From Actinoplanes sichuanensis (GTDB lineage: Bacteria; Actinomycetota; Actinomycetes; Mycobacteriales; Micromonosporaceae): a stretch of 64,000 nucleotides of DNA. Under the pieces are notes generated by a model, which made no database searches, was not told where the DNA came from, and worked only from the letters and a program-made list of their open reading frames with translations. How positions within the stretch are numbered: position 1 is the stretch's first letter; each line of letters starts with the position of its first letter. The DNA lies in the NCBI RefSeq assembly GCF_033097365.1, contig NZ_AP028461.1, forward strand, positions 3,410,001 through 3,474,000. The letters are read 5' to 3'. A program made the translations under genes and the position numbers. Shown piece by piece: positions 1-64,000 of the stretch.

Positions 1-1326
1 GATGGCCGGTACCCGGCGGGGCAGGACGGTGACCGCGATCAGGGCGGCGGCCGCCATCAGCGCGGCACACAGGGTCAGGCCCAGCGCGTACCCCTCGGTG
101 CCCGGATGTCTGTCGGCGATGGTGCCGAGCACCGCCAGGCCCAGCGCCGCGCCGATCTGCCGGGAGCTGTTGAGCAGCCCCGACGCCGTGCCCGATTCGT
201 GGTCGGCGACCCCGGCGGTGGCGATCGACACGACCGGGCCCAGACAGAACCCGAACCCGAAACCGGCGATCACCGACGGCGCCAGCACGTCAGCGGTGAA
301 CGACCCGTCCACACTGATCCGCCCGAACACCGCGAACCCGGCCGCCGTCAGCAGACCACCGGCGATCAGCAGCATCCGGCCCGGCAGCCGGTGACCCAGC
401 CGTACCGCGACCACCGCACCGGCGACCACGGCCAGCGCGAACGGCAGGAACATCACCCCGGTCAGCGCCGGCCCGTGCCCCAGCACCTGCTGCAGATACA
501 GCGACGCGAAGTAGAACGCCGACGCCATCGCCGCCCCGGCCAGCAGGTTGAACAGGTTCGCCCCGGCCACCGACCGGTTCGCCGCCAACCCGAACCGGAT
601 CAGCGGATCCCGCGTCGTGCGCCGTTGCACGACCACGAACCCGGCCAGCAACGCGACGGCGACCGCGACGGGCCGGATGTCGGTACGCACGATGCCGTAC
701 ACCAGAAGCAGCATCCCGGAGGTGGCCAGCAGTGCCCCCGCCACATCCGGGCCACGGTCGGCGACCGGCGGTGCATCGTCGACCCGCCATGCCATGACCA
801 GTGCGGCGGCCGCCATCGGGACACTGACGAACATCACCCAGCGCCAGCCCGCGTACTCGGTGAGGACTCCGCCGATCAGCACACCCAGCGCACCGCCGGC
901 GGCGTTGACGGCCGCCCACACCCCGAACGCCCGCACCCGGGCCCGGCCGTCCGGGAACGCGGCGCTGAGCAGGGCGAGCGCGGCCGGGGCGAGGGCCGCC
1001 GCGCCGATGCCCTGGACGGCTCGGGCGGCGACGAGGTGGCCCGGCTGCTGGGCGAATCCGCCGGCCAGTGACGCCAGCGCGAACACGGTCAGGCCGAGCA
1101 GGAGCAGGAGTCGGCGGCCGTACCGGTCGGCGGCCTTGCCACCGAGCAGCAGCAGACCACCGAACGTGACGGCGTAGGCGTGGATCACCCAGGTCAGGCC
1201 GAGGGTGCTGAATCCGAGTCCGGCGGCGATGCGGGGCAGTCCCACGTTCACGACCGAGAGGTCCAGCGACACCATGAACTGTACGAGAGCGACGGTGGCG
1301 AGAATGACACCCGACTTTCGGAACAT
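1..1326 (-). CDS. MFS drug-exporter-like transporter (partial, cut by left edge)
   Basis: The reading frame starts at an ATG at 1326 (MFRKSGVILATVALVQFMVS) and stays open for 442 codons to base 1, so the C-terminus lies outside the window. The first helix carries the SLDLSVVNVGLPRI signature of 14-TM drug:H+ antiporters (DHA2), followed by the loop-2 motif GGKAADRYGRR and a motif-C-like stretch. It should export small hydrophobic or cationic compounds across the plasma membrane; the substrate cannot be told. A TetR gene runs divergently 26 bp away, and a perfect 24-bp palindrome covers the start codon, so TetR repression of this gene is the natural inference. Family call firm; substrate unknown. 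Confidence 0.9.
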   Translation of the reverse strand, partial: MFRKSGVILATVALVQFMVSLDLSVVNVGLPRIAAGLGFSTLGLTWVIHAYAVTFGGLLLLGGKAADRYGRRLLLLLGLTVFALASLAGGFAQQPGHLVAARAVQGIGAAALAPAALALLSAAFPDGRARVRAFGVWAAVNAAGGALGVLIGGVLTEYAGWRWVMFVSVPMAAAALVMAWRVDDAPPVADRGPDVAGALLATSGMLLLVYGIVRTDIRPVAVAVALLAGFVVVQRRTTRDPLIRFGLAANRSVAGANLFNLLAGAAMASAFYFASLYLQQVLGHGPALTGVMFLPFALAVVAGAVVAVRLGHRLPGRMLLIAGGLLTAAGFAVFGRISVDGSFTADVLAPSVIAGFGFGFCLGPVVSIATAGVADHESGTASGLLNSSRQIGAALGLAVLGTIADRHPGTEGYALGLTLCAALMAAAALIAVTVLPRRVPAI

Positions 1327-1337
1327 GTTCCGAAAGT
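1314..1337. promoter_or_regulatory. Perfect 24-bp palindromic operator over the MFS start codon
   Basis: The half-site ACTTTCGGAACA (1314-1325) is followed directly by its exact reverse complement to 1337, with no spacer. The MFS start codon (1324-1326) lies inside it and the divergent TetR gene begins 16 bp further on. Size and symmetry fit a TetR dimer site; position implies a block of both transcription and initiation of the exporter and probably autoregulation. Confidence 0.75.
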
Positions 1338-1352
1338 AGCAGTGGGACATCC

Positions 1353-2015
1353 ATGCATCAAGATGGTCGGGTGCCCGCAACCCCGCGCCGGACCGGCCGG
1401 CCACCGGTGACCTCCCGCCCGCAGATCCTGGCCGCCGCCCGCAGCCTCATCGACGCCGACGGCTGGGAGAAACTCACCGTCCGCCGGCTGGCCGCCGAAC
1501 TCGGGATCGGGCCCACCACCCTGTACCACCACGTGCGGGACAAACAGGACCTGCTGCTCCAACTGCTCAACGAATACGCCGGCCGACTGCCGGTACCGGA
1601 GCTGCCCGACGAACCCCGCGACCGGATCGTGGTGGCCGCCACCGCCATGCACGACGCCCTCACCGGCTGGCCGTGGGCCGCCGAGATCCTGGCCACCGAC
1701 GGGTTCGTCGGCCTGCTCGGCGACCCGGCCCTGCACCTGGTCGACACCATCGTCGGCGCCGCCGTCGACGCCGGGCGCACCCGCGCACAGGCCGTCGCGG
1801 TGTTCCGGAGCATCTGGTACTACACCGTCGGCGAGATCCTGGTCCGTTTCCGATCAGTCGGCCCGGCCGCCTACCGCGACATCGACTTCACCGCGTTCGA
1901 CCCCACCCGGCTCCCGCACCTGGCCGCCATCGGCGACCAGTGGCCCGCCCTGGCCACCACCGACACCTATCCGGCCGGTCTACGCGCCCTGGTCGACGGC
2001 CTGCTCGATGACTGA
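1353..2015 (+). CDS. TetR/AcrR family repressor with TetR C-type C-terminal domain
   Basis: Residues about 20-65 form the DNA-binding HTH (PQILAAARSLIDADGWEKLTVRRLAAELGIGP split over helices 1-2, then TTLYHHVRDKQDLL as recognition helix and helix 4). The rest is an all-helical ligand domain of the TetR_C type found in regulators of drug efflux. ATG 1353 is used; GTG at 1371 (VPATPRRTGRPP) is an equally good start because homologues usually begin just before the GRPP tract. Divergent from the MFS exporter with a shared palindrome, so it probably senses that pump's substrate and derepresses it. Confidence 0.9.
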   Translation: MHQDGRVPATPRRTGRPPVTSRPQILAAARSLIDADGWEKLTVRRLAAELGIGPTTLYHHVRDKQDLLLQLLNEYAGRLPVPELPDEPRDRIVVAATAMHDALTGWPWAAEILATDGFVGLLGDPALHLVDTIVGAAVDAGRTRAQAVAVFRSIWYYTVGEILVRFRSVGPAAYRDIDFTAFDPTRLPHLAAIGDQWPALATTDTYPAGLRALVDGLLDD

Positions 2016-2050
2016 CGGCCGGCCCGTCCCACCGACCGACCGCCGACCGC

Positions 2051-2132
2051 GGCCCCGGCATCAACGGGGCGCGGCCCTATGACCGACACCCGGCCCCGGC
2101 ATCGACAGGGCGCGGCCGTATGACCCATACCC
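2051..2132 (+). repeat. Two 41-bp tandem copies spanning the start region of the next gene
   Basis: Copy 1 is 2051-2091 and copy 2 is 2092-2132, differing at a handful of bases. Both contain GGCCCCGGCATC, GGCGCGGCC and TATGACC. The second copy holds the ATG (2120) of the LRV-repeat gene. The first holds an equivalent ATG (2079) that opens a 14-codon frame (MTDTRPRHRQGAAV) whose TGA overlaps the main ATG as ATGA. Confidence 0.75.
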
Positions 2133-3589
2133 GGCCCCGCCCGCCTGCCGACCGGCACCTGACCCGAGGGCTGGCCGCCAACCCCGGCCTGAGCATCGAC
2201 GTGCTGCGGCCGCTCGCCGACAGCGACGACGAGCAGACCCGGCAAGCCCTGGCTCGCCGCACCGACCTCACCGAGGACCTGGCCGTGCGGCTGGCCACCG
2301 GCCCGCCTGTGGGCCGGTCCGCCACACAGGCCGCCGGTCCACCTGCGCGTCCGGCTACCGTGCAGGCCGCGATCCCGCCTGCGCGTCCGGCCGCCGCACA
2401 GGCCGCCGTTCCGCCTGTGCGACTGGCTGCCGCGCAGGCCGTCGTCCTGGCCGGCAACCCGGTCGCCGCCGCCCACGCCTGGCCGCAACTGATCACCCAT
2501 CCGGACCCGTCGGCCCGCCGCGCGCTGGCCGCCCACGCGCCGTCGCCGGCTCTGCGGATCCTCGCCCACGACCCGGACCTCGGCGTGCGCCGCGCTGTCG
2601 CCGTACGGCCCGACCTGCCCGGCGACCTGGTCCTGCAGTTGGCCGCCGATCCGTCGCCGATCGTGCGGCGCGAGATCGCCTGGCATCCACATCGGCCGCA
2701 CACCCTGCTCACCGACCGCGACGACCAGGTCCGCCGCAGCGCCCTCATGCGGGTGGCGCCACCGGACGACCTGCTCCCGGCGTTACTGGCCGACCCGGCG
2801 ACCCGCCCGGTGGCCGCCCGGCACGTGCACGATCCCGGCCGGGCCGCCGCGCTGCGCGACGATCCCGATCCTTGGGTGCGGTCCTCTCTGGCCGAAAACG
2901 ATCACCTCCCGTACCGGGTGGTCAGCCCGCTCGGCACCGACGGCGACGAGGAGGTCCGCACCGCGATCATGCTGCGCCGCGACACCCCCGACGACGTCCG
3001 CCACACGATCGCGGCCACCCTCACCGATCAGGACACCCACGTGTCCGACTGGCTGCGTCCCCAGCGCGCCACCCGTGCCGAACGGCTCGCCCACCTGCGA
3101 TCACCGTTCGTCTTCCACCGCCGGGCCATCGCGTTCTCCACCGATCTGCCGGCCGAAGCGGTAGCCGCCCTGGCCGCCGACGACGACTACAGCGTGCGCC
3201 TGCTGACCGCCCGCAACAGCCCCGGCGTGCCCGGCCACATCCTGCCCGGCCTGCTGCGACGCGCCGGCCACGACCGCTGGGAACTCGCCGCCCACCCGAA
3301 CATGCCGGCCGCCTCCCTGGCCGCCCTGGCCACCGGCGACGACGAGGAACTGCGCCAGGTGGCCGCAGCCGCCCCCAACCTCCCACCGCGGCTCGCCGCC
3401 GCCCTGCTCACCGACCGCCACCATCAGACCCGCTGCAACGCCGCCGCCAACCCGGCCCTGCCGCTGCCGCTGCTGCGGCAGGCACTGCACGGCCCCGACC
3501 GCGACCTGGCCCGCCACGCCGCCCGCAACCCGGCCCTACCGGTGCCGGACGCCCAGAAGATCATCACCGCCCACGGCACTGTCCGATAG
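2120..3589 (+). CDS. Leucine-rich repeat variant (LRV-like) protein
   Basis: The 489-residue protein has no membrane segment and is built from recurring helical units of about 24 residues of the type AANPxLPxxLLxxLxxDxDxxVRxxxA, for example LAANPGLSIDVLRPLADSDD near the start and AANPALPLPLLRQALHGPD near residue 440. These match LRV/HEAT-like solenoids that act as protein-binding scaffolds. A proline-rich 12-residue repeat interrupts the solenoid at residues 62-109. Such proteins are common in Actinoplanes and Micromonospora and have no assigned function. The ATG lies in the second copy of a 41-bp duplication; TetR gene upstream is not obviously co-functional. Confidence 0.8.
   Translation: MTHTRPRPPADRHLTRGLAANPGLSIDVLRPLADSDDEQTRQALARRTDLTEDLAVRLATGPPVGRSATQAAGPPARPATVQAAIPPARPAAAQAAVPPVRLAAAQAVVLAGNPVAAAHAWPQLITHPDPSARRALAAHAPSPALRILAHDPDLGVRRAVAVRPDLPGDLVLQLAADPSPIVRREIAWHPHRPHTLLTDRDDQVRRSALMRVAPPDDLLPALLADPATRPVAARHVHDPGRAAALRDDPDPWVRSSLAENDHLPYRVVSPLGTDGDEEVRTAIMLRRDTPDDVRHTIAATLTDQDTHVSDWLRPQRATRAERLAHLRSPFVFHRRAIAFSTDLPAEAVAALAADDDYSVRLLTARNSPGVPGHILPGLLRRAGHDRWELAAHPNMPAASLAALATGDDEELRQVAAAAPNLPPRLAAALLTDRHHQTRCNAAANPALPLPLLRQALHGPDRDLARHAARNPALPVPDAQKIITAHGTVR
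2303..2446 (+). repeat. Four 36-bp tandem repeats inside the LRV gene
   Basis: The repeats encode PPVGRSATQAAG, PPARPATVQAAI, PPARPAAAQAAV and PPVRLAAAQAVV. They are in frame and lie between two solenoid units, so copy-number change would lengthen a linker without breaking the gene. Confidence 0.75.
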
Positions 3590-3602
3590 GTCCACTCCTG
3601 GA

Positions 3603-3636
3603 GCACGGTCGCCCCGGGGCGGGCCGACCACCGTGC
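3603..3636. terminator. Probable intrinsic terminator after the LRV gene
   Basis: A stem with GCAC/GTGC at the base and GGTCG-CCCC pairing with GGGG-CGACC nearer the tip begins 13 bp after the LRV stop codon. There is no clear T-tract, as is usual in actinomycetes. The rest of 3590-3796 holds no convincing gene. Confidence 0.4.
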
Positions 3637-3796
3637 AACAGCGCGGACGAATCCCGGGCCAGCCGGCTTCTCTGCCGTCCCGACCCCTGTGACAGCTCCG
3701 GCGGCCTTGTCGGCGCCGGATGGCCGCCCGCAGGGCCGCCGGAGCACCGGCACGGCGCGGGGTGAGCGCCGGGCCGTGAACGGCGCCGGCCGCTGG

Positions 3797-4444
3797 TCAA
3801 CGGGTTCGGGTGGGTGGGCGGCGGCTGCCGGTGAAGTCGTAGCGGTTCAGGTCTCGGCGGATGCGGGCGGCCGTCAAGGCGGTGAGCAGGACCGCGCCGG
3901 TGAGGGTCAGGGCGTAGGTGTAGCGCAGTCGCGGCGGGGACGGCCGGGCGGTGGCCGGTGGGAACCAGCCCAGCGGGTCGAACACCGCGACCATCCGGTC
4001 GCCGGCGCGCAGGTCGCGGTCGGCGAAGAACAGCACCTCGCCCAGGTCTTCGCCGGTGGCCGCGGCGGCGACCTCGACCAGCTGGTAGCCGTCGCCGGAC
4101 ACGTCGTCGCCGGCGGTCACCACCACCGGGACCCGGTCGCCGGCCAGCTCCAGGTAGGCGCCGGTGACTCCGGCGCCCGCCGCGACCGCGAACAGCAGCG
4201 TCACGGCGCCGATCGCGACGAACCAGCCGCCGTGCCGGTCGCGGGGGTCCTCGCCGAGGAACCACACCAGCACCGGAACGATCAGACCGGCCAGCATCGG
4301 CACCACCGCCAGCACGGTGAGAACCGTCGAACCCGCACCGGCCAGAAACCCCGCCGCGGCCCACGCCGACAGACAGATCGACAACGAGCCGACAGACAGC
4401 GAGATCTGTCGCAGGATCAGGCGATTGCGGGGCACGGGCAACAT
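3797..4444 (-). CDS. Hypothetical membrane protein with extracytoplasmic domain
   Basis: From the ATG at 4444 (MLPVPRNRLILRQISLSVGS) the 215-residue protein has three helices in its first half (around residues 10-30, 37-60 and 75-95), a soluble segment of about 80 residues rich in Val/Asp (ELAGDRVPVVVTAGDDVSGD), and a final helix near the C-terminus (LTLTGAVLLTALTAARI). This resembles the DUF3592-like class in which a small beta domain sits outside the membrane. The longer open frame upstream to 4642 has low-complexity Arg/Pro sequence and was not used. Function unknown. Confidence 0.65.
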   Translation of the reverse strand: MLPVPRNRLILRQISLSVGSLSICLSAWAAAGFLAGAGSTVLTVLAVVPMLAGLIVPVLVWFLGEDPRDRHGGWFVAIGAVTLLFAVAAGAGVTGAYLELAGDRVPVVVTAGDDVSGDGYQLVEVAAAATGEDLGEVLFFADRDLRAGDRMVAVFDPLGWFPPATARPSPPRLRYTYALTLTGAVLLTALTAARIRRDLNRYDFTGSRRPPTRTR

Positions 4445-4658
4445 ACTGCCCCGAGCGTGCAACCACCGTCGGCGATCGACTGATCCCGTTGCGGAACCGG
4501 CGCGGGCTCGCCTTTCGGTGTCGGGCACGGGTGTCGCGCCGAGCCGGGATTGCGCCCGAAAGGCGCGCTGGTGGGCGGGACCGGCCGGCCGCGTCGCGGT
4601 CGACAGCCACGGGCGGGTGTGGTGCGGCGCGGGGCGGCCCACGGCGTACCGACACCGG

Positions 4659-5018
4659 TCAATGATCTTCCAATGCGGCCTTGACCAGGGCGAGTGCCGT
4701 CTCGGCCGGGACGCCGAGGGCGCGGGTCCGTTCGGCGTAGGCGACCGCGGCGCGGTGGGCCTGGCCGGAGGTGTTGGTGGCCTTCGCGGTGATCACCGTG
4801 CCGTGCCGGCCTCGGGTCTCGACGAGGCCGGCCTGTTCGAGTTCGCGGTAGGCGCGGGCCACCGTGTTGACCGCCAGACCCAGGTCGCCGGCGAGCTGGC
4901 GCACCGGCGGCAGGCGGGTGCCGGCGGCCAGTTCACCGTCGGCGGCCAGGGCGGCGATACGCAGGCGGACCTGCTCGTACGGTGGGGTCGCCGACGCCGG
5001 GTCGATGGTGATGTCCAT
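4659..5018 (-). CDS. GntR-family regulator, YtrA subfamily
   Basis: The 119-residue protein has the N-terminal winged helix of the GntR family: PPYEQVRLRIAALAADGEL, TRLPPVRQLAGDLGL and the recognition part VNTVARAYRELEQAGLVETR. It has only a short C-terminal helix pair, as in the YtrA group that usually controls transporters. Its ATG overlaps the stop of the upstream UMF1 transporter gene by one base (TGATG), so the two are translationally coupled, and it probably regulates that operon. Confidence 0.88.
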   Translation of the reverse strand: MDITIDPASATPPYEQVRLRIAALAADGELAAGTRLPPVRQLAGDLGLAVNTVARAYRELEQAGLVETRGRHGTVITAKATNTSGQAHRAAVAYAERTRALGVPAETALALVKAALEDH

Positions 5019-6394
5019 CAGATCAGCTTCGGTGGCGTGTTGCCGACCGCGATGATGGCGCGCCGGATCGGCACCAGCGCCAGCAGCACCCCGCCGAGTA
5101 GGAAGAACACCACCAGCGAGACGATGCCGGCCCGGTAGCTGTCGGTCAGTTGGAAGATCAGGCCGAAGAACAGCGGCCCCAGCCAGCTGGTGCCCTTGTC
5201 GCTGATCTCGTAGAAGCCGTAGTACTCGCCCTCTTTACCGGCCGGGATCAGCTGGGAGAACAGGCTGCGCGACAGGGCCTGGCTGCCGCCCATGACGATG
5301 CCGATGCCGGCGCCGAGCAGCATGAACGGGATCGGTTCGCCCTCCGGCAGGAAGTAGGCGGCCGACACCACGCCCAGCCACAGCGCCAACGCGATCAGGA
5401 TGGTCTTGCGGGCGCCGATGCGGGTGGCCAACGCGCCGAGAGCCAGCGCGCCGCCGAAGGCCAGGAACTGCACGATGAGGATGGTCAGGATCAGCGCCGA
5501 CTGTTCGAGTTTGAGTTCCTCGGTGCCGAACTGGCTGGCCAACGCGATGACCGTCTGGATGCCGTCGTTGTAGATCAGGTACGCGCCGAGGAACGCCAGC
5601 GTCAGCGGGTAGGCCCGCATGCCCTTGATGGTGTGGCCGAGCTGTTTGAACCCGTCGGTCAGCACGTTGCCGCGGGGCTCGGCCTTCAGCGCGGTGCCGG
5701 GGTGCTCGCGCAGCCACAGCAGCGGCACGATCGTGAACGCCGCCCACCACACCCCGGCCGACACGATCGACCAGCGGGCCAGGTCCAGAGTGCGTTGCGG
5801 GTTGCCGTCCTCGGACAGGCTCATCACCGCGGCCAGGTTGAGCAGCAGCAGCACACCACCGCCGAGGTAGCCGACGGCCCAGCCGCGGCTGGAGATCCGG
5901 TCGCGGTCGTCGGGGCCGGCCAGCTGCGGCAGGAACGAGTTGTAGACGACGATGGCCGCGCCGAAGGAGATGTTCGCGACGATGAACAGCAGCCCACCGA
6001 GCAGGTAGCGGTCGCCGGTCACGAACGCCATCGCGATGGTGGCGGCGGCGCCGGTGAACGCGGCCCCGGCCAGCAGCGGCTTCTTACGCGGGGCCCGGTC
6101 GGCGATCGCGCCCATCACCGGCAGCACGAACACGGTCAACAGCACCGACAGGCTGACCAGGTACGCGTAGTAGGAGCCCGCCGCGACCGGGATGCCGAGC
6201 GGGTGCACGGTGCCGTCGCAGGTGTCGGCGTCGATGGCGCAGCCGGCGGCCCGCTCGGTGATGCTGGTCAGGAACGGGCCGAGGAACACGGTGATGACGG
6301 TGGTGGAGAACGCCGAGTTCGCCCAGTCGTAGAAGTACCAGCCGGTGCGTTCCCGTTTGTTCGCGAGCGTGGTGGTGTTGCCGTCGACGGCCAT
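5018..6394 (-). CDS. UMF1-family MFS transporter (Atg22-like)
   Basis: This 458-residue protein has 12 predicted helices. The N-terminal signature GWYFYDWANSAFSTTVITVF is diagnostic of the UMF1/Atg22-like family of the major facilitator superfamily, followed by MGAIADRAPRKKPLL. Atg22 in yeast exports amino acids from the vacuole; bacterial members have no firmly known substrate. An internal loop of about 40 residues with a Cys pair (AGCAIDADTCDG) lies between helices 1 and 2. Coupled by a 1-bp overlap to the downstream GntR gene. Confidence 0.88.
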   Translation of the reverse strand: MAVDGNTTTLANKRERTGWYFYDWANSAFSTTVITVFLGPFLTSITERAAGCAIDADTCDGTVHPLGIPVAAGSYYAYLVSLSVLLTVFVLPVMGAIADRAPRKKPLLAGAAFTGAAATIAMAFVTGDRYLLGGLLFIVANISFGAAIVVYNSFLPQLAGPDDRDRISSRGWAVGYLGGGVLLLLNLAAVMSLSEDGNPQRTLDLARWSIVSAGVWWAAFTIVPLLWLREHPGTALKAEPRGNVLTDGFKQLGHTIKGMRAYPLTLAFLGAYLIYNDGIQTVIALASQFGTEELKLEQSALILTILIVQFLAFGGALALGALATRIGARKTILIALALWLGVVSAAYFLPEGEPIPFMLLGAGIGIVMGGSQALSRSLFSQLIPAGKEGEYYGFYEISDKGTSWLGPLFFGLIFQLTDSYRAGIVSLVVFFLLGGVLLALVPIRRAIIAVGNTPPKLI

Positions 6395-6467
6395 CTGGTG
6401 CGCTCCTACAAAGGTGGTCGGTGCGCGGTCATGATGCCATCACCGGCTCGTCAACGGGAGACGCGGA

Positions 6468-6914
6468 TCACTGTTCACCCGTCGTCCACCACCGGGCCAG
6501 GGCGGCGGTGGCCGGATCGTCGGAGGCGGCCAGCACCGCCCACGGGTCGGCGCCGTCCGGGATCTCGATGCCGGCGTAGGAGGCGAGCTCGTGGGCGGTG
6601 ACGTTCTCGACCGGCGGCAGGAAGCCGGTGGGGTCGGCCGCGCCCAGTGTGGTGGGGTCGATCCAGGGGAAACCGTCGACCGGTTCGGGCAGGTCGACCT
6701 CCAACGCCGGTGGGAAGACACCGTCGTCGACGGTGACCGCGGCGACCTCGTCGGGCACGTCGACGACCTCGGGCACCGGGGGTGCGTCGTCCACGTCGGG
6801 CAGATCCCACGTGTCGTGGGCGCCGTGGTCCAGGGGCTCGTGCAGCGGGACGTGGTCGTCGGGCAGGTCGAAGCCGAACGCGTCGTCGTCGTGGTGGTCC
6901 CAGTGGTCGGTCAT
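6468..6914 (-). CDS. Small acidic protein, last gene of the dynamin operon
   Basis: The start is ATG 6914 (MTDHWDHHDDDAFGFDLPDD), one base after the stop of the upstream GTPase gene; the in-frame extension upstream to 7010 overlaps that gene and is rejected. The 148-residue product is very rich in Asp, Glu and Pro with His clusters in the first 30 residues. The C-terminal third (FPWIDPTTLGAADPTGFLPP onward, ending ALARWWTTGEQ) is more ordered. No family recognised. Tight coupling to two dynamin-like GTPases suggests an accessory role with them. Confidence 0.7.
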   Translation of the reverse strand: MTDHWDHHDDDAFGFDLPDDHVPLHEPLDHGAHDTWDLPDVDDAPPVPEVVDVPDEVAAVTVDDGVFPPALEVDLPEPVDGFPWIDPTTLGAADPTGFLPPVENVTAHELASYAGIEIPDGADPWAVLAASDDPATAALARWWTTGEQ

Positions 6915-6915
6915 C

Positions 6916-8697
6916 TCAGGCCTGTCCTTCGTCGGTGGGAGTGGGAGTGAGGGAACGGGCCCGTAGCAGGGCTTCCTCGGCGGCCCGGAGGCGTGCCGCC
7001 GCGGTGTCACGGTCGTTGACGGCCGCCGCCCGGCGTTTGGCGCGGCCGGCGGCGTCTTCGGCGGCGGCCGCGTCGATCTCGGCGATCAGCGCGTCCAGTT
7101 CCCGCAGCCTGCGTTCGATGGCGTCGTCGAGCGCGACCGACAGCGCGTACTGCAGGTCGGTGAACCGGCCGCTGATCTCGTCGGTCAGGGCCGCCCGCGC
7201 CTCGGCCAGCACGTCACGCAGCCAGGTGTGGGCGTGCCGGCGGTCGGTGTGCACGCGGCGGCGGTAGATGACGTAGCCGCCGGCGGCCAGGCCCAGTCCC
7301 AGCCCGGCGAACGGCATCAGCAGCCCGGCTCCGGCGATGCCGAGGGCGGACACGCCGAGCATCGCGCCGCGGCCGGCGATCAGGGCGATCCCGCCGGCGG
7401 ACAGGGCGATCAGCATGTTGTCGCCGGAGCCGTCGCGGGGTGGGCCGGCGGTCATCGTGTGGCGCAGGGTGGCGCTGACGCGGGCCGGGTCGAACGTGTC
7501 GGCCAGCACCTTCTCGGCCACGTCGCGGTAGGTGTCCTCCAGTGTGGTCGACAGTTCGGCCGCGACCGCCTGTAGTTGGGTGTCCAGGTCGTCGGGTAGC
7601 GCGGTCAGGGCCTCGCCCTTGGCCGCGTCGATGCGCAGCGCGTAGTCGTGTTGGACCTCGGTGAGTCGGGTCCGCAGCCGGCCGATCACGGCGACGCGGG
7701 CGTGTTGGATCTCGGCGTTGAGTTTCAGCGTCCACTGGCGGGACTCGGTGCGTTTGCGGGCGGCCAGCGCGGCCCGTTCGGCGCGGGTGGCGGCCTGAGC
7801 GGCGGCGTCGGCGGCGGCCGCCTGCACCCGTTCGTCGGCGACCTCCCGCAGCCGGGTCAGGTCGCGGTGGGCGGCGCGTAGCACGTTGGCCAGGCGCAGT
7901 TGGTGGCCGCGGCCGGCCAGTTCGACCAGGGCGTGTTGCAGGGCCGGGATCTTCGACTCGGCGGCCAGGGTGTCGCGGGTCGCCGGGTCGGCGGTCAGGG
8001 CGATTTCGGCGAGGCGGGCCGACACCGGGTACCAGGGTGCGGCGGCGAACCGGGGTGCGTGTGCCTGCAGCAGGGAGCGGTTGTCCTCGGCGATGGTCCG
8101 CCACTGCGGATAGGCGTCGATCTTGGTGAGGGCGAAGACGACGGCGTCGACGCGTTCGGTGGCGGCGGCGAGGAAGTCGAGTTCCGGTTGCGACAGCGGG
8201 GCCGAGGCGTCGGCGACGAACAGCAGCGCGGTGGCGCGGCGGACCGCGTCCAGGGCGATCGTGGCGTGGACCGGGTCGAGACCGCCCGCGCCGGGGGTGT
8301 CCAGCAGGGTCAGGTAGCGCAGCAGCGGCGCCGGGTGGGTGACCTCGATCTTGCGGGTCCGTTGCCGGCCGCGGGCCCATTCGTCGAGGCTGTCGATCTC
8401 GACCTCGTCGCCGCCGGGTAGCCACGCCCGGGCCGAGAACGTGTCGCCGGGCACGAAACTCAGGTAGGCGGCGGTGGTGACGGCCGCGTCCACCGGGGAC
8501 AGGCCGGGCACTCCGAGGAGGGCGTTGACCAGGGAGCTCTTGCCGCGTTTGGTTTCTCCGACGACGACCACACCGGGTCGGGTCAGGTGGGCGCGGCGTA
8601 GTTGGGCCAGGTCGGCGGCCGCGTCCGGGTCGGCGGTGCGCAGGTAGGACATGGTGTCGCGGACCGCGCCGTCGAGCAGTGGGGTCAGATCCTGCAC
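6916..8697 (-). CDS. Dynamin-like GTPase, larger partner with membrane segment
   Basis: The 593-residue protein has an N-terminal GTPase domain: P-loop GETKRGKSS near residue 50, G3 DTPGAGG near 130 and G4 TKID near 190. It is followed by long Ala/Arg/Glu-rich helices (stalk, about 255-400). A hydrophobic patch with GGIALIAGRGAMLGVSALG and GAGLLMPFAGLGLGLAAGG at about 435-485 should be a membrane paddle, and a coiled coil ends the protein. This layout matches bacterial dynamins (IniA, DynA/DynB) that remodel membranes, in streptomycetes at sporulation septa. Its start overlaps the preceding GTPase gene by 13 bp. Confidence 0.85.
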   Translation of the reverse strand: MQDLTPLLDGAVRDTMSYLRTADPDAAADLAQLRRAHLTRPGVVVVGETKRGKSSLVNALLGVPGLSPVDAAVTTAAYLSFVPGDTFSARAWLPGGDEVEIDSLDEWARGRQRTRKIEVTHPAPLLRYLTLLDTPGAGGLDPVHATIALDAVRRATALLFVADASAPLSQPELDFLAAATERVDAVVFALTKIDAYPQWRTIAEDNRSLLQAHAPRFAAAPWYPVSARLAEIALTADPATRDTLAAESKIPALQHALVELAGRGHQLRLANVLRAAHRDLTRLREVADERVQAAAADAAAQAATRAERAALAARKRTESRQWTLKLNAEIQHARVAVIGRLRTRLTEVQHDYALRIDAAKGEALTALPDDLDTQLQAVAAELSTTLEDTYRDVAEKVLADTFDPARVSATLRHTMTAGPPRDGSGDNMLIALSAGGIALIAGRGAMLGVSALGIAGAGLLMPFAGLGLGLAAGGYVIYRRRVHTDRRHAHTWLRDVLAEARAALTDEISGRFTDLQYALSVALDDAIERRLRELDALIAEIDAAAAEDAAGRAKRRAAAVNDRDTAAARLRAAEEALLRARSLTPTPTDEGQA

Positions 8698-10157
8698 TGG
8701 CGGACCTCCTGGGCGAGCAGCTGGAACCCGCGGTGGGCGACGTGCGCGATCCGGGCCTGGGCCGGTCCGGCGCCGTCGACGGCGTAGGCCCGCCAGCGGC
8801 CGGCCGCGGCGATCGCCGCGGTGCCCAGGGCGGTGCTGTCGGCTTCCGGCAGGTTCAGGATCCAGCGCGGGTCGGTCGAGGTGGCCAGGCGGATCAGCTC
8901 CTGCTCCCAGTCGGCCGGCAGCGGCACCGTGCCGGTCGCGGCGCGCTGGGCGGCGTCCAGCAGCCGCAGCCGATGGTAGGCCGGGTCGCGCAGTGCCTGT
9001 TCGACGGCGTCGCGGATCGTGGCGCGGTTCTGCTGGTCGAGCGACGCGAGGCGTTCCAGCCGGGTCAGCGCCCAGCCGGCTTTGATCGCGTCCGAGCGCC
9101 AGCGGAACGTCTGGTCGACGGTGGCGGTCAGCCGGGCCAGCCCGGACGCCGCCGCCAGCCGGCGGACGAGTTCGCCGGTGCCCAGCCGGGGTTCGGCGGC
9201 CAGTTGGGCGCAGGCGAAGCCGATGCCGTACAGGTCGAGGCGGGTCAGTAGGCGTTCGCGTCGGTCGGCGCCGATCGGGGCGGGTCGGGAGCGGAACAGG
9301 TCGGCCGACAGCAGCAGCAGTCGCAGGTCGGCGGGGTTCAGGGTGGCCAGTCGGGCCAGCGCGTCGCGGTCGGCGCCGGTCAGCCGGCCGGCTTCGGCGG
9401 TCTCGGCCAGCAGACCGGCCACCGGCACGACGTCACCGACGGTACGGGCCAGTAGTTGCGCCTGATGGTGGGCCAGGGGACCGGCGACCGGCCACGGATC
9501 GTCGGCGCCGCCGGCCAGGGTGTCGATGCGGCTGAGGACCCCGATCGCGTTGATCGGGCTGGTCGCCAGTCGGGCCGACGCGGTGTGGAACGCCTGCAGG
9601 GCGCGCACGTCGTCGGCCCGGACCGCCTGGGTGAACACGTACACCACGGCCTCGGCGGCGGCGACCTCACCGGCGGAGTCGTCGTCGATGCCGACGGCCG
9701 CCTCGGCGCGGGCGCTGCCGGCGGTGTCGGTCGACGCCAGGCCGGGGGTGTCGACGACGGTCAGGTCCCGCAGCCGGTCGCTGGTGAGCGCGACGTCGAC
9801 GTACGCGATCCGGGCGGCCGCGACACCGAGCCGGTCCGGGACCATGCCGTCCTCGTCCAGGGGCAGGCTGTGCCGGTCACCGTCGCGGGTGACGACGTCG
9901 ATGCGGTCGGCGGGCCCGTAACGGAACCGGGTGACCACTCGCGTGCACTCGCCGGCCGCGGTGGGGGCGACCCGACGCCCGATCAGTGCGTTGACTAGTG
10001 TCGACTTTCCGGCTTTAAGGCGGCCCGCGATCGCCACACGTAACGGATCGTGAAGGCGGTTGCTAATCTGCTGGACCTGTTGACCAGCATCGGAGGAAAC
10101 CCGGGTGACGATCTCGTGACACAGAGTCGCGATTCCGGAGGTGAGCGGCCCGTTCAC
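8685..10157 (-). CDS. Dynamin-like GTPase, smaller partner
   Basis: Starting at GTG 10157, the 490-residue protein shows P-loop GRLKAGKSTLVNAL near residue 45, switch I with ECTRVVTRF, G3 VVDTPGLAST near 140 and G4 SRID near 212. The rest is helical without a clear membrane helix. Bacterial dynamins often work as pairs from one operon, one partner soluble and one membrane-bound, which is the arrangement here. It is the first gene of a three-gene operon and diverges from a LuxR-type regulator across 182 bp, so that regulator is a candidate controller. Confidence 0.85.
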   Translation of the reverse strand: MNGPLTSGIATLCHEIVTRVSSDAGQQVQQISNRLHDPLRVAIAGRLKAGKSTLVNALIGRRVAPTAAGECTRVVTRFRYGPADRIDVVTRDGDRHSLPLDEDGMVPDRLGVAAARIAYVDVALTSDRLRDLTVVDTPGLASTDTAGSARAEAAVGIDDDSAGEVAAAEAVVYVFTQAVRADDVRALQAFHTASARLATSPINAIGVLSRIDTLAGGADDPWPVAGPLAHHQAQLLARTVGDVVPVAGLLAETAEAGRLTGADRDALARLATLNPADLRLLLLSADLFRSRPAPIGADRRERLLTRLDLYGIGFACAQLAAEPRLGTGELVRRLAAASGLARLTATVDQTFRWRSDAIKAGWALTRLERLASLDQQNRATIRDAVEQALRDPAYHRLRLLDAAQRAATGTVPLPADWEQELIRLATSTDPRWILNLPEADSTALGTAAIAAAGRWRAYAVDGAGPAQARIAHVAHRGFQLLAQEVRQCRI

Positions 10158-10339
10158 TTCGACTCGTCAGCGCAGCACACCGTCGGCGACAATGTGCGTA
10201 TCGCGGAAGTCGGCGTCACGGAACGGCCCTCCTGTAGTCCACCGCAGTCTCGCAGAGCCTACGGAGGTCGACCCGGGGACCGGGATCCCGAGATCGTGCC
10301 AGTGACACCGAAGTCCGCTACGGGGATGGGAGGGCGCAG

Positions 10340-12907
10340 GTGACGGACGAGCCAGAGGTGGCCGCCCGTACCGCTCTGCGTCAAGGGCCTGCCCTCGTCG
10401 TGCTGTCCGGGCCGCCCGGCTGTGGGCGTACCACCCTGCTGCGCAGGATCGCCGCGGCCGTGCCCGGCCCCGCCCACCTCGGCGGCGGCCTGGCCATGCT
10501 GTCGGAGGTCCCGGCGCTGGCGCTGTCACGGGCGGTGCGGGCCCGGCTGCCCGCCGACGACGTGCCGCTGCTGGCCGAAGCGGTTCGATCCCGGGTCCGC
10601 GGCGGACTGCTGGTGATCGACGACCTGCAACACGCCGACCCGGCCACCCTCGCCGCGCTGGCGCACCTGGCCCGCACCTGCCGGGTGCTGGTCGCCGTGC
10701 GGACCCCGCACCGCCTGCCGGAACCGCTCGCCGCCGCCCTGCGCGACGCCGCGACGCTCTGGCTGCCGGTGCCGCCGCTGACCCCGGAGCAGGCGCACGC
10801 CCTGGTCCGTAAGACCGCCGGCGGCCTCGCCGATCAGGCCGCGGCCGCGGTGGTCGCCCGCGCCGGCGGCAACCCGCTGGCCACGATCGCGTTGGCCCGG
10901 CAGGCGGCCTCCGGCCGCGCGCCGATCGGTGAGGACATCGACCAGGTGGCGTACGCGATCGCCGCGGCCCTGGCCGACCTGCCCCGCCCGGCCCGTACCG
11001 CCCTGGCCGCGCTGGGCCTGCTGGGCCGACCGGCCGCCCCGGCACTGCTGGGCACCGGTGCGGCCGACCTGCTCGCGGCGGGCCTGGTCACCGCCGAGGC
11101 CGGCGGTTCGCTGCTGCCGGTGTCGGCGTATGTGGCCGAGACCGCGGCCGGGTTGCTCGACACCGCCGCCCGCGCCGACCTGCACGCCCGGCTGGCCGAC
11201 CTGACCCCACCCGCGGAAGCCGCCCGGCACCTCGCCGCCGCCGGTGACCCGGTCGGGGCGTACCGCAAGGCACTGGCCGCCGCCGACCGGGCCGCCGGCG
11301 CCGAACGGGCCGCGTTGCTGCTGTTCGCGTGTTCGCTACCGGCCGACGTCGACCCGCGGGTGCGGCTGGCCGCCGCCGACGCCGCCCTGGCCACCGGCCG
11401 CGCCCCGGACGCCGCCGAGGTCCTGCGCCCCCTCGCGGCCGCCGTCGTCCCGGGCGCTTTCGACCGGCCCGCTTTCGACCAGGCCGGTCGCGACCGCGGC
11501 GGCTTCGACCGAACCGACTCCGGTCCCGCCGGGCGTTCCGGGACGGCCGTCGACCCGCTCGCCCTGGAAGCCGCCGTGCTGCGCGGAGAGGCACTGCTGC
11601 AGGCCGGGCAACCGGCCGCCGCCCGCGACGCGGTCCGGGCCGTCCCGGACACCGCCGGCAGCGGCGTGGTCGCCGCCCGCGACCGGGTGCTGCTGCTGTG
11701 CGCGCTGGCCACCGAACCGATGAGCGCCCTGGAACTGGCCGACAAGATCGCCGTCCGGCATCCGCAGCCACCACCGGGCATCACCGCGGCACTGGCCGCG
11801 GTCCGGGCCACCCACCGGCTACCCGGCTGGGACACCGCACTACGCGACGCCGCCGGCTTCGCCGACCCGCTGATCGCCCGCTGGTCGGCGTGGCTGCTGG
11901 TGGAACACCTCGCCGCCGAGGGCCGGCTCATCGACGCGGCCGGCGCCGCCCTGACCGCCGCCGGCGCCGCCGCCGAGGCCCTGGCCTACGGCTGGCAGAC
12001 CCGGTTCCTGGCCGCCGCCGACTGGACACTGGCCCTACACGGCCCGCAGATCCCGGCCGAACTGTCCTGGGACGGCATCGAGGGCGTCCTGCGGCGGGCG
12101 GCGAACCTGACCGACCGGGCCCTACCGGAACAGGCCCGCGCCTACGCCACCGCGGCGACCGCCCTGATCGAAGCCGACACCGGCCTGCTCGCCGCCGCCC
12201 GGGCCCGACTCGACGGCGCACCGGCACACCCCGCCGCCGCCTGGGTGGCCCGCGAGGCCGCATGGCTCGACGGCCAACCCGACCGGGCCGCCCGCACCCC
12301 GACCGACGCCGGAACCGGTCTACTCGCCGGGCTGCACGCGATCACCGCCCGCTGGGCCGCCTACGACCTGGGCATGCCCGGCAACGCGGCGATCCCGGTC
12401 GACCTGCCCGCCGCCGCCCGCCGCACCCTGACCGCCTGGGCCGTCGGCTCGGGACTGGACAGCGCCGCCGACAGCTGGCAGCCTGTCGCCCTACGCGAAC
12501 AGATCCGCTGCCTGGTCGCGGCCGGCCTGACCAGCCCCGACCGCGACCAGGCCGTCGCCGCACTACTGCGCGCCGAACAACTGGCCGACGACGCCGGGCT
12601 GACCGTGCTGGCCGGCCGGGCCCGCCGCGGGCTACGCCGCCACCAGATCCAACGCGACAGCCGCAGCCCCCGCTCCGACGGCCGACTCACCCGCCGCGAG
12701 CTCGACGTGCTGGGACTGGTCGCGGCGGGGGAACCGACCCGCCGCATCGCCGGGCAACTCGGCATCTCCGCCGAGACCGTCGACACCCACATCCGTGCCG
12801 GCATGCGCAAACTCGGAGCACGGACGCGTACCGAGGCAGCGGCACTGGCCTTCGCCACCACCCCGGCAAGGCCCGAACCCTTCGACACCAGCGAGGATGG
12901 CCGGTGA
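10340..12907 (+). CDS. LAL-type LuxR transcriptional regulator (ATPase)
   Basis: The start is GTG 10340 with GGGAGG (10328-10333) upstream. The 855-residue protein begins with an NTPase domain: Walker A GPPGCGRTT and Walker B LLVIDDLQHAD. The usual Walker A Lys is Arg, so ATP hydrolysis may be weak. A long TPR-like helical section follows, with a low-complexity insertion at about residues 370-400 (FDRPAFDQAGRDRGGFDR). The C-terminal LuxR HTH is LTRRELDVLGLVAAGEPTRR then IAGQLGISAETVDTHIRAGM. It overlaps the next gene by 4 bp (GTGA). Confidence 0.85.
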   Translation: MTDEPEVAARTALRQGPALVVLSGPPGCGRTTLLRRIAAAVPGPAHLGGGLAMLSEVPALALSRAVRARLPADDVPLLAEAVRSRVRGGLLVIDDLQHADPATLAALAHLARTCRVLVAVRTPHRLPEPLAAALRDAATLWLPVPPLTPEQAHALVRKTAGGLADQAAAAVVARAGGNPLATIALARQAASGRAPIGEDIDQVAYAIAAALADLPRPARTALAALGLLGRPAAPALLGTGAADLLAAGLVTAEAGGSLLPVSAYVAETAAGLLDTAARADLHARLADLTPPAEAARHLAAAGDPVGAYRKALAAADRAAGAERAALLLFACSLPADVDPRVRLAAADAALATGRAPDAAEVLRPLAAAVVPGAFDRPAFDQAGRDRGGFDRTDSGPAGRSGTAVDPLALEAAVLRGEALLQAGQPAAARDAVRAVPDTAGSGVVAARDRVLLLCALATEPMSALELADKIAVRHPQPPPGITAALAAVRATHRLPGWDTALRDAAGFADPLIARWSAWLLVEHLAAEGRLIDAAGAALTAAGAAAEALAYGWQTRFLAAADWTLALHGPQIPAELSWDGIEGVLRRAANLTDRALPEQARAYATAATALIEADTGLLAAARARLDGAPAHPAAAWVAREAAWLDGQPDRAARTPTDAGTGLLAGLHAITARWAAYDLGMPGNAAIPVDLPAAARRTLTAWAVGSGLDSAADSWQPVALREQIRCLVAAGLTSPDRDQAVAALLRAEQLADDAGLTVLAGRARRGLRRHQIQRDSRSPRSDGRLTRRELDVLGLVAAGEPTRRIAGQLGISAETVDTHIRAGMRKLGARTRTEAAALAFATTPARPEPFDTSEDGR

Positions 12908-13440
12908 TACGACAGCCCGACGACGCCCCCCGCCACGTGGTTGCCACCTCCGCCGAAGCCGACACCGTCCTACGGCGCCTGGCCCGTGACGGCTGGACCG
13001 CCCGGGCCGGTTTCGCCCTGCCCGACCCCTCCTGGGACGTCGGCGCCGCCCACCTACTCCTACACGGCCGGATCAGCGACGACGACCTGGAGACCGCGCA
13101 ACTGGCCGTCCTGGCCGCCGCCCGCGGCGCCGGAGTCGTCGCGGTCTGCGACCCGGAATCCACCGCCGGCCGCGCCCTGATCGACGACCTGTCCCGGCTC
13201 GGCCCGGTCCACCGCGGCATCGACGGCAGCGACACCATCGCCAACCTGATCCCGGAACAACGGGCCCTGCTGGACCGGCTCGCCGCCGGCGACACCATCG
13301 CCGCCGCCGCGGCCGCCGAATTCCTGTCGCTGCGCACCGCGAACCGCCGCATCGCCGAAGCACGGGCCCTGTTCGGGGTACGCACCACCCGCGAAGCGGT
13401 ACTGGCCTACCTACGACAGCGGCAACGCTCCCCGGAATGA
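12904..13440 (+). CDS. Small LuxR-like HTH protein coupled to the LAL regulator
   Basis: GTG 12904 overlaps the stop of the LAL gene (GTGA), implying translational coupling. The 178-residue product has an N-terminal alpha/beta segment (HVVATSAEADTVLRRLARDG ... GVVAVCDPESTAGRALIDDL), which looks like a degenerate receiver-type fold. The C-terminal HTH resembles LuxR (LIPEQRALLDRLAAGDTIAA, then AAEFLSLRTANRRIAEARAL). A DNA-binding partner of the large regulator is likely; no named family recognised. Confidence 0.65.
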   Translation: MIRQPDDAPRHVVATSAEADTVLRRLARDGWTARAGFALPDPSWDVGAAHLLLHGRISDDDLETAQLAVLAAARGAGVVAVCDPESTAGRALIDDLSRLGPVHRGIDGSDTIANLIPEQRALLDRLAAGDTIAAAAAAEFLSLRTANRRIAEARALFGVRTTREAVLAYLRQRQRSPE

Positions 13441-13446
13441 GCGACC

Positions 13447-13468
13447 GTCTACACCGCACGGTGTAGAC
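13447..13468. promoter_or_regulatory. 10-bp inverted repeat between regulator and DUF998 gene
   Basis: GTCTACACCG and CGGTGTAGAC are perfect arms around a 2-bp centre, 6 bp after the stop of the small HTH gene and 58 bp before the DUF998 start. It could be an operator for one of the two regulators just upstream or a short terminator; the absence of a T-tract and the tight centre favour an operator. Confidence 0.45.
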
Positions 13469-13526
13469 GGCGATGCCACCACCGGTACGACGCGCGACGA
13501 CGACCGACGTTCGTAGCGTCGAACCC

Positions 13527-14183
13527 ATGCCTGTGCTGATCCTGGCCGCCCTCGGCGGATACCTGCTGCTCACCCTGACCGCCGACCTGCTCAACCCGGA
13601 CTGGAACCCGGTCGAGACGATGGTCAGCCACTACGTGCACGCCCGCGCCGGATGGCTGATCCCGGCCGCCCTGCTGTGCCTGGCCGCCGCCTCAGCACTG
13701 CTGACCCGCCTGATCCGGGCGCACGCCCCCCGTACCACCGTGGTGTTGTTGCGGATCTGGACCCTCGCCGTCCTGGCCGGGGCGATCTTCCCGGCCGACC
13801 CGTACGGGCGATGGGACCGGCCGCCCAGCATCGCCGGACTGCTGCACGGCCTGGCCGCGTTGACCGCCTTCACCGTCCTACCCGCCGCCGCACTGACACT
13901 GCGCCCGCGCACCGCCGCCCTGACCGTGGCGCCGTACCTGCTGCTGCTCGTGGCGTTCTACGACGTGCAGGACGGCCCCACGCTGACCTTCGGCGGTCAC
14001 GAGAGCCTGATCGGCGCGGCCGAACGGCTGACGCTGTGGACCTACGTCGCCTGGCTGGCCGGCACCGCCCTCAGCCACCGCCGTCCAGGCCCAGGACCGG
14101 ACGGCACGCCCGGACACCGGACAGCACGACGTCGTCGCGGCGAGCAGGCTCCCACCGCTCGCGGGTCAGCCGCCACCGGGTGA
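13527..14183 (+). CDS. DUF998-family membrane protein
   Basis: From ATG 13527 (MPVLILAALGGYLLLTLTAD) the protein has about six helices with the DUF998 hallmarks NPDWNPVETMVSHYVHARAG after helix 1 and FPADP after helix 3. The function of DUF998 is not known. A TAGCGT box ends about 10 bp before the ATG, so transcription is probably leaderless. The last 113 bp overlap the convergent acetyltransferase gene and encode a basic low-complexity tail, so either this C-terminus or the other gene's end may be longer than is functionally needed. Confidence 0.75.
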   Translation: MPVLILAALGGYLLLTLTADLLNPDWNPVETMVSHYVHARAGWLIPAALLCLAAASALLTRLIRAHAPRTTVVLLRIWTLAVLAGAIFPADPYGRWDRPPSIAGLLHGLAALTAFTVLPAAALTLRPRTAALTVAPYLLLLVAFYDVQDGPTLTFGGHESLIGAAERLTLWTYVAWLAGTALSHRRPGPGPDGTPGHRTARRRRGEQAPTARGSAATG

Positions 14184-14724
14184 TCAACGCCGGCTCACCG
14201 CGCCGGGTGTCCCAGTCGGTGCCGTTGGGCTCATACCCCAGCGCCCGCGACACCCGGTTGGAACCCTCGTTGTCGGCGAACGCGTCACTACCGGCCTCCC
14301 GCGCACCGAACCCGGCGAACGCCAGATGCAGGACCGCCGCCCGCATCTCCCGGCCCAGACCCTGACGCCGGGCGCCGGGCGCCAGCCACGAGAAACTCGA
14401 CACCGTCCCGAACCGGTCGAAGTCCCGGCCGACCAGATCCTGCATCCCGACCGGCTCACCGTCGACGAGCACCACGAAATACAGCCGCCACCGCTGCGGC
14501 GTGACCGTGCCACGGCCACGCCAGATCCCCCGTAACCACTGCCACTCCCGGTCCGGGCTGTCGGCGTAGAACGACATCGGATCGTCGAACGGCCACGGCC
14601 GGGTGTCGGCGATCCCCGCCCGCACCACCGGCACCAGCCGTTCCAGAAGCTCATCGGAGGCACCGGCCAACGTCAGACGAGGCGTACGGACCATCAGATT
14701 CAGCGGGGGATAGGTGTACGTCAC
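14071..14724 (-). CDS. GNAT acetyltransferase, RimJ/RimL type
   Basis: The 217-residue protein has the Acetyltransf_3 pattern: LMVRTPRLTLAGASDELLER at the start, VDGEPVGMQDLVGRDF, then the acetyl-CoA loop ARRQGLGREMRAAVLHLAF and SNRVSRALGYEPNG. Such enzymes acetylate N-terminal amines of proteins or small amines; the substrate is unknown. Start GTG 14724 was used, with ATG 14694 as an alternative. The C-terminus runs 113 bp into the convergent DUF998 gene. Confidence 0.8.
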   Translation of the reverse strand: MTYTYPPLNLMVRTPRLTLAGASDELLERLVPVVRAGIADTRPWPFDDPMSFYADSPDREWQWLRGIWRGRGTVTPQRWRLYFVVLVDGEPVGMQDLVGRDFDRFGTVSSFSWLAPGARRQGLGREMRAAVLHLAFAGFGAREAGSDAFADNEGSNRVSRALGYEPNGTDWDTRRGEPALITRWRLTRERWEPARRDDVVLSGVRACRPVLGLDGGG

Positions 14725-14780
14725 GACCGCCGACGATAGGGTTCTACCGGCCCCGCGGGCATGCGATTATTCGAGACCTC

Positions 14781-15551
14781 ATGAAGACCTCACCTGTCTG
14801 GCGGGCACCGCGGCTGTGGCTGGCGCTGCTCGTCCTCGCCCGGATCCTGGTCGTCCCGCTCGCCCGGCTACGGGTGACCGGCAGCCTGCCCGAACAGCTA
14901 CGCGACGGACCGGTGATCCTGGCGACCAACCATGTGAGCCCCTTCGACCCGGTGATCATCATGGCCGCCTGCCACCGGGCCGGGATCGTGCCCCGATTCA
15001 TGGCCACCGGCGGCGTGTTCCGCGCCCCCGTCGTCGGATCGATCATGCGGCACTGCGGACACATCCGCGTCGACCGCAACACCACCCACGTCGCCGACGC
15101 CCTGCCCGCCGCCGCCAAAGCCCTCGCCGAGAACTCGGCCGTGCTGGTCTACCCGGAAGGCCGCATCGGCCTGGACCCGTGGATGTGGCCCGAACGCGGC
15201 AAGACCGGCGCCGCCCGGATGGCCCAGATGTCCGGCGCCCCGATCCTTCCGGTCGCCCAATGGGGCACCCACGCCGTCCTGCCCTGGGAAGCCCCGAAAC
15301 GTCTCGGCCGGGCCCTGCTACGTTCGCTGCTGACCCGCCCGATCGTGCAGGTCCGCTTCGCCGACCAGCCGGTCGACCTCAGCGCGGCCCAGACCGGCAC
15401 CCCCGGCGCGCAGGCCATGCACGCCACCCGACTGATCATGGACGCTATCGACGAGACCCTGACACCGCTGCGCCTCGACGAGATGCAGACCCCGAAGGTG
15501 ATCGACTCATCCCGGCCACACGACCTGTCCCGGGTCCGCCCTCGGACCTGA
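14781..15551 (+). CDS. 1-acyl-sn-glycerol-3-phosphate acyltransferase (PlsC-like)
   Basis: The 256-residue protein has one N-terminal hydrophobic segment and the LPLAT motifs: NHVSPFD (HX4D catalytic motif, near residue 50), the acceptor-binding FMATGGVFRAP, and YPEGRIG (motif III) near residue 122. It should acylate lysophosphatidic acid to phosphatidic acid at the inner membrane. The basic tail after residue 240 overlaps a convergent acetyltransferase gene by 107 bp. The usual EGTRS is EGRIG here, a common variant in actinomycetes. Confidence 0.85.
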   Translation: MKTSPVWRAPRLWLALLVLARILVVPLARLRVTGSLPEQLRDGPVILATNHVSPFDPVIIMAACHRAGIVPRFMATGGVFRAPVVGSIMRHCGHIRVDRNTTHVADALPAAAKALAENSAVLVYPEGRIGLDPWMWPERGKTGAARMAQMSGAPILPVAQWGTHAVLPWEAPKRLGRALLRSLLTRPIVQVRFADQPVDLSAAQTGTPGAQAMHATRLIMDAIDETLTPLRLDEMQTPKVIDSSRPHDLSRVRPRT

Positions 15552-16164
15552 CCAACACCTTCTCGAAAGCCAGCTGATGGTACGGGATGTCGCTGTACCC
15601 GCCGATGTCGTCGTACCCGGCCGTGCGATACAGCGAGAGCGCCTCGGTCAGCAGCGGGTGCGTGCCCAGCCGTACCGTATCGATGCCATGGTTCGCCGCA
15701 TCCACCTCCAGCCGGCCCAGCAACTTACGGCCCAGCCCCAACCCCCGCGCCTGCGCGTCCACCCACAGATGCCGGATCTCGGCGACGCCGGGCCCCAACC
15801 GGATCCACATGCCGCACCCCACCGCCACCCCGTCCTCCAGAGCCAGCAACTGAGTGCCGGTCACCTCCTCCGGCCGGGTCAACGTCACCGCGTCGAAGCC
15901 CTCCGGAAACAGCGCGTCCAGCTCGGCGGCATACCGGGCCAGACAGTCCCGCGCGGCCGGCGAACCCGGCGGCACCGCCACCACGACCACCGCGGCCGCC
16001 CGCAGCACCCGCCGGATCTCGTCCTGCGCCGCGATCAGCCGGTCCCGCTGGCCGGCGGTCAGCTCACCGAGCAGCGCCGCGATCCCCTCCGCGGTCGGCG
16101 TCCCCAGACGCCGACGGTAATAGCCGATGAAATCACGCACCCGCGCCACCTGCTCGACCTCCAC
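15445..16164 (-). CDS. GNAT acetyltransferase with N-terminal extension
   Basis: The GNAT core is residues about 65-205: VAVGCGMWIRLGPGVAEIRH, the CoA loop QARGLGLGRKLLGRLE and the terminal LYRTAGYDDIGGY. The first 60 residues are helical (VARVRDFIGYYRRRLGTP ... LTAGQRDRLIAAQDEI) and are not part of the usual fold. Start GTG 16164 lies only 6-21 bp from the divergent phosphotransferase gene. The last 35 residues are basic and overlap the end of plsC. Substrate unknown. Confidence 0.75.
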   Translation of the reverse strand: MEVEQVARVRDFIGYYRRRLGTPTAEGIAALLGELTAGQRDRLIAAQDEIRRVLRAAAVVVVAVPPGSPAARDCLARYAAELDALFPEGFDAVTLTRPEEVTGTQLLALEDGVAVGCGMWIRLGPGVAEIRHLWVDAQARGLGLGRKLLGRLEVDAANHGIDTVRLGTHPLLTEALSLYRTAGYDDIGGYSDIPYHQLAFEKVLVRSEGGPGTGRVAGMSRSPSGSASRRGAAVSGSRR

Positions 16165-16185
16165 CAGCCGATGCTAGAACGCCGC

Positions 16186-16821
16186 ATGATCGGAGTCAGA
16201 CAATTGAACCTGCGCGGCTACAGCCACCAGACCCGCGTCGACGGCGCGGCCGTGGTCAAACAGTTCACCGGCCCGCAGGCGGTCATCCGCTGCGCCACCG
16301 AACGCGCCGCCCTGACCAACCTGGCCGGACGACTGCCGGTGCCCCGACTGCTGGCCGCCGGCGACACCCTGCTGCGTACCGCCCTGCTACCCGGCGTCCA
16401 CGGCCAAGAACTGATCGAGAACGGTCACGCCGCACCGGTCCTGGCCTCCTGCGGCCGGATGCTACGCCACCTGCAACACGTGGTACCCGGCCTGGTCCAC
16501 GGCGACTACGGACCCAACAACCTGCTGTTCGACCCGGACACCTTCGAGGTCACCGGCATCGTCGACTGGGAATGGGCCCACCCCGGCGCCCCCGTCGAAG
16601 ACCTCGCCTGGACCGAATGGATCATCCGCCGGCACCACCCCGACGACGTCGCCGCCCTGACCCACCTGTTCACCGCCTACGGCGAAACCCCCGTCTGGGA
16701 ACTACGCCACGCCGTCGGCCTCGCCAAATGCCGGGCCATGCGCGACCGGCCCGACAACGACCCGGCCGACGCCGCCCACTGGCAACGCAACATCGCCATC
16801 ACCGCCGCCTGGACCGCCTGA
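16186..16821 (+). CDS. APH-family phosphotransferase
   Basis: This 211-residue protein has the kinase-like fold of aminoglycoside/choline phosphotransferases: the catalytic loop HGDYGPNNLLFD near residue 107 and the Mg-binding VDWEWAHPGAP near 127. The N-lobe is short with the nucleotide Lys in AAVVKQFTG. Many such proteins phosphorylate small metabolites rather than antibiotics. An in-frame ATG at 16171 would add five residues. It diverges from the preceding GNAT gene with almost no intergenic space, so promoters probably overlap and transcripts are leaderless. Confidence 0.8.
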   Translation: MIGVRQLNLRGYSHQTRVDGAAVVKQFTGPQAVIRCATERAALTNLAGRLPVPRLLAAGDTLLRTALLPGVHGQELIENGHAAPVLASCGRMLRHLQHVVPGLVHGDYGPNNLLFDPDTFEVTGIVDWEWAHPGAPVEDLAWTEWIIRRHHPDDVAALTHLFTAYGETPVWELRHAVGLAKCRAMRDRPDNDPADAAHWQRNIAITAAWTA

Positions 16822-16904
16822 ACCCACCGGCCCCAGCGGCCCGCGCGGATGGACCGGCCGCAAAACCAGGACACCCCCGGCCGTGATACCCGACGCTGAG
16901 CCGC

Positions 16905-17444
16905 ATGACCAACCGATACGTCACCGCCGTGACAGCCCTGACCTGCGCCCTCACCACCGCAGCCGCCCCCGCCCACGCCTCTTCGGGCCCCGCCCACGAC
17001 GGGACCCTCAGCGCCGCCCAACGCAAAGTCCTGATCGACGCCACCACCCGGTTCAAAGACGTCGACGAGGCGATCGCCGCCGGATACCTACCCACCGACC
17101 ACTGCGTGCCCGGCATGGGCTGGCACTACGTCAACCCGACACTCGCCGCCGACACCGTCATCGACCCGGTCCGACCCGAAGTGCTGCTCTACACCCCCGG
17201 CCGCAACGGCACCGTACGCCTGGTCGGCATCGAATACTTCAAAGCCGACGCCGACGGCAGACTCACCACCGACACCGACCGGCCCACCCTCTTCGGACAC
17301 CGGTTCGACGGCCCGATGAACGGCCACGAAGTCCCACCCGGCACCCCACCCATGCCGGTCCACTACGACCTGCACGTCTGGCTCTACCTCACCAACCCCG
17401 CCGGGCAACTCGCCACCGAGAACGACCGCATCATCTGCCCGTGA
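16905..17444 (+). CDS. Small secreted protein of unknown function
   Basis: A Sec signal peptide (MTNRYVTAVTALTCALTTAA, cleavage likely after AHA near residue 25) precedes a mature domain of about 150 residues. Its conserved-looking features are HCVPGMGWHYVNP, VLLYTPGRNGTVRLVGIEYF and HYDLHVWLYLTNPAG. Two mature Cys (near residues 68 and 178) could form a disulfide. The clustered His residues suggest metal binding, which is inference. No named family recognised. Confidence 0.7.
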   Translation: MTNRYVTAVTALTCALTTAAAPAHASSGPAHDGTLSAAQRKVLIDATTRFKDVDEAIAAGYLPTDHCVPGMGWHYVNPTLAADTVIDPVRPEVLLYTPGRNGTVRLVGIEYFKADADGRLTTDTDRPTLFGHRFDGPMNGHEVPPGTPPMPVHYDLHVWLYLTNPAGQLATENDRIICP

Positions 17445-18177
17445 GCACGTCCAGATCCCGTTCGGCGAACAACCGGTGCTCCCACTCCTCCGACACCACC
17501 GCACCCAGACAACGCCGCACCTCGAACGCCTGCGACTCCGGATAACCCGGCTCGACCACCGGCACCGTCATCGACGCGAGCCGCTCGTCGGACAGACCGG
17601 CGAACAACTCCCGCACCCCGGCCACCCGGTCGGCGCGCACCGCCAGGACCTCCTCCAACGACGGCCGCGCCGACCGGTCGACCACCAGCCCGGCCACCTC
17701 ACCCATCTCGGAGTGCGGCAGATCCCACCGATCCCACGGCGACGGATCACCCAGCACCGCCCGCCGCACCCACGCGTCGGTCGCGAAATTCAGATGCCGC
17801 AACGTCTCGACGAACGACCACTCACCATCGACCCGCTCATGCAGCAACCCCGGATCCAACCGGCGGGCCCGCTCGACCGTGCCCGCCCACAAGCCCTCCA
17901 GCACCTGCCACGCCCGCCGAAACCCGTCCGCATCGACCGGGCGCATCAACGCCCGCTGCGGATGACGGCGATCCAACTCCGCCTCCACCAGCGGCACCAC
18001 ATCAACGCCGTTGAGCCGCACATCCCGCAACGCGCCACTGATGTCGACCCCGTCCAGCCACCCACCGGTGACCTTCAACCCGGACAGGTCGACCCCGTCC
18101 ATCCGCGCCCCCCGCAACGACACCATCCGGAACCGGGCGCCACTGAGATCCTGCTCTTCAAAGGTGTGATCGGTCAC
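17431..18177 (-). CDS. DinB/YfiT-like protein with N-terminal pentapeptide repeats
   Basis: Residues about 5-50 are pentapeptide-repeat-like (FEEQDLSGARFRMVSLRGAR, then MDGVDLSGLKV). The remainder is a DinB-type four-helix bundle with WSFVETLRHLNFATDAWVRR and conserved His (LRHLNF, EEWEHR) that could hold a metal ion. DinB-like enzymes include thiol-dependent transferases using bacillithiol or mycothiol. Three adjacent GTG codons (18183, 18180, 18177) are possible starts; the last is used. Convergent 14-bp overlap with the secreted protein gene. Confidence 0.75.
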   Translation of the reverse strand: MTDHTFEEQDLSGARFRMVSLRGARMDGVDLSGLKVTGGWLDGVDISGALRDVRLNGVDVVPLVEAELDRRHPQRALMRPVDADGFRRAWQVLEGLWAGTVERARRLDPGLLHERVDGEWSFVETLRHLNFATDAWVRRAVLGDPSPWDRWDLPHSEMGEVAGLVVDRSARPSLEEVLAVRADRVAGVRELFAGLSDERLASMTVPVVEPGYPESQAFEVRRCLGAVVSEEWEHRLFAERDLDVLTGR

Positions 18178-18250
18178 CACCACAGCCTGCCCGCTGCCGC
18201 CACCGCCGTCGACCCGATAATCTCGGAAACGGCCCGTGACCACGGAAACC

Positions 18251-18293
18251 CCGGACGAGATGCGCGTCGTACCCGGCCTGACAAGACGACCGC
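18251..18293 (+). ncRNA. Guanidine-III riboswitch (ykkC-III class)
   Basis: The stretch starts CCGGACGAG, continues TGCG, has GTCGTACCCGG at 18266-18276, then ACAAGACGACCGC at 18281-18293. This tracks the published guanidine-III consensus nearly base for base. Pairings are visible: CCGG (18251-18254) with CCGG (18273-18276), and GCG...GTCGT with ACGAC-CGC (18286-18293), giving the H-type pseudoknot. It ends about 18 bp before the ATG of an SMR exporter, so guanidinium binding probably opens the ribosome site. Confidence 0.88.
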
Positions 18294-18311
18294 CTGCAGA
18301 GGTGACCCGTC

Positions 18312-18626
18312 ATGGCTTGGCTCGTCCTGATCATCTCCGGCCTACTCGAAACCGTCTGGGCCATCGCCCTGGACCGCAGCGCCGGCTTCACCCGACCCGC
18401 ACCCACCGCCGTCTTCGGCGTCGCCGTCATCCTCAGCATGGGCGGCCTCGGCTACGCCCTGCGCACCATCCCCGTCGGCACCGGATACGCCGTCTGGGTC
18501 GGCATCGGCGCCGTCGGCACCGCCCTGGTCGGCATGATCGCCCTCAACGAACCGGCGAACCTGCCCCGCATCATCTGCCTACTACTGGTCATCGCCGGCG
18601 TCGCCGGGCTCAAATACTTCCACTGA
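18312..18626 (+). CDS. gdx: SMR-family guanidinium exporter (Gdx/SugE type)
   Basis: The 104-residue protein has four helices. Helix 1 (MAWLVLIISGLLETVWAIAL) has the essential Glu within GLLETVWA, as in SugE/Gdx rather than EmrE. GTGYAVWVGIGAVGTALVGM in helix 3 is the family signature. Gdx proteins form dual-topology dimers that exchange guanidinium for protons. The guanidine-III riboswitch directly upstream supports this function over quaternary-ammonium resistance. A single-gene unit. Confidence 0.9.
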   Translation: MAWLVLIISGLLETVWAIALDRSAGFTRPAPTAVFGVAVILSMGGLGYALRTIPVGTGYAVWVGIGAVGTALVGMIALNEPANLPRIICLLLVIAGVAGLKYFH

Positions 18627-18644
18627 GCCCGGCGAACGCTCAGG

Positions 18645-19340
18645 TCAGCCCGCCTCGCCCAACTCGGCCAGGCGGGCCTCCACCTCAGCCAACTCCGCCC
18701 GCAACCGCTGCGCCTGCTGCTCCGCCTCGGCCCGCTCCGCCGCCATGATCTGATCGACCGCCTCCTGCACCCCCGGCACGTCGATCAACGACACCATCTT
18801 CAACGCCTCCGCCGGACGAATCACATACGGCCGGGCCAACGCCTTCGCACCCTGATTGGCCGCGATCGTCCACTCACCCTCACCGTAGGCCAACGTCACC
18901 GTCAGACTCGGACCCGGTTTCGCCTTCACCGGACGCGCCGCCTTACGCGGAGCCGCCACCGGCACCTCCTCCTCACTCTTACGCTGCGCGGGAGGCTTCA
19001 CCGGCACCGGCTTGTCGATCAGAAACTCCGGACCCGACAACACCGGCTCCGCCGGCTCCACCGGGGCGGGCGCCACCTTCTTCGGAATCGGACCCTTCGG
19101 CGCGATCCGCAGATCACCGGGGGAGAAGGGCAACTCGTCACGCCCGAACTTCACCACCACCCACTCGTCGGACACCGCCGGATCCTCCAGACCCACCACC
19201 TGCCCGACCTGCCCGGAGATCTGCCCCGCCGACTCGGTGAACTGCACCCGAGGCTTACGCCCGGCCGCCAGCGCGTCCCGGATCTGCTGCAACTCGTCCG
19301 CGGTCAGCCCACTGGCCTGCACGCCTGCCGCCGTCATCAC
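18645..19340 (-). CDS. Conserved actinobacterial protein (DUF6319-like)
   Basis: The N-terminal 80 residues are ordered (LTADELQQIRDALAAGRKPR, then GQISGQVGQVVGLEDPAVSD and EWVVVKFGRDELPFSPGDL) and resemble a family annotated as DUF6319. A Pro/Lys/Ala-rich linker and a second ordered block (SLTVTLAYGEGEWTIAANQG AKALARPY) follow, with a C-terminal coiled coil (residues about 195-228). No signal peptide or membrane helix. The KAARPVKAKPG linker could bind DNA or nucleoid; this is inference. Confidence 0.65.
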   Translation of the reverse strand: MMTAAGVQASGLTADELQQIRDALAAGRKPRVQFTESAGQISGQVGQVVGLEDPAVSDEWVVVKFGRDELPFSPGDLRIAPKGPIPKKVAPAPVEPAEPVLSGPEFLIDKPVPVKPPAQRKSEEEVPVAAPRKAARPVKAKPGPSLTVTLAYGEGEWTIAANQGAKALARPYVIRPAEALKMVSLIDVPGVQEAVDQIMAAERAEAEQQAQRLRAELAEVEARLAELGEAG

Positions 19341-19423
19341 CCAACCACCTTCGTACGCCTGTATGAGAGCGGCTTCTTTCTACCAGCACCCACCGACAAC
19401 AACCGCACACCACACCGAAACGA

Positions 19424-20128
19424 TCATGCAGAGCCCGGCACACGACCCGTCACGCAATACTCCCGCCCCACCGGATCGCGCAACGTCGTCCAATCACCCG
19501 GCACCCGCCGCACCACCGTGGCACCCAACCCCACATGCCGCGCCACCTCGGCATCCACATCCACACACGCGAAATCCACATGCACCCCGGCCCGCTCACC
19601 ACCGGTGCGCTGCAACAGCAACCGGATCCCCATCCCCGCCGGACGCACCAGAAACGAGAACTCCGGCAAATCAGTCACACCCACCGGCCAGCCCGTCACC
19701 GCCGACCAGAACCCCACCTCCCGATCGAACACCACACCCGGAACGTCCAGACACAACTGATCCACCACACTCGCACCACCCGACGGCCGCACCCGCTCGC
19801 CCTGCCACGACACCAGACAGAACACGACCCCGGCGGGGGAGCGCAGCACCAACACATCACCCAGATCCGCCACCGGATCCGCCCCCAACCCGATCACCCG
19901 CTGCGCCGCCTCCGCGATGTCGTCCACATGCAGATCCAGATGCACCCGCGCCGGACCGTCCCCGACCACCTGCACCCGCAGACACGCATCACCCCGCACC
20001 GGCAGCAACGTCGCAAACGCACCACCGGCCCGCCGAGCCGACAACGACCACCCCGTCACCGCCTCCCAGAACGGCTCCGCCACCCGCGACGGCGAATCCA
20101 GAAACCCGGTGATCCACCGCACGATCAC
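19424..20128 (-). CDS. Two-domain VOC (glyoxalase-like) protein
   Basis: Two tandem vicinal-oxygen-chelate modules are visible, residues about 5-110 (ITGFLDSPSRVAEPFWEAVT ... VVFCLVSWQG) and 120-232 (FDREVGFWSAVTGWPVGVTD ... WTTLRDPVGREYCVTGRVPG). Each has the FW(S/E)AVTGW element and an Asp/Glu-containing strand pair. Actinomycete relatives of this kind are of unknown specificity. The gene overlaps the upstream phosphoesterase gene by 4 bp, so both are co-translated. Confidence 0.8.
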   Translation of the reverse strand: MIVRWITGFLDSPSRVAEPFWEAVTGWSLSARRAGGAFATLLPVRGDACLRVQVVGDGPARVHLDLHVDDIAEAAQRVIGLGADPVADLGDVLVLRSPAGVVFCLVSWQGERVRPSGGASVVDQLCLDVPGVVFDREVGFWSAVTGWPVGVTDLPEFSFLVRPAGMGIRLLLQRTGGERAGVHVDFACVDVDAEVARHVGLGATVVRRVPGDWTTLRDPVGREYCVTGRVPGSA

Positions 20129-20868
20129 AACCCCACCCGACCCGTCCGCAACGCCGCCGCCACATCCACCCGCCCGAACCCCTCAGCCATCAGCGCCGCC
20201 TCCTCCCACGCGTACTCCACCGCATGAAACGACACCTCCCACCGCCCCGACACGTCATCGACCACCGCAAACCGCGCATGCGGCGACCCCGCCTCCATCC
20301 GATGCACGAACGGCTCGTCGTCCTCATACGCCAGCCACCCGACACTGCCCGGATTCACCACCAACGCCCCACCCGGCAACCGCAACGACCCCGGCAGATG
20401 CGTGTGCCCACACAACAACAACTCGAAGCCGGACACGTCACCCAACCGCCGCACCACCTCACCGACCGTCGCCGCCCGCACCCCACCCGGCTCCACCGTA
20501 TGCAGCAGATACTGCAGATCATCAGACGGCGTACCGTGAAACGCCAACACCCCGGCCACCGGCGACAACGTCGCCGGAAGCGACCGCAACCAGGCGAGAT
20601 GCTCCGCCGACAGCACCTCCCGGGTCAACCGGTCGGCCATCCCGATCCGCTCCGGACCGAACGTCAGCACCTGCCGCTCATGATTGCCCGCCACCGTCGC
20701 CAACCCCGCCGCCATCAACCGGTCCGCCGTCTGCGCCGGCTGCACATAACCGGACAACAGATCCCCGAGATTGACCGTCAGATCCACCCGCTCAGCACCG
20801 ACGGCCACCAGCACCGCCGCCAACGCCGGCAGATTGCCGTGCACATCCGAGATCACCGCGATTCGCAT
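20125..20868 (-). CDS. Calcineurin-like metallophosphoesterase (YfcE/MJ0936 type)
   Basis: The 247-residue protein contains the dimetal motifs in order: SDVHGN (residue 7), NLGDLLSG (33), AGNHERQV (60), FHGTPSDD (113) and CGHTHLPGSLRL (155), ending in VNPGSVG. This is the MPP phosphodiesterase arrangement that acts on phosphodiesters in vitro. Start ATG 20868. First gene of a two-gene unit with the VOC protein (ATGA-type overlap). Confidence 0.88.
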   Translation of the reverse strand: MRIAVISDVHGNLPALAAVLVAVGAERVDLTVNLGDLLSGYVQPAQTADRLMAAGLATVAGNHERQVLTFGPERIGMADRLTREVLSAEHLAWLRSLPATLSPVAGVLAFHGTPSDDLQYLLHTVEPGGVRAATVGEVVRRLGDVSGFELLLCGHTHLPGSLRLPGGALVVNPGSVGWLAYEDDEPFVHRMEAGSPHARFAVVDDVSGRWEVSFHAVEYAWEEAALMAEGFGRVDVAAALRTGRVGL

Positions 20869-20895
20869 CGCGCCATTACACCCCGCAGATCCGCG

Positions 20896-22083
20896 TCACG
20901 AAGCCGCGAGCATCGCCAACACCCGAGGCCACCCCTCCACCCGCGCGAGCTGATCGTCGGCACGAGTGCCGCCCATACGCAACCCACCCATGCCGACACC
21001 AGTGGGAATGTGCGGCAGGGTACCCACGAAATGCCCGGCCCTCGGGTAGACCAGGATCTCGAAATCCGGACGCCGCTCCCGCAACCGCCTCGCAGACCCG
21101 ACCGAATCCCACAACTCATCGTCACCACCGGCGATCGCCAACAACCCACCGGAGATCCGGTCGACCGGAATCGGACCCCGCGCCACCGGCTCACCCCGAA
21201 AAGTCCAAGCCGGCCGGTCGTCATAGGGATAACCGGCATGCACGACATCGCTGGGCGCGTAAACGACCACCCCACGCACCAGATCAGGAAAATGCTGCCC
21301 GACCAGCAGCGCCGCCTCACTACCCCGGGAATAGCCGATCACCGTCACCGGTCCACCCCCGGACTGCGCCGCCAAATGTCGCAACGCCGCCGCGAAATAC
21401 TCCAACGGCACCCGATCCAACGTCGCCGGCAGTCCCGGCGCGTCGAAATAGGCCAACGCCATCGCCGGGTGCCCATGCGAAGCGAGCTGAGCGGCCTCCC
21501 ACAACTGGGAACTACCGCCCTCCGAACCACCGAAGATCAGAACCGGCCGCCGGACACGGCCCCCCGCCGGCGGCACATAGACGTCGGCGACGAGCCCACC
21601 GGTCAGCACCCGCCGATGGGTGACACCCTCCCCGAGCCACTGTCGCCGCACGACCGCCGACGCGGTGGCGCCACTCGCCCCGGTCGCCGTCAACCGCACC
21701 TCCAAAGGCCCCCGCTCAGGGCGGGCCGGAGCCAGAAAACCGGTATCGGGGTCACCACCCTCCGGCACCATCGACCAGAACAGGCCCATCCCGTCCACAC
21801 CCTGATAGCTGCCACCCGTCGACGGCGCCACATCCAGATCGGCCACACCGGCCCGATCGGTCTGCACCACCGCGGTGCCGCGCCAGGTGACGTTGTTCCG
21901 GTCGACGGTCTCCGAGCGGATCGTGACAGTGCTGCCGGCCACCAAACCCGTCACCCGAACCCCCACCCGCTCATCGGCGAGCACCACCGCCGCATCCACG
22001 GTCATCACCGGATGCTCGTCCACAGCCGAGCAGGCCGGGACAGTGGCGAGCAACAGCACTACCGCGACGGCACGACGAAACAT
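20896..22083 (-). CDS. Acyl-CoA thioesterase/BAAT-like lipoprotein
   Basis: A lipoprotein signal peptide (MFRRAVAVVLLLATVPACSA, lipobox VPAC) anchors the protein outside the membrane. Residues about 25-155 match the BAAT N-terminal beta domain (GVRVTGLVAGSTVTIRSETV). The C-terminal alpha/beta hydrolase has the nucleophile elbow GYSRGSEA, an Asp in GGDDELWDS and a His in PRAGHFVG. Eukaryotic relatives conjugate or hydrolyse bile acid and fatty acyl-CoA; an extracellular lipoprotein version must use another ester. Substrate unknown. Confidence 0.8.
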   Translation of the reverse strand: MFRRAVAVVLLLATVPACSAVDEHPVMTVDAAVVLADERVGVRVTGLVAGSTVTIRSETVDRNNVTWRGTAVVQTDRAGVADLDVAPSTGGSYQGVDGMGLFWSMVPEGGDPDTGFLAPARPERGPLEVRLTATGASGATASAVVRRQWLGEGVTHRRVLTGGLVADVYVPPAGGRVRRPVLIFGGSEGGSSQLWEAAQLASHGHPAMALAYFDAPGLPATLDRVPLEYFAAALRHLAAQSGGGPVTVIGYSRGSEAALLVGQHFPDLVRGVVVYAPSDVVHAGYPYDDRPAWTFRGEPVARGPIPVDRISGGLLAIAGGDDELWDSVGSARRLRERRPDFEILVYPRAGHFVGTLPHIPTGVGMGGLRMGGTRADDQLARVEGWPRVLAMLAAS

Positions 22084-22150
22084 CCCATCAAGCTAATCGA
22101 TGCGATCTCCCCACCCGAGAACCGGGAAACCGCCGGCGACAAGGAAACCA

Positions 22151-22398
22151 CTACAGGCCGAACGCGCCACCCTCAACGAGGATCAGCACACCGACACCGA
22201 TCAGAACGACCGGCAGCAGAATGTGCCCCCACCGGCTGAGCACCCCGGCGATCACCGGCCGCGCCGCGAACCGTTCGCGAACGTCACCGCCGCAACCCCC
22301 ACGATCCCCGGAACACCGTTCGCCTCGACCCGGTCATCGCCGTCGTCATTGGTGACCGCGAACAGGCCCACAGCCTGCCCGACGACGCCCACACTCAC
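22151..22398 (-). pseudogene. Decayed CadD-like cadmium resistance transporter
   Basis: Three pieces of a CadD-type transporter (usually about 200 residues) survive. The N-terminus (VSVGVVGQAVGLFAVTN from GTG 22398) is joined in frame to a middle piece (DDGDDRVEANG ... GIVGVAAVTFANG). After another loss and frame change comes the C-terminus (ERFAARPVIAGVLSRWGHIL then LPVVLIGVGVLILVEGGAFGL, stop at 22151). The DDILVL segment and the GGDNIGVYVP helix are gone. The start overlaps the upstream grpB-like stop (GTGA), so it was translationally coupled. Non-functional. Confidence 0.75.
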
Positions 22399-22967
22399 GC
22401 GGAAACCGCAGCCGGCACCGACCAACCCGACTCGGCAGCCCACTGCTCAGCCACCACCGCCACCAGATCCACCACCGGATCCTTCACATCCGTATACAGA
22501 CCCAGGTCCTCCGACACCGCCGCCGCCAACGCCACCTTGAACGCCGCATACGCCGCAACCGCCCCCGGATGCGCCCGAAACCAATCCCGGAACAACAACG
22601 CCAACCGCTCGTTCGGCGAACCCACCAACCGGCAATGCAGATTCACCGGCTCCGACCCCTGCCGACTCCAATACCGCTTCACCCACAACTCCGGCGCATC
22701 CCCACAACCAGCCGGAACATGGTCACGCTCATACGGCCGCCGCACAAACCCCAACCCCGCCAACGGCCCATCGAAAGCAGCAGCCGCCACCTGCAGATCC
22801 ACCACACTCACCTGCACATCGAAAACCGGCTTCGCCGCCATCCCCGGCACCGCCGTACTCCCGATGTGCTCCACCCGCACCGCCAACGGCCCCAACACCA
22901 CCCGCAACCGCTCCACCAGCGCCGCACCACGCTCCCGCCACCCCGCATCAGGCGCCGAAACAAACAT
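22395..22967 (-). CDS. GrpB family (UPF0157) nucleotidyltransferase-like protein
   Basis: From ATG 22967 (MFVSAPDAGWRERGAALVER) the 190-residue protein shows the GrpB hallmarks HIGSTAVPGMAAKPVFDVQV near residue 33 and the later LWVKRYWSRQGSEPVNLHCR. The fold belongs to the nucleotidyltransferase superfamily; members include fusions to dephospho-CoA kinase, with no proven reaction for the stand-alone form. The longer frame to 23018 has no homologous extension. Its stop overlaps the CadD pseudogene start. Confidence 0.85.
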   Translation of the reverse strand: MFVSAPDAGWRERGAALVERLRVVLGPLAVRVEHIGSTAVPGMAAKPVFDVQVSVVDLQVAAAAFDGPLAGLGFVRRPYERDHVPAGCGDAPELWVKRYWSRQGSEPVNLHCRLVGSPNERLALLFRDWFRAHPGAVAAYAAFKVALAAAVSEDLGLYTDVKDPVVDLVAVVAEQWAAESGWSVPAAVSA

Positions 22968-23065
22968 CAAAACCCCTTCATCCGGTACGCCCACACCAAC
23001 CCACCCACAAGAAAGCACACACCCGCACCAGAATCGATCAAATGTTCAAACCCGTGCCCAGGGGC

Positions 23066-23536
23066 CTACCCGCCCGGGGCAGGGGAGCAGAGCGACTCCA
23101 CCACCGCCTCGACGATCGACGTGAACTCCACCGGGCAGACCCGCGCCACGAAAACCCGCCCGACCTCCGCCGGCACCGGATGAGACGGCCGCCAGAACGA
23201 GAACACCAACACCAGATCACCATCGAGATACCGATAACCCGACACGTTGTCCACGATCTCGGTCCACTCGAAGAACCGATAACCATCCTGAAACCCATCC
23301 CGGTCCTCATCCAGCAACCGAAACGTCTGCTCCGGCGAACACCCCGCAAACGGCGCCACCGGAAACCGCCGCGCCGCCGACCGGAACGCATGACAGAACG
23401 ACGGCACATACGCCGCGTTGTCATCCACCGTCAACCGCCGACCCGCCGCCCACACGTCGACCACCCGCACCCGCGCCGAAACGAACTCACCGACCTCCAC
23501 CGCGAACCGGCCCCGGTCCCCGAAAACACGCGTCAT
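23066..23536 (-). CDS. Hypothetical protein, 156 residues
   Basis: No signal peptide or membrane helix. The sequence alternates short strands and helices, with an aromatic middle (DGFQDGYRFFEWTEIVDNVS) and FSFWRPSHPVP near residue 115. The size, Phe/Trp/Tyr content and lack of a named family resemble small immunity-type proteins, but no toxin gene is adjacent. Coding potential is supported by the G/T-rich composition shared with its leftward neighbours and by the clean spacing from them. Confidence 0.55.
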   Translation of the reverse strand: MTRVFGDRGRFAVEVGEFVSARVRVVDVWAAGRRLTVDDNAAYVPSFCHAFRSAARRFPVAPFAGCSPEQTFRLLDEDRDGFQDGYRFFEWTEIVDNVSGYRYLDGDLVLVFSFWRPSHPVPAEVGRVFVARVCPVEFTSIVEAVVESLCSPAPGG

Positions 23537-23575
23537 CAGCCGACAACCTACGCGCCCGAGGGGGAGTGGCGACCA

Positions 23576-24073
23576 TCAGCCGCCGGCCAACCGGATCGCC
23601 AACTCGACCCGCCACCGCGTCCTCATCCGCTCCACACGCGGATCAGTCAGATACGCCTCATAACGACACCCGAACGCGTCACCGCCCGGACCCGCCACCA
23701 CATCGAACGCCAAACCCTCGGCCCGAACCCAATCGATCAGCATCCCGTTGGCCCGCCGACCATGATCGACATAGGTCATGGCCGCATACCGGCCGGACGG
23801 CAGAACCCCCAGCCGAACCCGCCCGCCACCCACCACCGGCTCCTCGACGACCGCACCCACCTCGACGTCCATGTCACCGGCCATGTCCACCACATGAAGA
23901 CGGAAGAACACCGGCCCGAAATCGACACCCCACACGTCGAGCCGCCCGAACAACTCCGCCATCAACGCGTCGCGCACCGCGAACATCCCACGAAACGGCG
24001 TGACGACCCGGATCCCCGCCGTCGCCCGCTCAGGCTTCTCCACCACAGCCGGACCCTCGACGACCTCCACCAC
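23576..24073 (-). CDS. GyrI-like/AraC effector-binding domain protein
   Basis: Starting at GTG 24073, the 165-residue protein has the SOUL/GyrI-like pattern: PAVVEKPERATAGIRVVTPF at the start, GVDFGPVFFRLHVVDMAGDM as a strand pair, VLPSGRYAAMTYVDHG at residue 95 and FGCRYEAYLTDPR near the end. These stand-alone domains bind small hydrophobic ligands, as in BmrR and Rob, or hydrolyse cyclopropyl compounds. It is the last leftward gene before the dif-containing intergenic region. Confidence 0.75.
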   Translation of the reverse strand: MVEVVEGPAVVEKPERATAGIRVVTPFRGMFAVRDALMAELFGRLDVWGVDFGPVFFRLHVVDMAGDMDVEVGAVVEEPVVGGGRVRLGVLPSGRYAAMTYVDHGRRANGMLIDWVRAEGLAFDVVAGPGGDAFGCRYEAYLTDPRVERMRTRWRVELAIRLAGG

Positions 24074-25064
24074 AGCCTCCCGCCACCCGACTCCTGTAGC
24101 GCCTCACTATGCCCGCACACCGCCGACGCCGCGGTGCGGGCGAAACCGACCCACCGGGGGAGCGCCGATGATCAAGGCCGGTGCCGTCGTGAGAAAATCG
24201 CCGTCCGGCGGCACGCCTCGAATCGGCGATACCAGCGCCTCGACCCGGTGGGGTGGTGGTCGAGCCGTCGTGGACCCGCGTTTAACGCCGCAGCGACACG
24301 TCGTCGTGGGCGCCGCCGCGGCTCGCGGAAACGACGGCACTCGCCGGTTTCCGCACACGACGGCTCTGGGGGAACTTCAGCGGCCGTCGTCGGCCTGGCC
24401 CACGCCCTCCCCAGCACCCGATATTTCTCAGGTCGATAATGAGCATTATGTCAACCAACGCTCGAGAGGGACCTCCCCGCCCGCCTCACCCAGCGCGGAC
24501 AAGACACGTTCACAGCAGCTCGTCGAGTCGGGCGTGGTCTGCGCCGACGACGCGTGCAGCGTCGTCGGGCTCCGGCGGGTGATGCGGCCAGAGAACTCAT
24601 CAAGGTCTGGTCGGTTCGCCGGCGGTGATCGGTGTTCTCCCGAAGGCCCGGCGCCGACGAGTTGACAGGCCGGACGGGTCGACGGCACCGCGTTGCTGAG
24701 CCTGATCGGATGGATCAGCGGCGCGGCATCGCTGATTTCGGGCTCGGTCAGCGGCGCCGCCGCACGCCGCGAGCCGGTTCTCGGCGCGACGAGGCTCCCC
24801 GAGCCCGTCGAGCTGTCGACCCGGTTGAACGTGCGGCTGCGGGCCGTGGAGTCCTCAGGGCCGGGACGGGTGACCCCTGCCCCGCTCGCGGTTCGCCGGG
24901 GCCGGCTGCGGCTGGAAGGTCGGCGGCGTTTTCTCAGCGCGGTGTGCTTGGTGTGGTCGTCGGTTCGGCGGGTGGAATCGGACGAGAGGTTCATTACGGG
25001 CATGAGCGTTATTGATCATGCGCAGACCAGGACGAACGTCCCAAAGTCGTGCATAATATGCCTT
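24074..25064. other. Gene-free terminus region around the dif-like site
   Basis: No open frame in this 1-kb stretch has recognisable protein content. It holds the dif-like site (24429-24456) and five copies of the octamer GCCGTCGT: forward at 24183, 24264 and 24383, and inverted at 24331 and 24357. An inverted repeat GCGGAAAC/GTTTCCGC lies at 24325-24354. Left of about 24.4 kb the + strand is C-rich; right of about 24.7 kb it turns G-rich. Confidence 0.7.
24429..24456 (+). other. dif: dif-like chromosome dimer resolution site
   Basis: The core CGATAATGAGCATTATGTCAA (24434-24454, here split as CGATAAT-GAG-CATTATGTCAA) has the XerC arm, a 6-bp spacer (TGAGCA) and the XerD arm in 11-6-11 spacing. 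It agrees with the actinobacterial dif consensus at the GATAAT and CATTATGTCAA blocks; mismatches are in the outer XerC arm, one spacer base and the last two bases. It lies in gene-free DNA where strand composition changes. Confidence 0.8.
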
Positions 25065-25073
25065 ATGCAGCAT
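25046..25073 (+). other. Second Xer-type 11-6-11 core over the recombinase start
   Basis: GCATAA (25051-25056), the 6-bp spacer TATGCC and TTATGC (25063-25068) form a perfect inverted repeat with dif geometry; the outer arm bases are not dif-like. The ATG (25065) of the tyrosine recombinase lies inside the right arm. It may be a recombination target, an autoregulatory binding site, or both. Confidence 0.5.
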
Positions 25074-26012
25074 GTGTCGATGGCTGAGTTGATCGACGAG
25101 TTCTTGGCGGCCCGGGCCACGCGTAAACCCTCGGTGCACACGCTTTCGGCGTACCGCAGGGATTTGCATCTGGTGTTGCGGCTCGCCGAGCCCGCCCCGG
25201 TGACGGTGAGTGACCTCTCCCCTCGCGTCTTGCGGGGGGCCTTTGCCCGTTTTGCGGCGACGCGCTCCCCCGCGAGTGTCTCCCGGGCCTGGTCGTCGTG
25301 GAATGCGTTCTTCACGTTTCTGGTCACTGAGCAGGTGATTCCGGGCAATCCGATGTCGGCGGTGGACAAACCGCGCACGACGGCGCTGGTGCCGAAGCCG
25401 TTGCGGGGTGAGGACACGCCCGAGTTGTTGTTGCGGGCGGTGAGTACGGCGGATGACTCGCAGCGTGATCCGTGGCCGGAGCGGGATGTGGTGGTGCTGG
25501 CGCTGGCGTTGTGTGCGGGTCTGCGGTTGTCGGAGATGTTGGCGTTGCGGGTGGGTTCGGTCAGTGGGCGTGCGGGTGAGCGTCGGGTCGAGGTGGCCGG
25601 TAAGGGTGGGCGGCCGCGGATGGTGCCGATCGAGCCGGGGCTGGATGCGGCGGTGGGGCGTTATCTGGACAGCCGGCGGGTGCGGTTCGGGCGGGTCGGT
25701 GCGACCGCTCCCCTGCTGGTGGATCGGCGTGGGGCGGCGTTGCAGCGGGGTGGTCTGCAGTATCTGGTGCGGTCGTGTTATCGGCGGGCGGGTGTCGGGG
25801 ATCGGGTGCCGCGGGGGGCGCAGTTGCATGCGTTGCGGCATACGTTCGCGACGCGGTTGGCGGAGGACGGGGCGAACGCGTCGGAGATCATGCGGTTGTT
25901 GGGGCATGCGTCGTTGGCGACGTCGCAGTCGTATATCGAGGTGACGGCGGAGCAGCAGCGTGCGGCGGTTCAGGCGAATAGGACTAATCGGGTGCTGAGT
26001 GAGCTGGGGTGA
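25065..26012 (+). CDS. Tyrosine recombinase (Xer-like integrase) near dif
   Basis: The 315-residue protein has an N-terminal SAM-like core-binding domain (MAELIDEFLAARATRKPSVH through NAFFTFLVTEQVIPGNP) and a complete catalytic domain. The catalytic residues are Arg in CAGLRLSEMLAL, Lys in VAGKGGRPRMVP, His-x-x-Arg in LHALRHTFATRL, His in LLGHASLATS and Tyr in SQSYIEV. Length and architecture match XerC/XerD rather than phage integrases. ATG 25065 was chosen because the open frame upstream lacks homology. It lies about 610 bp from the dif-like site and 26 bp before a small Tat lipoprotein gene. Whether it serves dif or another site is unknown. Confidence 0.88.
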   Translation: MQHVSMAELIDEFLAARATRKPSVHTLSAYRRDLHLVLRLAEPAPVTVSDLSPRVLRGAFARFAATRSPASVSRAWSSWNAFFTFLVTEQVIPGNPMSAVDKPRTTALVPKPLRGEDTPELLLRAVSTADDSQRDPWPERDVVVLALALCAGLRLSEMLALRVGSVSGRAGERRVEVAGKGGRPRMVPIEPGLDAAVGRYLDSRRVRFGRVGATAPLLVDRRGAALQRGGLQYLVRSCYRRAGVGDRVPRGAQLHALRHTFATRLAEDGANASEIMRLLGHASLATSQSYIEVTAEQQRAAVQANRTNRVLSELG

Positions 26013-26038
26013 CATCGGGTCTGCCAGAATCCGGGGTT

Positions 26039-26188
26039 ATGAGTGAGGAGAAGTTCAGTCGGCGGTCGCTGTTCGGGCGGGTGCTGCTGGTGGCCGGTGG
26101 GGTGGCGACGTTGACGACGTTGACCGGATGCCCGGGTGGCGACCAGGACGACGATGACGATGACGATGGTGGAGACGACGACGATTGA
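26039..26188 (+). CDS. 49-residue Tat lipoprotein with Asp-rich tail
   Basis: ATG 26039 opens MSEEKFSRRSLFGRVLLVAG, with a twin-arginine motif SRRSLF, a hydrophobic segment and a lipobox LTGC at residues 28-31. The mature part is only about 19 residues, CPGGDQ followed by seven Asp, two Gly and four Asp. It should be a membrane-anchored anionic peptide outside the cell, perhaps metal-binding. It starts 26 bp after the recombinase stop; a CAGAAT box just upstream could give it its own promoter. Too short for most gene finders. Confidence 0.65.
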   Translation: MSEEKFSRRSLFGRVLLVAGGVATLTTLTGCPGGDQDDDDDDDGGDDDD

Positions 26189-26210
26189 ATGCGTTTTTCG
26201 GTACGGATGA

Positions 26211-26242
26211 CGGCCACTCCCCTGCTGTGGGGGTGGCCGTTC
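26211..26242 (+). terminator. Hairpin terminator after the Tat lipoprotein gene
   Basis: CGGCCACTCCCC (26211-26222) pairs with GGGGGTGGCCG (26229-26239) with one mismatch around a short loop. Downstream to 26349 there is no gene, only a direct repeat TGACTTTGGTC at 26254 and 26286. Confidence 0.65.
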
Positions 26243-26349
26243 GTCGTCGGGGGTGACTTTGGTCTATCCGTGGGGGCTGCCGGGCTGACTTTGGTCATCG
26301 ACTTTCGGCGACTGTCGGGCCGGTGGTGGGGCCGGGCAGGCTGGTCGGT

Positions 26350-27393
26350 ATGCGGGTGTTGGCGTTGTGGGTGCTGGCGACGTGGTGTGCCGAGTGCGTG
26401 TGGGGTGGGTTCACGGTCGTCGACTATCCGGTGGTGTTGCTGTTTCTGGGGCCGCTGTATGGGAGTGTCGCGGTCCTGATCCGGGAGGTGGCGCGGCGGC
26501 GTGGTGGTGGTTGGCCGGTGATGGTGTCGCTGGCGGTGGCGTTCGGGTTGGTGCAGGCCGGGTTGGTGGATCAGAGTCTGTTCGATCGGGCGGCCCTGGA
26601 GGGCACGGAGTTCGCGGAGGAGTCGCGGGCGGCCGGGGCGACGTGGGTGGCGTGGCCGGGGTTCAGTGCTGAACAGTTGTTCGAGTTCGTGCGGAACCAT
26701 GTGTGGTGGAGCGTGTGTGCGCCGATCGCGGTGGTGGAGGCGTGGGCCGGGCCGGTGGTGCGTCGGGAGCCGTGGTTGTCGCGGCGGGGTGTGGTCGGGC
26801 TGGTGGTGCTGTATCTGGTGGCGAGTCTGGTGAATTGGTCGGATTCGGGTCGGGTGGTGACGGCGGCGCAGGTGGCCGTGGTGGTGGTCGTCGTGGTGGT
26901 CCTGGTGGCGGTGGCGTTGTGGGCGTCTCCCCCGGCGGGTTCGAGGCGTGCGGGTTCGGGTCCTGCCGTTGCGGCGGCTGCGGTCGGTTCGGTAGCGGCG
27001 GGTTCGGAGGGGGCGGGTTCGAGAGGGCCGTCGGGGGTGCCGGCGCTGGTGCTGGGTGGGTCGGTGCTGGTGGTCGAGGTGGGTTCGTGGTTCGCCGGTG
27101 GGGGTTGGTCGGGGCTGGGGTTGCGGGTGGCCGGGGCGGTGCTGGTGGCGGTGGTGGCGGTGCGGTGGGCGCGGTCGCAGCGGCAGGTGCTGGCGGTGTG
27201 GGGTGCCGGGTTGGTGGTGGCGGCGGCGGGTGCGTTCCTGGCGCCGCCCTATGTGGCGGCGGCGTCGTGGTTGATGGTGGTCAGTGATGTGTTCGGGCTG
27301 GTGTTGGTGGGTGTGCTGCTGGTGGTGGCGTGGCGGCGGTCGCGGGTTATCGGGGCGACAGGGGGCGGGGCTGTCGGGATACTGGCGCGGTGA
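26350..27393 (+). CDS. Multi-spanning membrane protein of unknown function
   Basis: From ATG 26350 the 347-residue protein has about nine or ten helices: early ones (MRVLALWVLATWCAECVWGG, YPVVLLFLGPLYGSVAVLI) and later Val-rich ones (VVVVVVVVLVAVALWA near residue 180). A Ser/Gly/Ala-rich linker lies at about 195-230. WPGFSAEQLFEFVRNHVWWS marks an extracytoplasmic loop. No transporter signature recognised. Its stop overlaps the AAC(3)-like gene (GTGA), so they are co-translated. Confidence 0.7.
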   Translation: MRVLALWVLATWCAECVWGGFTVVDYPVVLLFLGPLYGSVAVLIREVARRRGGGWPVMVSLAVAFGLVQAGLVDQSLFDRAALEGTEFAEESRAAGATWVAWPGFSAEQLFEFVRNHVWWSVCAPIAVVEAWAGPVVRREPWLSRRGVVGLVVLYLVASLVNWSDSGRVVTAAQVAVVVVVVVVLVAVALWASPPAGSRRAGSGPAVAAAAVGSVAAGSEGAGSRGPSGVPALVLGGSVLVVEVGSWFAGGGWSGLGLRVAGAVLVAVVAVRWARSQRQVLAVWGAGLVVAAAGAFLAPPYVAAASWLMVVSDVFGLVLVGVLLVVAWRRSRVIGATGGGAVGILAR

Positions 27394-28205
27394 ATCAGGA
27401 GACTCCCCCTCAGGCTGTTCCGCATACCGTGAGTTCGTTGGCTGCTGATCTTCGGCGGTTGGGGCTGGCGGCCGGTGATGTGGTGCTGGTGCATTCGGCG
27501 TTGCGGTCGGTGGGGTTCGTGGCGGGGCATGTGCAGTCGGTGGTGTTGGCGTTGTTGGAGGTGTTGGGTCCGGCGGGGACGTTGGTGGTGCCGACGCACA
27601 CGAATTACAACTCGGATCCGGCGGGGTGGAGTAATCCGCCGGTGCCGGAGTCGTGGTGGTCGGTGATCCGGGAGGAGAATCCGGGGTTCGATCGGGTGTT
27701 GTCGCCGAGCCGGTGGGTGGGTGTGCTGCCGGAGAGTGTGCGGACGTGGCCGGGTGCGGTGCGTAGTGGGCATCCGCAGGTGTCGTTCGCGGCGGTGGGT
27801 GCGCGGGCGGCGGAGGTCGTGGCGTCGCATCCGGTGGAGGACGAGTTGGGTGACGGGTCGCCGTTGGGGGCGGTGTATCGGTTGGACGGCAAGGTGTTGT
27901 TGATCGGGTGTGGGCATGCCAACAACACGTCGATGCATCTGTCGGAGACGCGGCAGCCGGAGCCGAAGTTGGAGGAGAACGGTGCGGCGGTGCGGGATGC
28001 GGATGGTTCGGTGCGGTGGGTGACGTGGTCGGCGCCGGCTAGTGACTCGTCGGATTTCGCGGAGATCGGTGTGGCGTTCGATGCGGTGGGGCCGGTGTCG
28101 GTGGGTTTGGTGGGTGGGGCGAGTTCGCGGTTGATGTCGCAGCGGGCGGTGGTGGATTTCGCGACCGGGTGGATCCGGGAGAACCGGGTGGCGTCGGCGG
28201 GCTGA
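27390..28205 (+). CDS. AAC(3)-family N-acetyltransferase (aminoglycoside-type)
   Basis: GTG 27390 starts a 271-residue protein with the Antibiotic_NAT fold: VVLVHSALRSVGFVAGHVQS at the N-terminus, GTLVVPTHTNYNSDP, then ELGDGSPLGAVYRLDGKVLL and CGHANNTSMHLSET, with catalytic-type His and Glu residues retained. Members acetylate the 3-amino group of aminoglycosides or act on other amines such as siderophore or peptide precursors. It is coupled to the membrane protein upstream. Resistance is a possibility, not shown. Confidence 0.85.
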   Translation: MNQETPPQAVPHTVSSLAADLRRLGLAAGDVVLVHSALRSVGFVAGHVQSVVLALLEVLGPAGTLVVPTHTNYNSDPAGWSNPPVPESWWSVIREENPGFDRVLSPSRWVGVLPESVRTWPGAVRSGHPQVSFAAVGARAAEVVASHPVEDELGDGSPLGAVYRLDGKVLLIGCGHANNTSMHLSETRQPEPKLEENGAAVRDADGSVRWVTWSAPASDSSDFAEIGVAFDAVGPVSVGLVGGASSRLMSQRAVVDFATGWIRENRVASAG

Positions 28206-28231
28206 GGTGTGCGGGGGCTAGGGTGCGGCGC

Positions 28232-28864
28232 ATGCGTGTTCCCGATTGGATCGACGACACTCGCAGTTCGTACGACACGGTGGCTGTGAGTTATGCGGAC
28301 ATGTTGCGCGGCAGGTTGGCCGAGGAGCCGTTTCAGCGCGGGATTCTGGGGTTGTTCGTCGAGCTGGTGCGTGGTCGTGGGCCGGTGGCCGATGTGGGGT
28401 GTGGGCCGGGGCGGATCACCGGGTTTCTGGCCGAGGCGGGTCTGGACGTGTTCGGGGTGGATCTGTCGCCGGGGATGGTGGCGGTGGCGCGGCGGGATTT
28501 TCCGGGGTTGCGGTTCGAGGTGGGTTCGATGACCGGGCTGCAGGTGGCGGATGGGTCGTTGGGTGGGGTGTTGGCGTGGTTCTCGTTGATTCATGTGCCG
28601 GATGAGGCGGTGCCGGGGGTGCTGGCGGAGTTTCGGCGGGTGCTGGCGCCGGGTGGGGTGGTGATGATCGGGTTTCATGCCGGGGAGGGTGTGCGGCACA
28701 AGACCGAGGGTTATGGCGGTCATCGGATGAATGTGCTGGTGCATCTGCGGTCGGCGGCGCGGGTGGCGGGTTGGTTGGCCGAGGCGGGTTTCACGGTGGA
28801 GGGTGAGTTGGTGCATCGTCCGGATCCGAGGACCGAGGGTGCGTTCGTGTTCGCGCACCGGTAG
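28232..28864 (+). CDS. Class I SAM-dependent methyltransferase
   Basis: The 210-residue protein from ATG 28232 shows motif I VADVGCGPGRITGFL near residue 55, motif II FGVDLSPGMVAVARRD, and the later VLAWFSLIHVPDEA and LAPGGVVMIGF. This is the Methyltransf_11/25 fold. Substrate unknown. A TAGGGT box 8 bp before the ATG suggests leaderless transcription; the gene ends at a strong hairpin. Confidence 0.87.
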   Translation: MRVPDWIDDTRSSYDTVAVSYADMLRGRLAEEPFQRGILGLFVELVRGRGPVADVGCGPGRITGFLAEAGLDVFGVDLSPGMVAVARRDFPGLRFEVGSMTGLQVADGSLGGVLAWFSLIHVPDEAVPGVLAEFRRVLAPGGVVMIGFHAGEGVRHKTEGYGGHRMNVLVHLRSAARVAGWLAEAGFTVEGELVHRPDPRTEGAFVFAHR

Positions 28865-28872
28865 CAGACGGC

Positions 28873-28910
28873 GAAAGGCCGGGCCGCGGTGATGCGCGGT
28901 CCGGCCTTTC
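28873..28910. terminator. Bidirectional terminator between methyltransferase and ohr
   Basis: GAAAGGCCGGGCCGCG (28873-28888) pairs with CGCGGTCCGGCCTTTC (28895-28910) with one mismatch. A- and T-rich ends on both sides suit termination of both convergent genes. Confidence 0.8.
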
Positions 28911-28921
28911 GTGTGTGCGGG

Positions 28922-29344
28922 TCAGGCGAGGTTGAGGGTGACCTCGACGTTGCCGCGGGTGGCGTTGGAGTAGGGGCACACCTGGTGGGCGGCGTCGAGG
29001 ACGGTTTTGGCGGTGGTTTCGTCGAGGCCGGGCAGTTCGGCTTCGATGGTGACGTTGAGGCCGAAGCCGGTGCCGGAGGGCAGGGGGCCGATGCCGACGT
29101 CGACGGTGATGGCGGTGTCTTCGAGGGTGATCTTCTGGGCGGAGGCGACGCGTTTGAGGGCGCTGTGGAAGCAGGCGGCGTAGCCGGCGGCGAAGAGTTG
29201 TTCGGGGTTGGTGAGGGCTCCGCCGGCGCCGCCGAGTTCCTTGGGGATGGCGAGGTCGAAGTCGAGGACGCCGTCGCTGGAGCGGACGTGGCCGTTGCGG
29301 CCGTCGCCGGTGGCGGTGGCTGAGGCGGTGTAGAGGGTGCTCAT
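28922..29344 (-). CDS. ohr: Organic hydroperoxide resistance protein Ohr
   Basis: The 140-residue OsmC-superfamily protein has both peroxidatic and resolving Cys, in AAGYAACFHSAL (residue 60) and HQVCPYSNATRGNVEV (residue 125), the Ohr-specific arrangement. It reduces organic hydroperoxides with lipoylated partners in the cytosol. It is co-transcribed with and overlaps (4 bp) the MarR regulator upstream, the classic ohrR-ohr unit. Confidence 0.93.
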   Translation of the reverse strand: MSTLYTASATATGDGRNGHVRSSDGVLDFDLAIPKELGGAGGALTNPEQLFAAGYAACFHSALKRVASAQKITLEDTAITVDVGIGPLPSGTGFGLNVTIEAELPGLDETTAKTVLDAAHQVCPYSNATRGNVEVTLNLA

Positions 29345-29793
29345 GCGGTGGTTCCTCCGGGAGGGGTTGGTGCTGGGCCGCTGTTGGCGCGGTGCAGCAG
29401 GGTGTGGAGTTGGTGGAGTTCGTCGGTGGTGAGGCCGGTGGCGCAGGCGAGGGCGTGGGAGAGGTCGCCGATGTCGGTCTGGAGGCGGGTGCCGGTCTCG
29501 GTGGGGTGGATCCAGACGGTGCGTTCGTCGTGGGTGGCGCGTTCGCGTCGGATGTGGCCCTGGGTTTCGAGGCGTTTGAGCAGGGGGCTGAGGGTGCCGG
29601 AGTCGAGGCGCAGGGTGCGTCCGAGGTCACGGATCGTGGTGGGTCCGTCGTGCCAGAGGATGCGCATGACGAGGTATTGGGGGTAGGTGAGGCCGTGGGG
29701 GTCGAGGTGTGGCCGGTAGAGCGAGGTCATCGCCCGGCTGGCCGCATAGAGCTGGAAGCAGATCATCCGGTCGAGGGCGGTGCTCTCTCGCAT
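29341..29793 (-). CDS. ohrR: OhrR-like MarR-family peroxide sensor
   Basis: From ATG 29793 (MRESTALDRMICFQLYAASR) the 150-residue protein has the sensing Cys in the ICFQLYAASRAM motif typical of OhrR and a winged helix (TTIRDLGRTLRLDSGTLSPL then LKRLETQGHIRRERATHDER). Oxidation of that Cys by organic peroxides releases DNA. A palindromic operator lies just upstream. The longer frame to 29853 crosses that operator and is not favoured. Confidence 0.9.
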   Translation of the reverse strand: MRESTALDRMICFQLYAASRAMTSLYRPHLDPHGLTYPQYLVMRILWHDGPTTIRDLGRTLRLDSGTLSPLLKRLETQGHIRRERATHDERTVWIHPTETGTRLQTDIGDLSHALACATGLTTDELHQLHTLLHRANSGPAPTPPGGTTA

Positions 29794-29810
29794 GACCGGA
29801 ACAGTAGTGC

Positions 29811-29837
29811 CCAATTCAATTGTGCACAACTGATTGG
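29811..29837. promoter_or_regulatory. OhrR operator
   Basis: TTGTGCACAA (29820-29829) is a perfect palindrome flanked by CCAAT (29811-29815) and ATTGG (29833-29837). AT-rich sites with TTG..CAA halves are the known OhrR targets. It sits 18 bp before the ohrR start and 36 bp before the divergent acetyltransferase gene, so both may be controlled. Confidence 0.7.
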
Positions 29838-29872
29838 TGCCGCAGGTCACCACGTTGTGTGATCATGCGGCC

Positions 29873-30379
29873 ATGGCGTCCATCCGCTTCGTGAAGCTCT
29901 CCCCCGCCACTCTGGCCGCGCTGCTCGCCGGTGACCTCGACGCCGCGAGCGCCGCCGCGGGGCATCCGCTGAGCCCGTTCCTGATCGAGGAGAACTGGCT
30001 GTGGGAGATCCGGCTCGACGACATCAGGCGTGATCCGCGGGCCGCGGACTGGATCGCGGCGGCGGTCGTCGCCGAACCCGAAGGGGTGGTCGTCGGTCAC
30101 GGCGGGTTCCACGGGCCACCCGACGGTGACGGGGTGGTCGAGGTCGCGTACACGGTCGCGCCGGAGCACCGGCTGCGCGGCTACGCCACGGCGATGCTGC
30201 AACAGCTGCTGGCCCGCGCCGACGGTGACCCGAGGGTCACCGCGGTACGGGCCAGCATCCGGCCGGACAACATCGGTTCGAAGAAGGTGATCGCCGGTTT
30301 CGGGTTCCGCAAGGTCGGCGAGCAGTGGGATCCCGAGGACGGGCTGGAGGACGTCTACCTGCGTACCGCCGCCGGGTGA
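29873..30379 (+). CDS. GNAT acetyltransferase
   Basis: The 168-residue protein has a GNAT core with VVVGHGGFHGPPDGDGVVEV, the CoA loop EHRLRGYATAMLQQLLARAD and SIRPDNIGSKKVIAGFGFRK, similar to RimJ/L-type enzymes (Acetyltransf_3). Target unknown. It is transcribed away from ohrR over a shared 79-bp promoter region containing the OhrR operator, and may therefore respond to peroxide. Confidence 0.83.
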   Translation: MASIRFVKLSPATLAALLAGDLDAASAAAGHPLSPFLIEENWLWEIRLDDIRRDPRAADWIAAAVVAEPEGVVVGHGGFHGPPDGDGVVEVAYTVAPEHRLRGYATAMLQQLLARADGDPRVTAVRASIRPDNIGSKKVIAGFGFRKVGEQWDPEDGLEDVYLRTAAG

Positions 30380-30385
30380 GGAAGG

Positions 30386-31252
30386 TCAGGCGGCGGCGGC
30401 CAGCCGCTGGCCGTGCACGTCGGTCACCGACAGTCGGGTGCTCATGGTGGACCGGGCGGCGATCTGCGCGGCGTAGGCCGCCCGCCGCCGGGCCACGCAG
30501 CCGTCCTTGGCGGTCGGCGACTTCTTCTGCTCCATGTGGGTGTTGAGGCCGTCGCGCAGCAGGGCCAGGGCCTCGGTGCGCAGCTGCGACACCCGCGACT
30601 CGGTGACGCCGAGTTCGGCGGCGACCTCCGACAGCGGCCGCTCCTGCAGGAACGACGCCTCCACCACGTAGCGCAGGCGCTCCGGCAGGACACCGACGGC
30701 GTCGTGCAGGTAGCCGAGGCGCTCGCGGTGCAGCAGCATCTCCTCGGGGTTCAGCGACGACTCGGTGACCATGTCCTCGGCGGTGCCGGCGGCGAAGCCC
30801 TGCAGCGACAGCACGGCGGCGCGCTGGACGTCGTCGTCGACGCTGGACAGCTCGCCGACCGCGACACCGAGCAGCTCGGCCAGCTCCTCCGGGGTCGGGG
30901 TGCGCCCGAGCCGGCGGGTCAGCTCCTCGCGGGCCACGTCGGCGCGGCGGGCGCGGGCCCGGACCGAGCGGCTGGCCCAGTCCATGCTGCGCAGCTCGTC
31001 GAGCAGGGCGCCGCGGACCCGTACGGCCGCGAACCGGCCGAACGGGATCCCGCGCTCCGGATCATAGGCTTGGGCGGCGGTCACCAGCGCGGCGTAGCCG
31101 GCCGACGCGAGGTCGTCGCGGTGCACGTGCGGCGGCACCTTGAACAGCATCTCGCGGACCATGTGACCGACCAGCGCCATGTTGTCGCGGATCAGGTCCT
31201 CCTGGGCCCGGCTGACAACGGCAGGAGTGGCGGCCTGAAGCTGAGCGGTCAT
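30386..31252 (-). CDS. WhiG/FliA-family RNA polymerase sigma factor
   Basis: The 288-residue protein has region 2 with LASAGYAALVTAAQAYDPER, GIPFGRFAAVRVRGALLDEL and RSMDWASRSVRARARR, the last being the FliA/WhiG signature for GCCGATAA-type -10 boxes. Region 3 (RRLGRTPTPEELAELLGVAV) and region 4 (RPLSEVAAELGVTESRVSQL) follow. A basic tail of about 50 residues after region 4 is unusual. In motile-spore actinomycetes such factors drive flagellar, chemotaxis and sporangium genes. A chemoreceptor gene 4 kb away has a matching promoter. Confidence 0.88.
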   Translation of the reverse strand: MTAQLQAATPAVVSRAQEDLIRDNMALVGHMVREMLFKVPPHVHRDDLASAGYAALVTAAQAYDPERGIPFGRFAAVRVRGALLDELRSMDWASRSVRARARRADVAREELTRRLGRTPTPEELAELLGVAVGELSSVDDDVQRAAVLSLQGFAAGTAEDMVTESSLNPEEMLLHRERLGYLHDAVGVLPERLRYVVEASFLQERPLSEVAAELGVTESRVSQLRTEALALLRDGLNTHMEQKKSPTAKDGCVARRRAAYAAQIAARSTMSTRLSVTDVHGQRLAAAA

Positions 31253-31308
31253 TTCGATTCCCCCTGTGTCGGCTGACCGGCTGGCAGGGGGAACTTTTCG
31301 CGGCTACG

Positions 31309-31350
31309 GGTGCAACCGGTGGGCACTCTCGGTTGCCGCTTGGTTGCACC
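31309..31350. promoter_or_regulatory. Inverted repeat in the sigma-factor leader
   Basis: GGTGCAACC (31309-31317) and GGTTGCACC (31342-31350) are perfect 9-bp arms 24 bp apart, 57-98 bp upstream of the sigma factor start. The region 31253-31371 is locally A/T-enriched and gene-free. It may be a regulator site or an mRNA stem; the sequence does not decide. Confidence 0.4.
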
Positions 31351-31371
31351 GAGAATTTTCCCTCAAGTGCG

Positions 31372-32067
31372 TCAGGCGGCCGGCGGGGCTTCGAGGGGGC
31401 CCTCCTGGGGGCCGGTCAGCACGGTCTGCTCGACGCCGGCCTTGTGCAGGTCGAGCGGGCCGCCCTCGGGTTCCTGCTCCTCCAGCAGGGCGAGCAGGAC
31501 GTGGCCGGTGCCGACCCGGTCGTGGCCCAGCCGCAGCGCCTCGCGGAAGGACAGCTCCAGGGCTTTGCGGGCGTGGGCGTCGAACGGGATCAGCGGGGCC
31601 GGCTCGGCGTCGCCGGGCGCGGCGGTGACGGCGGTGCGGATCTCGTCGAGGGTGCGGCCCTGGGCCGCCACGGCCCGGGCGGCGAGTCCGTCGGCCTGGT
31701 CGAGCAGGCCGAGCACGAGGTGGCCGGGGCTGATCTCGGGGTGGCGCAGGCGGGCGGCGTGCGCCATCGAGGCGACGACGGCGGCGCGGGCGAGGTCGGA
31801 GTAGCGGCTGAAGCCCTGGGAGGCGTCCTGTTTGGCGGCGGGCACGAACCGTTTCTGGGCGGCCTGTTTGGTGACGCCCATGCTGCGGCCGATGTCGGTC
31901 CAGGAGGCGCCGGAGCGGCGGGCCTGGTCGACGAAGTGGCCGACGAGGTGGTCGGCGAGCTCGCCGAGGTGGTCGGAGAGGGCGACGGCGCCGGCGACCC
32001 GGTCGAGGGGGCTGTCGGGGTGCCCGGCGGTGACGGCGTGGATGAGGTCGTCGAGTCGAACAGTCAT
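31372..32067 (-). CDS. Clp N-terminal repeat domain protein with HTH
   Basis: Residues about 20-75 include a helix-turn-helix-like segment (ARRSGASWTDIGRSMGVTKQ, then AAQKRFVP). Residues about 85-215 contain two Clp_N repeats (SDLARAAVVASMAHAARLRH ... EISPGHLVLGLLDQADG and AHARKALELSFREALRLG ... VGTGHVLLALLEEQEPEGG), the substrate-adaptor domain of ClpC/ClpA without any ATPase. It may act as a transcription factor with a Clp-related sensor domain. Two palindromes at its start suggest autoregulation. Confidence 0.78.
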   Translation of the reverse strand: MTVRLDDLIHAVTAGHPDSPLDRVAGAVALSDHLGELADHLVGHFVDQARRSGASWTDIGRSMGVTKQAAQKRFVPAAKQDASQGFSRYSDLARAAVVASMAHAARLRHPEISPGHLVLGLLDQADGLAARAVAAQGRTLDEIRTAVTAAPGDAEPAPLIPFDAHARKALELSFREALRLGHDRVGTGHVLLALLEEQEPEGGPLDLHKAGVEQTVLTGPQEGPLEAPPAA

Positions 32068-32092
32068 GCCGTCAACTCTAGGTTGACGGCAT
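32066..32092. promoter_or_regulatory. Palindromic operator 1 at the Clp_N gene start
   Basis: ATGCCGTCAA (32066-32075) and TTGACGGCAT (32083-32092) are perfect arms around a 7-bp centre. The start codon of the Clp_N gene (32065-32067) touches its edge. It shares GTCAAC...GTTGAC with operator 2, whose centre is 29 bp away. Confidence 0.7.
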
Positions 32093-32098
32093 GACTAT

Positions 32099-32117
32099 CG
32101 TCAACTCAGAGTTGACG
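32099..32117. promoter_or_regulatory. Palindromic operator 2, near the DUF6204 gene end
   Basis: CGTCAACTC (32099-32107), a single A, then GAGTTGACG (32109-32117) form a perfect 19-bp palindrome. It overlaps the last codons of the DUF6204-like gene and pairs with operator 1 for a cooperative binding arrangement. Confidence 0.7.
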
Positions 32118-32459
32118 CTTGCGGCCGGCTTTCCCCAGCGGCACCTCGGACAGGTCGACGGTCTGCGAGGTGATGCGCTTGAAGCCGTACCCCCGCTCGG
32201 TCATCCAGGCCGCGGCCTTGGCCTCGGCCCGCGCCGTCACCTTCGGCACCTCCCGCTCGTCGTCGACCTGCTCGGCGAACCGGAAACAGAAGAACGGCCG
32301 CGCCGCCAGGTCATAGGTCAGATGCCCGCCCTCGGTGTACTGCACCGCGAGGATGTCGGCATGCTCGGCGCCGGCGGCGATCAGCTGCGCCTTCTGCTGC
32401 TCGGACAGGTTGTCGAAAGACCCGCGAACGGTGACACGGATCGTACGGCTCGTGCTCAT
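32106..32459 (-). CDS. DUF6204-like conserved protein
   Basis: The 117-residue protein begins MSTSRTIRVTVRGSFDNLSE and continues with GGHLTYDLAARPFFCFRFAE and ERGYGFKRITSQTVDLSEVP, which match an actinobacterial family annotated DUF6204. It is small, cytosolic and of unknown function, with a basic end (GKAGRKRQL). It is followed 38 bp downstream by the Clp_N gene on the same strand, whose operators lie at and over its 3' end. Confidence 0.75.
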   Translation of the reverse strand: MSTSRTIRVTVRGSFDNLSEQQKAQLIAAGAEHADILAVQYTEGGHLTYDLAARPFFCFRFAEQVDDEREVPKVTARAEAKAAAWMTERGYGFKRITSQTVDLSEVPLGKAGRKRQL

Positions 32460-32481
32460 CGCGCCAGTATCTTGCCCACAC

Positions 32482-33303
32482 TCACGCCGGGCGAACGAAT
32501 TCCCTGGCCCCCCGCAACCGCGTCGACAGCAGCTTCTGCGCCCGCGTGGTCACCAGCCGCAGGTCGGGCGGCCGCGACAGGCCCGACGCGGCCAGACTGG
32601 TGGCCGGGATCAACGCCGGATCCAGCCCGTCACGCCGGGCCACCAGCACCCCCAACTCGTAACGGCTGATCGCGTCGGCGCCGGCCACGTTGAGCACCCC
32701 GGCATGATCGCCCGCGGCCAACTCCAGCAGCGCGTCGGCCAGGTCGTCGACGTGCACCGGCTTACGCACCTCGTCGGTGAACAGCGCACCGGTCACCCGA
32801 CCGGCGATCAGGTCATGGGTGAGGACCTCGTGCGCGCCCCGACCGTCACCCAGGATCAGCGAGGTACGCACGATCGCCGCGCCCGGGTCGATCGCCCGCA
32901 CCGCGGTCTCGGCCGCCGCCTTCGCCGCCCCGTAGGCGTACACCGGATCGGGTGACGCGTCCTCGTCGTACTCCCCCGACCGGCCGGAGAAGATCGCGTC
33001 ACTGGACACGTGCACCAGACGGATCCCGGCCGCGGCCAGCGCCACGTGCGCCGCCCCGTCGGCGGTGGCCGGCCAGTCGCCGCGATCCCGGCCCGCCGCG
33101 GTGTGCACGATCGCGTCCGGGCGCACCGCGGCGACCACCCGCCGCACGTCACCCGGATCACGGATGTCCAGCCGCACCGTGGCCGTCGGCGTGCTCGCCG
33201 ACAGATGGGTGCCGACCGCGTCCCAGCCCGCGGCCGCGGCCCGGGCCATCACCCGCCGGCCCAGCGAACCGCTGCCACCGGTGACGAGCAGACGTCCGAT
33301 CAT
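32482..33303 (-). CDS. RmlD-like NAD(P)-dependent sugar reductase
   Basis: This 273-residue extended SDR starts with the nucleotide motif LLVTGGSGSLGRRV and has VRPDAIVHTAAGRDRGDW, the active-site YAYGAAKAAAE (YxxxK) and RTSLILGDGRG. It is closest to dTDP-4-dehydrorhamnose reductases, but no other rhamnose genes are near, so the substrate is uncertain. Its start overlaps the stop of the upstream membrane protein gene by 4 bp. Confidence 0.8.
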   Translation of the reverse strand: MIGRLLVTGGSGSLGRRVMARAAAAGWDAVGTHLSASTPTATVRLDIRDPGDVRRVVAAVRPDAIVHTAAGRDRGDWPATADGAAHVALAAAGIRLVHVSSDAIFSGRSGEYDEDASPDPVYAYGAAKAAAETAVRAIDPGAAIVRTSLILGDGRGAHEVLTHDLIAGRVTGALFTDEVRKPVHVDDLADALLELAAGDHAGVLNVAGADAISRYELGVLVARRDGLDPALIPATSLAASGLSRPPDLRLVTTRAQKLLSTRLRGAREFVRPA

Positions 33304-33992
33304 GCCGACACCCTAGTTCGCAGCGACACGTCGCGGACGCTGAGCCACAGCAGCGCCACGCCGCCCGCCACCGCGGCCGCGGTCACCGCGAGCAGACCCG
33401 CCGCCCCGGACACCGGCAGCCGGGCGAACGACAGATCGAAGAACCCGGTCATCGTCCCGCCGAACGCCAGCACCGCCGCGGCCGGCAGCAGCACCAGCAC
33501 CCCACCGGACTCCCACCGGTAGAAACCGGTCGCCGTGAACGCCCCGGCCACCAGGCACGACATCAGCATGCACAGGTACGCCACGAAGATCAGCGGATAG
33601 TCGCCGGCCTCGAAGATCCGCTGATCCTGCAGGTGGCGGGTCCAGCCGACCACCCGATACAGGGCCGCCTCACCCGCGTACACCACGGTGATCAGAGCGG
33701 CCAGCACGATCGCGGTCAGCAGCTGGAACACCGGATACTGGGCGGCGAACTCGCGACGGCTGCGGCCGTGCGACACCACCGTGGACAGCAGCGTGGCCGC
33801 GCCGTAGCCGTAACCGACGGCCAGCCAGAACACCACCTGCCCGGCGATGTCCACCGCCGACAACGTGACCGGCCGGAACAGCCCGAACACCGGCACCACC
33901 AGTACGGTCAGCAGATAACCGGCGGCCAGGAACAGAAACAGGAACACCAGGTGCTCCGAGGACAGGAAACGCAGGATCGGCCAACGGCTCAC
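33300..33992 (-). CDS. ABC transporter membrane subunit (ABC-2-like)
   Basis: Six hydrophobic helices are visible in 230 residues, for example HLVFLFLFLAAGYLLTVLVV, VVFWLAVGYGYGAATLLST and VLVLLPAAAVLAFGGTMTGF. No binding-protein domain. It sits directly downstream of, and overlaps (4 bp), an ABC ATPase gene and a YtrA-like regulator, so it is the likely permease of that system. Substrate unknown. Confidence 0.75.
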   Translation of the reverse strand: MSRWPILRFLSSEHLVFLFLFLAAGYLLTVLVVPVFGLFRPVTLSAVDIAGQVVFWLAVGYGYGAATLLSTVVSHGRSRREFAAQYPVFQLLTAIVLAALITVVYAGEAALYRVVGWTRHLQDQRIFEAGDYPLIFVAYLCMLMSCLVAGAFTATGFYRWESGGVLVLLPAAAVLAFGGTMTGFFDLSFARLPVSGAAGLLAVTAAAVAGGVALLWLSVRDVSLRTRVSA

Positions 33993-34855
33993 ACGGCACC
34001 TCCGGTCAGATGGATGAACAGGTCCTGCAACGCCACCGGGCCCAGCTGCAACCCGTACCGGTCGGCCAGCGCCCGCCGCTCGTCGTCGAGGCCACCGAAC
34101 ACGGTCACCTCCTTGGTCGGGCCCAACCGGCGCTGCGCCAGCACGGTCAACCCGAACACGAAATCGTCGACCACCTGCTGCGGGCCGGTCACCGACACCC
34201 CCCGCGCGCGCAGCTCGTCGACGTCGGCGCGTAGCAGCAGCCGGCCCTCGTGCAGGATCAGGACCTGCTCGAACAGCGGGCTCTGCTCCTCGATCAGATG
34301 CGTCGACAGGATCACCGTCCGCGGACGGTCCAGGTAGTCGCGCAGCAGCTCGTCGTGGAACAGCTGCCGGCTCGGCGCGTCCAGACCCAGATGCGCCTCG
34401 TCGAACATGGTCAGATCGGCCCGCGAGGCCAGGCCCACCACGATCCCGAACGCCGAGCGCTGCCCCCGCGACAGCGTGCGCAGGGTCTTCCTGCGGGGCA
34501 GCGCGAACTTCTCCATCAGCTCGGCGGCATAGGCGGTGTCGAAGCCGGGACGCAGGATCGCGGCCATCGCCAGGTTGTCGCGCAGCGTGTCGGTGGGATC
34601 GCCGGGGACCCCGTCGTCACGGATCAGGCAGATCCGGGTGGTGGCCCGCACGTCGTCGAACACCGGCACGCCGGCCAGTTCGACCGTACCGCCGGAGGGT
34701 CTGCGGAATCCGGCCAGCGTGGACAGCAGGGTCGTCTTGCCGGCGCCGTTGCGGCCCAACAGGCCGTAGATGCGCCCGGCGGGCAGGTCCAGATCGAGGG
34801 GATGCAGGGCGGTGGTGTCGCCGAACCGGACCTGCAGGGCACTGGTGGTGATCAT
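33989..34855 (-). CDS. ABC transporter ATP-binding protein
   Basis: From ATG 34855 the 288-residue ATPase has Walker A GLLGRNGAGKTTLLST (residue 33), a degenerate signature LSRGQRSAFGIVVGL (usually LSGGQ), Walker B LTMFDEAHLGLDAP with Asp-Glu, and the H-loop ILSTHLIEE. The open frame continues upstream to 35242 but there overlaps the GntR gene out of frame. GntR-ATPase-permease order with 4-bp overlaps is the ytr-type operon layout. Confidence 0.87.
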   Translation of the reverse strand: MITTSALQVRFGDTTALHPLDLDLPAGRIYGLLGRNGAGKTTLLSTLAGFRRPSGGTVELAGVPVFDDVRATTRICLIRDDGVPGDPTDTLRDNLAMAAILRPGFDTAYAAELMEKFALPRRKTLRTLSRGQRSAFGIVVGLASRADLTMFDEAHLGLDAPSRQLFHDELLRDYLDRPRTVILSTHLIEEQSPLFEQVLILHEGRLLLRADVDELRARGVSVTGPQQVVDDFVFGLTVLAQRRLGPTKEVTVFGGLDDERRALADRYGLQLGPVALQDLFIHLTGGAV

Positions 34856-35220
34856 CGGCTGTCTCCCGGGATGAGCTGATGAAGGCGGGCCACGATGTCG
34901 GCGACCGGGACGCCCAGCGCGCGGGCCTCGGCGGCCATCGGCTCGAGCACCTCGGCGAAGAACCGCTCCCGCCGCGTCGAACGGATCTGCTCGCGCGCAC
35001 CGGCGTGCACGAACATGCCCACCCCGCGGCGCTTGTAGATCACGCCCTCGTCGACCAGCTGCTGGAAGGCCTTCGCGGCGGTCGCCGGGTTGATGCGGTA
35101 GTAGGCGGCGTACTGATTGGTCGACATCACCTGGTCGTCGGCGCCCAGCACCCCGCGCAGCACGTCGTCCTTGATCTGGTCGGCGATCTGCCGGTAGATC
35201 GGGCTCCGGTCGTCGAACAT
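34852..35220 (-). CDS. GntR-family regulator, YtrA subfamily
   Basis: The 122-residue protein has a winged helix: PIYRQIADQIKDDVLRGVLG, DDQVMSTNQYAAYYRINPAT and AAKAFQQLVDEGVIYKRRGV. A short dimerisation tail follows, as in YtrA. First gene of the ABC operon (ATGA overlap with the ATPase). A TTAGT/ACTAA inverted repeat upstream is a likely autoregulatory site. Confidence 0.88.
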   Translation of the reverse strand: MFDDRSPIYRQIADQIKDDVLRGVLGADDQVMSTNQYAAYYRINPATAAKAFQQLVDEGVIYKRRGVGMFVHAGAREQIRSTRRERFFAEVLEPMAAEARALGVPVADIVARLHQLIPGDSR

Positions 35221-35241
35221 CGCCCCGACTCCCCTGGTTCA

Positions 35242-35257
35242 TTAGTCAACCAACTAA
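35242..35257. promoter_or_regulatory. Likely YtrA-type operator
   Basis: TTAGT (35242-35246) and ACTAA (35253-35257) are perfect arms six bases apart, 22 bp before the GntR start. It also lies 53 bp upstream of the divergent chemoreceptor start, beyond its core promoter. Confidence 0.5.
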
Positions 35258-35276
35258 CCATAGAACATGGGGGCGA

Positions 35277-35304
35277 TTAATGTCCGCCCCGAACGTGCCG
35301 ATTA
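35277..35304 (+). promoter_or_regulatory. FliA/WhiG-type promoter of the chemoreceptor gene
   Basis: TTAA (35277-35280), a 16-bp spacer, then GCCGATTA (35297-35304) fit the WhiG/FliA consensus (TAAA-N15-GCCGATAA). The ATG follows 7 bp later, so the transcript would be leaderless or nearly so. The sigma factor gene at 30386-31252 is of the matching class. Confidence 0.65.
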
Positions 35305-35310
35305 AGGGGC

Positions 35311-36900
35311 ATGAAGAACTTGACCATCGGAATGCGGCTGGGTGCCGGTTTCGGCGCCGTTGTGCTCGCCATGGTCGCGCTGGTGGTCATCGGCGTGTTC
35401 CAGGTGAACAAGATCAACGACGAGCTCAGCGTCATCAACGACCAGAACGCCGTCAAACAGCGCTACGCCATCAACTTCCGCGGCAGCGTCCACGACCGGG
35501 CCATCGCCGCTCGCGACCTGGTCACCGCCAAGACCGACGCCGGAGTCACCGCGGCCACCGACACGATCGCCGAGCTCGCCGCCAAGTACGCCGAGTCCGA
35601 GACGAAGATGAACAAGATCTTCGAGAACGACAGCCTGGTCAGCGCCGACGAGAAGAAGGCCTACGACGGCATCAACAAGATCCAGGCGGTCGTCAACCCG
35701 ATGGTCGACGAGATCATCACACTGCGCACCGCCGGCCAGACGGCCCAGGCCGACGCCGTGTTGGAGACGGCCAAGCCGGAATTCTCCAAATGGCTGGCTG
35801 CGATCAACGTCCTGATCGACCTCGAAGAATCGATGAACCAGGGCGAGACCGCCACCGCCCGCAGCATCGCCGACAACTTCAAGATCCTGATGATCGTGCT
35901 GCTGGCCGCCGCCATCGCACTCGCCGCCGGCATCGCCTGGTGGGTCACCCGCACCATCACCCGCCCCCTCGGCCAGGCCGTCGACGTGCTCGCCGCCGTC
36001 GCCGACGGCGACCTCACCAAACGCCTCGACGTGCACTCCGCCGACGAGGTCGGCCGGATGAGCACCTCGATGAACGCCGCCCTGGAATCCATCGGCACCG
36101 CCCTGAGCAGCATCGCCGCCGGCACCGACACCCTGTCGACGGCCAGCGAGCACATGGGCCGGCTGACCACCCGACTCGCCGACGGCGCCAAGGAATCCTC
36201 CCGCCAGGCCGACATCGTCGCCGCCTCCGCCGACGAGGTGTCCCGCAACGTGCACACCGTCGCCGCCGGCAGCGAAGAGATGGGCGCCTCCATCCGGGAG
36301 ATCTCCACCAGCGCCGCCGAAGCCGCCACCGTCGCCTCCCGCGCGGTCGCCGCCGTACAGACCACCACCGCCAGCGTCTCGCGCCTCGGCGAATCCAGCC
36401 GCGAGATCGGCGACGTCGTCAAAGCGATCACCAGCATCGCCGAACAGACCAACCTGCTCGCCCTCAACGCCACCATCGAAGCCGCCCGCGCCGGCGAGAT
36501 GGGCAAGGGCTTCGCCGTCGTCGCCGGCGAGGTCAAGGACCTGGCCCAGGAGACCGCCCGCGCCACCGAGGACATCGCCCGCCGCGTCCAGGCCATCCAG
36601 GCCGACACCGCCGGCGCCGTGCACGCCATCACCGAGGTCGCCGAGGTCATCGAACAGATCAACGACTACCAGACCACCATCGCCTCCGCGGTCGAGGAAC
36701 AGACCGCCACCACCCAGGAGATCAACCGCAGCGTCGGCGAGGCCGCCGGCGGCTCCAGCACCATCGCCGCCAACATCGGCACCGTGGCCACCGTCGCCCG
36801 CGACACCACCGAACTGGTCCACGAGTCCCAGCAGGCCGTCGGCGAACTCGGCCAGGTCACCGGCGAACTGAAGGCGCTGGTGTCGCGCTTCCGCTTCTGA
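35311..36900 (+). CDS. Methyl-accepting chemotaxis protein
   Basis: The 529-residue receptor has TM1 (residues about 8-30), an extracytoplasmic four-helix-bundle sensor (32-185), TM2 (ILMIVLLAAAIALAAGIAWW), a HAMP domain (RPLGQAVDVLAAVADGDL) and a signalling domain whose hairpin tip reads EQTNLLALNATIEAARAGEM. It should signal to CheA/CheW. No che genes are nearby. The C-terminus lacks a CheR-binding pentapeptide. A FliA/WhiG-type promoter precedes it, linking it to zoospore or flagellar expression. Confidence 0.93.
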   Translation: MKNLTIGMRLGAGFGAVVLAMVALVVIGVFQVNKINDELSVINDQNAVKQRYAINFRGSVHDRAIAARDLVTAKTDAGVTAATDTIAELAAKYAESETKMNKIFENDSLVSADEKKAYDGINKIQAVVNPMVDEIITLRTAGQTAQADAVLETAKPEFSKWLAAINVLIDLEESMNQGETATARSIADNFKILMIVLLAAAIALAAGIAWWVTRTITRPLGQAVDVLAAVADGDLTKRLDVHSADEVGRMSTSMNAALESIGTALSSIAAGTDTLSTASEHMGRLTTRLADGAKESSRQADIVAASADEVSRNVHTVAAGSEEMGASIREISTSAAEAATVASRAVAAVQTTTASVSRLGESSREIGDVVKAITSIAEQTNLLALNATIEAARAGEMGKGFAVVAGEVKDLAQETARATEDIARRVQAIQADTAGAVHAITEVAEVIEQINDYQTTIASAVEEQTATTQEINRSVGEAAGGSSTIAANIGTVATVARDTTELVHESQQAVGELGQVTGELKALVSRFRF

Positions 36901-36909
36901 GCAGACCGA

Positions 36910-36948
36910 CGCCGCCGGGCCCGGCATCGAGGGGGCGGCCCGGCGGCG
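36910..36948 (+). terminator. Strong terminator after the chemoreceptor gene
   Basis: CGCCGCCGGGCC (36910-36921) pairs perfectly with GGCCCGGCGGCG (36937-36948), 9 bp after the stop codon. The rest of the gap to 37206 has no gene; GTTAGCGT at 37139 may be a -10 region for the next gene. Confidence 0.75.
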
Positions 36949-37206
36949 CATCAACGCCCGCCCCGCCGTCTGGGCCACTCGACAGCTGTAAACCCTCATG
37001 CCGTACGGCCACCCGCAGCACCGTGGCCGTCCCCGCGACGCAGGCGACCCGGCACGGTCGCCACGCGCCTTTCCGGCGGCAGACGAACCGTCGCCGACGA
37101 CCCCTCGACAGCACCGGCCGGGCCACGCGACCGGCATGTTAGCGTCGCCCTGGCCGGCGGATGTGCACCTCGTGCCGGGACCGCCCACACCGCCGAACGG
37201 GACACG

Positions 37207-37719
37207 ATGACGACCTGGACCACCCGCCCCGAAACCCCCGCGGACATCCCGGCGATCCACGCCATCGTCGCGGCCGCGTTCCCCACCGCCGACGAAGCCC
37301 ACCTGGTCGACGCCCTACGCACCGACCCGGACGCCTGGATCGACGGACTGTCCATGCTCGCCGTCGACCCCGACGGCACCCCGACCGGACACGCCCTGCT
37401 CACCCGCTGCCACATCGACGGCGAACCGGCCCTGGCCCTGGCCCCGTGCGCGGTCCGGCCCACCGCCCAGCGCACCGGAGCCGGCAGCGCCGCCATCCGC
37501 GCCGTCCTGGCCGCCGCCCGCACCCGCGACCAGGAGAACCTGGTGGTGGTCCTCGGGCACGCCGACTACTACCCGCGATTCGGTTTCACCCGAGCCTCCG
37601 GCCTCGGCGTCCAAGCCCCCATCGAGGTCCCCGACGAAGCCCTGATGGCCCTCAACCTCGACCCGGCCCGACCGACGCCCACCGGAACGATCCGCTGGGC
37701 CGCCGCCTTCGGCATCTGA
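37207..37719 (+). CDS. GNAT acetyltransferase (YhbS-like)
   Basis: The 170-residue enzyme has TRPETPADIPAIHAIVAAAF at the start, CAVRPTAQRTGAGSAAIRAV as the CoA loop and VLGHADYYPRFGFTRASGLG near the C-terminus, the pattern of the YhbS-type predicted N-acetyltransferases. Substrate not known. Single gene with its own promoter region. Confidence 0.85.
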   Translation: MTTWTTRPETPADIPAIHAIVAAAFPTADEAHLVDALRTDPDAWIDGLSMLAVDPDGTPTGHALLTRCHIDGEPALALAPCAVRPTAQRTGAGSAAIRAVLAAARTRDQENLVVVLGHADYYPRFGFTRASGLGVQAPIEVPDEALMALNLDPARPTPTGTIRWAAAFGI

Positions 37720-37786
37720 CACCCACCGCCTCAGCCCCGTGGCCGGCCCGCCGGAAGGCCACGGGACCGTGCGTAGCCGTACCGCA

Positions 37787-38668
37787 TCAAGGTTTGACGA
37801 TCGAGAGAATCGTGTCGAGGGCCTTCAACTTGTCGGCGCCCGTGCCGAGCAACCCATCCGGGATGATCAACTCGTCGAGGCCCAGCTCACGGTAACCCTC
37901 CACGGTCGCGGCGATCGCCGCGACGGACCCGCCGAACACCGGCGCCGAAAGATCCGTCGGGACCGGACCGTCGACCACGACCAGCGCCTGCGCCGTACGT
38001 TTGACCGCCTTCGGGTCACGGCCCACCGTCGCGCAATGACCGTCCAACACCGCCGACTTGTGGGCGATCACCTCGGGCAGACCCCACGCGTTCCACTCGT
38101 CGGCGTACTCGGCCACCACCTTCAGCATCCGCTTCTCGCCCTTGGCGCCGATCAGGATCGGCAACGGGTCCTGCACCGGCTTCGGATCACAGGTCGCCCC
38201 GGTCAGCTGATAATGCTCACCCTGGAAATCGGTCACCGGAGTACGCAACAGCCCACGCATCACCTGCAACGCCTCCACGAACCGGTCCAGCAGCCGCTTC
38301 ACCGGCGGCAGCTCGATGCCGTACTGGACATGCTCGTTGACCTGCCAGCCCGCACCCACCCCCAGCACGAACCGGCCGCCGGTGATGTGGTCGACGGTCG
38401 CCGCCATGTTGGCCACCACCGCCGGATGCCGGTACGTGTTGCCGTACACCAGCGTGCCGATGCGCACCCGCGGCACCGCCGCACCCAACGCCGCCACCAG
38501 CGAACCCGCCTCCAGCACCGGCAACTGCGGACGCTGCTGCACCGGCTCGTTGGCCATGAAGTGATCAGCGATCCACACCCCGTCCCAGCCGGTGGCGGCC
38601 GCATGCGCGGCGACATCGAGGATTTCCGAGTACGGCTGGGCGGCGCTGGGCCAGATCGAGAGTCGCAT
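37787..38668 (-). CDS. LLM-class F420-dependent oxidoreductase
   Basis: From ATG 38668 (MRLSIWPSAAQPYSEILDVA; four more residues if ATG 38680 is used) the protein is a luciferase-like TIM barrel: GWDGVWIADHFMAN, RVRIGTLVYGNTYRHPAVVA, ITGGRFVLGVGAGWQVNEH and PILIGAKGEKRMLKVVAEYA. These are hallmarks of actinobacterial F420-dependent enzymes that reduce or oxidise diverse small molecules. Substrate not assignable. Confidence 0.88.
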   Translation of the reverse strand: MRLSIWPSAAQPYSEILDVAAHAAATGWDGVWIADHFMANEPVQQRPQLPVLEAGSLVAALGAAVPRVRIGTLVYGNTYRHPAVVANMAATVDHITGGRFVLGVGAGWQVNEHVQYGIELPPVKRLLDRFVEALQVMRGLLRTPVTDFQGEHYQLTGATCDPKPVQDPLPILIGAKGEKRMLKVVAEYADEWNAWGLPEVIAHKSAVLDGHCATVGRDPKAVKRTAQALVVVDGPVPTDLSAPVFGGSVAAIAATVEGYRELGLDELIIPDGLLGTGADKLKALDTILSIVKP

Positions 38669-38720
38669 GCCGGCAACCATGCCAGACCGGACGCAGGCCC
38701 CGATGCCCGGTTAACCTAGG

Positions 38721-39584
38721 ATGCCCGCCATGCGGGTGGACGGGGAGACGGGGATCATCCCCCTGCGGGCGATGACCGCGGGCGAGATCCTGGACGCGGC
38801 GGTGGCGCTACTACGCCGACACGCCGCGCCGCTGCTCACCCTGGCCCTGACGCTGGCCGCCGTCGAGCAGCTGATGCTGTCGCGGCTGCGCACGTTCGCC
38901 GCCCTCGACCCGCCGCTCTACTACTGGCGGATCAACTCCGAGGACATCGACTGGGTGCCGGTGGTGGCCGCCGGGCTGGCCAGTGAGGCGTTCATCATCG
39001 CGATGCTCGGCGCGGTCGCCGGAGCCGCCGCCGGCCCGGCCCTGCTCGGGCGCCGCCTCCGCAACCGGGAGCTGTTCGCCCGGGCCCGGCCGCTACCGGC
39101 GCTGCTGCTCGCCGTCACCCTGGCCGCACTCACCTTCGGCGCGACGGTCGCCGGATTCCTCGGTGTGATCTTCGTCTACGGGCTGGCCGGCCTGGCGACC
39201 GTGGTGCTGACCGTGGACCGCACCGCCAACCCGTTCACCGCGATGGGCCGCGCGATCGGCCGCTGCACCCGCAACGGCATGCGCGGGGCGTTCCTGCGAC
39301 TGCTGGGCTACGCGGTGTGGCTGGCGATCCGGCTGGCCCTCGGCAGCGGCTGGGTCATCGCCGCGAGCACGGTCACCTCGGTCGCCGGCTGGACATGGTG
39401 GCTCGACTGGGCCGTCCCGATCGCCTGGGCGATGGCCAACGCCGTCGCCTACGCCGCCCTGGCCTGCCTGGACGCGGTGCTGCTGCTGGAGATCCGGGTC
39501 CGCACCGAAGGCCTCGACATCTCCGTCAACCGGGCCCGCAGCCTCGGCAGGGACCCGGCGACCGCGCTGGTGGTGCGCCGATGA
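38721..39584 (+). CDS. Membrane protein, first gene of the MoxR/DUF58 operon
   Basis: The 287-residue protein has about six helices and the conserved start IIPLRAMTAGEILDAAVALLRRH, typical of actinobacterial proteins annotated as glycerophosphoryl diester phosphodiesterase membrane domain-like, without any catalytic motif. TAACCT followed by AGGATG at the start suggests leaderless transcription; ATG 38730 is an alternative start. Its stop overlaps the DUF4129 gene (ATGA). Confidence 0.8.
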   Translation: MPAMRVDGETGIIPLRAMTAGEILDAAVALLRRHAAPLLTLALTLAAVEQLMLSRLRTFAALDPPLYYWRINSEDIDWVPVVAAGLASEAFIIAMLGAVAGAAAGPALLGRRLRNRELFARARPLPALLLAVTLAALTFGATVAGFLGVIFVYGLAGLATVVLTVDRTANPFTAMGRAIGRCTRNGMRGAFLRLLGYAVWLAIRLALGSGWVIAASTVTSVAGWTWWLDWAVPIAWAMANAVAYAALACLDAVLLLEIRVRTEGLDISVNRARSLGRDPATALVVRR

Positions 39585-40156
39585 GAGGCTACGACGACTT
39601 CGTCGGCGACATCTTCGCCACCGTGCCACCGGCCGTGCTGCTACTGGCACTGCTCGTGCTCACCGCCCTGATCGCCGCCGGCTGGTACTGGTATCCGGCG
39701 TGGATCCCCCGCCGGTGGCCCCGACTGCGGCTGCGGCTGCCCCGGTTCAGCCTGCCCAAGCTGCGCCGCCGCAGGAAACCCCGGCACGGCACCGAGCCGG
39801 CCACCCGCCCCACCCGCCGCACCAAGACGGACAAGACACCCACCGCGGCGCGCGGTTCGCTCGCCGACCGGCTCGCCGCCGAAGGCCGCTACGCCGAAGC
39901 CATCCGCGAACGGCTCCGCGACACCGTCGCCGACCTGACCCGCGCCGGACTGATCACCCCCGAACCCGGCGACACCGCCAACGAACTGGCCACCGCGGCC
40001 GGCACCGGCCGCCCCGCCGTCAGCCCCGCCCTCGACGGCGCCACCGGCCTGTTCTCCGACATCTGGTACGGCCGGCGCCCCGCCGGGCCACCCGAGGACG
40101 AACGGATGCGTCACCTGACCGCCGAGATCCGTGACGGCCTCGGAGGCCCGCGATGA
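39581..40156 (+). CDS. DUF4129 domain protein
   Basis: From ATG 39581 (MRGYDDFVGDIFATVPPAVL) the 191-residue protein has one N-terminal helix, a basic linker and a C-terminal helical DUF4129 domain (AAEGRYAEAIRERLRDTVAD, PEPGDTANELATAA, LFSDIWYGRRPAGPPED). Second gene of the operon, overlapping both neighbours by 4 bp. DUF4129 proteins accompany transglutaminase-like or MoxR/DUF58 genes; function unknown. Confidence 0.85.
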   Translation: MRGYDDFVGDIFATVPPAVLLLALLVLTALIAAGWYWYPAWIPRRWPRLRLRLPRFSLPKLRRRRKPRHGTEPATRPTRRTKTDKTPTAARGSLADRLAAEGRYAEAIRERLRDTVADLTRAGLITPEPGDTANELATAAGTGRPAVSPALDGATGLFSDIWYGRRPAGPPEDERMRHLTAEIRDGLGGPR

Positions 40157-41463
40157 GACGCTGGATGCGCGCCGCGATCCCGTTCGCCGTCCTGACCACC
40201 CTGATCAGCGGCACCCTGATCGTGCACGCCGTCGAGACACCCGACGACGACGACCCGGCCTACCTGAACCCGCAGCAGGTCCAGGGCATCAGCGGCGGCA
40301 CCCTGGCCGAACGGCTCCGCGCCCGCGGCATCACCGTCGCCCGCGCCGTCAGCACCGAGGAGGCCGTCGACCTGCTCCGCGACGACCCGGTCACCGTCTT
40401 CGTCGCCACCCCCGACCTGGCCGACCTGACCGGCCTGCGCAACCTGCCGGCCGGCAGCCACCTGGTCGCGGTCAACCCGTCCGCGTCGGCCCTGCTGCGC
40501 AGCGGCTGGCCCGCCGAGGTCAGCCGCACCTACTGGAACACCGGCGTCGCCGACCCGATCTGCGGCGACCAGATCGCCGTCGCCGCCGGGCCCGCCGCCG
40601 TCCGCAAGACCGAATACGTCGTCACCCGCGGCGGGGTCTGCTACAACGGCGCGCTCGCCACGTTCCCGGTCAACCGGTACACCGTCACCGTGGTCGGCTC
40701 ACCCGACCCGTTCCGTGACGACCGGATCGCCGAACACGGCAACGCCGCCCTCGCCGTCGGCCTGCTCGCCCAGCACGAGCAGGTCATCTGGCTCGACGTG
40801 CACGAACGCGACCGGCCGACCCCGACGACCCCGCCCACCCGGGTCACCGACGAGCCGCAAGGGTTCACCCCCACGCCCGGCGGCACCGAGTCCTACGAGC
40901 CGTGGGAGAACGGCGAAGGCGGACCCGGCGGCCCCGGCGGCGAAGGCGACCGGCCGGGAGACGGCCAAGGCCAAGCCGACGGCAACGGGCAGGGCCAGGG
41001 CCAGGGGCAGGGCGGCCCGTCCGACGACCCGCTGCTGCAGAGCCTGCCGCCGGCCCTGCTGGCCACCCTGCTCCTGCTCGCGCTGATCCTGATCGCCCTG
41101 GCCGCCGCCGCGGCCCGCCGCCTGGGCACCCCGGTCGCCGAACCCCTGCCGTCCCGAGTCCCGGCCAACGAGACCATGCTCGGCCACGCCCGCCTCTACC
41201 AGCGCGCCCGCGCCCGTGAGGCGTCCCTGGACATCCTGCGCACCAACGCCCGCCGCCGACTCACCACCCACCTCGGGCTCCCCCCGGACGCCGACAGCGA
41301 ACAGATCGCCGCCCACGCCGGCCTGCCGGTCCGCTACGTTCGCGACATCCTCGACGGCGACGCCCCGGACAGCAACGCCGACCTGGTCGAGGCCGCCACC
41401 CTGCTGCAACGCCTGGTCCGCGACGTCACCACCCCACCGCCCGTTGAAGGAGAGCAGTCGTGA
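40153..41463 (+). CDS. DUF4350 domain membrane protein
   Basis: TM1 at residues 8-27 is followed by an extracytoplasmic DUF4350 domain (LAERLRARGITVARAVSTEE, then NLPAGSHLVAVNPSASAL). A Gly/Gln/Pro-rich linker at about 240-290 precedes TM2 (PPALLATLLLLALILIALAA) and a cytosolic helical tail. It belongs to the conserved MoxR-DUF58 block and may be an envelope component. Start ATG 40153, stop overlapping the moxR-like GTG. Confidence 0.85.
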   Translation: MRRWMRAAIPFAVLTTLISGTLIVHAVETPDDDDPAYLNPQQVQGISGGTLAERLRARGITVARAVSTEEAVDLLRDDPVTVFVATPDLADLTGLRNLPAGSHLVAVNPSASALLRSGWPAEVSRTYWNTGVADPICGDQIAVAAGPAAVRKTEYVVTRGGVCYNGALATFPVNRYTVTVVGSPDPFRDDRIAEHGNAALAVGLLAQHEQVIWLDVHERDRPTPTTPPTRVTDEPQGFTPTPGGTESYEPWENGEGGPGGPGGEGDRPGDGQGQADGNGQGQGQGQGGPSDDPLLQSLPPALLATLLLLALILIALAAAAARRLGTPVAEPLPSRVPANETMLGHARLYQRARAREASLDILRTNARRRLTTHLGLPPDADSEQIAAHAGLPVRYVRDILDGDAPDSNADLVEAATLLQRLVRDVTTPPPVEGEQS

Positions 41464-42422
41464 CAACCGATTCCCACCAGGCCCGCGAAGCACTGGGCCG
41501 GCTGCGCGCCGAGGTCGGCAAAGCCGTCGTCGGCCAGGACGCGGTCGTCGGCGGGGTGCTTGTCGCGTTGCTCTGCGGCGGCCACGTCCTGCTCGAAGGT
41601 GTCCCCGGCGTCGCCAAGACCCTGCTCATCCGCGCCCTGTCGACCGCCCTCGACCTGGACACCAAACGGGTCCAGTTCACCCCCGACCTGATGCCCGGCG
41701 ACGTCACCGGCTCACTGATCTACGACGCGCACAGCGCCGCGTTCAACTTCCGGGCCGGGCCGGTGTTCACCAACCTGCTACTCGCCGACGAGATCAACCG
41801 GACCCCACCGAAAACCCAGGCCGCCCTCCTGGAAGCCATGGAGGAACGCCAGGTCACCGTCGACGGCAGCCCCCGCCCACTGCCCCAGCCGTTCCTGGTC
41901 GCCGCCACCCAGAACCCGATCGAATACGAGGGCACCTACCCACTGCCCGAAGCCCAACTCGACCGGTTCCTGCTGAAACTGTCGGTCCCGCTGCCGCAAC
42001 GCGACGAGGAACTCAACATCCTGCGCGCCCACCACCACGGCTTCGACCCGCGCGACCTCAAATCGGTCGGGATCACCCCGGTCGCCGGGCCCGCCGACCT
42101 GATCTCCGGCCGGTACGCCGTACAACGCGTCGCCGTCGCCGAACCGGTCCTGGCCTACATCGTCGACCTGTGCCGGGCCACCCGCACCGCCCCGGCCCTG
42201 GAACTCGGCGCATCCCCCCGCGGCGCGACCGCCCTACTGGCCGTCTCCAAGGCCAACGCGTGGCTGCACGGCCGCGACTACGTACTGCCCGACGACGTCA
42301 AGGCGTTCACCGTACCCACCCTGCGACACCGGGTCCGGCTGCGCGCCGACGCCGAACTCGACGGCGCCACCGTCGAAGGCGTACTGGCCGCGGTCCTGGC
42401 CGCCGTGCCCGCCCCCCGCTGA
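41460..42422 (+). CDS. MoxR-family AAA+ ATPase
   Basis: Starting at GTG 41460, the 320-residue ATPase has Walker A LEGVPGVAKTLLIRAL, the family's VQFTPDLMPGDVTGS, Walker B LLLADEINRTPPKTQAALLE, sensor 1 VAATQNPIEYEGTYPLPEAQ and the arginine-finger segment LDRFLLKL. MoxR ATPases act as chaperones that mature partner complexes; the partner here is the DUF58 protein encoded next (TGATG overlap). Confidence 0.92.
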   Translation: MTTDSHQAREALGRLRAEVGKAVVGQDAVVGGVLVALLCGGHVLLEGVPGVAKTLLIRALSTALDLDTKRVQFTPDLMPGDVTGSLIYDAHSAAFNFRAGPVFTNLLLADEINRTPPKTQAALLEAMEERQVTVDGSPRPLPQPFLVAATQNPIEYEGTYPLPEAQLDRFLLKLSVPLPQRDEELNILRAHHHGFDPRDLKSVGITPVAGPADLISGRYAVQRVAVAEPVLAYIVDLCRATRTAPALELGASPRGATALLAVSKANAWLHGRDYVLPDDVKAFTVPTLRHRVRLRADAELDGATVEGVLAAVLAAVPAPR

Positions 42423-43738
42423 TGATCACCCGCCGGTTCGCGGTCCTGCTCGCCCTGGGACTGCCGTTCACCGCCCTCACCCCGCAACCGTGGTACGCGC
42501 TGGCCGCGATCCTCACCGGTGGGCTACTTCTGGCCGGGCTGGACGCGGGCATGGCCGGCTCCCTGGCCGGGCTGCGGCTACGCCGCGACGGCGACCGCAC
42601 CGTCTGGCTCGGCGGCAGCGCCCGGGTCATCCTCACCGTCGCCAACACCGGACACCGGACGGTACGGCTACACCTGCGCGACAGCTGGGTCCCGTCCGCC
42701 GGAGCCGGGCCACTGTCGCACACCGCCGTGCTCCGCGAGGGCAGCGAACACTCGGTCACCACCACCCTGACCCCGACCCGGCACGGCGACCGCCCCGCCG
42801 TCCGGGTCACCCTGCGCTCGGCCGGCCCCCTCGGACTGGCCTACCGCCAACGCCGCCGCACCTGGAACGAACGCCAGACCCCCGCCTGGTCACTACGGGT
42901 GCTCCCACGGTTCCCGTCCCGGCGGGTGCTGCCGGAGAAACTGGCCCGCCTGCGCGTCGTCGACGGCAGCGTGGTCACCCGCGGCCGTGGCCACGGCACC
43001 GAATTCGACGCCCTGCGCGAATACGTGATCGGCGACGACGTCCGCTCGATCGACTGGCGGGCCAGCGCCCGCGCCCACGACGTGGTGGTCCGCACCTGGC
43101 GCCCGGAACGCGACAGGCGCGTCGTCTGCGTCCTGGACACCGGCCGCACCTCGGCCGCCCTGATCGGCGACGCCCCCCGCCTGGACGCCTCGATCGACGC
43201 CGCCCTGCTGCTGTCGGTGCTGGCCACCCGCGCCGACGACCGGGTCGACCTGCTCGCCCTCGACGCCAAGGTACGCATCCGGGTCGAGGGCGGCGGCCAC
43301 CGCAGCAAACTGACCCGCCTCATCGACGCCATGGCCTCCCTGCACCCGGAACTCGCCGAAACCGACTTCACCCTGCTCGGCCAGGAGATGCTGCGCCGCG
43401 ACCGCAAACGCACGCTGCTGGTGATCTTCACCGCGCTGGACACCGCCCCGATGATCGCCGGGCTGCTGCCGCTGCTACCGAAACTCACCGCCCGACACAA
43501 GGTGATCGTCGCCGCCGTCCGCGACCCGCTGGTCAGCCGGCTGGCCGAACTACCCGACCAACCCGGCCCGGCCGACGTGCACCGGGCCGCCGCCGCCCAG
43601 CGGGTGCTGGCCGACCGGGACCGGGTCCGCGACGTGCTCGCCCACTCCGGGGCCACCGTCGTCGACGCCGACGCCGACACGTTCGCCGGCCAGGTCGCCG
43701 ACGTCTACCTGCTGCTGAAAGCCTCCGGGCGGCTCTGA
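42422..43738 (+). CDS. DUF58 protein (vWA-like), MoxR partner
   Basis: The 438-residue protein has two N-terminal helices (ITRRFAVLLALGLPFTALTP, WYALAAILTGGLLLAGLDAG), a beta domain, and the DUF58 core: GTEFDALREYVIGDDVRSID followed by WRASARAHDVVVRTWRPERD. A vWA-type stretch VCVLDTGRTSAAL carries a partial MIDAS. It typically functions with MoxR in envelope or stress processes. Its end overlaps the convergent spoIIM-like gene by 34 bp. Confidence 0.9.
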   Translation: MITRRFAVLLALGLPFTALTPQPWYALAAILTGGLLLAGLDAGMAGSLAGLRLRRDGDRTVWLGGSARVILTVANTGHRTVRLHLRDSWVPSAGAGPLSHTAVLREGSEHSVTTTLTPTRHGDRPAVRVTLRSAGPLGLAYRQRRRTWNERQTPAWSLRVLPRFPSRRVLPEKLARLRVVDGSVVTRGRGHGTEFDALREYVIGDDVRSIDWRASARAHDVVVRTWRPERDRRVVCVLDTGRTSAALIGDAPRLDASIDAALLLSVLATRADDRVDLLALDAKVRIRVEGGGHRSKLTRLIDAMASLHPELAETDFTLLGQEMLRRDRKRTLLVIFTALDTAPMIAGLLPLLPKLTARHKVIVAAVRDPLVSRLAELPDQPGPADVHRAAAAQRVLADRDRVRDVLAHSGATVVDADADTFAGQVADVYLLLKASGRL

Positions 43739-44664
43739 CGACGGCCCCAGAGCAGGGCGTAGCCGAGGAACAGCAGCCACAGCAGGCCACCGAACCCGAC
43801 CCGCAGCGCCGCCGGCAACGGCGACGGCGTCACGTAGGCCTCCAACACGCCCGAGACCAGCAGGATGAACACCAGCCCGACCGCGACGATCATGCCCTCC
43901 CGCGCCCAGTGCACCAGCGACTCCCGGCGGGTCATCAACGGCCCCGGCGCGATCCACGACCAGCCGATCCGCAGCCCCACCCCGCCACCGATGAAGATCG
44001 CGGTCAGCTCCAGGAAACCGTGCGGGGCGATGTAGGTCAGATAGACGTCGCCGGCCCCGGCGTCGAACATCGCCGCACCCATCATCGCGATACTGATCAG
44101 GTTGGTGGCCAGCAGATAGAACACCGGCAGGATCAGCACCCCGGACGCCAGGCACTGGGCGGCCAGCATCGCGTTGTTGACCCAGACCGCGCTGAAGAAC
44201 GTCGCGGCCCGATACTCGCTGTAGTAGCCGACGAAGTTCTCCACCAGCAGCGCCTCATCCGGATGCGCCCCGAACCACGCCTCCAGCACCGCCGGATACC
44301 GCTGCACGTACTCGATCAGCCCCCACGCCGCACCGACCATCACCACCATCACGGTCAGCCACCACCACCGCGTGCGATACAGCGCCGCCGGCAGCCGCAC
44401 GGCGAAGAACGCGGCGACCGGCCGCCACGACATCCGCTCACTGCGGTTGATCGCCGCCCGCCCGGCCAACACCAACCGCGACAGATCGGCCAGCACCACC
44501 GCGTCCGGGGTCCGGCTACGCACGATCGACAGATGCGTCGCGGCCCGCTGATACAGCAGCACCATCTCGTCGACCTCGGCCGGATTCAGCTTGCGCCGAC
44601 CGACCAGCACCTCCAGCCGGCGCCACTCACCACCGTGCTCGGCCACGTACGCATCGAGATCCAC
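43705..44664 (-). CDS. Stage II sporulation protein M (SpoIIM-like)
   Basis: The 319-residue membrane protein has five or six helices and the SpoIIM-family landmarks: LYQRAATHLSIVRSRTPDA, FFSAVWVNNAMLAAQCLASG and YIAPHGFLELTAIFIGGGVG. In endospore formers SpoIIM works with peptidoglycan hydrolases during engulfment; in actinobacteria the homologue is universally beside RDD and MoxR genes with unknown role. It diverges from the RDD gene across 23 bp. Confidence 0.88.
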   Translation of the reverse strand: MDLDAYVAEHGGEWRRLEVLVGRRKLNPAEVDEMVLLYQRAATHLSIVRSRTPDAVVLADLSRLVLAGRAAINRSERMSWRPVAAFFAVRLPAALYRTRWWWLTVMVVMVGAAWGLIEYVQRYPAVLEAWFGAHPDEALLVENFVGYYSEYRAATFFSAVWVNNAMLAAQCLASGVLILPVFYLLATNLISIAMMGAAMFDAGAGDVYLTYIAPHGFLELTAIFIGGGVGLRIGWSWIAPGPLMTRRESLVHWAREGMIVAVGLVFILLVSGVLEAYVTPSPLPAALRVGFGGLLWLLFLGYALLWGRRQSRPEAFSSR

Positions 44665-44687
44665 CCTCGCAGAGTAGAGGGCCCATC

Positions 44688-45533
44688 GTGTTGACTGTCC
44701 GGGTGCTCACCACCGCCGAAGCCGTCGAGATCGACGTGCGCCCCGCCCGCCTCGGGTCGCGCGCCATCGCCCTGATGTTCGACATCCTGATGCAGGCGAT
44801 CGTCTTCGGCTTCCTGACCGCCCTGTACTACATCGTCAACGACATGCTGCCCCCGGCGTACACCGACCTGATCCGCCCGGACACCGCCTACCTGATCGGC
44901 ATCGCGATCGTCGCCGTCGGCTACCCCACGGTCGCCGAGACGTTCACCAACGGCCGCAGCTTCGGCAAAATGATCATGGGGTTGCGGGTGATCCGCGAGG
45001 ACGGCGGCCCGATCCGCGCCCGGCACGCCTTCACCCGCGCCCTGATCGGCCTGGCCGTCGAATGGCCCGGCCTGCTGCTGCCGCTGGTCACCTGGGCCGG
45101 CAGCCTGGCCACCATGATCGCCTCCCGGCGCGGCCGCCGCCTCGGCGACCTGGCCGCCGGCACCCTGGTCGTCCACGAACGCCGCCCGGTGCCCTGGAAC
45201 CTGGTCCCCGGCATGCCCGCCGGCCTGGCCCTGTGGGCCGCCGACGCCGACCTGTCCGCCGTCGACGACGACCTGGCCGAGGCCGTCCGCCAGTTCGCCG
45301 CCCGCTCGGTCAACTTCGCCGAACCGTACCGGTCGGTCCTCGGCCAGAGCCTGCACGCCGAGGTCAAAGCCAAAGTCACCCCACCACCGCCGTCCGGCAC
45401 CCCACCGTGGCTGTTCCTGGTCGCGGTCCTCGCCGAACGCCGACGGCGTTCCGCCGCCCAGCTCGCCGCCACCCGAGCGGTCACCCAGCGCGTCCTGCCC
45501 GGCTTCGGCCAGGTCCCCGCCGCCCGCCGCTGA
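44688..45533 (+). CDS. RDD family membrane protein
   Basis: The 281-residue protein starts at GTG 44688 and contains the RDD domain: RPARLGSRAIALMFDILMQA (Arg-Asp features), NGRSFGKMIMGLRVIREDGG and GRRLGDLAAGTLVVHER. Three helices. The C-terminal 100 residues are cytosolic. A TAGAGG box 9 bp upstream suggests leaderless transcription. Conserved partner of SpoIIM. Confidence 0.9.
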   Translation: MLTVRVLTTAEAVEIDVRPARLGSRAIALMFDILMQAIVFGFLTALYYIVNDMLPPAYTDLIRPDTAYLIGIAIVAVGYPTVAETFTNGRSFGKMIMGLRVIREDGGPIRARHAFTRALIGLAVEWPGLLLPLVTWAGSLATMIASRRGRRLGDLAAGTLVVHERRPVPWNLVPGMPAGLALWAADADLSAVDDDLAEAVRQFAARSVNFAEPYRSVLGQSLHAEVKAKVTPPPPSGTPPWLFLVAVLAERRRRSAAQLAATRAVTQRVLPGFGQVPAARR

Positions 45534-45609
45534 CTTCTCACCCCGAACCTCATCTGATACGGCCACCCGAACCCGTCACACGCGAGAGGCCGGCACACCC
45601 GGCCGCCCA

Positions 45610-46761
45610 TCAGGATTCGGACGCCGCCCGCCCTCCGGCAACGGCACGGTCGCCGATCGTGAGAACGTCGTCACGGCAGCTCACGAACACCCCGCCCGGC
45701 CGCTCCAGACGCGCCGCCCGCACCGGCCACCGCCCGTCCACCGGCTCGGCGAAGTTCACCGACACCCCGTCTGCGCACTCCACGAGCGTCAGACACGCCA
45801 TGTCCGGCATCCGGCTCGCGTCCGGCCGATGATCAGCGACCGCACCCCACGAGTCGGCCATCGACTGGAACACCCGGTCACGCTCCGCACCCCGCAGCCG
45901 CGCCGCCTCCCCGGCCCGAGTCCCCGCCCCGGCCAACGGCACCACCAGCGATTCCAGCGCGACCCGCCCGACGTGACCGCAGAACCGCACCCGGCGAATC
46001 TGCACCATCGATTCCCGAAACGCCCAGGCCGCAGCCGACGCGGCCCCCGTCGCCCGGCGCACCGGCGGACGACGCCGGCTCCGTTCCCGCCACGGCGGCA
46101 CCCGATCCTGCACCGCACGAGCCGCCCGCGACAGATGCCACTCCCAGTCGTCGATCCCGACCGTCACCGCCCCACCGGCGAGCAACCCCGACCGGCCGAT
46201 CCGGACCTGCTCACCGCCCAGCTGCAGCCCGTCGACGTCGGCACTGTCGAACACCGCCCGCGAAACCGGCATCTCCAGGTGGAACTCACCGACGCCGTCC
46301 GTGAACAGCCGCGGCGCCCGCACCACCATCAGGCCGCAGAACCCGTCCCCGGACCGCTCGATGCGCACCACCCGGGCCGTCGCCCGCGCCAGGTCGTAGT
46401 CACCGTCGAGCCCGCCCACCGCCACCGGCAGCACACTCGCGCGGAGCCGCCCCGCCGAGTCCCGGTAGTAGAGCGGCTCCGCCGGTACCGGCAGCAGCCG
46501 CCGCATCGGCTCACCGCAGACCTCGACCATCCACTCCCGGTGGAACTCACCCATCCACCGCAGACCGGCCCGCGCCGCCCGCTCCCGCAGCCACCGGTTC
46601 CGGATCCCGAGCACCCCGAAGAAGTGCGACGTGTTGTTGTCCCACACGTCGGCGAGACGGGCCACCTCCCGCCGATCGAAACGCCGCCCGTCCGCGACGA
46701 TCTCCGCGATCCGCTGCACCGACCGATCCACCAGTTCCACGAACATGCCGACCGCGCTCAT
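45610..46761 (-). CDS. Hypothetical protein, 383 residues
   Basis: From ATG 46761 (MSAVGMFVELVDRSVQRIAE) the protein is soluble, with a helical N-terminus (NNTSHFFGVLGIRNRWLRER) and an alternating beta-rich middle (GLMVVRAPRLFTDGVGEFHL, then MPVSRAVFDSADVDGLQLGG). The long open frame upstream to 46965 overlaps the FG-GAP gene and is not used. No family recognised. A strong hairpin sits 14 bp before its start, separating it from the FG-GAP gene. Confidence 0.6.
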   Translation of the reverse strand: MSAVGMFVELVDRSVQRIAEIVADGRRFDRREVARLADVWDNNTSHFFGVLGIRNRWLRERAARAGLRWMGEFHREWMVEVCGEPMRRLLPVPAEPLYYRDSAGRLRASVLPVAVGGLDGDYDLARATARVVRIERSGDGFCGLMVVRAPRLFTDGVGEFHLEMPVSRAVFDSADVDGLQLGGEQVRIGRSGLLAGGAVTVGIDDWEWHLSRAARAVQDRVPPWRERSRRRPPVRRATGAASAAAWAFRESMVQIRRVRFCGHVGRVALESLVVPLAGAGTRAGEAARLRGAERDRVFQSMADSWGAVADHRPDASRMPDMACLTLVECADGVSVNFAEPVDGRWPVRAARLERPGGVFVSCRDDVLTIGDRAVAGGRAASES

Positions 46762-46775
46762 GACACGGCAGCGTA

Positions 46776-46809
46776 GAACGGTGGGGCCGGCGAACCGGCC
46801 CCACCGTTC
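46776..46809 (-). terminator. Terminator of the FG-GAP protein gene
   Basis: GAACGGTGGGGCCGG (46776-46790), loop CGAA, then CCGGCCCCACCGTTC (46795-46809): perfect 15-bp arms right after the stop codon of the FG-GAP gene on the minus strand. Confidence 0.8.
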
Positions 46810-46810
46810 G

Positions 46811-47590
46811 TCAGCCGATCGCCAGGTAGTCGGCGAACGCCCCACCGGTCGGCCACATCGCCGTGTAGCCGAGCAGCCTGCCCGCACCGTTACCCGGGAA
46901 GAGCAGCATGTCGTTGTTGTTGTTGATCGCCGCGATGTCGAGCCTGCCGTCGGTGTTGAAGTCACCCGCGGCGATGCCCTTGTAGTTCGCGAACGCCCCG
47001 CCGGTCGGCCACATCGCCGCGTACGAGGTCAGCTTCCCGGCCCCGTCACCGGGCAGCAGCAGCATGTCGTTGTTGTTGTTGATCGCCGCGATGTCGAACC
47101 GGCCGTCACCGTTGAAGTCACCGGACGTGATCGCCTTGTAGTTGGCGAACGCGCCACCGGTGGGCCACATCGCCGCGTACGTGGTCAGCTTGCCCGTTCC
47201 GTTGCCCGGGAAGAACAGCATGTCGTTGTTGTTGTTGATGCCGGCCAGGTCGAGACGACCGTCGCCGTTGAAGTCACCCGCGGTGATCGCCTTGTAGTTC
47301 GCGAACGCCCCCGCCGTCGGCCACATCGCCGTGTAGCCGAGCAGCTTGCCCGCACCGTCACCCGGGAAGAACAGCAGCGTGTTACCGGCGTTGATGCCGG
47401 CCACGTCGGCCTTGCCGTCGCTGTTGAAGTCACCCGCGGTGATCGCCTTGTACCCGGCCCAGGCGCCACCGGTCGCCCACATCGGCGTGTACGACGGCAG
47501 CCTGCCCGCACCGTCTCCGGGGAACAGCAGCATGTCGCGGTTGTTGTTGATCGCCGCGAGGTCCGGGTTGCCGTCACCGTTGAAGTCGCC
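46811..47590 (-). repeat. Five 156-bp tandem repeats encoding FG-GAP blades
   Basis: Units begin at each GDFN(G/S/T)DG codon block and share long identical stretches such as the codons for INNNNDML and AFANYKAI. The close DNA identity points to recent duplication or gene conversion; copy number could vary between strains. Confidence 0.75.
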
Positions 47591-48337
47591 ACGCGGCTTG
47601 ATCTCGGCGGCGGTCTGCGTCACCCACCCGGCGATGTCGTCCAGCCGCGTCAGCGTACCCCCGGCGGTGGCGTCGGCCGCCGCACCGAGGCAGCCGCCCT
47701 GACCACCGTCGGCGGTGATCGCGACGAGCTCGAAACCACCGGCCACCGAACGCAGCCCGGGCCCGCCCGCGTCACCCTTGCACGGCCCGGCCTGCCCCGG
47801 GGTGGCCGGCGCGATACCGGTCGCCACCGTAGCGACCGACGACACCGTGAACGTGCCCAGATGCGCCTGACCCGGCACCCATTCGGTGGCGGTGCGCCCG
47901 TACCCGAGCACCGACAGCGTCTGCCCGGCCACCGGCGCCGTCGTCGCCACCTTGACCGGGACCACACCGGCCACCGAGGTGGCCAACTTGACCAGCACCA
48001 CGTCCCGGCTCGGATGCGGCACCACGCGGGTCGCCGTGCGCCCGGCGCCGCCGACGGTCACCGTGGTCGCCACCGTCGGAGCACCGTCGACGACAACCTG
48101 CCCACCGGCTTCGAAACACGACTTCGCCGTCACCACCCACCGGGTGTTCACCAGGGCACCCGTGCAGGAGAAACCGACGCCGGGGGCGCCGACCACCACC
48201 TTCGCCAGGTACGGGTGAACGGCACCGTCGACAGCGGTCCCACCGACGGCACCGACCGGAACCGGGAACAGCACCGCCGCGACCGACCCGGCGGCCACCG
48301 CTCCGCCGGTCAGTCGCCTTCGCAAGATCCCCCGCAT
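46811..48337 (-). CDS. Secreted trypsin-like pseudoprotease with FG-GAP repeats
   Basis: A signal peptide (MRGILRRRLTGGAVAAGSVA, cleavage near GAVG; ATG 48352 adds five residues) precedes an S1-family domain of about 220 residues. The catalytic His site reads VVTAKSCF instead of TAAHC and the Ser site CKGDAGGPG instead of GDSGGP, while the Asp region (SRDVVLVKL) is kept; hydrolysis should be impossible. Five FG-GAP/VCBS blades of about 52 residues follow, each with a calcium-type DFNGDGxxD loop and PGDGAGKL. It is probably a secreted binding protein. Confidence 0.85.
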   Translation of the reverse strand: MRGILRRRLTGGAVAAGSVAAVLFPVPVGAVGGTAVDGAVHPYLAKVVVGAPGVGFSCTGALVNTRWVVTAKSCFEAGGQVVVDGAPTVATTVTVGGAGRTATRVVPHPSRDVVLVKLATSVAGVVPVKVATTAPVAGQTLSVLGYGRTATEWVPGQAHLGTFTVSSVATVATGIAPATPGQAGPCKGDAGGPGLRSVAGGFELVAITADGGQGGCLGAAADATAGGTLTRLDDIAGWVTQTAAEIKPRGDFNGDGNPDLAAINNNRDMLLFPGDGAGRLPSYTPMWATGGAWAGYKAITAGDFNSDGKADVAGINAGNTLLFFPGDGAGKLLGYTAMWPTAGAFANYKAITAGDFNGDGRLDLAGINNNNDMLFFPGNGTGKLTTYAAMWPTGGAFANYKAITSGDFNGDGRFDIAAINNNNDMLLLPGDGAGKLTSYAAMWPTGGAFANYKGIAAGDFNTDGRLDIAAINNNNDMLLFPGNGAGRLLGYTAMWPTGGAFADYLAIG

Positions 48338-48491
48338 GAAACCCCCATCCATCCACACACGCCTACATAGACGTGCTCCTATCTCGACGTTGCGCACGTT
48401 ACACCGACGAGCCCGGACGGCAGGGACACCCGCAACCACCACCCGCCGTCCCGAAATCCGTTTCCGCAGCACCACCGGCCCCGGTTTGAAT

Positions 48492-49301
48492 GTGCGGGTG
48501 CTGACCATCCGCCCGGTGATCGAGGTAGACCCGTGGGCCCTGGCCGAGACCACCGGCGGCGAGGTGCTCGACGACGGCCCCGGCGGGCCGACGCTCCGGC
48601 AGAGGTCCCCGCTGCGGCCCGCCGACGGTCCGCAACCGTGGCGCACGGCATCACCACCGGCCTGGTCCTGGCTGCCCTTGGACGGCCGCCGTACGCCCGC
48701 CGAGGTGGCCCTGCTCATCGCGGCGGTGGCCGCAGCCACCCACCCCGCCGAAGACGACCCCGCCGAGACGCGGACCGCCCGGGCTCCTGAGGACTGGCCC
48801 GGCCCGGCGATCAACAGACTGCTGGCCGCGCCGGACCTGATCGTCGCCGGTGGCCTGCAGGTCCACGACAGCACCTCCGCGGTGACGGTGACACCAGGCT
48901 GCTGCTGCGGCCTGGAGACCTGGCGCGAATGGCCGGCCCTGCTGGGCGGCACCCCGCCGTGGCTGGGCCACGATCCCACCCCGACGTTCCAGGACCTCGG
49001 CCCCTACCTGCGCCTATGGCAGAACGACGGCGCCCGGGGCCCATACCTCGACATCCCCCGCGCCGACCTGCCCGCCCTGCTGGCACAGGCGCACCACGAC
49101 CTGAACGCCTTCCTCCCCCTGACCGGAGCCTGGGCCACCACCTGGACGGCCACCCACGGCCCCGCCACCCTCGACGGCGGTCCCGATCCGGCCACCGAGA
49201 CGCCGGGCCCTGCCCTGATGGCCGCCCTCGACCGCGGCTTCGCCGTCACCGCCCCACTGGAGTTCCCGTGCGATACCGCTACACCGGCCCCGCCGACATA
49301 G
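48492..49301 (+). CDS. Hypothetical protein with CCCGLE motif
   Basis: Start GTG 48492 (GTG 48498 also possible). The 269-residue protein is cytosolic. Landmarks are VTPGCCCGLETWREWPALLG near residue 135, LGPYLRLWQNDGARGPYLDI and LPALLAQAHHDLNAFLPLTG. The CCCGLE block recurs in actinobacterial hypothetical proteins and may bind metal, which is inference. It overlaps the following gene by 34 bp in another frame, so the two are likely co-translated. Confidence 0.65.
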   Translation: MRVLTIRPVIEVDPWALAETTGGEVLDDGPGGPTLRQRSPLRPADGPQPWRTASPPAWSWLPLDGRRTPAEVALLIAAVAAATHPAEDDPAETRTARAPEDWPGPAINRLLAAPDLIVAGGLQVHDSTSAVTVTPGCCCGLETWREWPALLGGTPPWLGHDPTPTFQDLGPYLRLWQNDGARGPYLDIPRADLPALLAQAHHDLNAFLPLTGAWATTWTATHGPATLDGGPDPATETPGPALMAALDRGFAVTAPLEFPCDTATPAPPT

Positions 49302-49756
49302 CCGCCCGCTCCCGGCACCACCCCGCCGGCACCCCGGCCGGCTCGGCCGCGGACATCCGGGCGTGGCTGGCCGCCACCGATCCCCGGGACCGGCGTGACC
49401 CGTTCACCTACGTGATCACCATCGACGGTGTCCTACTGCTGGCCCCACGCCGCAGCGAACACGTGGCCTGCGCCGCCGGCGCCGACGTCCTGGCCGCCGG
49501 AGAGATCACCTTCACCCCGGACGGCGGTGTGTCGGCGGTGACCAACCAGTCCACCGGCTACTGCCCCCAACCCTGCTGCTGGCCCGCCGTCGACGCCGCC
49601 CTGAACCGGGCCGGCATCGCCCACCCGGGTGCCTTCACCAGCGCCTTCGTCTTCCGACACTGCACCGTCTGCACCCACCTCAACGTGATCAAAGACGACG
49701 TCTACGTCTGCGCCCACTGCGACACCGACCTGCCGCCCACCCTCCGGAAATCCTGA
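49268..49756 (+). CDS. Hypothetical protein with C-terminal zinc-ribbon-like Cys pairs
   Basis: GTG 49268 (VRYRYTGPADIAARSRHHPA) opens a 162-residue protein. The middle has FTYVITIDGVLLLAPRRSEH and a YCPQPCCWPAVDAAL segment, and the end carries FRHCTVCTHLNVIKDDVYVC followed by AHCDTDLP, two CxxC pairs spaced as in a zinc ribbon. Overlap with the CCCGLE gene implies joint function. No family recognised. Confidence 0.65.
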   Translation: MRYRYTGPADIAARSRHHPAGTPAGSAADIRAWLAATDPRDRRDPFTYVITIDGVLLLAPRRSEHVACAAGADVLAAGEITFTPDGGVSAVTNQSTGYCPQPCCWPAVDAALNRAGIAHPGAFTSAFVFRHCTVCTHLNVIKDDVYVCAHCDTDLPPTLRKS

Positions 49757-49953
49757 TCCGGCCCGGCAACGTCATGGCCGCCACCAACCGAGCGGGCCGC
49801 GGCGGCTCAGCACGCCCCACCGCTGTCGACCCGGGTCTGTTCCCAGCAGGCGGCCGGATCGACAGAGCACGAACCGGCCCGCAGTCGATCGCGATGTCAT
49901 CAGTCATCACTCGGACGAGTGATCGGCCCCTGCCCGGAGAACCGGTGCGCCGA

Positions 49954-49959
49954 TAGAAT
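49954..49959 (+). promoter_or_regulatory. -10 box of the toxin-antitoxin pair
   Basis: TAGAAT ends 6 bp before the GTG of the antitoxin gene, the spacing of a leaderless actinomycete transcript. Confidence 0.45.
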
Positions 49960-49965
49960 CGCGGC

Positions 49966-50145
49966 GTGCCAGACGAACCCGACACCAACGACCTCCCGCC
50001 GAGCCGACAGCTCGCGGCCCTGCTCGGCCTGCCCGAGCCGAAACCCTTCGACGAGGTCGAGGAACGCGCCTACCAGCAGTGGCTGGCCGACGGCGACGCG
50101 CAGGTCGAGGCGATCCTGGCCCGGCGCCGACAGCGCGCCGCGTGA
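49966..50145 (+). CDS. Small antitoxin-like protein of a PIN toxin pair
   Basis: GTG 49966 opens 59 codons ending RRQRAA. The product is acidic at the N-terminus (VPDEPDTNDLPPSRQLAALL) with one long amphipathic helix (DEVEERAYQQWLADGDAQVE). Its stop overlaps the PIN gene start as GTGA. Size, order and coupling fit an antitoxin of a type II module, although no DNA-binding fold is obvious. Too short for many gene callers. Confidence 0.6.
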   Translation: MPDEPDTNDLPPSRQLAALLGLPEPKPFDEVEERAYQQWLADGDAQVEAILARRRQRAA

Positions 50146-50552
50146 TCCAGGTCCGCCCGCACGTCCTCGACGCATCCGCCCTGGTCGAGTTGTTCTCCGG
50201 TCATCCACGGCTGATGCGGCTGCTCGACGACGCCGACGCCGGTGACCGGTTCGTGATCGTGCCGACCCTGGCGATCGCCGAGGCCCAGACCGTGCTGAAC
50301 GCCCGCCAGTCGCACTGGGACCGGATCCTCGGCGTGCGGAGCCTGCTCACCATCGACCTGAGCCCGCACGTCGCCGTGGAGATCGGTCGTCTGGCCGGGC
50401 CGCGGCTGCGGTTTCATCCGGTGCACACGCCGCTGATCGGCCCGCTGATGGCGGCGCAGGTGCTGCATGAGGCACAGATGCTCAACGGCGTCATCGTCAC
50501 CCGGGTGCCGGAGGCCTACGGCGGACACGACGTCGCCGTCCAGAAGCTCTGA
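50142..50552 (+). CDS. PIN-domain toxin-like RNase
   Basis: From GTG 50142 the 136-residue protein has the PIN fold: first acidic residue in HVLDASALVELFSGHP, second in VPTLAIAEAQTVLNAR (Glu), and a late HEAQMLNGVIVTRVPEAYGG where the usual third Asp pair is only partly kept. VapC-type PIN proteins cleave tRNA or rRNA when freed from the antitoxin. Translationally coupled to the small gene upstream. Confidence 0.75.
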   Translation: MIQVRPHVLDASALVELFSGHPRLMRLLDDADAGDRFVIVPTLAIAEAQTVLNARQSHWDRILGVRSLLTIDLSPHVAVEIGRLAGPRLRFHPVHTPLIGPLMAAQVLHEAQMLNGVIVTRVPEAYGGHDVAVQKL

Positions 50553-50718
50553 CCGAGCGCGACAGGTCGCAACGCGACAGATCGGGCGTGATAGTTTCGG
50601 CGGCGCCGTGCGCCACGACGACCCGAGGAGGTGAGACCGATCAACGCAGTGACCGATCGGGACTTCCCGCCTCGCATGGTCCGGGGAGTGCCCGTCCAGG
50701 CATTCTGAAAGGCCTTTC
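50553..50718. other. Intergenic stretch with a possible STAS-domain remnant
   Basis: A 19-codon frame at 50649-50708 reads VTDRDFPPRMVRGVPVQAF, similar to the first residues of actinobacterial anti-sigma factor antagonists (FPxRxVxGVPVV), and then stops. It could be a relic or coincidence. Nothing else is recognisable in the gap. Confidence 0.25.
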
Positions 50719-51450
50719 GTGCGCTCACTTTCCACGTCGTCGGCCGACGGCGTACAACGACTGCTCTTCTCGGTCGGTGAGGTTCCCGGTGTCCTCTGGA
50801 CACCGCTCGGTGCCACCGGTGTCCGCCCGCTGATCCTGATCGGACACGGCGGCGGCCAGGACAAGACCGCCCCGGCCGTGTCACACCGGGCCCGCCGTTT
50901 CGTCGCCGACCTCGGCGCCGCCGTTGTCAGCGTCGACGTGCCCGGCCACGGCGACCGGCCCGTACACCCCGAATTCAACGCCCTGGCCACCGCCGACCAG
51001 GCCCGCATCGACGCAGGCGAGGATCTGATCACCCTGCTCGCCGCCTTCCAGGCGAGGGTGGCCGAGCAGACCGTCCCGGAGTGGCGGGCCGTCCTGGACG
51101 CCGTCCAGGCGCTCGACCACGTCGACGCGGGCCCGGTCGGCTACTGGGGTGTGTCGCTGGGCTGCGGGCTGGGCGTCCCGTTCGTGGCCGCCGAGCCACG
51201 GGTCCGCGCCGCCGTACTCGGCCTGGGCAGTGCTCTGGTCAACGCCGCCGACGCCGCCCGGATCACCGTGCCCGTCGAATTCCTGGTCCAATGGCATGAC
51301 GAGCGGGTTCCCCGCGAGCAGAGCCTGGCGCTGTACGACGCGTTCGGGTCCGAGGAGAAGTCACTGCACGCCAACCCGGGCCTGCATGCCGACCGTCTGC
51401 CGGAGCACGAACTCGACAGTGCGGTCCGGTTCTTCGCCCGCCACCTGTGA
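50719..51450 (+). CDS. Alpha/beta hydrolase (dienelactone hydrolase-like)
   Basis: Start GTG 50719. The 243-residue enzyme has the oxyanion region LILIGHGGGQDKTAP, the nucleophile elbow GYWGVSLGCGLG (Ser), an acidic residue in LVQWHDERVP and a final His in LPEHELDSAV. Substrate unknown. It ends at a perfect palindromic terminator shared with the convergent DUF808 gene. Confidence 0.83.
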   Translation: MRSLSTSSADGVQRLLFSVGEVPGVLWTPLGATGVRPLILIGHGGGQDKTAPAVSHRARRFVADLGAAVVSVDVPGHGDRPVHPEFNALATADQARIDAGEDLITLLAAFQARVAEQTVPEWRAVLDAVQALDHVDAGPVGYWGVSLGCGLGVPFVAAEPRVRAAVLGLGSALVNAADAARITVPVEFLVQWHDERVPREQSLALYDAFGSEEKSLHANPGLHADRLPEHELDSAVRFFARHL

Positions 51451-51498
51451 CACGAACGGCCCGTCCCCGGTGTGCACACCGGGGACGGGCCGTTCGTG
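51451..51498. terminator. Perfect 48-bp palindromic bidirectional terminator
   Basis: Arms of 24 bp (CACGAACGGCCCGTCCCCGG at the left end, complement at the right) meet without spacer at TGTGCACA. It lies between the stop codons of two convergent genes, one base from the hydrolase stop. Confidence 0.85.
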
Positions 51499-51504
51499 GT
51501 GTCA

Positions 51505-52479
51505 CTACTCGGTCTCGGACTCCGCGGCGGCCTCGGTTTCCTTCTTCTCGGGCTTGGCGTGTGACTTGCGGTGGAACGTCACGGCCATGAACGCCACGAT
51601 CAGCGCCCCGATGAGCAGGCCGACGATCGCGCTGGCGATCGTGTTGGTGAACCAGCCCAACACTCCGCCGAGCGCCCCGGTCGCGTCGTGGACGGCCTCC
51701 TCCATGTGGTGCACGATCGAGTACGGCCCGTGCCAGCCCAGATCGTCCGCCCCGACCAGCAGGATGTGCCCGCCGACCCACAGCATCGCCGCGGTGCCGA
51801 TGACACTCAGCGCGGTCAGGACCTTCGGCATCGCCTTGACCAGGCCGCGGCCGAACTTCGCGACCCCCTTGCCGGGCTTCTCGGCCAGGCGCAGACCGAC
51901 GTCGTCCATCTTGACGATCAGGCCGACCGCCCCGTACACCAGCACCGTCATGATCACCGCGACGATCGACAGGATGATCAACCGGGACCAGAACGTCTCG
52001 CTGGCCACCTCGTTCAGCGAGATCACCATGATCTCGGCGGACAGGATCAGATCGGTCCGGATCGCGCCGGACACCAGGGTCTTCTCGTCGACGCGCTCCT
52101 GGCTGTCGTCGGCGTGTTCGGAGTGGGCGACCTTCTCCCAGATCTTCTCGGCACCCTCGTAACACAGGTAGGCGCCACCGATCATCAACAGTGGTGTCAG
52201 CAGCCACGGCAGGAACTGGCTGAGCACCAGGATCACCGGCAGGATGATCAGGAACTTGTTGCGCAGCGATCCGATGGCGATGCGCTTGACGATCGGGATC
52301 TCCCGCTCGGCGGCCAGGCCGCGCACATACTGCGGGGTGACGGCGGCGTCGTCGATGACCACACCGGCGGCCTTGGCCCCGGCCTTGGCGGCGGCGACCC
52401 CGACGTCATCGACGGACGCCGCGGCCGCGCGCGCCAGCACCGCGATATCGTCCAGCAGGGCTGCGAGTCCAGCGCTCAA
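51505..52479 (-). CDS. DUF808 family membrane protein (YedI-like)
   Basis: A TTG at 52479 (LSAGLAALLDDIAVLARAAA) is preferred as start because GAAGGGA lies 8 bp upstream and homologues begin MSAGLAALLDD; the frame is open to 52548. The 324-residue protein has the family's DDIAVLARAAAASVDDVGVA and RNKFLIILPVILVLSQFLPW, five or six helices, and a charged tail. Function unknown. Confidence 0.85.
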   Translation of the reverse strand: MSAGLAALLDDIAVLARAAAASVDDVGVAAAKAGAKAAGVVIDDAAVTPQYVRGLAAEREIPIVKRIAIGSLRNKFLIILPVILVLSQFLPWLLTPLLMIGGAYLCYEGAEKIWEKVAHSEHADDSQERVDEKTLVSGAIRTDLILSAEIMVISLNEVASETFWSRLIILSIVAVIMTVLVYGAVGLIVKMDDVGLRLAEKPGKGVAKFGRGLVKAMPKVLTALSVIGTAAMLWVGGHILLVGADDLGWHGPYSIVHHMEEAVHDATGALGGVLGWFTNTIASAIVGLLIGALIVAFMAVTFHRKSHAKPEKKETEAAAESETE

Positions 52480-52561
52480 GGAAGAGGTCCCTTCAAGTCG
52501 GATTGCTTCGTGCAGGGTCATTCTCGTCCAGACGGGCGAACCGCGCATGACCCACCCTGGG

Positions 52562-53968
52562 TTAGCGTCCGAGGGTGCGTCCGGCCCCGGTGATCACCGT
52601 GGTCGCGAGCACCCAGCCGGCCACCATGACGGCGAGTGCCACCGCCTTGTCCGCGCCGACCGGATCCCAAACCTTGTCGTGGCCGAGGTCGAGCAGCGGC
52701 ACCAGCAGATCGACGCTGTAGAGGAACGGATCCCAGGTGGGCGCCTCATCCGGTTTCACCGCCCGCAGCGGCCCTGACCAGGCGAACCAGGCGGTGCTCG
52801 CGGCGACCACGGCCAGCAGCCAGGTCAGGGCGCGGCCGGGCCGGTACCCGAATCCGATCCCGGCCTCCTGCACGGCACCCCACACCGCACCGGCCCAGCC
52901 CATCGCCCGGTACCGGCGCCGCTCGCGGACCACCCGGACCTGCCGGGCCTCCTGCTCCCGGCCGTCGCGGGCCAGTGCCGCGGCCAGCTGGTCGTACGGT
53001 CCGGGCGCGTACCCGCTCGTGTACCGGGCCATCCACGCCAGCCGCTGCCGGGCGGTCCACTCGACGACGTCCTCGGAGCGGCGGGCCAGCCGGTCGTAGG
53101 TGAGCCCGTCCAGTTCCACCTCGCACCCGGCCGGCCAGCGCACCGGATCGTCGGCGAGCCGCCCGAAGCGTGCGTCGCGCAGACTGATCGTGCCGGTCGA
53201 CTCCGGGGCCGGCCGTAACGTCAGCAGCCGCGCCTGCGCCTCGATCAGCAGCAGCGAGTAGCCGCCGCCGGGCGCCGACAGCACCGTGTCACGCATCGTG
53301 AGACTGCCGCCGACCTGCACCCCGACCAGGTGGATCTCCCCGCCGGCGATCACCTCGTGCGCGAACAGCGACCCGCCGACGACCAGGCTGCCGGCGCTGA
53401 TCGCGGCCCCGGTGTCCGGATCGGGGCCGATCCGCGCGGCTCTGAGGTCCACGCTGCCGGTCACCCGGGCTCCGGTCAGCCGCAGTCCGAGGCCCACGGT
53501 CGTACCCCGCAGATGGACCCCGCCGCCGATCTCGGCGCGCTGCAGGTGCACACCTCCGCCGATCCGGCTGCCGTCCAGCTCGACCGATCCGCCGATCCGG
53601 GCCGGGAGCAGCCACACGTCACCGGTGACGGTCGCGTCGCGTACCCCCAGATCACCGGCGACCCGCAGCCCGTCCGCCTCGATGCCCGGCAGCGTGCAGC
53701 CGTCGAGGTTGACCTGCACCAGATCGGCGTGATCGAGCAGCAGCGGCTCGTCGAAGACGCAGCCGCGCAGGCGCAGCGGCATGTCGATGCGCGCTCCGGT
53801 CAGGTCGACGGACCCGGTGACGTGCGCGCCGGACAGGTTCAGGCGCCCGCCGCCGTCGCGCAGCAGCCGGGCCAGCAGCTCCCCGTCGACGGCCGCGCCG
53901 CCCAGGTCCAGCGGTACGCCGTCGCGGAACGCCCGCCGGACCCGCCGCCGTGTCCGCAGATCGGTCAC
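52562..53968 (-). CDS. Beta-solenoid membrane protein
   Basis: Residues about 35-270 form a right-handed beta-helix of repeats such as LNLSGAHVTGSVDLTGARID and GVHLQRAEIGGGVHLRGTTV, similar to pentapeptide-like solenoids annotated as membrane-associated oxidoreductases. A charged helical segment (DGREQEARQVRVVRERRRYR) precedes two or three C-terminal helices (TWLLAVVAASTAWFAW, ALAVMVAGWVLATTVITGAG). The solenoid is probably cytosolic. No catalytic motif seen. Overlaps the NUDIX gene by 4 bp. Confidence 0.75.
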   Translation of the reverse strand: MTDLRTRRRVRRAFRDGVPLDLGGAAVDGELLARLLRDGGGRLNLSGAHVTGSVDLTGARIDMPLRLRGCVFDEPLLLDHADLVQVNLDGCTLPGIEADGLRVAGDLGVRDATVTGDVWLLPARIGGSVELDGSRIGGGVHLQRAEIGGGVHLRGTTVGLGLRLTGARVTGSVDLRAARIGPDPDTGAAISAGSLVVGGSLFAHEVIAGGEIHLVGVQVGGSLTMRDTVLSAPGGGYSLLLIEAQARLLTLRPAPESTGTISLRDARFGRLADDPVRWPAGCEVELDGLTYDRLARRSEDVVEWTARQRLAWMARYTSGYAPGPYDQLAAALARDGREQEARQVRVVRERRRYRAMGWAGAVWGAVQEAGIGFGYRPGRALTWLLAVVAASTAWFAWSGPLRAVKPDEAPTWDPFLYSVDLLVPLLDLGHDKVWDPVGADKAVALAVMVAGWVLATTVITGAGRTLGR

Positions 53969-54375
53969 CGGGCGTCCGCGCGTAACCGTCCGGCCCGGAA
54001 CAACTCGTCGAAGATCATCTGGTCGACCGGAGACACCCGGTCACGGTCGGCATAGGTCAGCCGGGCCACCTCCTCGATCTCGTTGTCGGCCCGCAACTCG
54101 CCGTGGAAGTCGGCGGTGTAGCAGGTCATCCGGACCACGGTGCCCGCCGGATGGGCGTGCGCCTGCGCCTCGAACGTCCCGACGTGGACCGCGCTGCCGG
54201 CCACGATCGTCACGCTGAGTTCCTCCCGGATCTCCCGCACCAGGGTTTCCAGGTCGCTCTCGCCGGGTTCGCGTTTGCCGCCGGGCAGGTAGTAGACGTC
54301 CCGGCCCACCGACCGGGTACTGAGGATCGCGCCGTCGTCCACCTGAATCCAGGCGATCTTGTCAATCAGGGTCAC
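53965..54375 (-). CDS. NUDIX hydrolase
   Basis: From GTG 54375 (VTLIDKIAWIQVDDGAILST) the 136-residue protein contains a full Nudix box spread over GGKREPGESDLETLVREIRE and EL, with all metal-binding Glu residues. It should hydrolyse a nucleoside diphosphate derivative. The open frame upstream to 54447 was not used. It precedes and overlaps (4 bp) the beta-solenoid gene, and diverges from the deacetylase locus. Confidence 0.85.
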   Translation of the reverse strand: MTLIDKIAWIQVDDGAILSTRSVGRDVYYLPGGKREPGESDLETLVREIREELSVTIVAGSAVHVGTFEAQAHAHPAGTVVRMTCYTADFHGELRADNEIEEVARLTYADRDRVSPVDQMIFDELFRAGRLRADAR

Positions 54376-54464
54376 TCGAGCATTCCAGCGTGTACCGCAC
54401 CGCGAACTCAAGCGCACCCGGCCGCCCGCTGAACCCGCCGACCGCACGACCTACTTCGGCGGGC

Positions 54465-55673
54465 ATGACCCGACGATGGTGGCGTACGGCCACGGCGACC
54501 GCGCTGATCGGCATGTTCGCACTGGCCCCGGCTCCCGCCAGCGCCGCCCCGGCGGTCGCGTCGAAGTAGGTCTACTTCACCTTCGACGACGGCCCCGGCC
54601 CGGGCACCGACGACCTGCCCGACGCGGCCGCCGCGTACGACGCGAAGGTGACCCTGTTCTATGTCGGCCGCAACGGCGAGCAGGCCCCGCAGTCGGTGGC
54701 CCGCGCGGCGGCCGAGGGGCACGTCATCGGCAGTCACACCTACAGCCACGAATCGTTGACCACGCTGAGCCGGGCCGAGGCGTTCCGGCAGATCGCCCAG
54801 GGCCACAACGCGCTGCGCCCGTACGTCAGCAACTGCTGGCGCCCGCCGCGGTGGCTCACCTCGCCGACCATCGAGCAGGACGCCAAGAGCCTGGGCCTGC
54901 GCCAGACGCTGCGCACGATGGATCCGGCCGAGACCCGGCGGGTGTTCGTGCCGGCCGCCTGGACCGACGAGGACCAGATCGTCGCCGAGGTCCAGCAGCA
55001 GGTCTACGACGGCGCGATGATCACCCTGCACGCGGAGGGCCCGAGTGCCGCCGCCCAGCTGGGCGCGTTCAAGCGGCTGCTGCCGCTGTTGACCGCCCGG
55101 GGCTACCGGTTCAAGGCCCTGCCGTACTGCGACCGGCCGACCCACACCCTGCTGGCCGTCGGTGACGAGCTCACCGTCGGGTCCGGCACCGCCAACTACC
55201 GCAACCAGCTGGACCTGATGCTGCGCCGCGGCGCCGAACCGCGCGGCTTCAACTTCCGCTGGGAGGGCAGTGTCACCGACAGTCCGACCACCGGCATGCA
55301 CCACGACGGGTTCGCCGGTCAGACGCTGCCGCGGTTGACTCGCGACATCACCGGCTGGCAGGCCGGCTACCGTCCGGACGTCATCCTGCTCACCGCCGCG
55401 ACCCCGGACATCCGCCACGGTGACGGCGCCGGCACGGTGGGCCGGCGGATGACCGCGCTGCTGCAGACGATCCGCCACAACCAGCCGCAGGTGAGCGTCT
55501 TCGTGGCGATTCCGCGCGCCGACAACGCCCACCAGCAGGCGGTACGGGACGCGATCACCGCCGCGGGACCCGGTTTCCACGCCGTCGACCTGCACACCGT
55601 GAACCCGGCCGAGCCCCGGCAGATCGCCCGGCGGTTCTACCGCTCACTCCACACCTGCGGGATTTTTGCGTGA
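54465..55673 (+). pseudogene. Secreted polysaccharide deacetylase-SGNH fusion interrupted by in-frame TAG
   Basis: ATG 54465 encodes a signal peptide (MTRRWWRTATATALIGMFAL, ending ASAAPAVASK), then TAG at 54567-54569, and the same frame continues at once with VYFTFDDGPGPGTDD, the NodB motif 1. The metal-binding SHTYSHESL follows. A C-terminal SGNH-like domain from about codon 225 has VGDELTVGSG where GDS is expected, so the catalytic Ser is Glu. A restart at GTG 54648 would lose both signal peptide and NodB motif 1. Nonsense mutation, sequencing error or read-through are the options. Confidence 0.75.
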
Positions 55674-55698
55674 CACGCATCTTTGCGTGACACGCAAA
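55667..55698. promoter_or_regulatory. Doubled TetR operator
   Basis: TGCGTGACACGCA occurs at 55667-55679 and 55684-55696, 17 bp apart; the second is extended to a perfect 17-bp palindrome TTTGCGTGACACGCAAA (55682-55698). They sit 19-50 bp before the TetR ATG, and the first overlaps the end of the deacetylase locus. An ATAATG -10-like box abuts the second copy. Confidence 0.75.
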
Positions 55699-55716
55699 TA
55701 ATGTTAGCGTGGAGGC

Positions 55717-56337
55717 ATGACGGGGCTACGCGAGCGCAAGAAAGCCGAGACCCGGGCGGCGCTCGGCTGGGCCGCCATCCACCTCACCGCCGAGCGCGGC
55801 TACGACAACGTCCGCGTCGAGGACATCGCCGAGGCGGCCGGCGTCTCCCCGCGTACCTTCAACAACTATTTCTCCAGCAAGGCCGAGGCGATCGCCTCAC
55901 GCCACCTGGACCGCAGCCTGCGCACCGCCGCCGCCCTGCGCGAGCGCCCCGCCGACGAACCACTCTGGACCGCGCTGACCGTGGCCGCCCTGGCCCAGTT
56001 CACCCGCGGCCCCGAGGTCGAGGCGATGCCCTCACCCGGCCACGCCCGATGGGTGGCCGGCGTCCGCGCCATGCTCGCCGAACCCGCCCTGCAGGGCGAA
56101 CGTCTGCGCGCGGTCGCCGCCGCCGAGGCCGAACTGGCCGCCGCGGTCGCCGAGCGCACCGGCACCGACCTGACCACCGACATGTATCCGCGTCTGGTCG
56201 CGGCCGCCGCCAGCGCCGCCGTCGCCGTGGCCATGCAGCACTACCTCGACAGCGCCGACCCGCCGCCGCCGATCGACCAGCTGATCACCGACGCGTTCAC
56301 CCAGATCGCCGCCGGCCTTCCGGCCCCCGCCCGCTGA
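55717..56337 (+). CDS. TetR/AcrR family repressor of the monooxygenase gene
   Basis: The 206-residue protein has the HTH TRAALGWAAIHLTAERGYDN, VRVEDIAEAAGVSPRTFNNY and FSSKAEAIASRH, then a helical ligand domain like TetR regulators with FNNYFSSKEEA (MftR-like). GGAGG precedes the ATG. Two identical operators upstream imply autoregulation, and the FAD monooxygenase gene 145 bp downstream is the likely target. Confidence 0.88.
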   Translation: MTGLRERKKAETRAALGWAAIHLTAERGYDNVRVEDIAEAAGVSPRTFNNYFSSKAEAIASRHLDRSLRTAAALRERPADEPLWTALTVAALAQFTRGPEVEAMPSPGHARWVAGVRAMLAEPALQGERLRAVAAAEAELAAAVAERTGTDLTTDMYPRLVAAAASAAVAVAMQHYLDSADPPPPIDQLITDAFTQIAAGLPAPAR

Positions 56338-56482
56338 CCGGACCCGCCCGGCGCGGCCTTCCCCGCGCGCCCACGACGACCGCGACACCCCGGATCGAGA
56401 AGCCGCGTCACACCACCGCGGCGGGACGGCCATGCGCCGCACCCGCCGCGGCGATGACGCACGCCCCGAAAGGATCACGATC

Positions 56483-57982
56483 ATGATCGATGTCCTCATC
56501 GCCGGAGCCGGACCCAACGGCCTCATGCTCGCCTGCGAACTCGCCCTCGCCGGCCTCCACCCGGTCGTCCTGGAACGCCACCGCACCCCCACCGGCGAAC
56601 CCCGCGCCAACGGCCTGGTCGGCCAGGTCGTGCGGATGCTCGACCGGCGCGGCCTGTACACCCGCCTCACCGGCGACACCGACCCACCGGCCCCGCTGCC
56701 CGTGTTCACGTTCGGCGCGTTCCCGCTGGACCTCACGATGCTCACCGACAACCCGCACTACGTGATCGGCGTCCCGCAGGCACAGCTGGAAGCCACCCTC
56801 GCCGCCCGCGCCGACGAACTCGGCGTCGACATCCGCCGCGGCCACCAGGTCACCGGCTTCCACCAAGACCAAGACCAGGTCAACGTCAACCTCGGCGACG
56901 GTACGCAACTCAGCTGCCGTTTCCTGGTCGGCGCCGACGGCGGGCACAGCACGGTACGCAGGCTCGCCGGCATCGGGTTTCCCGGCGTTACCGAGGACCG
57001 GTCGGTGTCACGGACCGCCACCGTGACGGTCCCCGCCTCCCACCTCGACCCGGACACCGGCGGCCTACGGGTCCCCGGCTACGGCCCGGTCACCCCGTTC
57101 CAGCACACCCGCACCCCGCGCGGCATGATCGCCTGGGCACCGTTCCCCGGCCGCCCGGCGATCCTGAGCACCAAGGAGTGGCCGGACACCCCGGTCGGCG
57201 ACGACACCCCGATGGACCTGGCCGAACTGCGCGCCAGCGTGGCCCGGGTCCTCGGCGCCGACCTGCCGTTCACCGCCGACGGCACCGGCCTGCTGCGTCG
57301 GCTGACCAGCTCCAACACCCGCATCGCCGACCGCTACCGGGTGGGCCGGGTGCTGCTGCTCGGCGACGCCGCCCACGTGCACCCGGCGATCGGTGGCCCC
57401 GGCCTCAACCTGGGCCTGCAGGACGCGGTCAACCTGGGCTGGAAACTCGCCGCCACGATCCACGGCTGGGCGCCGGACGGGTTGCTCGACACCTACGAGA
57501 CCGAACGCCGCCCGGTCGCCGAACGCGTCGTCATGTCCACCCAGGCCCAGTCGGCGCTGATCGGCCCCGGCGACGAGATCACCGGCCTACGGGAGCTGTT
57601 CGCCGAACTGCTGCGCAAACCGGAGGTCACCGGCCACATCGCGGCCCTGATGTCCGGCGCCGACATCACCTACCCCGCCGACCCGGCCGACCCGCTGGCC
57701 GGGCGCACCGCCCCCGACGTGACCGTGCACGGCGAGTGCGGCCCGGTGCGGCTGGCCGAGTCGACCCGCACCGCCCGCCCGCTGCTGCTGGACTCCACCG
57801 GCACGTTCGCCGAGGTCACCGCCCCGTGGCGGGACCGGGTCGACGTGGTCACCGGCAAACTGGAAGGCACGACCGCGAGCGCGTTGCTCGTACGCCCGGA
57901 TTGTTTCGTCGCCTGGTCGGCGGGCGACCCGGAAACGCTGCGCACCGCCCTGTCCCGGTTTTTCGGGCGACCGGCCCGGTGA
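56483..57982 (+). CDS. FAD-dependent aromatic monooxygenase (rifampicin/polyketide hydroxylase-like)
   Basis: From ATG 56483 (AAAGGA upstream) the 499-residue protein has the dinucleotide motif IAGAGPNGLMLACELALAG, the DG motif FLVGADGGHSTVRRLAGI, and the FAD motif LLGDAAHVHPAIGGPGLNLG then LQDAVNLGWKLA. A thioredoxin-like C-terminal domain is typical of the PHBH-fold group that includes rifampicin monooxygenase and polyketide hydroxylases. With an upstream TetR gene, oxidative inactivation of an aromatic compound is likely. Confidence 0.87.
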   Translation: MIDVLIAGAGPNGLMLACELALAGLHPVVLERHRTPTGEPRANGLVGQVVRMLDRRGLYTRLTGDTDPPAPLPVFTFGAFPLDLTMLTDNPHYVIGVPQAQLEATLAARADELGVDIRRGHQVTGFHQDQDQVNVNLGDGTQLSCRFLVGADGGHSTVRRLAGIGFPGVTEDRSVSRTATVTVPASHLDPDTGGLRVPGYGPVTPFQHTRTPRGMIAWAPFPGRPAILSTKEWPDTPVGDDTPMDLAELRASVARVLGADLPFTADGTGLLRRLTSSNTRIADRYRVGRVLLLGDAAHVHPAIGGPGLNLGLQDAVNLGWKLAATIHGWAPDGLLDTYETERRPVAERVVMSTQAQSALIGPGDEITGLRELFAELLRKPEVTGHIAALMSGADITYPADPADPLAGRTAPDVTVHGECGPVRLAESTRTARPLLLDSTGTFAEVTAPWRDRVDVVTGKLEGTTASALLVRPDCFVAWSAGDPETLRTALSRFFGRPAR

Positions 57983-57986
57983 GCTC

Positions 57987-58434
57987 TCACCGGGTGCGCA
58001 CGGTGTAGGTCAGATGGGTCACCCGCGACGACGACACCGAACTCACCGGTTCCAGCGCGACCCGGGACGCGTCGACACCGTCGAACAGGCGCGTCCCGGC
58101 ACCGAACAGCACCGGCGACAACGCGATCGTGAACTCGTCGACCAGACCCGCGTTCAGGTACTGCAGGATCGTGTCACTGCCACCGGCGATCCGGACGTCC
58201 CGGTCGCCGGCGGCCGCCCGGGCCCGGTCGAGCGCCTGGTGGATGCCGTCGCCGACGAAGTGGAACGTGGTGCCGCCCGGCCGCTCCCACGACTCGCGCG
58301 GCTGGTGGGTCAGCACGAACACCGGCGTGTGGAACGGCGCCTCCGCGGGCCACGAACGCTCACCGAGGTCGAACATGCGCCGGCCCATGACGCTCGCGCC
58401 GGTACGGTCGGCTGAAGAACACCTTGCCGGCCAT
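57987..58434 (-). pseudogene. DHFR/RibD-like reductase with internal deletion
   Basis: ATG 58434 gives the family N-terminus MAGKVFFS and then the sequence jumps, out of frame, to ADRTGASVMGRRMFDLGERS, which is normally about 55 residues further on. The rest (VRIAGGSDTILQYLNAGLVD, LSPVLFGAGTRLFDG) is intact to the stop at 57987. ATG 58388 could still give a 133-residue C-terminal piece lacking the NADPH-binding N-terminal strand. The 1-bp overlap (TGATG) with the SRPBCC gene shows the ancestral coupling. Confidence 0.75.
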
Positions 58435-58895
58435 CAGCGGCCCGCCGTGACATAGGCGGCCAGGTTGGCCAGGGTCTGCTCGCCGCCCTCGATCGCGTGG
58501 TACTTCTCGACGGCCTGGTCCCGCAACTTGCGGGTTGGGAAGATCGTGCGCATCACGATCCGGGTCCCGGCGTCCTCGGCGGCGAAGGTCAGCACGGACT
58601 CGAACGCGTCCGGGTCGTCCGGCGACTCCCCGTGCAGCAGCGCGATCCGTTCCGGCGGCACGATCTCGGTCCAGGTGATCCACTCCGGGTAGTCGGTGCC
58701 GTCCGGCCCGTGCATCACGAAATCCCACACCGCACCCTCGCGGAACTCGAAGGCCCGCGTGGTGGTCGAGAACCCGGCCGGACCCCACCATCGTGATAGG
58801 TGCCGGACCTCGGTGAACGCCTCGAACACCAACTCCCGGGGCGCGTCGATCACCCGGGAGACGACGATCTCGCGGTCGGTGGTCGCTGTTTCCAT
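58434..58895 (-). CDS. SRPBCC (AHSA1-like) domain protein
   Basis: The 153-residue protein reads IVVSRVIDAPRELVFEAFTE, LSRWWGPAGFSTTTRAFEFR, then VWDFVMHGPDGTDYPEWITW, the standard AHSA1-type START fold with a hydrophobic ligand cavity. It is the middle gene of an ArsR-SRPBCC-DHFR operon widely seen in actinobacteria, whose substrate is not known. It starts 3 bp after the ArsR stop. Confidence 0.87.
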   Translation of the reverse strand: METATTDREIVVSRVIDAPRELVFEAFTEVRHLSRWWGPAGFSTTTRAFEFREGAVWDFVMHGPDGTDYPEWITWTEIVPPERIALLHGESPDDPDAFESVLTFAAEDAGTRIVMRTIFPTRKLRDQAVEKYHAIEGGEQTLANLAAYVTAGR

Positions 58896-58898
58896 GAG

Positions 58899-59240
58899 TC
58901 AGTCCTCCGGTCGTGTCTGCTTGAGGTCCTGCACGTACGCGTCCAGCCGGTCGAAGCTGTCGTTCCAGAACCGCTCGAACCCGCCGACCCACTCGTGGAT
59001 CGGCCGCAGCCCGCGCGCGTCCAGCCCGTACAGACGCTGCTTGCCGGCTTCGCGGACCGTGACCAGGCCGACCTCACGCAGCACCCGCAGGTGTTTGGAG
59101 GCCGTCGGTTGGCTGATCCCCAGGTGCCGGGCCAGGTCGGTCACCGGCCACTCCCGCCCGCGCAGCAGCCCCAGGATGTCCCGACGCTGCGGCTCGGCGA
59201 TCGCGTTGAACGTGTCCGACGTCGTCGCTGCTCGTGCCAT
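58899..59240 (-). CDS. ArsR-family repressor
   Basis: From ATG 59240 (ATG 59252 also possible) the 113-residue protein has the winged helix FNAIAEPQRRDILGLLRGRE, LARHLGISQPTASKHLRVLR and EVGLVTVREAGKQRLYGLDA. No metal-binding Cys cluster, typical of the ArsR partners of SRPBCC proteins. First gene of the operon, with a TTCCG/CGGAA operator 13-28 bp upstream. Confidence 0.88.
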   Translation of the reverse strand: MARAATTSDTFNAIAEPQRRDILGLLRGREWPVTDLARHLGISQPTASKHLRVLREVGLVTVREAGKQRLYGLDARGLRPIHEWVGGFERFWNDSFDRLDAYVQDLKQTRPED

Positions 59241-59252
59241 GCCGGCAATCAT

Positions 59253-59268
59253 ATTCCGATAACGGAAT
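59253..59268. promoter_or_regulatory. ArsR-type operator
   Basis: ATTCCG (59253-59258), ATAA, CGGAAT (59263-59268), an imperfect-centre palindrome just upstream of the ArsR start, with AT-rich sequence suited to overlapping a -10 box. Confidence 0.6.
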
Positions 59269-59340
59269 GCGTCAAGCGGGCTCTGCTCGGGGAAGGTCGC
59301 GTTCAGTCCGAACGCGGCGCTGCGGCGCAGGTCACCGTAG

Positions 59341-59691
<351 letters not shown>

Positions 59692-59695
59692 CCGC

Positions 59696-59730
59696 CGCGC
59701 CCCACCTCCCCCGGCTGGGGGTGGGGCGCG
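59696..59730 (+). terminator. Terminator after cstR
   Basis: CGCGCCCCACC followed by TCCCCC pairs with GGGGGTGGGGCGCG across a short GGCT loop, with one bulge, just after the cstR stop codon. Confidence 0.65.
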
Positions 59731-59759
59731 TTCCCGTCATGGCCGGATCATGTCTTCCA

Positions 59760-59777
59760 CATACCCCCGGGGGTATG
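59760..59777. promoter_or_regulatory. CstR operator 3
   Basis: CATACCCCCGGGGGTATG is a perfect 18-bp palindrome, 70 bp before the rhodanese-DUF2892 gene. Confidence 0.8.
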
Positions 59778-59847
59778 CAGTTCGCCCGACCTACCCGCCC
59801 GGCTCGCCCATCGTTGCCGGAACCCGGACAGGAGAACCCCGCACCCC

Positions 59848-60435
59848 ATGACCACACCCACCGGCACCCCAGCCGCCCTCGACGTCCCCACCCTGCGACA
59901 CCTGCTCACCACCGACCACGCGCCACGGATGATCGACGTGCGCACCCCGGCCGAGTTCGAGACCACGCACATCCCCGGCTCCTACAACGTGCCCCTCGAC
60001 CTGCTGCGCGAGCACCGCGACGAACTCCGCGCCCACCTCGACGAGCAGATCGTCCTGGTCTGCCGCTCCGGACAGCGCGCCGCTCAGGCCGAACAGGCCC
60101 TGGCCGGGGCCGGACTGCCGAACCTACGGGTGCTCACCGGCGGCATCACCGCCTGGCAGACCGCCCACGCCCCGGTCACCACCGGCACCCCACGCTGGGA
60201 CCTGGAACGACAGGTCCGCCTCGTCGCGGGCGGCATCGTCCTGGCCGCGGTACTCGCCGGCACGATGCTCGAACCGGTCACTTGGGTGGCCGCGCTCATC
60301 GGCGCCGGGCTGGCGTTCGCGGCACTGACCAACACCTGCGCCATGGGCATGATGCTGGCCAAGCTGCCCTACAACCGCGGCCCGCGCACCGACCTCGACA
60401 AGGTCGTCACCGCACTGGCCGGGGACCGGCGGTAG
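59848..60435 (+). CDS. Membrane-anchored rhodanese (YgaP-like)
   Basis: Residues about 12-108 form a rhodanese domain with the active loop VLVCRSGQRAAQAEQ (Cys) and LTGGITAWQTAHAPV. Residues about 120-180 are a DUF2892 two-helix membrane hairpin (VRLVAGGIVLAAVLAGTML, LIGAGLAFAALTNTCAMGMM), the YgaP arrangement. It moves sulfane sulfur near the membrane, perhaps delivering thiosulfate or sulfite to the exporter encoded next. Preceded by CstR operator 3. Confidence 0.9.
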   Translation: MTTPTGTPAALDVPTLRHLLTTDHAPRMIDVRTPAEFETTHIPGSYNVPLDLLREHRDELRAHLDEQIVLVCRSGQRAAQAEQALAGAGLPNLRVLTGGITAWQTAHAPVTTGTPRWDLERQVRLVAGGIVLAAVLAGTMLEPVTWVAALIGAGLAFAALTNTCAMGMMLAKLPYNRGPRTDLDKVVTALAGDRR

Positions 60436-60469
60436 ACGTCATGCCCTACACCCCCATCCGGAGCCGATC

Positions 60470-61246
60470 GTGATCGCCGCGATCGGGTTCGGCGCGCTCA
60501 TCGGCATCCTGCTCGGACTGCTCGGCGGCGGCGGCTCCATCCTCGCCGTCCCCGCCCTCGTCTACGGCGCCGGCCTCACCCTGGCCGCGGCAGTGCCCAC
60601 CTCGCTGCTGGTAGTCGGCATCTCCGCGGCCACCGCAATGCTCCCGCGACTGCGGGCCGGGCTGGTGCAGTGGCGCATCGCGGCCGTCATCGGCGGCACC
60701 GGCGCCGCCGCCGCGTTCGCCGGTGCCGCCGTCAACCGGCTGCTCGACCCCCGCCTGGTCCTGATCGGCTTCGCCGCCCTGATGGTCCTCGCCGGCCGGC
60801 GGATGCTGAGCGGCACCGACGACTGCGGCGGTGACTGCGCCCTGCCCGGCGGCGGCATCAACTGGCGCGGCTGCCTGCCCAAATCCATCGCCGCCGGCCT
60901 CGGCGTCGGCTTCCTGACCGGCCTGTTCGGCGTCGGCGGCGGCTTCCTGATCATCCCGGCCCTGGTGCTGCTGCTCGGCCTGAGCATGCCCGCCGCCGTC
61001 GCCACCAGCCTGGTCGTCATCGTGGTCAACTCCGCCGCCGGGTTCGCCGCGCACGCCGGCGACGCGGCCATCGACTACCGCATCGCCGCGGCGTTCACCC
61101 TCGCCGCCATCACCGGATCCCTCGCCGCCGGCCGCATCGCCACGCGGATGCCCACCCGGCGGCTGCAACACGCCTTCGCCTGGCTCGTCTTCGCCATCGC
61201 CGCGTTCGTGGCCGTCCAGGCGATCATCAACCCCGTTACGGTCTGA
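60470..61246 (+). CDS. TauE/SafE-family sulfite exporter
   Basis: GTG 60470 starts a 258-residue protein with seven or eight helices in two repeats, each with the family's Gly-rich turn: [20 protein letters not shown] and [20 protein letters not shown]. TauE/SafE members export sulfite, sulfoacetate or similar. Placed between two rhodanese genes under CstR-type control, export of sulfite formed by the persulfide dioxygenase is the likely role. Two Cys pairs occur in the central loop ([13 protein letters not shown]). Confidence 0.9.
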
Positions 61247-61302
61247 CCCCGCCACCCGTCCAGTTCGCCGGCCGGCGATGCACACCACAACTCTGACCCT
61301 CA

Positions 61303-61320
61303 GATACCCCCTGGGGTATC
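61303..61320. promoter_or_regulatory. CstR operator 4
   Basis: GATACCCC-CT-GGGGTATC, perfect arms, 51 bp before the second rhodanese gene; it marks a second promoter within the locus. Confidence 0.8.
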
Positions 61321-61371
61321 CGATGAGTCAGGTGCCGCACCTCCATCCCACCCAAGCCTTCAGGGGATCCG

Positions 61372-61743
61372 ATGCCCATAGCCGCACTGCTGACCAGGCT
61401 GTTTCGCAAGTCCTACCGATCCGTGGACCCGCAGCAGGCGGCTGCGCTGATCGCCGACGGTGCGATCCTGCTCGACGTCCGCGAACCGGCCGAATGGCGC
61501 GCCGGGCACGCGCCGAAGGCCCGGCACATTCCGCTCGGCCAGCTCGCCGACCGGCTCACCGAAGTGCCGGCCGACCGGCCGGTGATCACCGTCTGCCGGT
61601 CCGGGGCCCGTTCCCGACAGGCCGCCGCCATGCTCGCCCGGCAAGGCCGGCAGGTGCACAACCTCACCGGCGGCATGCACGCCTGGACCGGCGCCGGGAT
61701 GGCCCTGCGCACCAACGGCGGCCGCCCCGGCCGCGTCGCCTGA
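61372..61743 (+). CDS. Single-domain rhodanese
   Basis: The 123-residue protein has ILLDVREPAEWRAGHAPKAR, the active-site loop ITVCRSGARSRQAAAML (Cys) and NLTGGMHAWTGAGMALR. It is soluble apart from a short hydrophobic start (MPIAALLTRLFRKSY). It should transfer sulfane sulfur between thiosulfate or persulfides and acceptors. First gene of the second transcription unit, followed 49 bp later by the dioxygenase gene. Confidence 0.9.
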   Translation: MPIAALLTRLFRKSYRSVDPQQAAALIADGAILLDVREPAEWRAGHAPKARHIPLGQLADRLTEVPADRPVITVCRSGARSRQAAAMLARQGRQVHNLTGGMHAWTGAGMALRTNGGRPGRVA

Positions 61744-61792
61744 CGCCGCACCACCAGACCCGACCCCACCCCGTCGACCGAAGGAAAAGATC

Positions 61793-63178
61793 ATGCGGTT
61801 CACGCAGTACTACCTCGACTGCCTTTCCCAGGCGTCCTACCTGATCGCCGACGAGGCCACCGGCCGGGCCGTGCTCGTCGACCCGCGCCGCGACATCGGC
61901 GAATACCTCGCCGACGCCCGCACCCACGGCCTGAGCATCGAGGGCGTCATCAACACCCACTTCCACGCCGACTTCCTCGCCGGACACCTCGAAGTCGCCG
62001 CCGCCACCGGTGCCTGGATCGGCTACGGACAACGCGCCGACACCGAATACGCGATCCGAAAACTGGTCGACGGCGAACGCATCAGCCTCGGCGACGTCAC
62101 CCTGCAGATCCTGGAGACCCCCGGGCACACGCCCGAGTCGATCAGTGTGCTGGTCTACGAACACGCCACCGACAGCACGCCCTACGGCGTACTGACCGGC
62201 GACGCGCTGTTCATCGGCGACGTCGGCCGCCCGGACCTGCTCGCCTCCACCGGCGTCACCGCCGACGAACTCGGACGCATGCTGTACGACAGCGTCCAGC
62301 ACAAACTCATGGCCCTACCCGACGAGGTACGGGTCTTCCCCGCCCACGGCGCCGGATCCGCCTGCGGCAAGAACCTGTCCACCGAACGGCAGTCCACCAT
62401 CGGCGAACAACGCCGCACCAACTACGCCTGCGCCCCGATGAGCGTCGAGCGGTTCCTCGACCTGGTCACCGCCGGACAACCCGCCGCACCCGGCTACTTC
62501 GCCTTCGACGCCGCCCTCAATCGCCAGGCCCGCGACCTGTTCGACCACGACGTCGCACCACGGGCACTCACCGCCACCGAGTTCATCGCCGCCCGTACCG
62601 CAGGTGCCCTCGTCATCGACGCCCGCGACCCGCACGACTTCGCCGCCGGGCACCTGCGCGGCGCGCTGAACATCCCCGCCGACGGCCGGTTCGCCGAAAC
62701 CGCGGGCACCGTCGCCCAGCCCGGCGACACCCTGCTGGTCGTCGCCGACCCCGACCGCGCCGAGGAGATCGTCATCCGCCTGGCCCGCATCGGCTTCGAC
62801 CGGGTCCTCGGCCACCTGCACGAACCCGAGACCGCCCTGCCGCAGATGGCGGCCGAGCTGACCCGCGCCAGCCGGGTCACCGTCGCCGACCTGCGCACCG
62901 CCCTCCTCGACCCGCAACCACCCATGATCCTCGACGTCCGTACCGCCGGCGAACGCGAACACGGGGCCATCGACGGCTCGGCCCACATCCCTCTGGCCGA
63001 ACTGCCCCACCGTATCGCCGAGATCCCCACCGACCGGCCGGTCGTCGTGCACTGTGCCGGCGGCTACCGCTCCTCCGTCGCCGCCAGCCTGCTGCGCACC
63101 ACCGGCCACCCCGACGTCTCCGACCTACTCGGCGGCTACAACGCCTGGCAGCTGACGGTCGCACCGGCTGCCGGCTGA
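61793..63178 (+). CDS. cstB: Persulfide dioxygenase-rhodanese fusion (CstB-like)
   Basis: AAGGAAA precedes ATG 61793. Residues about 1-240 are a metallo-beta-lactamase-type persulfide dioxygenase (INTHFHADFLAGHLEVAAAT, LETPGHTPESISVLV, LTGDALFIGDVGRPDLLAST). Residues about 255-350 are a rhodanese homology domain without Cys (LLVVADPDRAEE), and 360-455 an active rhodanese (VVHCAGGYRSSVAASL). This three-part layout is that of CstB, which turns low-molecular-weight persulfide into thiosulfate without releasing sulfite. Ends at a strong terminator. Confidence 0.92.
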   Translation: MRFTQYYLDCLSQASYLIADEATGRAVLVDPRRDIGEYLADARTHGLSIEGVINTHFHADFLAGHLEVAAATGAWIGYGQRADTEYAIRKLVDGERISLGDVTLQILETPGHTPESISVLVYEHATDSTPYGVLTGDALFIGDVGRPDLLASTGVTADELGRMLYDSVQHKLMALPDEVRVFPAHGAGSACGKNLSTERQSTIGEQRRTNYACAPMSVERFLDLVTAGQPAAPGYFAFDAALNRQARDLFDHDVAPRALTATEFIAARTAGALVIDARDPHDFAAGHLRGALNIPADGRFAETAGTVAQPGDTLLVVADPDRAEEIVIRLARIGFDRVLGHLHEPETALPQMAAELTRASRVTVADLRTALLDPQPPMILDVRTAGEREHGAIDGSAHIPLAELPHRIAEIPTDRPVVVHCAGGYRSSVAASLLRTTGHPDVSDLLGGYNAWQLTVAPAAG

Positions 63179-63183
63179 CCCCG

Positions 63184-63233
63184 CCGCACCCGTCGGGTGC
63201 CGCCCAGGTATGGACGGCACCCGACGGGTGCGG
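63184..63233 (+). terminator. Terminator after cstB
   Basis: CCGCACCCGTCGGGTGCCG (63184-63202) pairs perfectly with 63215-63233 across a 12-base loop, 5 bp after the stop. Confidence 0.85.
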
Positions 63234-63243
63234 CACGATTCTG

Positions 63244-63271
63244 CGCGCCCATAACAGGCATTATGATGTAC
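63244..63271 (+). other. Third Xer-type core (CATAA-N6-TTATG)
   Basis: CATAA (63250-63254), spacer CAGGCA and TTATG (63261-63265) reproduce the inner arms and 6-bp spacer of a dif-type site. The outer arms do not match dif. It could be an attachment site for a Xer-dependent element or only an AT-rich inverted repeat. Confidence 0.3.
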
Positions 63272-63304
63272 GTCCAATATGTCCGATTCGAGCACCCCGG
63301 GCCG

Positions 63305-63338
63305 TTTATTGGATTACCGGTAATGGCAATCCAATAAA
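63305..63338. repeat. Nested inverted repeat
   Basis: TTTATTGGATT (63305-63315) and AATCCAATAAA (63328-63338) are perfect 11-bp arms; inside lies the separate palindrome ATTACCGGTAAT (63313-63324). The two structures compete for the same bases, as in regulatory or recombination sites. Confidence 0.6.
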
Positions 63339-63577
63339 TATCCGGGACTCGGCTTCCGAGAGCAGCCTTCTCCCGACGTTTCCGTCAGCTCTCAACTGGA
63401 ACTGGCGGAGTCTCATCTGATCTGGCGGGCGACGGCCTTCGGGGTTGAGGAAGAGCGGTACAGCGGTTAGCGGTGAGAATGATCTTGCGATTGAGGTATC
63501 ACGCAAACGTTCGTTTCCGATAGACCTCAGCCGGGGTAATCGCCGTCGGGCATCGCCGCAGCCCAAGTGTCGGTTTC

Positions 63578-63614
63578 CGAGGTCGACTGCACGGCTGATC
63601 GAGGTCGACTGCAC
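63578..63614 (+). repeat. 15-bp direct repeat
   Basis: CGAGGTCGACTGCAC occurs at 63578-63592 and 63600-63614, a 22-bp period (two helical turns), which suits a binding site for a dimer or two adjacent proteins. Confidence 0.55.
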
Positions 63615-63806
63615 TAGGCCGTGGTCTTCCGAATCTCGGAAGGCGGGCCGACGGGCGGCGGCGTATGCGTGTGACTCCGAGCGGCTCCCGACGAACAGGG
63701 AAAGGCTTTCGCGTCAGAGGGCTAAATCTCGCGGTACCGTCTGTGCCCAACCTTGACCGGCGTCACGACATGGTCAACTCAGTAGGCCTCAACAAGGAGA
63801 GTGATC

Positions 63807-64000
63807 ATGCCGATCGACGGCGACCTCTTGCGGCGTCTGGATCTGCATGCCGCCGTCGAGACTGAGCTGTTGTCACGCAACAGGCTTCTGCCCCGCCGCT
63901 GGGATTTCGTCGCTCTTTCCGCCGACCCTTCCTCCGTAGAGAGGTGGCTACGCCCGCAGGTCCGCCGTGGGCCTTCCGGGCACGCTGCCGACGTGGTGTT
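63807..64000 (+). CDS. Unknown protein, cut by right edge
   Basis: ATG 63807, with AAGGAGA 8 bp upstream, opens MPIDGDLLRRLDLHAAVETE and stays open for 64 codons to the window end (SVERWLRPQVRRGPSGHAAD). Codon use (TTG, CTT, CCT, TCC) is less G+C-biased than in most genes here, in line with the lower-G+C leader. No family recognised from this fragment. Confidence 0.5.
   Translation, partial: MPIDGDLLRRLDLHAAVETELLSRNRLLPRRWDFVALSADPSSVERWLRPQVRRGPSGHAADVV

Follow-up and report, generated by a model that had tools for sequence, protein, structure and literature searches.

The window considered here, the whole 64,000-nucleotide stretch of the Actinoplanes sichuanensis chromosome that was analysed, contains a dif site, a second site of 11-6-11 geometry and the gene for a tyrosine recombinase. 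Xer3 (the protein; xer3 for the gene) and pdif (the second site) are working labels that come from no database. The features are arranged as follows.

24429..24456, plus strand: dif, canonical actinobacterial, 11-6-11, CAGGTCGATAA-TGAGCA-TTATGTCAACC; unique at the mismatch levels given below, opposite dnaA and orthologous in relatives.
24457..25045, no strand: spacer of 589 bp from dif to pdif; one open reading frame tested gave no Pfam match, and a search for structured RNA gave no Rfam match.
25046..25073, no strand: pdif, a palindromic 11-6-11 site of 28 bp, GTCGTGCATAA-TATGCC-TTATGCAGCAT, which overlaps the start of xer3 and is present in 106 loci.
25065..26012, plus strand: xer3, encoding a 315-aa Xer-class tyrosine recombinase with the full catalytic set; its start lies 608 bp after dif.

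The dif core, ATAATGAGCATTATGTCAA at 24436-24454, is the only match in the window at up to 3 mismatches and was found 0 times in 100 shuffles. Across the entire genome, a single contig of 12,144,028 bases (12.14 Mb), no other match occurs at up to 2 mismatches. A looser dif pattern, TCGATAA-N6-TTATGTCAA with 2 mismatches, has one extra genome match, distant from dif. The dnaA gene is located at 9.5017-9.5035 Mb, 6.067-6.069 Mb from dif, where half the genome is 6.072 Mb. Since dif lies almost exactly opposite dnaA, the window contains the terminus of replication of this Actinoplanes-like chromosome of 12.1 Mb.

Xer3 matches the Pfam families PF00589 (77.5 bits) and PF02899 (32.5 bits), both above cut-off. 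Its residues R154, K180, H255, R258, H281 and Y290, which we take to be the catalytic residues of the tyrosine recombinase family, are invariant columns in 41 of 41 orthologues. The AlphaFold model has a mean pLDDT of 84.5, with low confidence in the stretch 283-291 that includes the catalytic tyrosine. Integrases and Xer proteins are the best PDB matches in a Foldseek search with this model, which confirms the fold and nothing further. The R-K-H-R-H-Y set and the fold together place Xer3 in the tyrosine recombinase superfamily. The first-pass annotation had described a complete tyrosine recombinase close to dif, and this is borne out by the length, position and catalytic residues of the protein. 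In databases it is named variously XerC, XerD, integrase or tyrosine-type recombinase.

The second site has a GCATAA-N6-TTATGC core at 25051-25068 with zero mismatches. At up to 2 mismatches there are 2 matches to this core in the window, against 0.08 expected. In the genome it is the sole match at up to 1 mismatch, and three more places match at 2 mismatches. On these counts a chance origin of the core was rejected. The core had earlier been said to enclose the ATG of the gene; the core itself is real, but the in-frame ATG (25065-25067) is located inside the right arm, and the ATG in the central 6 bp is out of frame.

The genome contains 17 matches to the phage-integrase family. A XerD-class gene is found at 11.84 Mb and a XerC-class gene at 10.78 Mb, both away from the dif locus. 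Thus the canonical genes, which the earlier annotation had suggested looking for, are present at other positions, and Xer3 is a third Xer, at the terminus, rather than the sole Xer of its host.

A tree of 140 proteins was built by a quick method with SH-aLRT support only; it has some long branches and contains no XerS, XerH or XerL rows. In this tree, Xer3 and its plasmid relatives are split from XerC, XerD and a fourth type of recombinase, X4, with an SH-aLRT of 98. When the plasmid rows are excluded, the split of Xer3 alone has a support of 65. Xer3 did not group with the XerC or the XerD branch of the same genomes. Measured against the NCBIfam equivalog cut-offs, its best score is 171.5 of 335 bits, for XerC, followed by 151.9 of 330 bits for XerD. 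Both values are about half the cut-off or less, a shortfall that counts for little on its own because the cut-offs are strict: just 10 of 22 genomes passed the one for XerD.

XerD-class genes (287-348 bits) and XerC-class genes (232-277 bits) are both found in 17 of the 19 Xer3 genomes examined. The exceptions are an Acidimicrobiales/Acidimicrobiia assembly (G609) and Crossiella, where no XerC-class match passes 1e-30. Actinocrinis has no XerC- or XerD-class match above 150 bits. Given the separate tree branch and the XerC- and XerD-class genes located elsewhere, the identification of Xer3 as a canonical XerC or XerD was rejected. For the fourth recombinase, X4, no AT-rich palindrome was common to its neighbourhoods in 8 loci.

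In the Micromonosporaceae, xer3 was found at 1e-30 in 117 of 200 genomes, with one match each, and in 20 of 44 genera. Within the genus, all 36 genomes sampled have it, the one studied here among them. In the 30 best family loci, dif lies upstream on the strand of the gene and the pdif core lies at its start; the exceptions are L042, where the dif pattern is missing, and L043, where the core is missing. Chance matches included, 165 of the 200 genomes have the dif pattern when up to 2 mismatches are allowed.

The distribution of the pdif core follows that of the gene. At up to 1 mismatch the core occurs in 111 of the 200 genomes, comprising 104 of the 117 with xer3 (among them G004, a chance match far from the gene, and G066, whose match position is not listed) and 7 of the 83 without a xer3 match. 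All 3 genomes with a perfect pdif but no full gene match (G116, G175, G199) have an Xer3 N-terminus beside the core, severed by a contig end. The other four are 1-mismatch matches, and for G011 and G021 the 3 kb fetched contained no dif or Xer3. The 13 xer3 genomes without the standard core come mostly from a divergent group of 50-61% identity. Seven core-less xer3 genomes were read, and a variant palindrome is present in six (G007, G012, G026, G035, G040, G046); none was found in the seventh, G196 (L043). Loci with the gene in which the site is degenerate or undetected are L043, L083, L087 and L145. None of the 200 genomes has two perfect pdif sites.

Approximately 80 of the 200 family genomes are without the gene, and the module is therefore dispensable. 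Control loci with dif and without Xer3 were taken from 18 family genomes selected for having dif (six genera, with 13 of the 18 from two). In 0 of these 18 was pdif present, as neither the gene nor a palindrome of at least 8 of 11 was found within up to 6 kb on each side. The neighbourhood of dif and recombinase, whose conservation across the family had been put forward as a check, is conserved beside dif, and the module is also wider than the family.

A gene missing from close relatives and flanked by att repeats had been named as the finding that would speak against a resident system. What was found is the gene throughout the genus sample and no prominent att-like repeat pair in the window among the 20 largest of at least 60 repeat families, which are mostly compositional. 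On this evidence a recent integrative element was rejected. The window also contains no second dif copy and no second perfect pdif copy, that is, no att-type duplication of the IMEX or prophage kind.

Outside the family, a genome scan gave 521 confirmed relatives of any closeness. The best 80 of these include Amycolatopsis, Lentzea, Saccharothrix, Kutzneria, Saccharopolyspora, Actinosynnema, Nocardiopsis, Kribbella, Stackebrandtia and Acidimicrobiales. Most loci of the scan have dif and a palindromic 28-mer near xer3. Ten loci (L188-L197) have no dif/pdif within 6 kb of the gene; there the core is located elsewhere, at 0.3-0.7 kb from dif except in L192 (3.3 kb), and the gene is further off. 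In a phylum sample of 396 genomes, with 5 candidates scored per genome, xer3 was found at 1e-40 in 4. Two of these belong to the family (the genome studied here and one other), and two are relatives with 39-42% identity, placed in the tree within the plasmid group or close to it. We take this count to reflect genuine patchiness together with sparse sampling, and claims of breadth are limited by it. The Xer3 tree runs mostly along named families and is not cleanly vertical, since Kribbella falls within Pseudonocardiaceae, Saccharopolyspora is separated from the rest of that family, and the rows of Micromonosporaceae itself occur in two places.

Distances between the two sites were collected from 142 starting loci, several of them from the same genome. 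Both sites are present in 112, and removal of 6 copies left 106 loci with no near-identical pair among them. The other 30 are without dif, pdif or both. Twelve of these are covered by another locus of the same genome (L188-L197, L205, L230), which leaves 18 without a scored pair (L042, L043, L063, L083, L087, L104, L143, L145, L146, L148, L150, L153, L155, L157-L161). Among these unscored loci, a variant site is present in L042, L063 and L160, and a degenerate one in L083 and L087.

The distance from dif to pdif in the 106 loci has a median of 450 bp, with quartiles of 353-560 and a range of 242-5385; the gap of 5.4 kb is that of G009. The second site is at most 705 bp from dif in 96 loci and at most 1.5 kb in 103. 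The gene is located within 1 kb of pdif in 86 loci. In the other 20, where it is more than 1 kb away or outside the locus, 18 still have dif and pdif at 242-705 bp. Outside the main Micromonosporaceae group, the distance between gene and pdif ranges from 57 bp to 9.5 kb, or the locus does not contain the gene at all; pdif is still near dif. Because it remains there even with the gene kilobases away, the site is tied to dif and not to the start codon, and its overlap with the xer3 start is a local peculiarity of the main Micromonosporaceae group. In that group dif lies on the strand of the gene. It is inverted in most other groups, so that pdif is there located on the opposite side of dif.

The arms of pdif resemble each other. 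Because the search for the site required the inner ATAA/TTAT, these 4 arm positions carry no evidential weight. With those 4 included, the arms are paired at 7-11 of 11 positions in the 106 loci and at all 11 in 20 of them; the arms of dif are paired at just 4-6 of 11 positions in 102 of the 106. Outer arm positions of pdif match their partner in 344 of 469 cases, compared to a mean of 298 and a maximum of 321 in 1000 permutations, in which shared ancestry was not controlled. Saccharopolyspora and others have a change from TGCATAA to TGGATAA in both arms at once, and a change of this type is found in one arm alone in some Lentzea and Kutzneria sites. The 6-bp spacers are highly variable outside the main Micromonosporaceae group. 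Within it, 50 of 56 start with TAT, perhaps because the site doubles as a leaderless promoter. The earlier proposal that the recombinase has an 11-6-11 core of its own therefore holds: it is a real site, and the near-palindrome has been kept in 106 non-duplicate loci.

In seven of seven Acidimicrobiales/Acidimicrobiia assemblies, no Xer-class match other than Xer3 was detected (166-173 bits to the XerD model), and the next best match has at most 74 bits. These assemblies were derived from metagenomes and may lack parts of the genome. A half-palindromic site, TGCATAATG-N-CG-N-TTATGT (6-7 of 11), occurs in 6 of the 7; it shares the contig of the gene in two assemblies, 12-17 kb off, and lies on a different contig in the other four.

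The closest relatives outside the chromosomal group are located on large Rhodococcus and mycobacterial plasmids and have 38-40% identity. Of 15 matches listed from 1006 records, 11 were read and H7, H9, H11 and H14 were left out. A palindrome of 10-11 of 11 positions lies 87-1015 bp upstream of the gene in 9 of the 11, several of the plasmids being close copies of one another. One plasmid site (L346) has arms identical to those of a chromosomal Amycolatopsis pdif.

No close phage relatives of Xer3 were found in 305 records, all of which have less than 60% identity (the best listed has 31.7%), and Xer3 as a phage gene was rejected on these numbers. Use of pdif by phages was rejected as well: the Amycolatopsis-type palindrome occurs in 0 phage contigs. 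Five contigs have CTGCATAAT-N5-TTATGCAG.

The strand composition at the terminus is a separate observation. Within 3 kb of dif in Xer3-bearing Micromonosporaceae, GC skew is negative on the left in 33 of 33 loci and positive on the right in 31 of 33, where at least 2 genomes are counted twice (L069/L102, L071/L095). In Xer3-less relatives the same signs occur in 10 of 16 on the left and 7 of 16 on the right. All 13 Xer3-bearing genomes read over 9 kb on each side have a change of sign at dif that persists for approximately 6 kb or more. Among 8 Xer3-less genomes, the skew changes weakly in the same direction in L330 (-0.14/+0.07); the others are near zero or unflipped. The island follows the strand and not gene direction, as third-position GC skew is -0.01 to +0.41 in outward open reading frames and -0.20 to -0.47 in inward ones (heuristic calls).

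A similar island is found in several Pseudonocardiaceae and is shifted in Nocardiopsis. There is no flip at four Acidimicrobiales/Acidimicrobiia sites, and the island is absent at three Kribbella loci despite the presence of Xer3. A causal role of Xer3 in the skew is therefore not supported. This origin-like island at the terminus resembles the trace of outward replication; shared ancestry is a confounder.

Taken together, Xer3 and pdif are probably a self-contained single-recombinase resolution module that is fixed beside dif and coexists with XerCD/dif, a reading to which we give a probability of about 0.6. The pair has several features of single-recombinase Xer/dif systems: a like-armed 28-bp site with a 6-bp centre, one such site per chromosome, located at the terminus, and a linked gene. 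A homotetrameric recombinase resolving dimers at pdif would be in keeping with the active site intact in all 41 orthologues, the like arms around a 6-bp centre, the single terminus site and the close association of gene and site.

The binding, strand exchange and resolution task described here are inferred from sequence. The symmetry of pdif suggests that each of its two like arms would be occupied by one Xer3 subunit. Once brought together, the pdif sites of a dimeric or catenated pair of chromosomes would form a synapse with an Xer3 tetramer, and exchange of strands over the 6-bp spacer would convert dimers to monomers. This resolution may take place alongside XerCD at dif or as an alternative to it. 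Two active sites about 450 bp apart present a parity problem, because exchange at both would re-form the dimer. The spacing of dif and pdif is also narrower than an independent terminus site needs, which favours some coupling; the tight spacing thus suggests that Xer3/pdif may be coupled with dif.

A broader version of the module reading is doubtful. It would make a paired terminus of many actinobacteria, in which XerCD/dif and Xer3/pdif are adjacent and coupled at short distance, with Xer3/pdif portable between chromosome and plasmid and sufficient alone in Acidimicrobiales. At its boldest, recombination at the pair would start outward DNA synthesis and leave the origin-like skew over approximately 6 kb or more on each side in Xer3-bearing Micromonosporaceae.

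Other explanations assign Xer3 a different role at the same locus. It may be an accessory or architectural partner that acts at pdif to shape the XerCD synapse or gate recombination at dif, with no strand exchange of its own; PepA and ArgR, accessory proteins at cer, provide a parallel. The short distance between the sites, kept on either side of dif and even with the gene far away, is consistent with such a role. However, no XerC or XerD was detected in the Acidimicrobiales/Acidimicrobiia assemblies that have Xer3; the plasmid relatives have a pdif-type site too, dif is several kilobases from pdif in G009, and every catalytic residue is invariant, so that we regard this explanation as unlikely. 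The plasmid relatives, which share the site type and, in L346, the Amycolatopsis arms, can also be read differently, as the source of a plasmid or integrative-element resolution module captured at the terminus. Such a remnant, domesticated or parasitic, would persist mostly through inertia or as a selfish pair, and the patchy distribution and some tree conflicts agree with this. However, there is one copy per genome wherever the family search found a match, place and partner site are constant across several families, and there are neither prominent att-like repeats among the largest repeat families of the window, nor doubled perfect sites in the 200 genomes, nor close phage relatives in the records searched. 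This makes capture and inertia quite improbable.

The position of pdif over the start codon led the first-pass annotation to propose autoregulation. In its strict form, the second core would be an operator only, through which Xer3 represses itself from its own start region. The overlap in the main Micromonosporaceae group is in favour, as is a -10-like CATAAT in the left arm, if it is indeed part of a promoter. There is only a small chance that this is the function of the site, which elsewhere is far from the gene, or in a locus without it, and yet near dif; autoregulation via the start codon is thus not general. Still slighter is the chance that Xer3 acts on dif itself and replaces XerC or XerD as a partner there, in spite of its terminus location and of XerC being the NCBIfam model that it matches best. 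Genes of both canonical classes are present in most Xer3 genomes tested, the arms of dif are unlike those of pdif, and dif occurs where Xer3 is absent. Action on dif, or between dif and the second core, had also been considered earlier and finds no support in the sequences, where the arms differ and dif stands without the gene in the 18 loci chosen for having dif.

Several known systems are similar to Xer3/pdif. In XerS/difSL and XerH/difH, according to the accessible parts of PMC2731167 and PMC5357621, one recombinase acts with a site of about 28 bp that has inverted arms and a 6-bp centre and lies near the terminus, often linked to the gene. The epsilon-proteobacteria listed in the available text of PMC2731167 fall into either a XerH/difH or a XerCD/dif group. 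Unlike these systems as described there, Xer3/pdif adjoins an intact XerCD/dif. Xer3 has 315 aa, compared to 353-363 aa for XerH in the parts of the sources available. It scores 69 bits against the XerS model, whose cut-off is 267, and 31 bits against the XerH chain; the tree is without XerS, XerH and XerL rows. XerL/dif of Legionellales also combines a single recombinase with a palindromic dif, and a plasmid-borne orthologue in Coxiella adjoins its own site (PMC9765430, in the accessible text). It is presented there as a distinct single-recombinase system, whereas the Xer3 chromosome also has XerC and XerD.

XerCD/dif itself has the recombinase superfamily, the 11-6-11 geometry and the terminus locus in common with Xer3/pdif. 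It uses two recombinases on unlike arms, whereas Xer3/pdif has one recombinase of a separate branch and like arms. The recombinases of the Rhodococcus and mycobacterial megaplasmids, annotated as tyrosine-type recombinase/integrase, share with Xer3 their side of the tree, the identity given above and the upstream palindromic 28-mer. They differ in being plasmid-borne, and their records state no function.

According to the available text of PMC3025954, xerC genes are mostly near dif. In the literature compared, as far as its accessible parts go, each host is described as having one system for dimer resolution, which is either XerCD/dif or a single recombinase. No description of a second Xer/site pair beside dif in actinobacteria was found in literature titles and abstracts, the body of most subscription papers being beyond this search.

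Xer3/pdif looks like an unrecognised extra chromosome-resolution system in several actinobacterial families. With its palindromic 28-bp site, a recombinase as compact as this would be a genetic tool. The origin of single-recombinase systems can now be tested, with a possible route indicated by the plasmid relatives and the Acidimicrobiales; so can the reason why two systems are kept, and any dependence of the second on FtsK. Two resolution systems, the second of them predicted, would thus lie next to each other at the terminus in filamentous bacteria of industrial importance, with the gene of the second called XerC, XerD or integrase in databases.

The replication terminus of Actinoplanes sichuanensis shows an origin-like strand asymmetry, spanning about 15400-32400 of the window; loci L316-L327 look likewise. 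Both strands that lead outward from dif, the canonical XerCD site, are enriched in G and T for about 6 kb or more, and in the window the GC skew is about -0.3 to the left of dif and about +0.3 to its right. This asymmetry does not depend on gene direction. It is found in all 13 of the examined family genomes that encode Xer3, the Xer-class recombinase next to dif, and among eight examined family genomes that lack Xer3 it appears in only one (L330), weakly.

Two further features lie in or near this region.

26039-26188, + strand: candidate small open reading frame directly after xer3, read by eye
G000:C1:3404266-3405066, some 5 kb beyond the left edge of the window: X4, a fourth Xer-like recombinase (loci L003, L262)

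By the same reading, the start of the small frame resembles a twin-arginine/lipobox sequence, and its tail is rich in Asp. Like Xer3, X4 is terminus-linked: it lies 12-65 kb from dif in 8/8 family genomes examined, three of which do not have Xer3. X4 forms a separate branch in the recombinase tree (support 100), and no AT-rich palindrome common to its neighbourhoods was seen in eight loci.

At L230 (G009), xer3 and pdif, the palindromic site paired with it, lie together with dif 5.4 kb off, the opposite of the usual separation. Three pdif-like sites, each with one mismatch, fall inside 25 kb at G150:C90:22280-47003 (part in L231) on a 58 kb contig, possibly a plasmid or island that uses the site. 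At G190:C1:237036-237057, far from the true dif, the dif pattern is matched perfectly a second time around a different spacer; this copy may belong to an element using dif.

Finally, the lineage of Actinoplanes M2I2 and Paractinoplanes maris (L083, L087, L206, L207) has changes in dif as well as in pdif. Here dif carries TCGAGAA or TCGTTAA, while TGTATAA and ATATGCA are found in pdif, as though both were drifting jointly.
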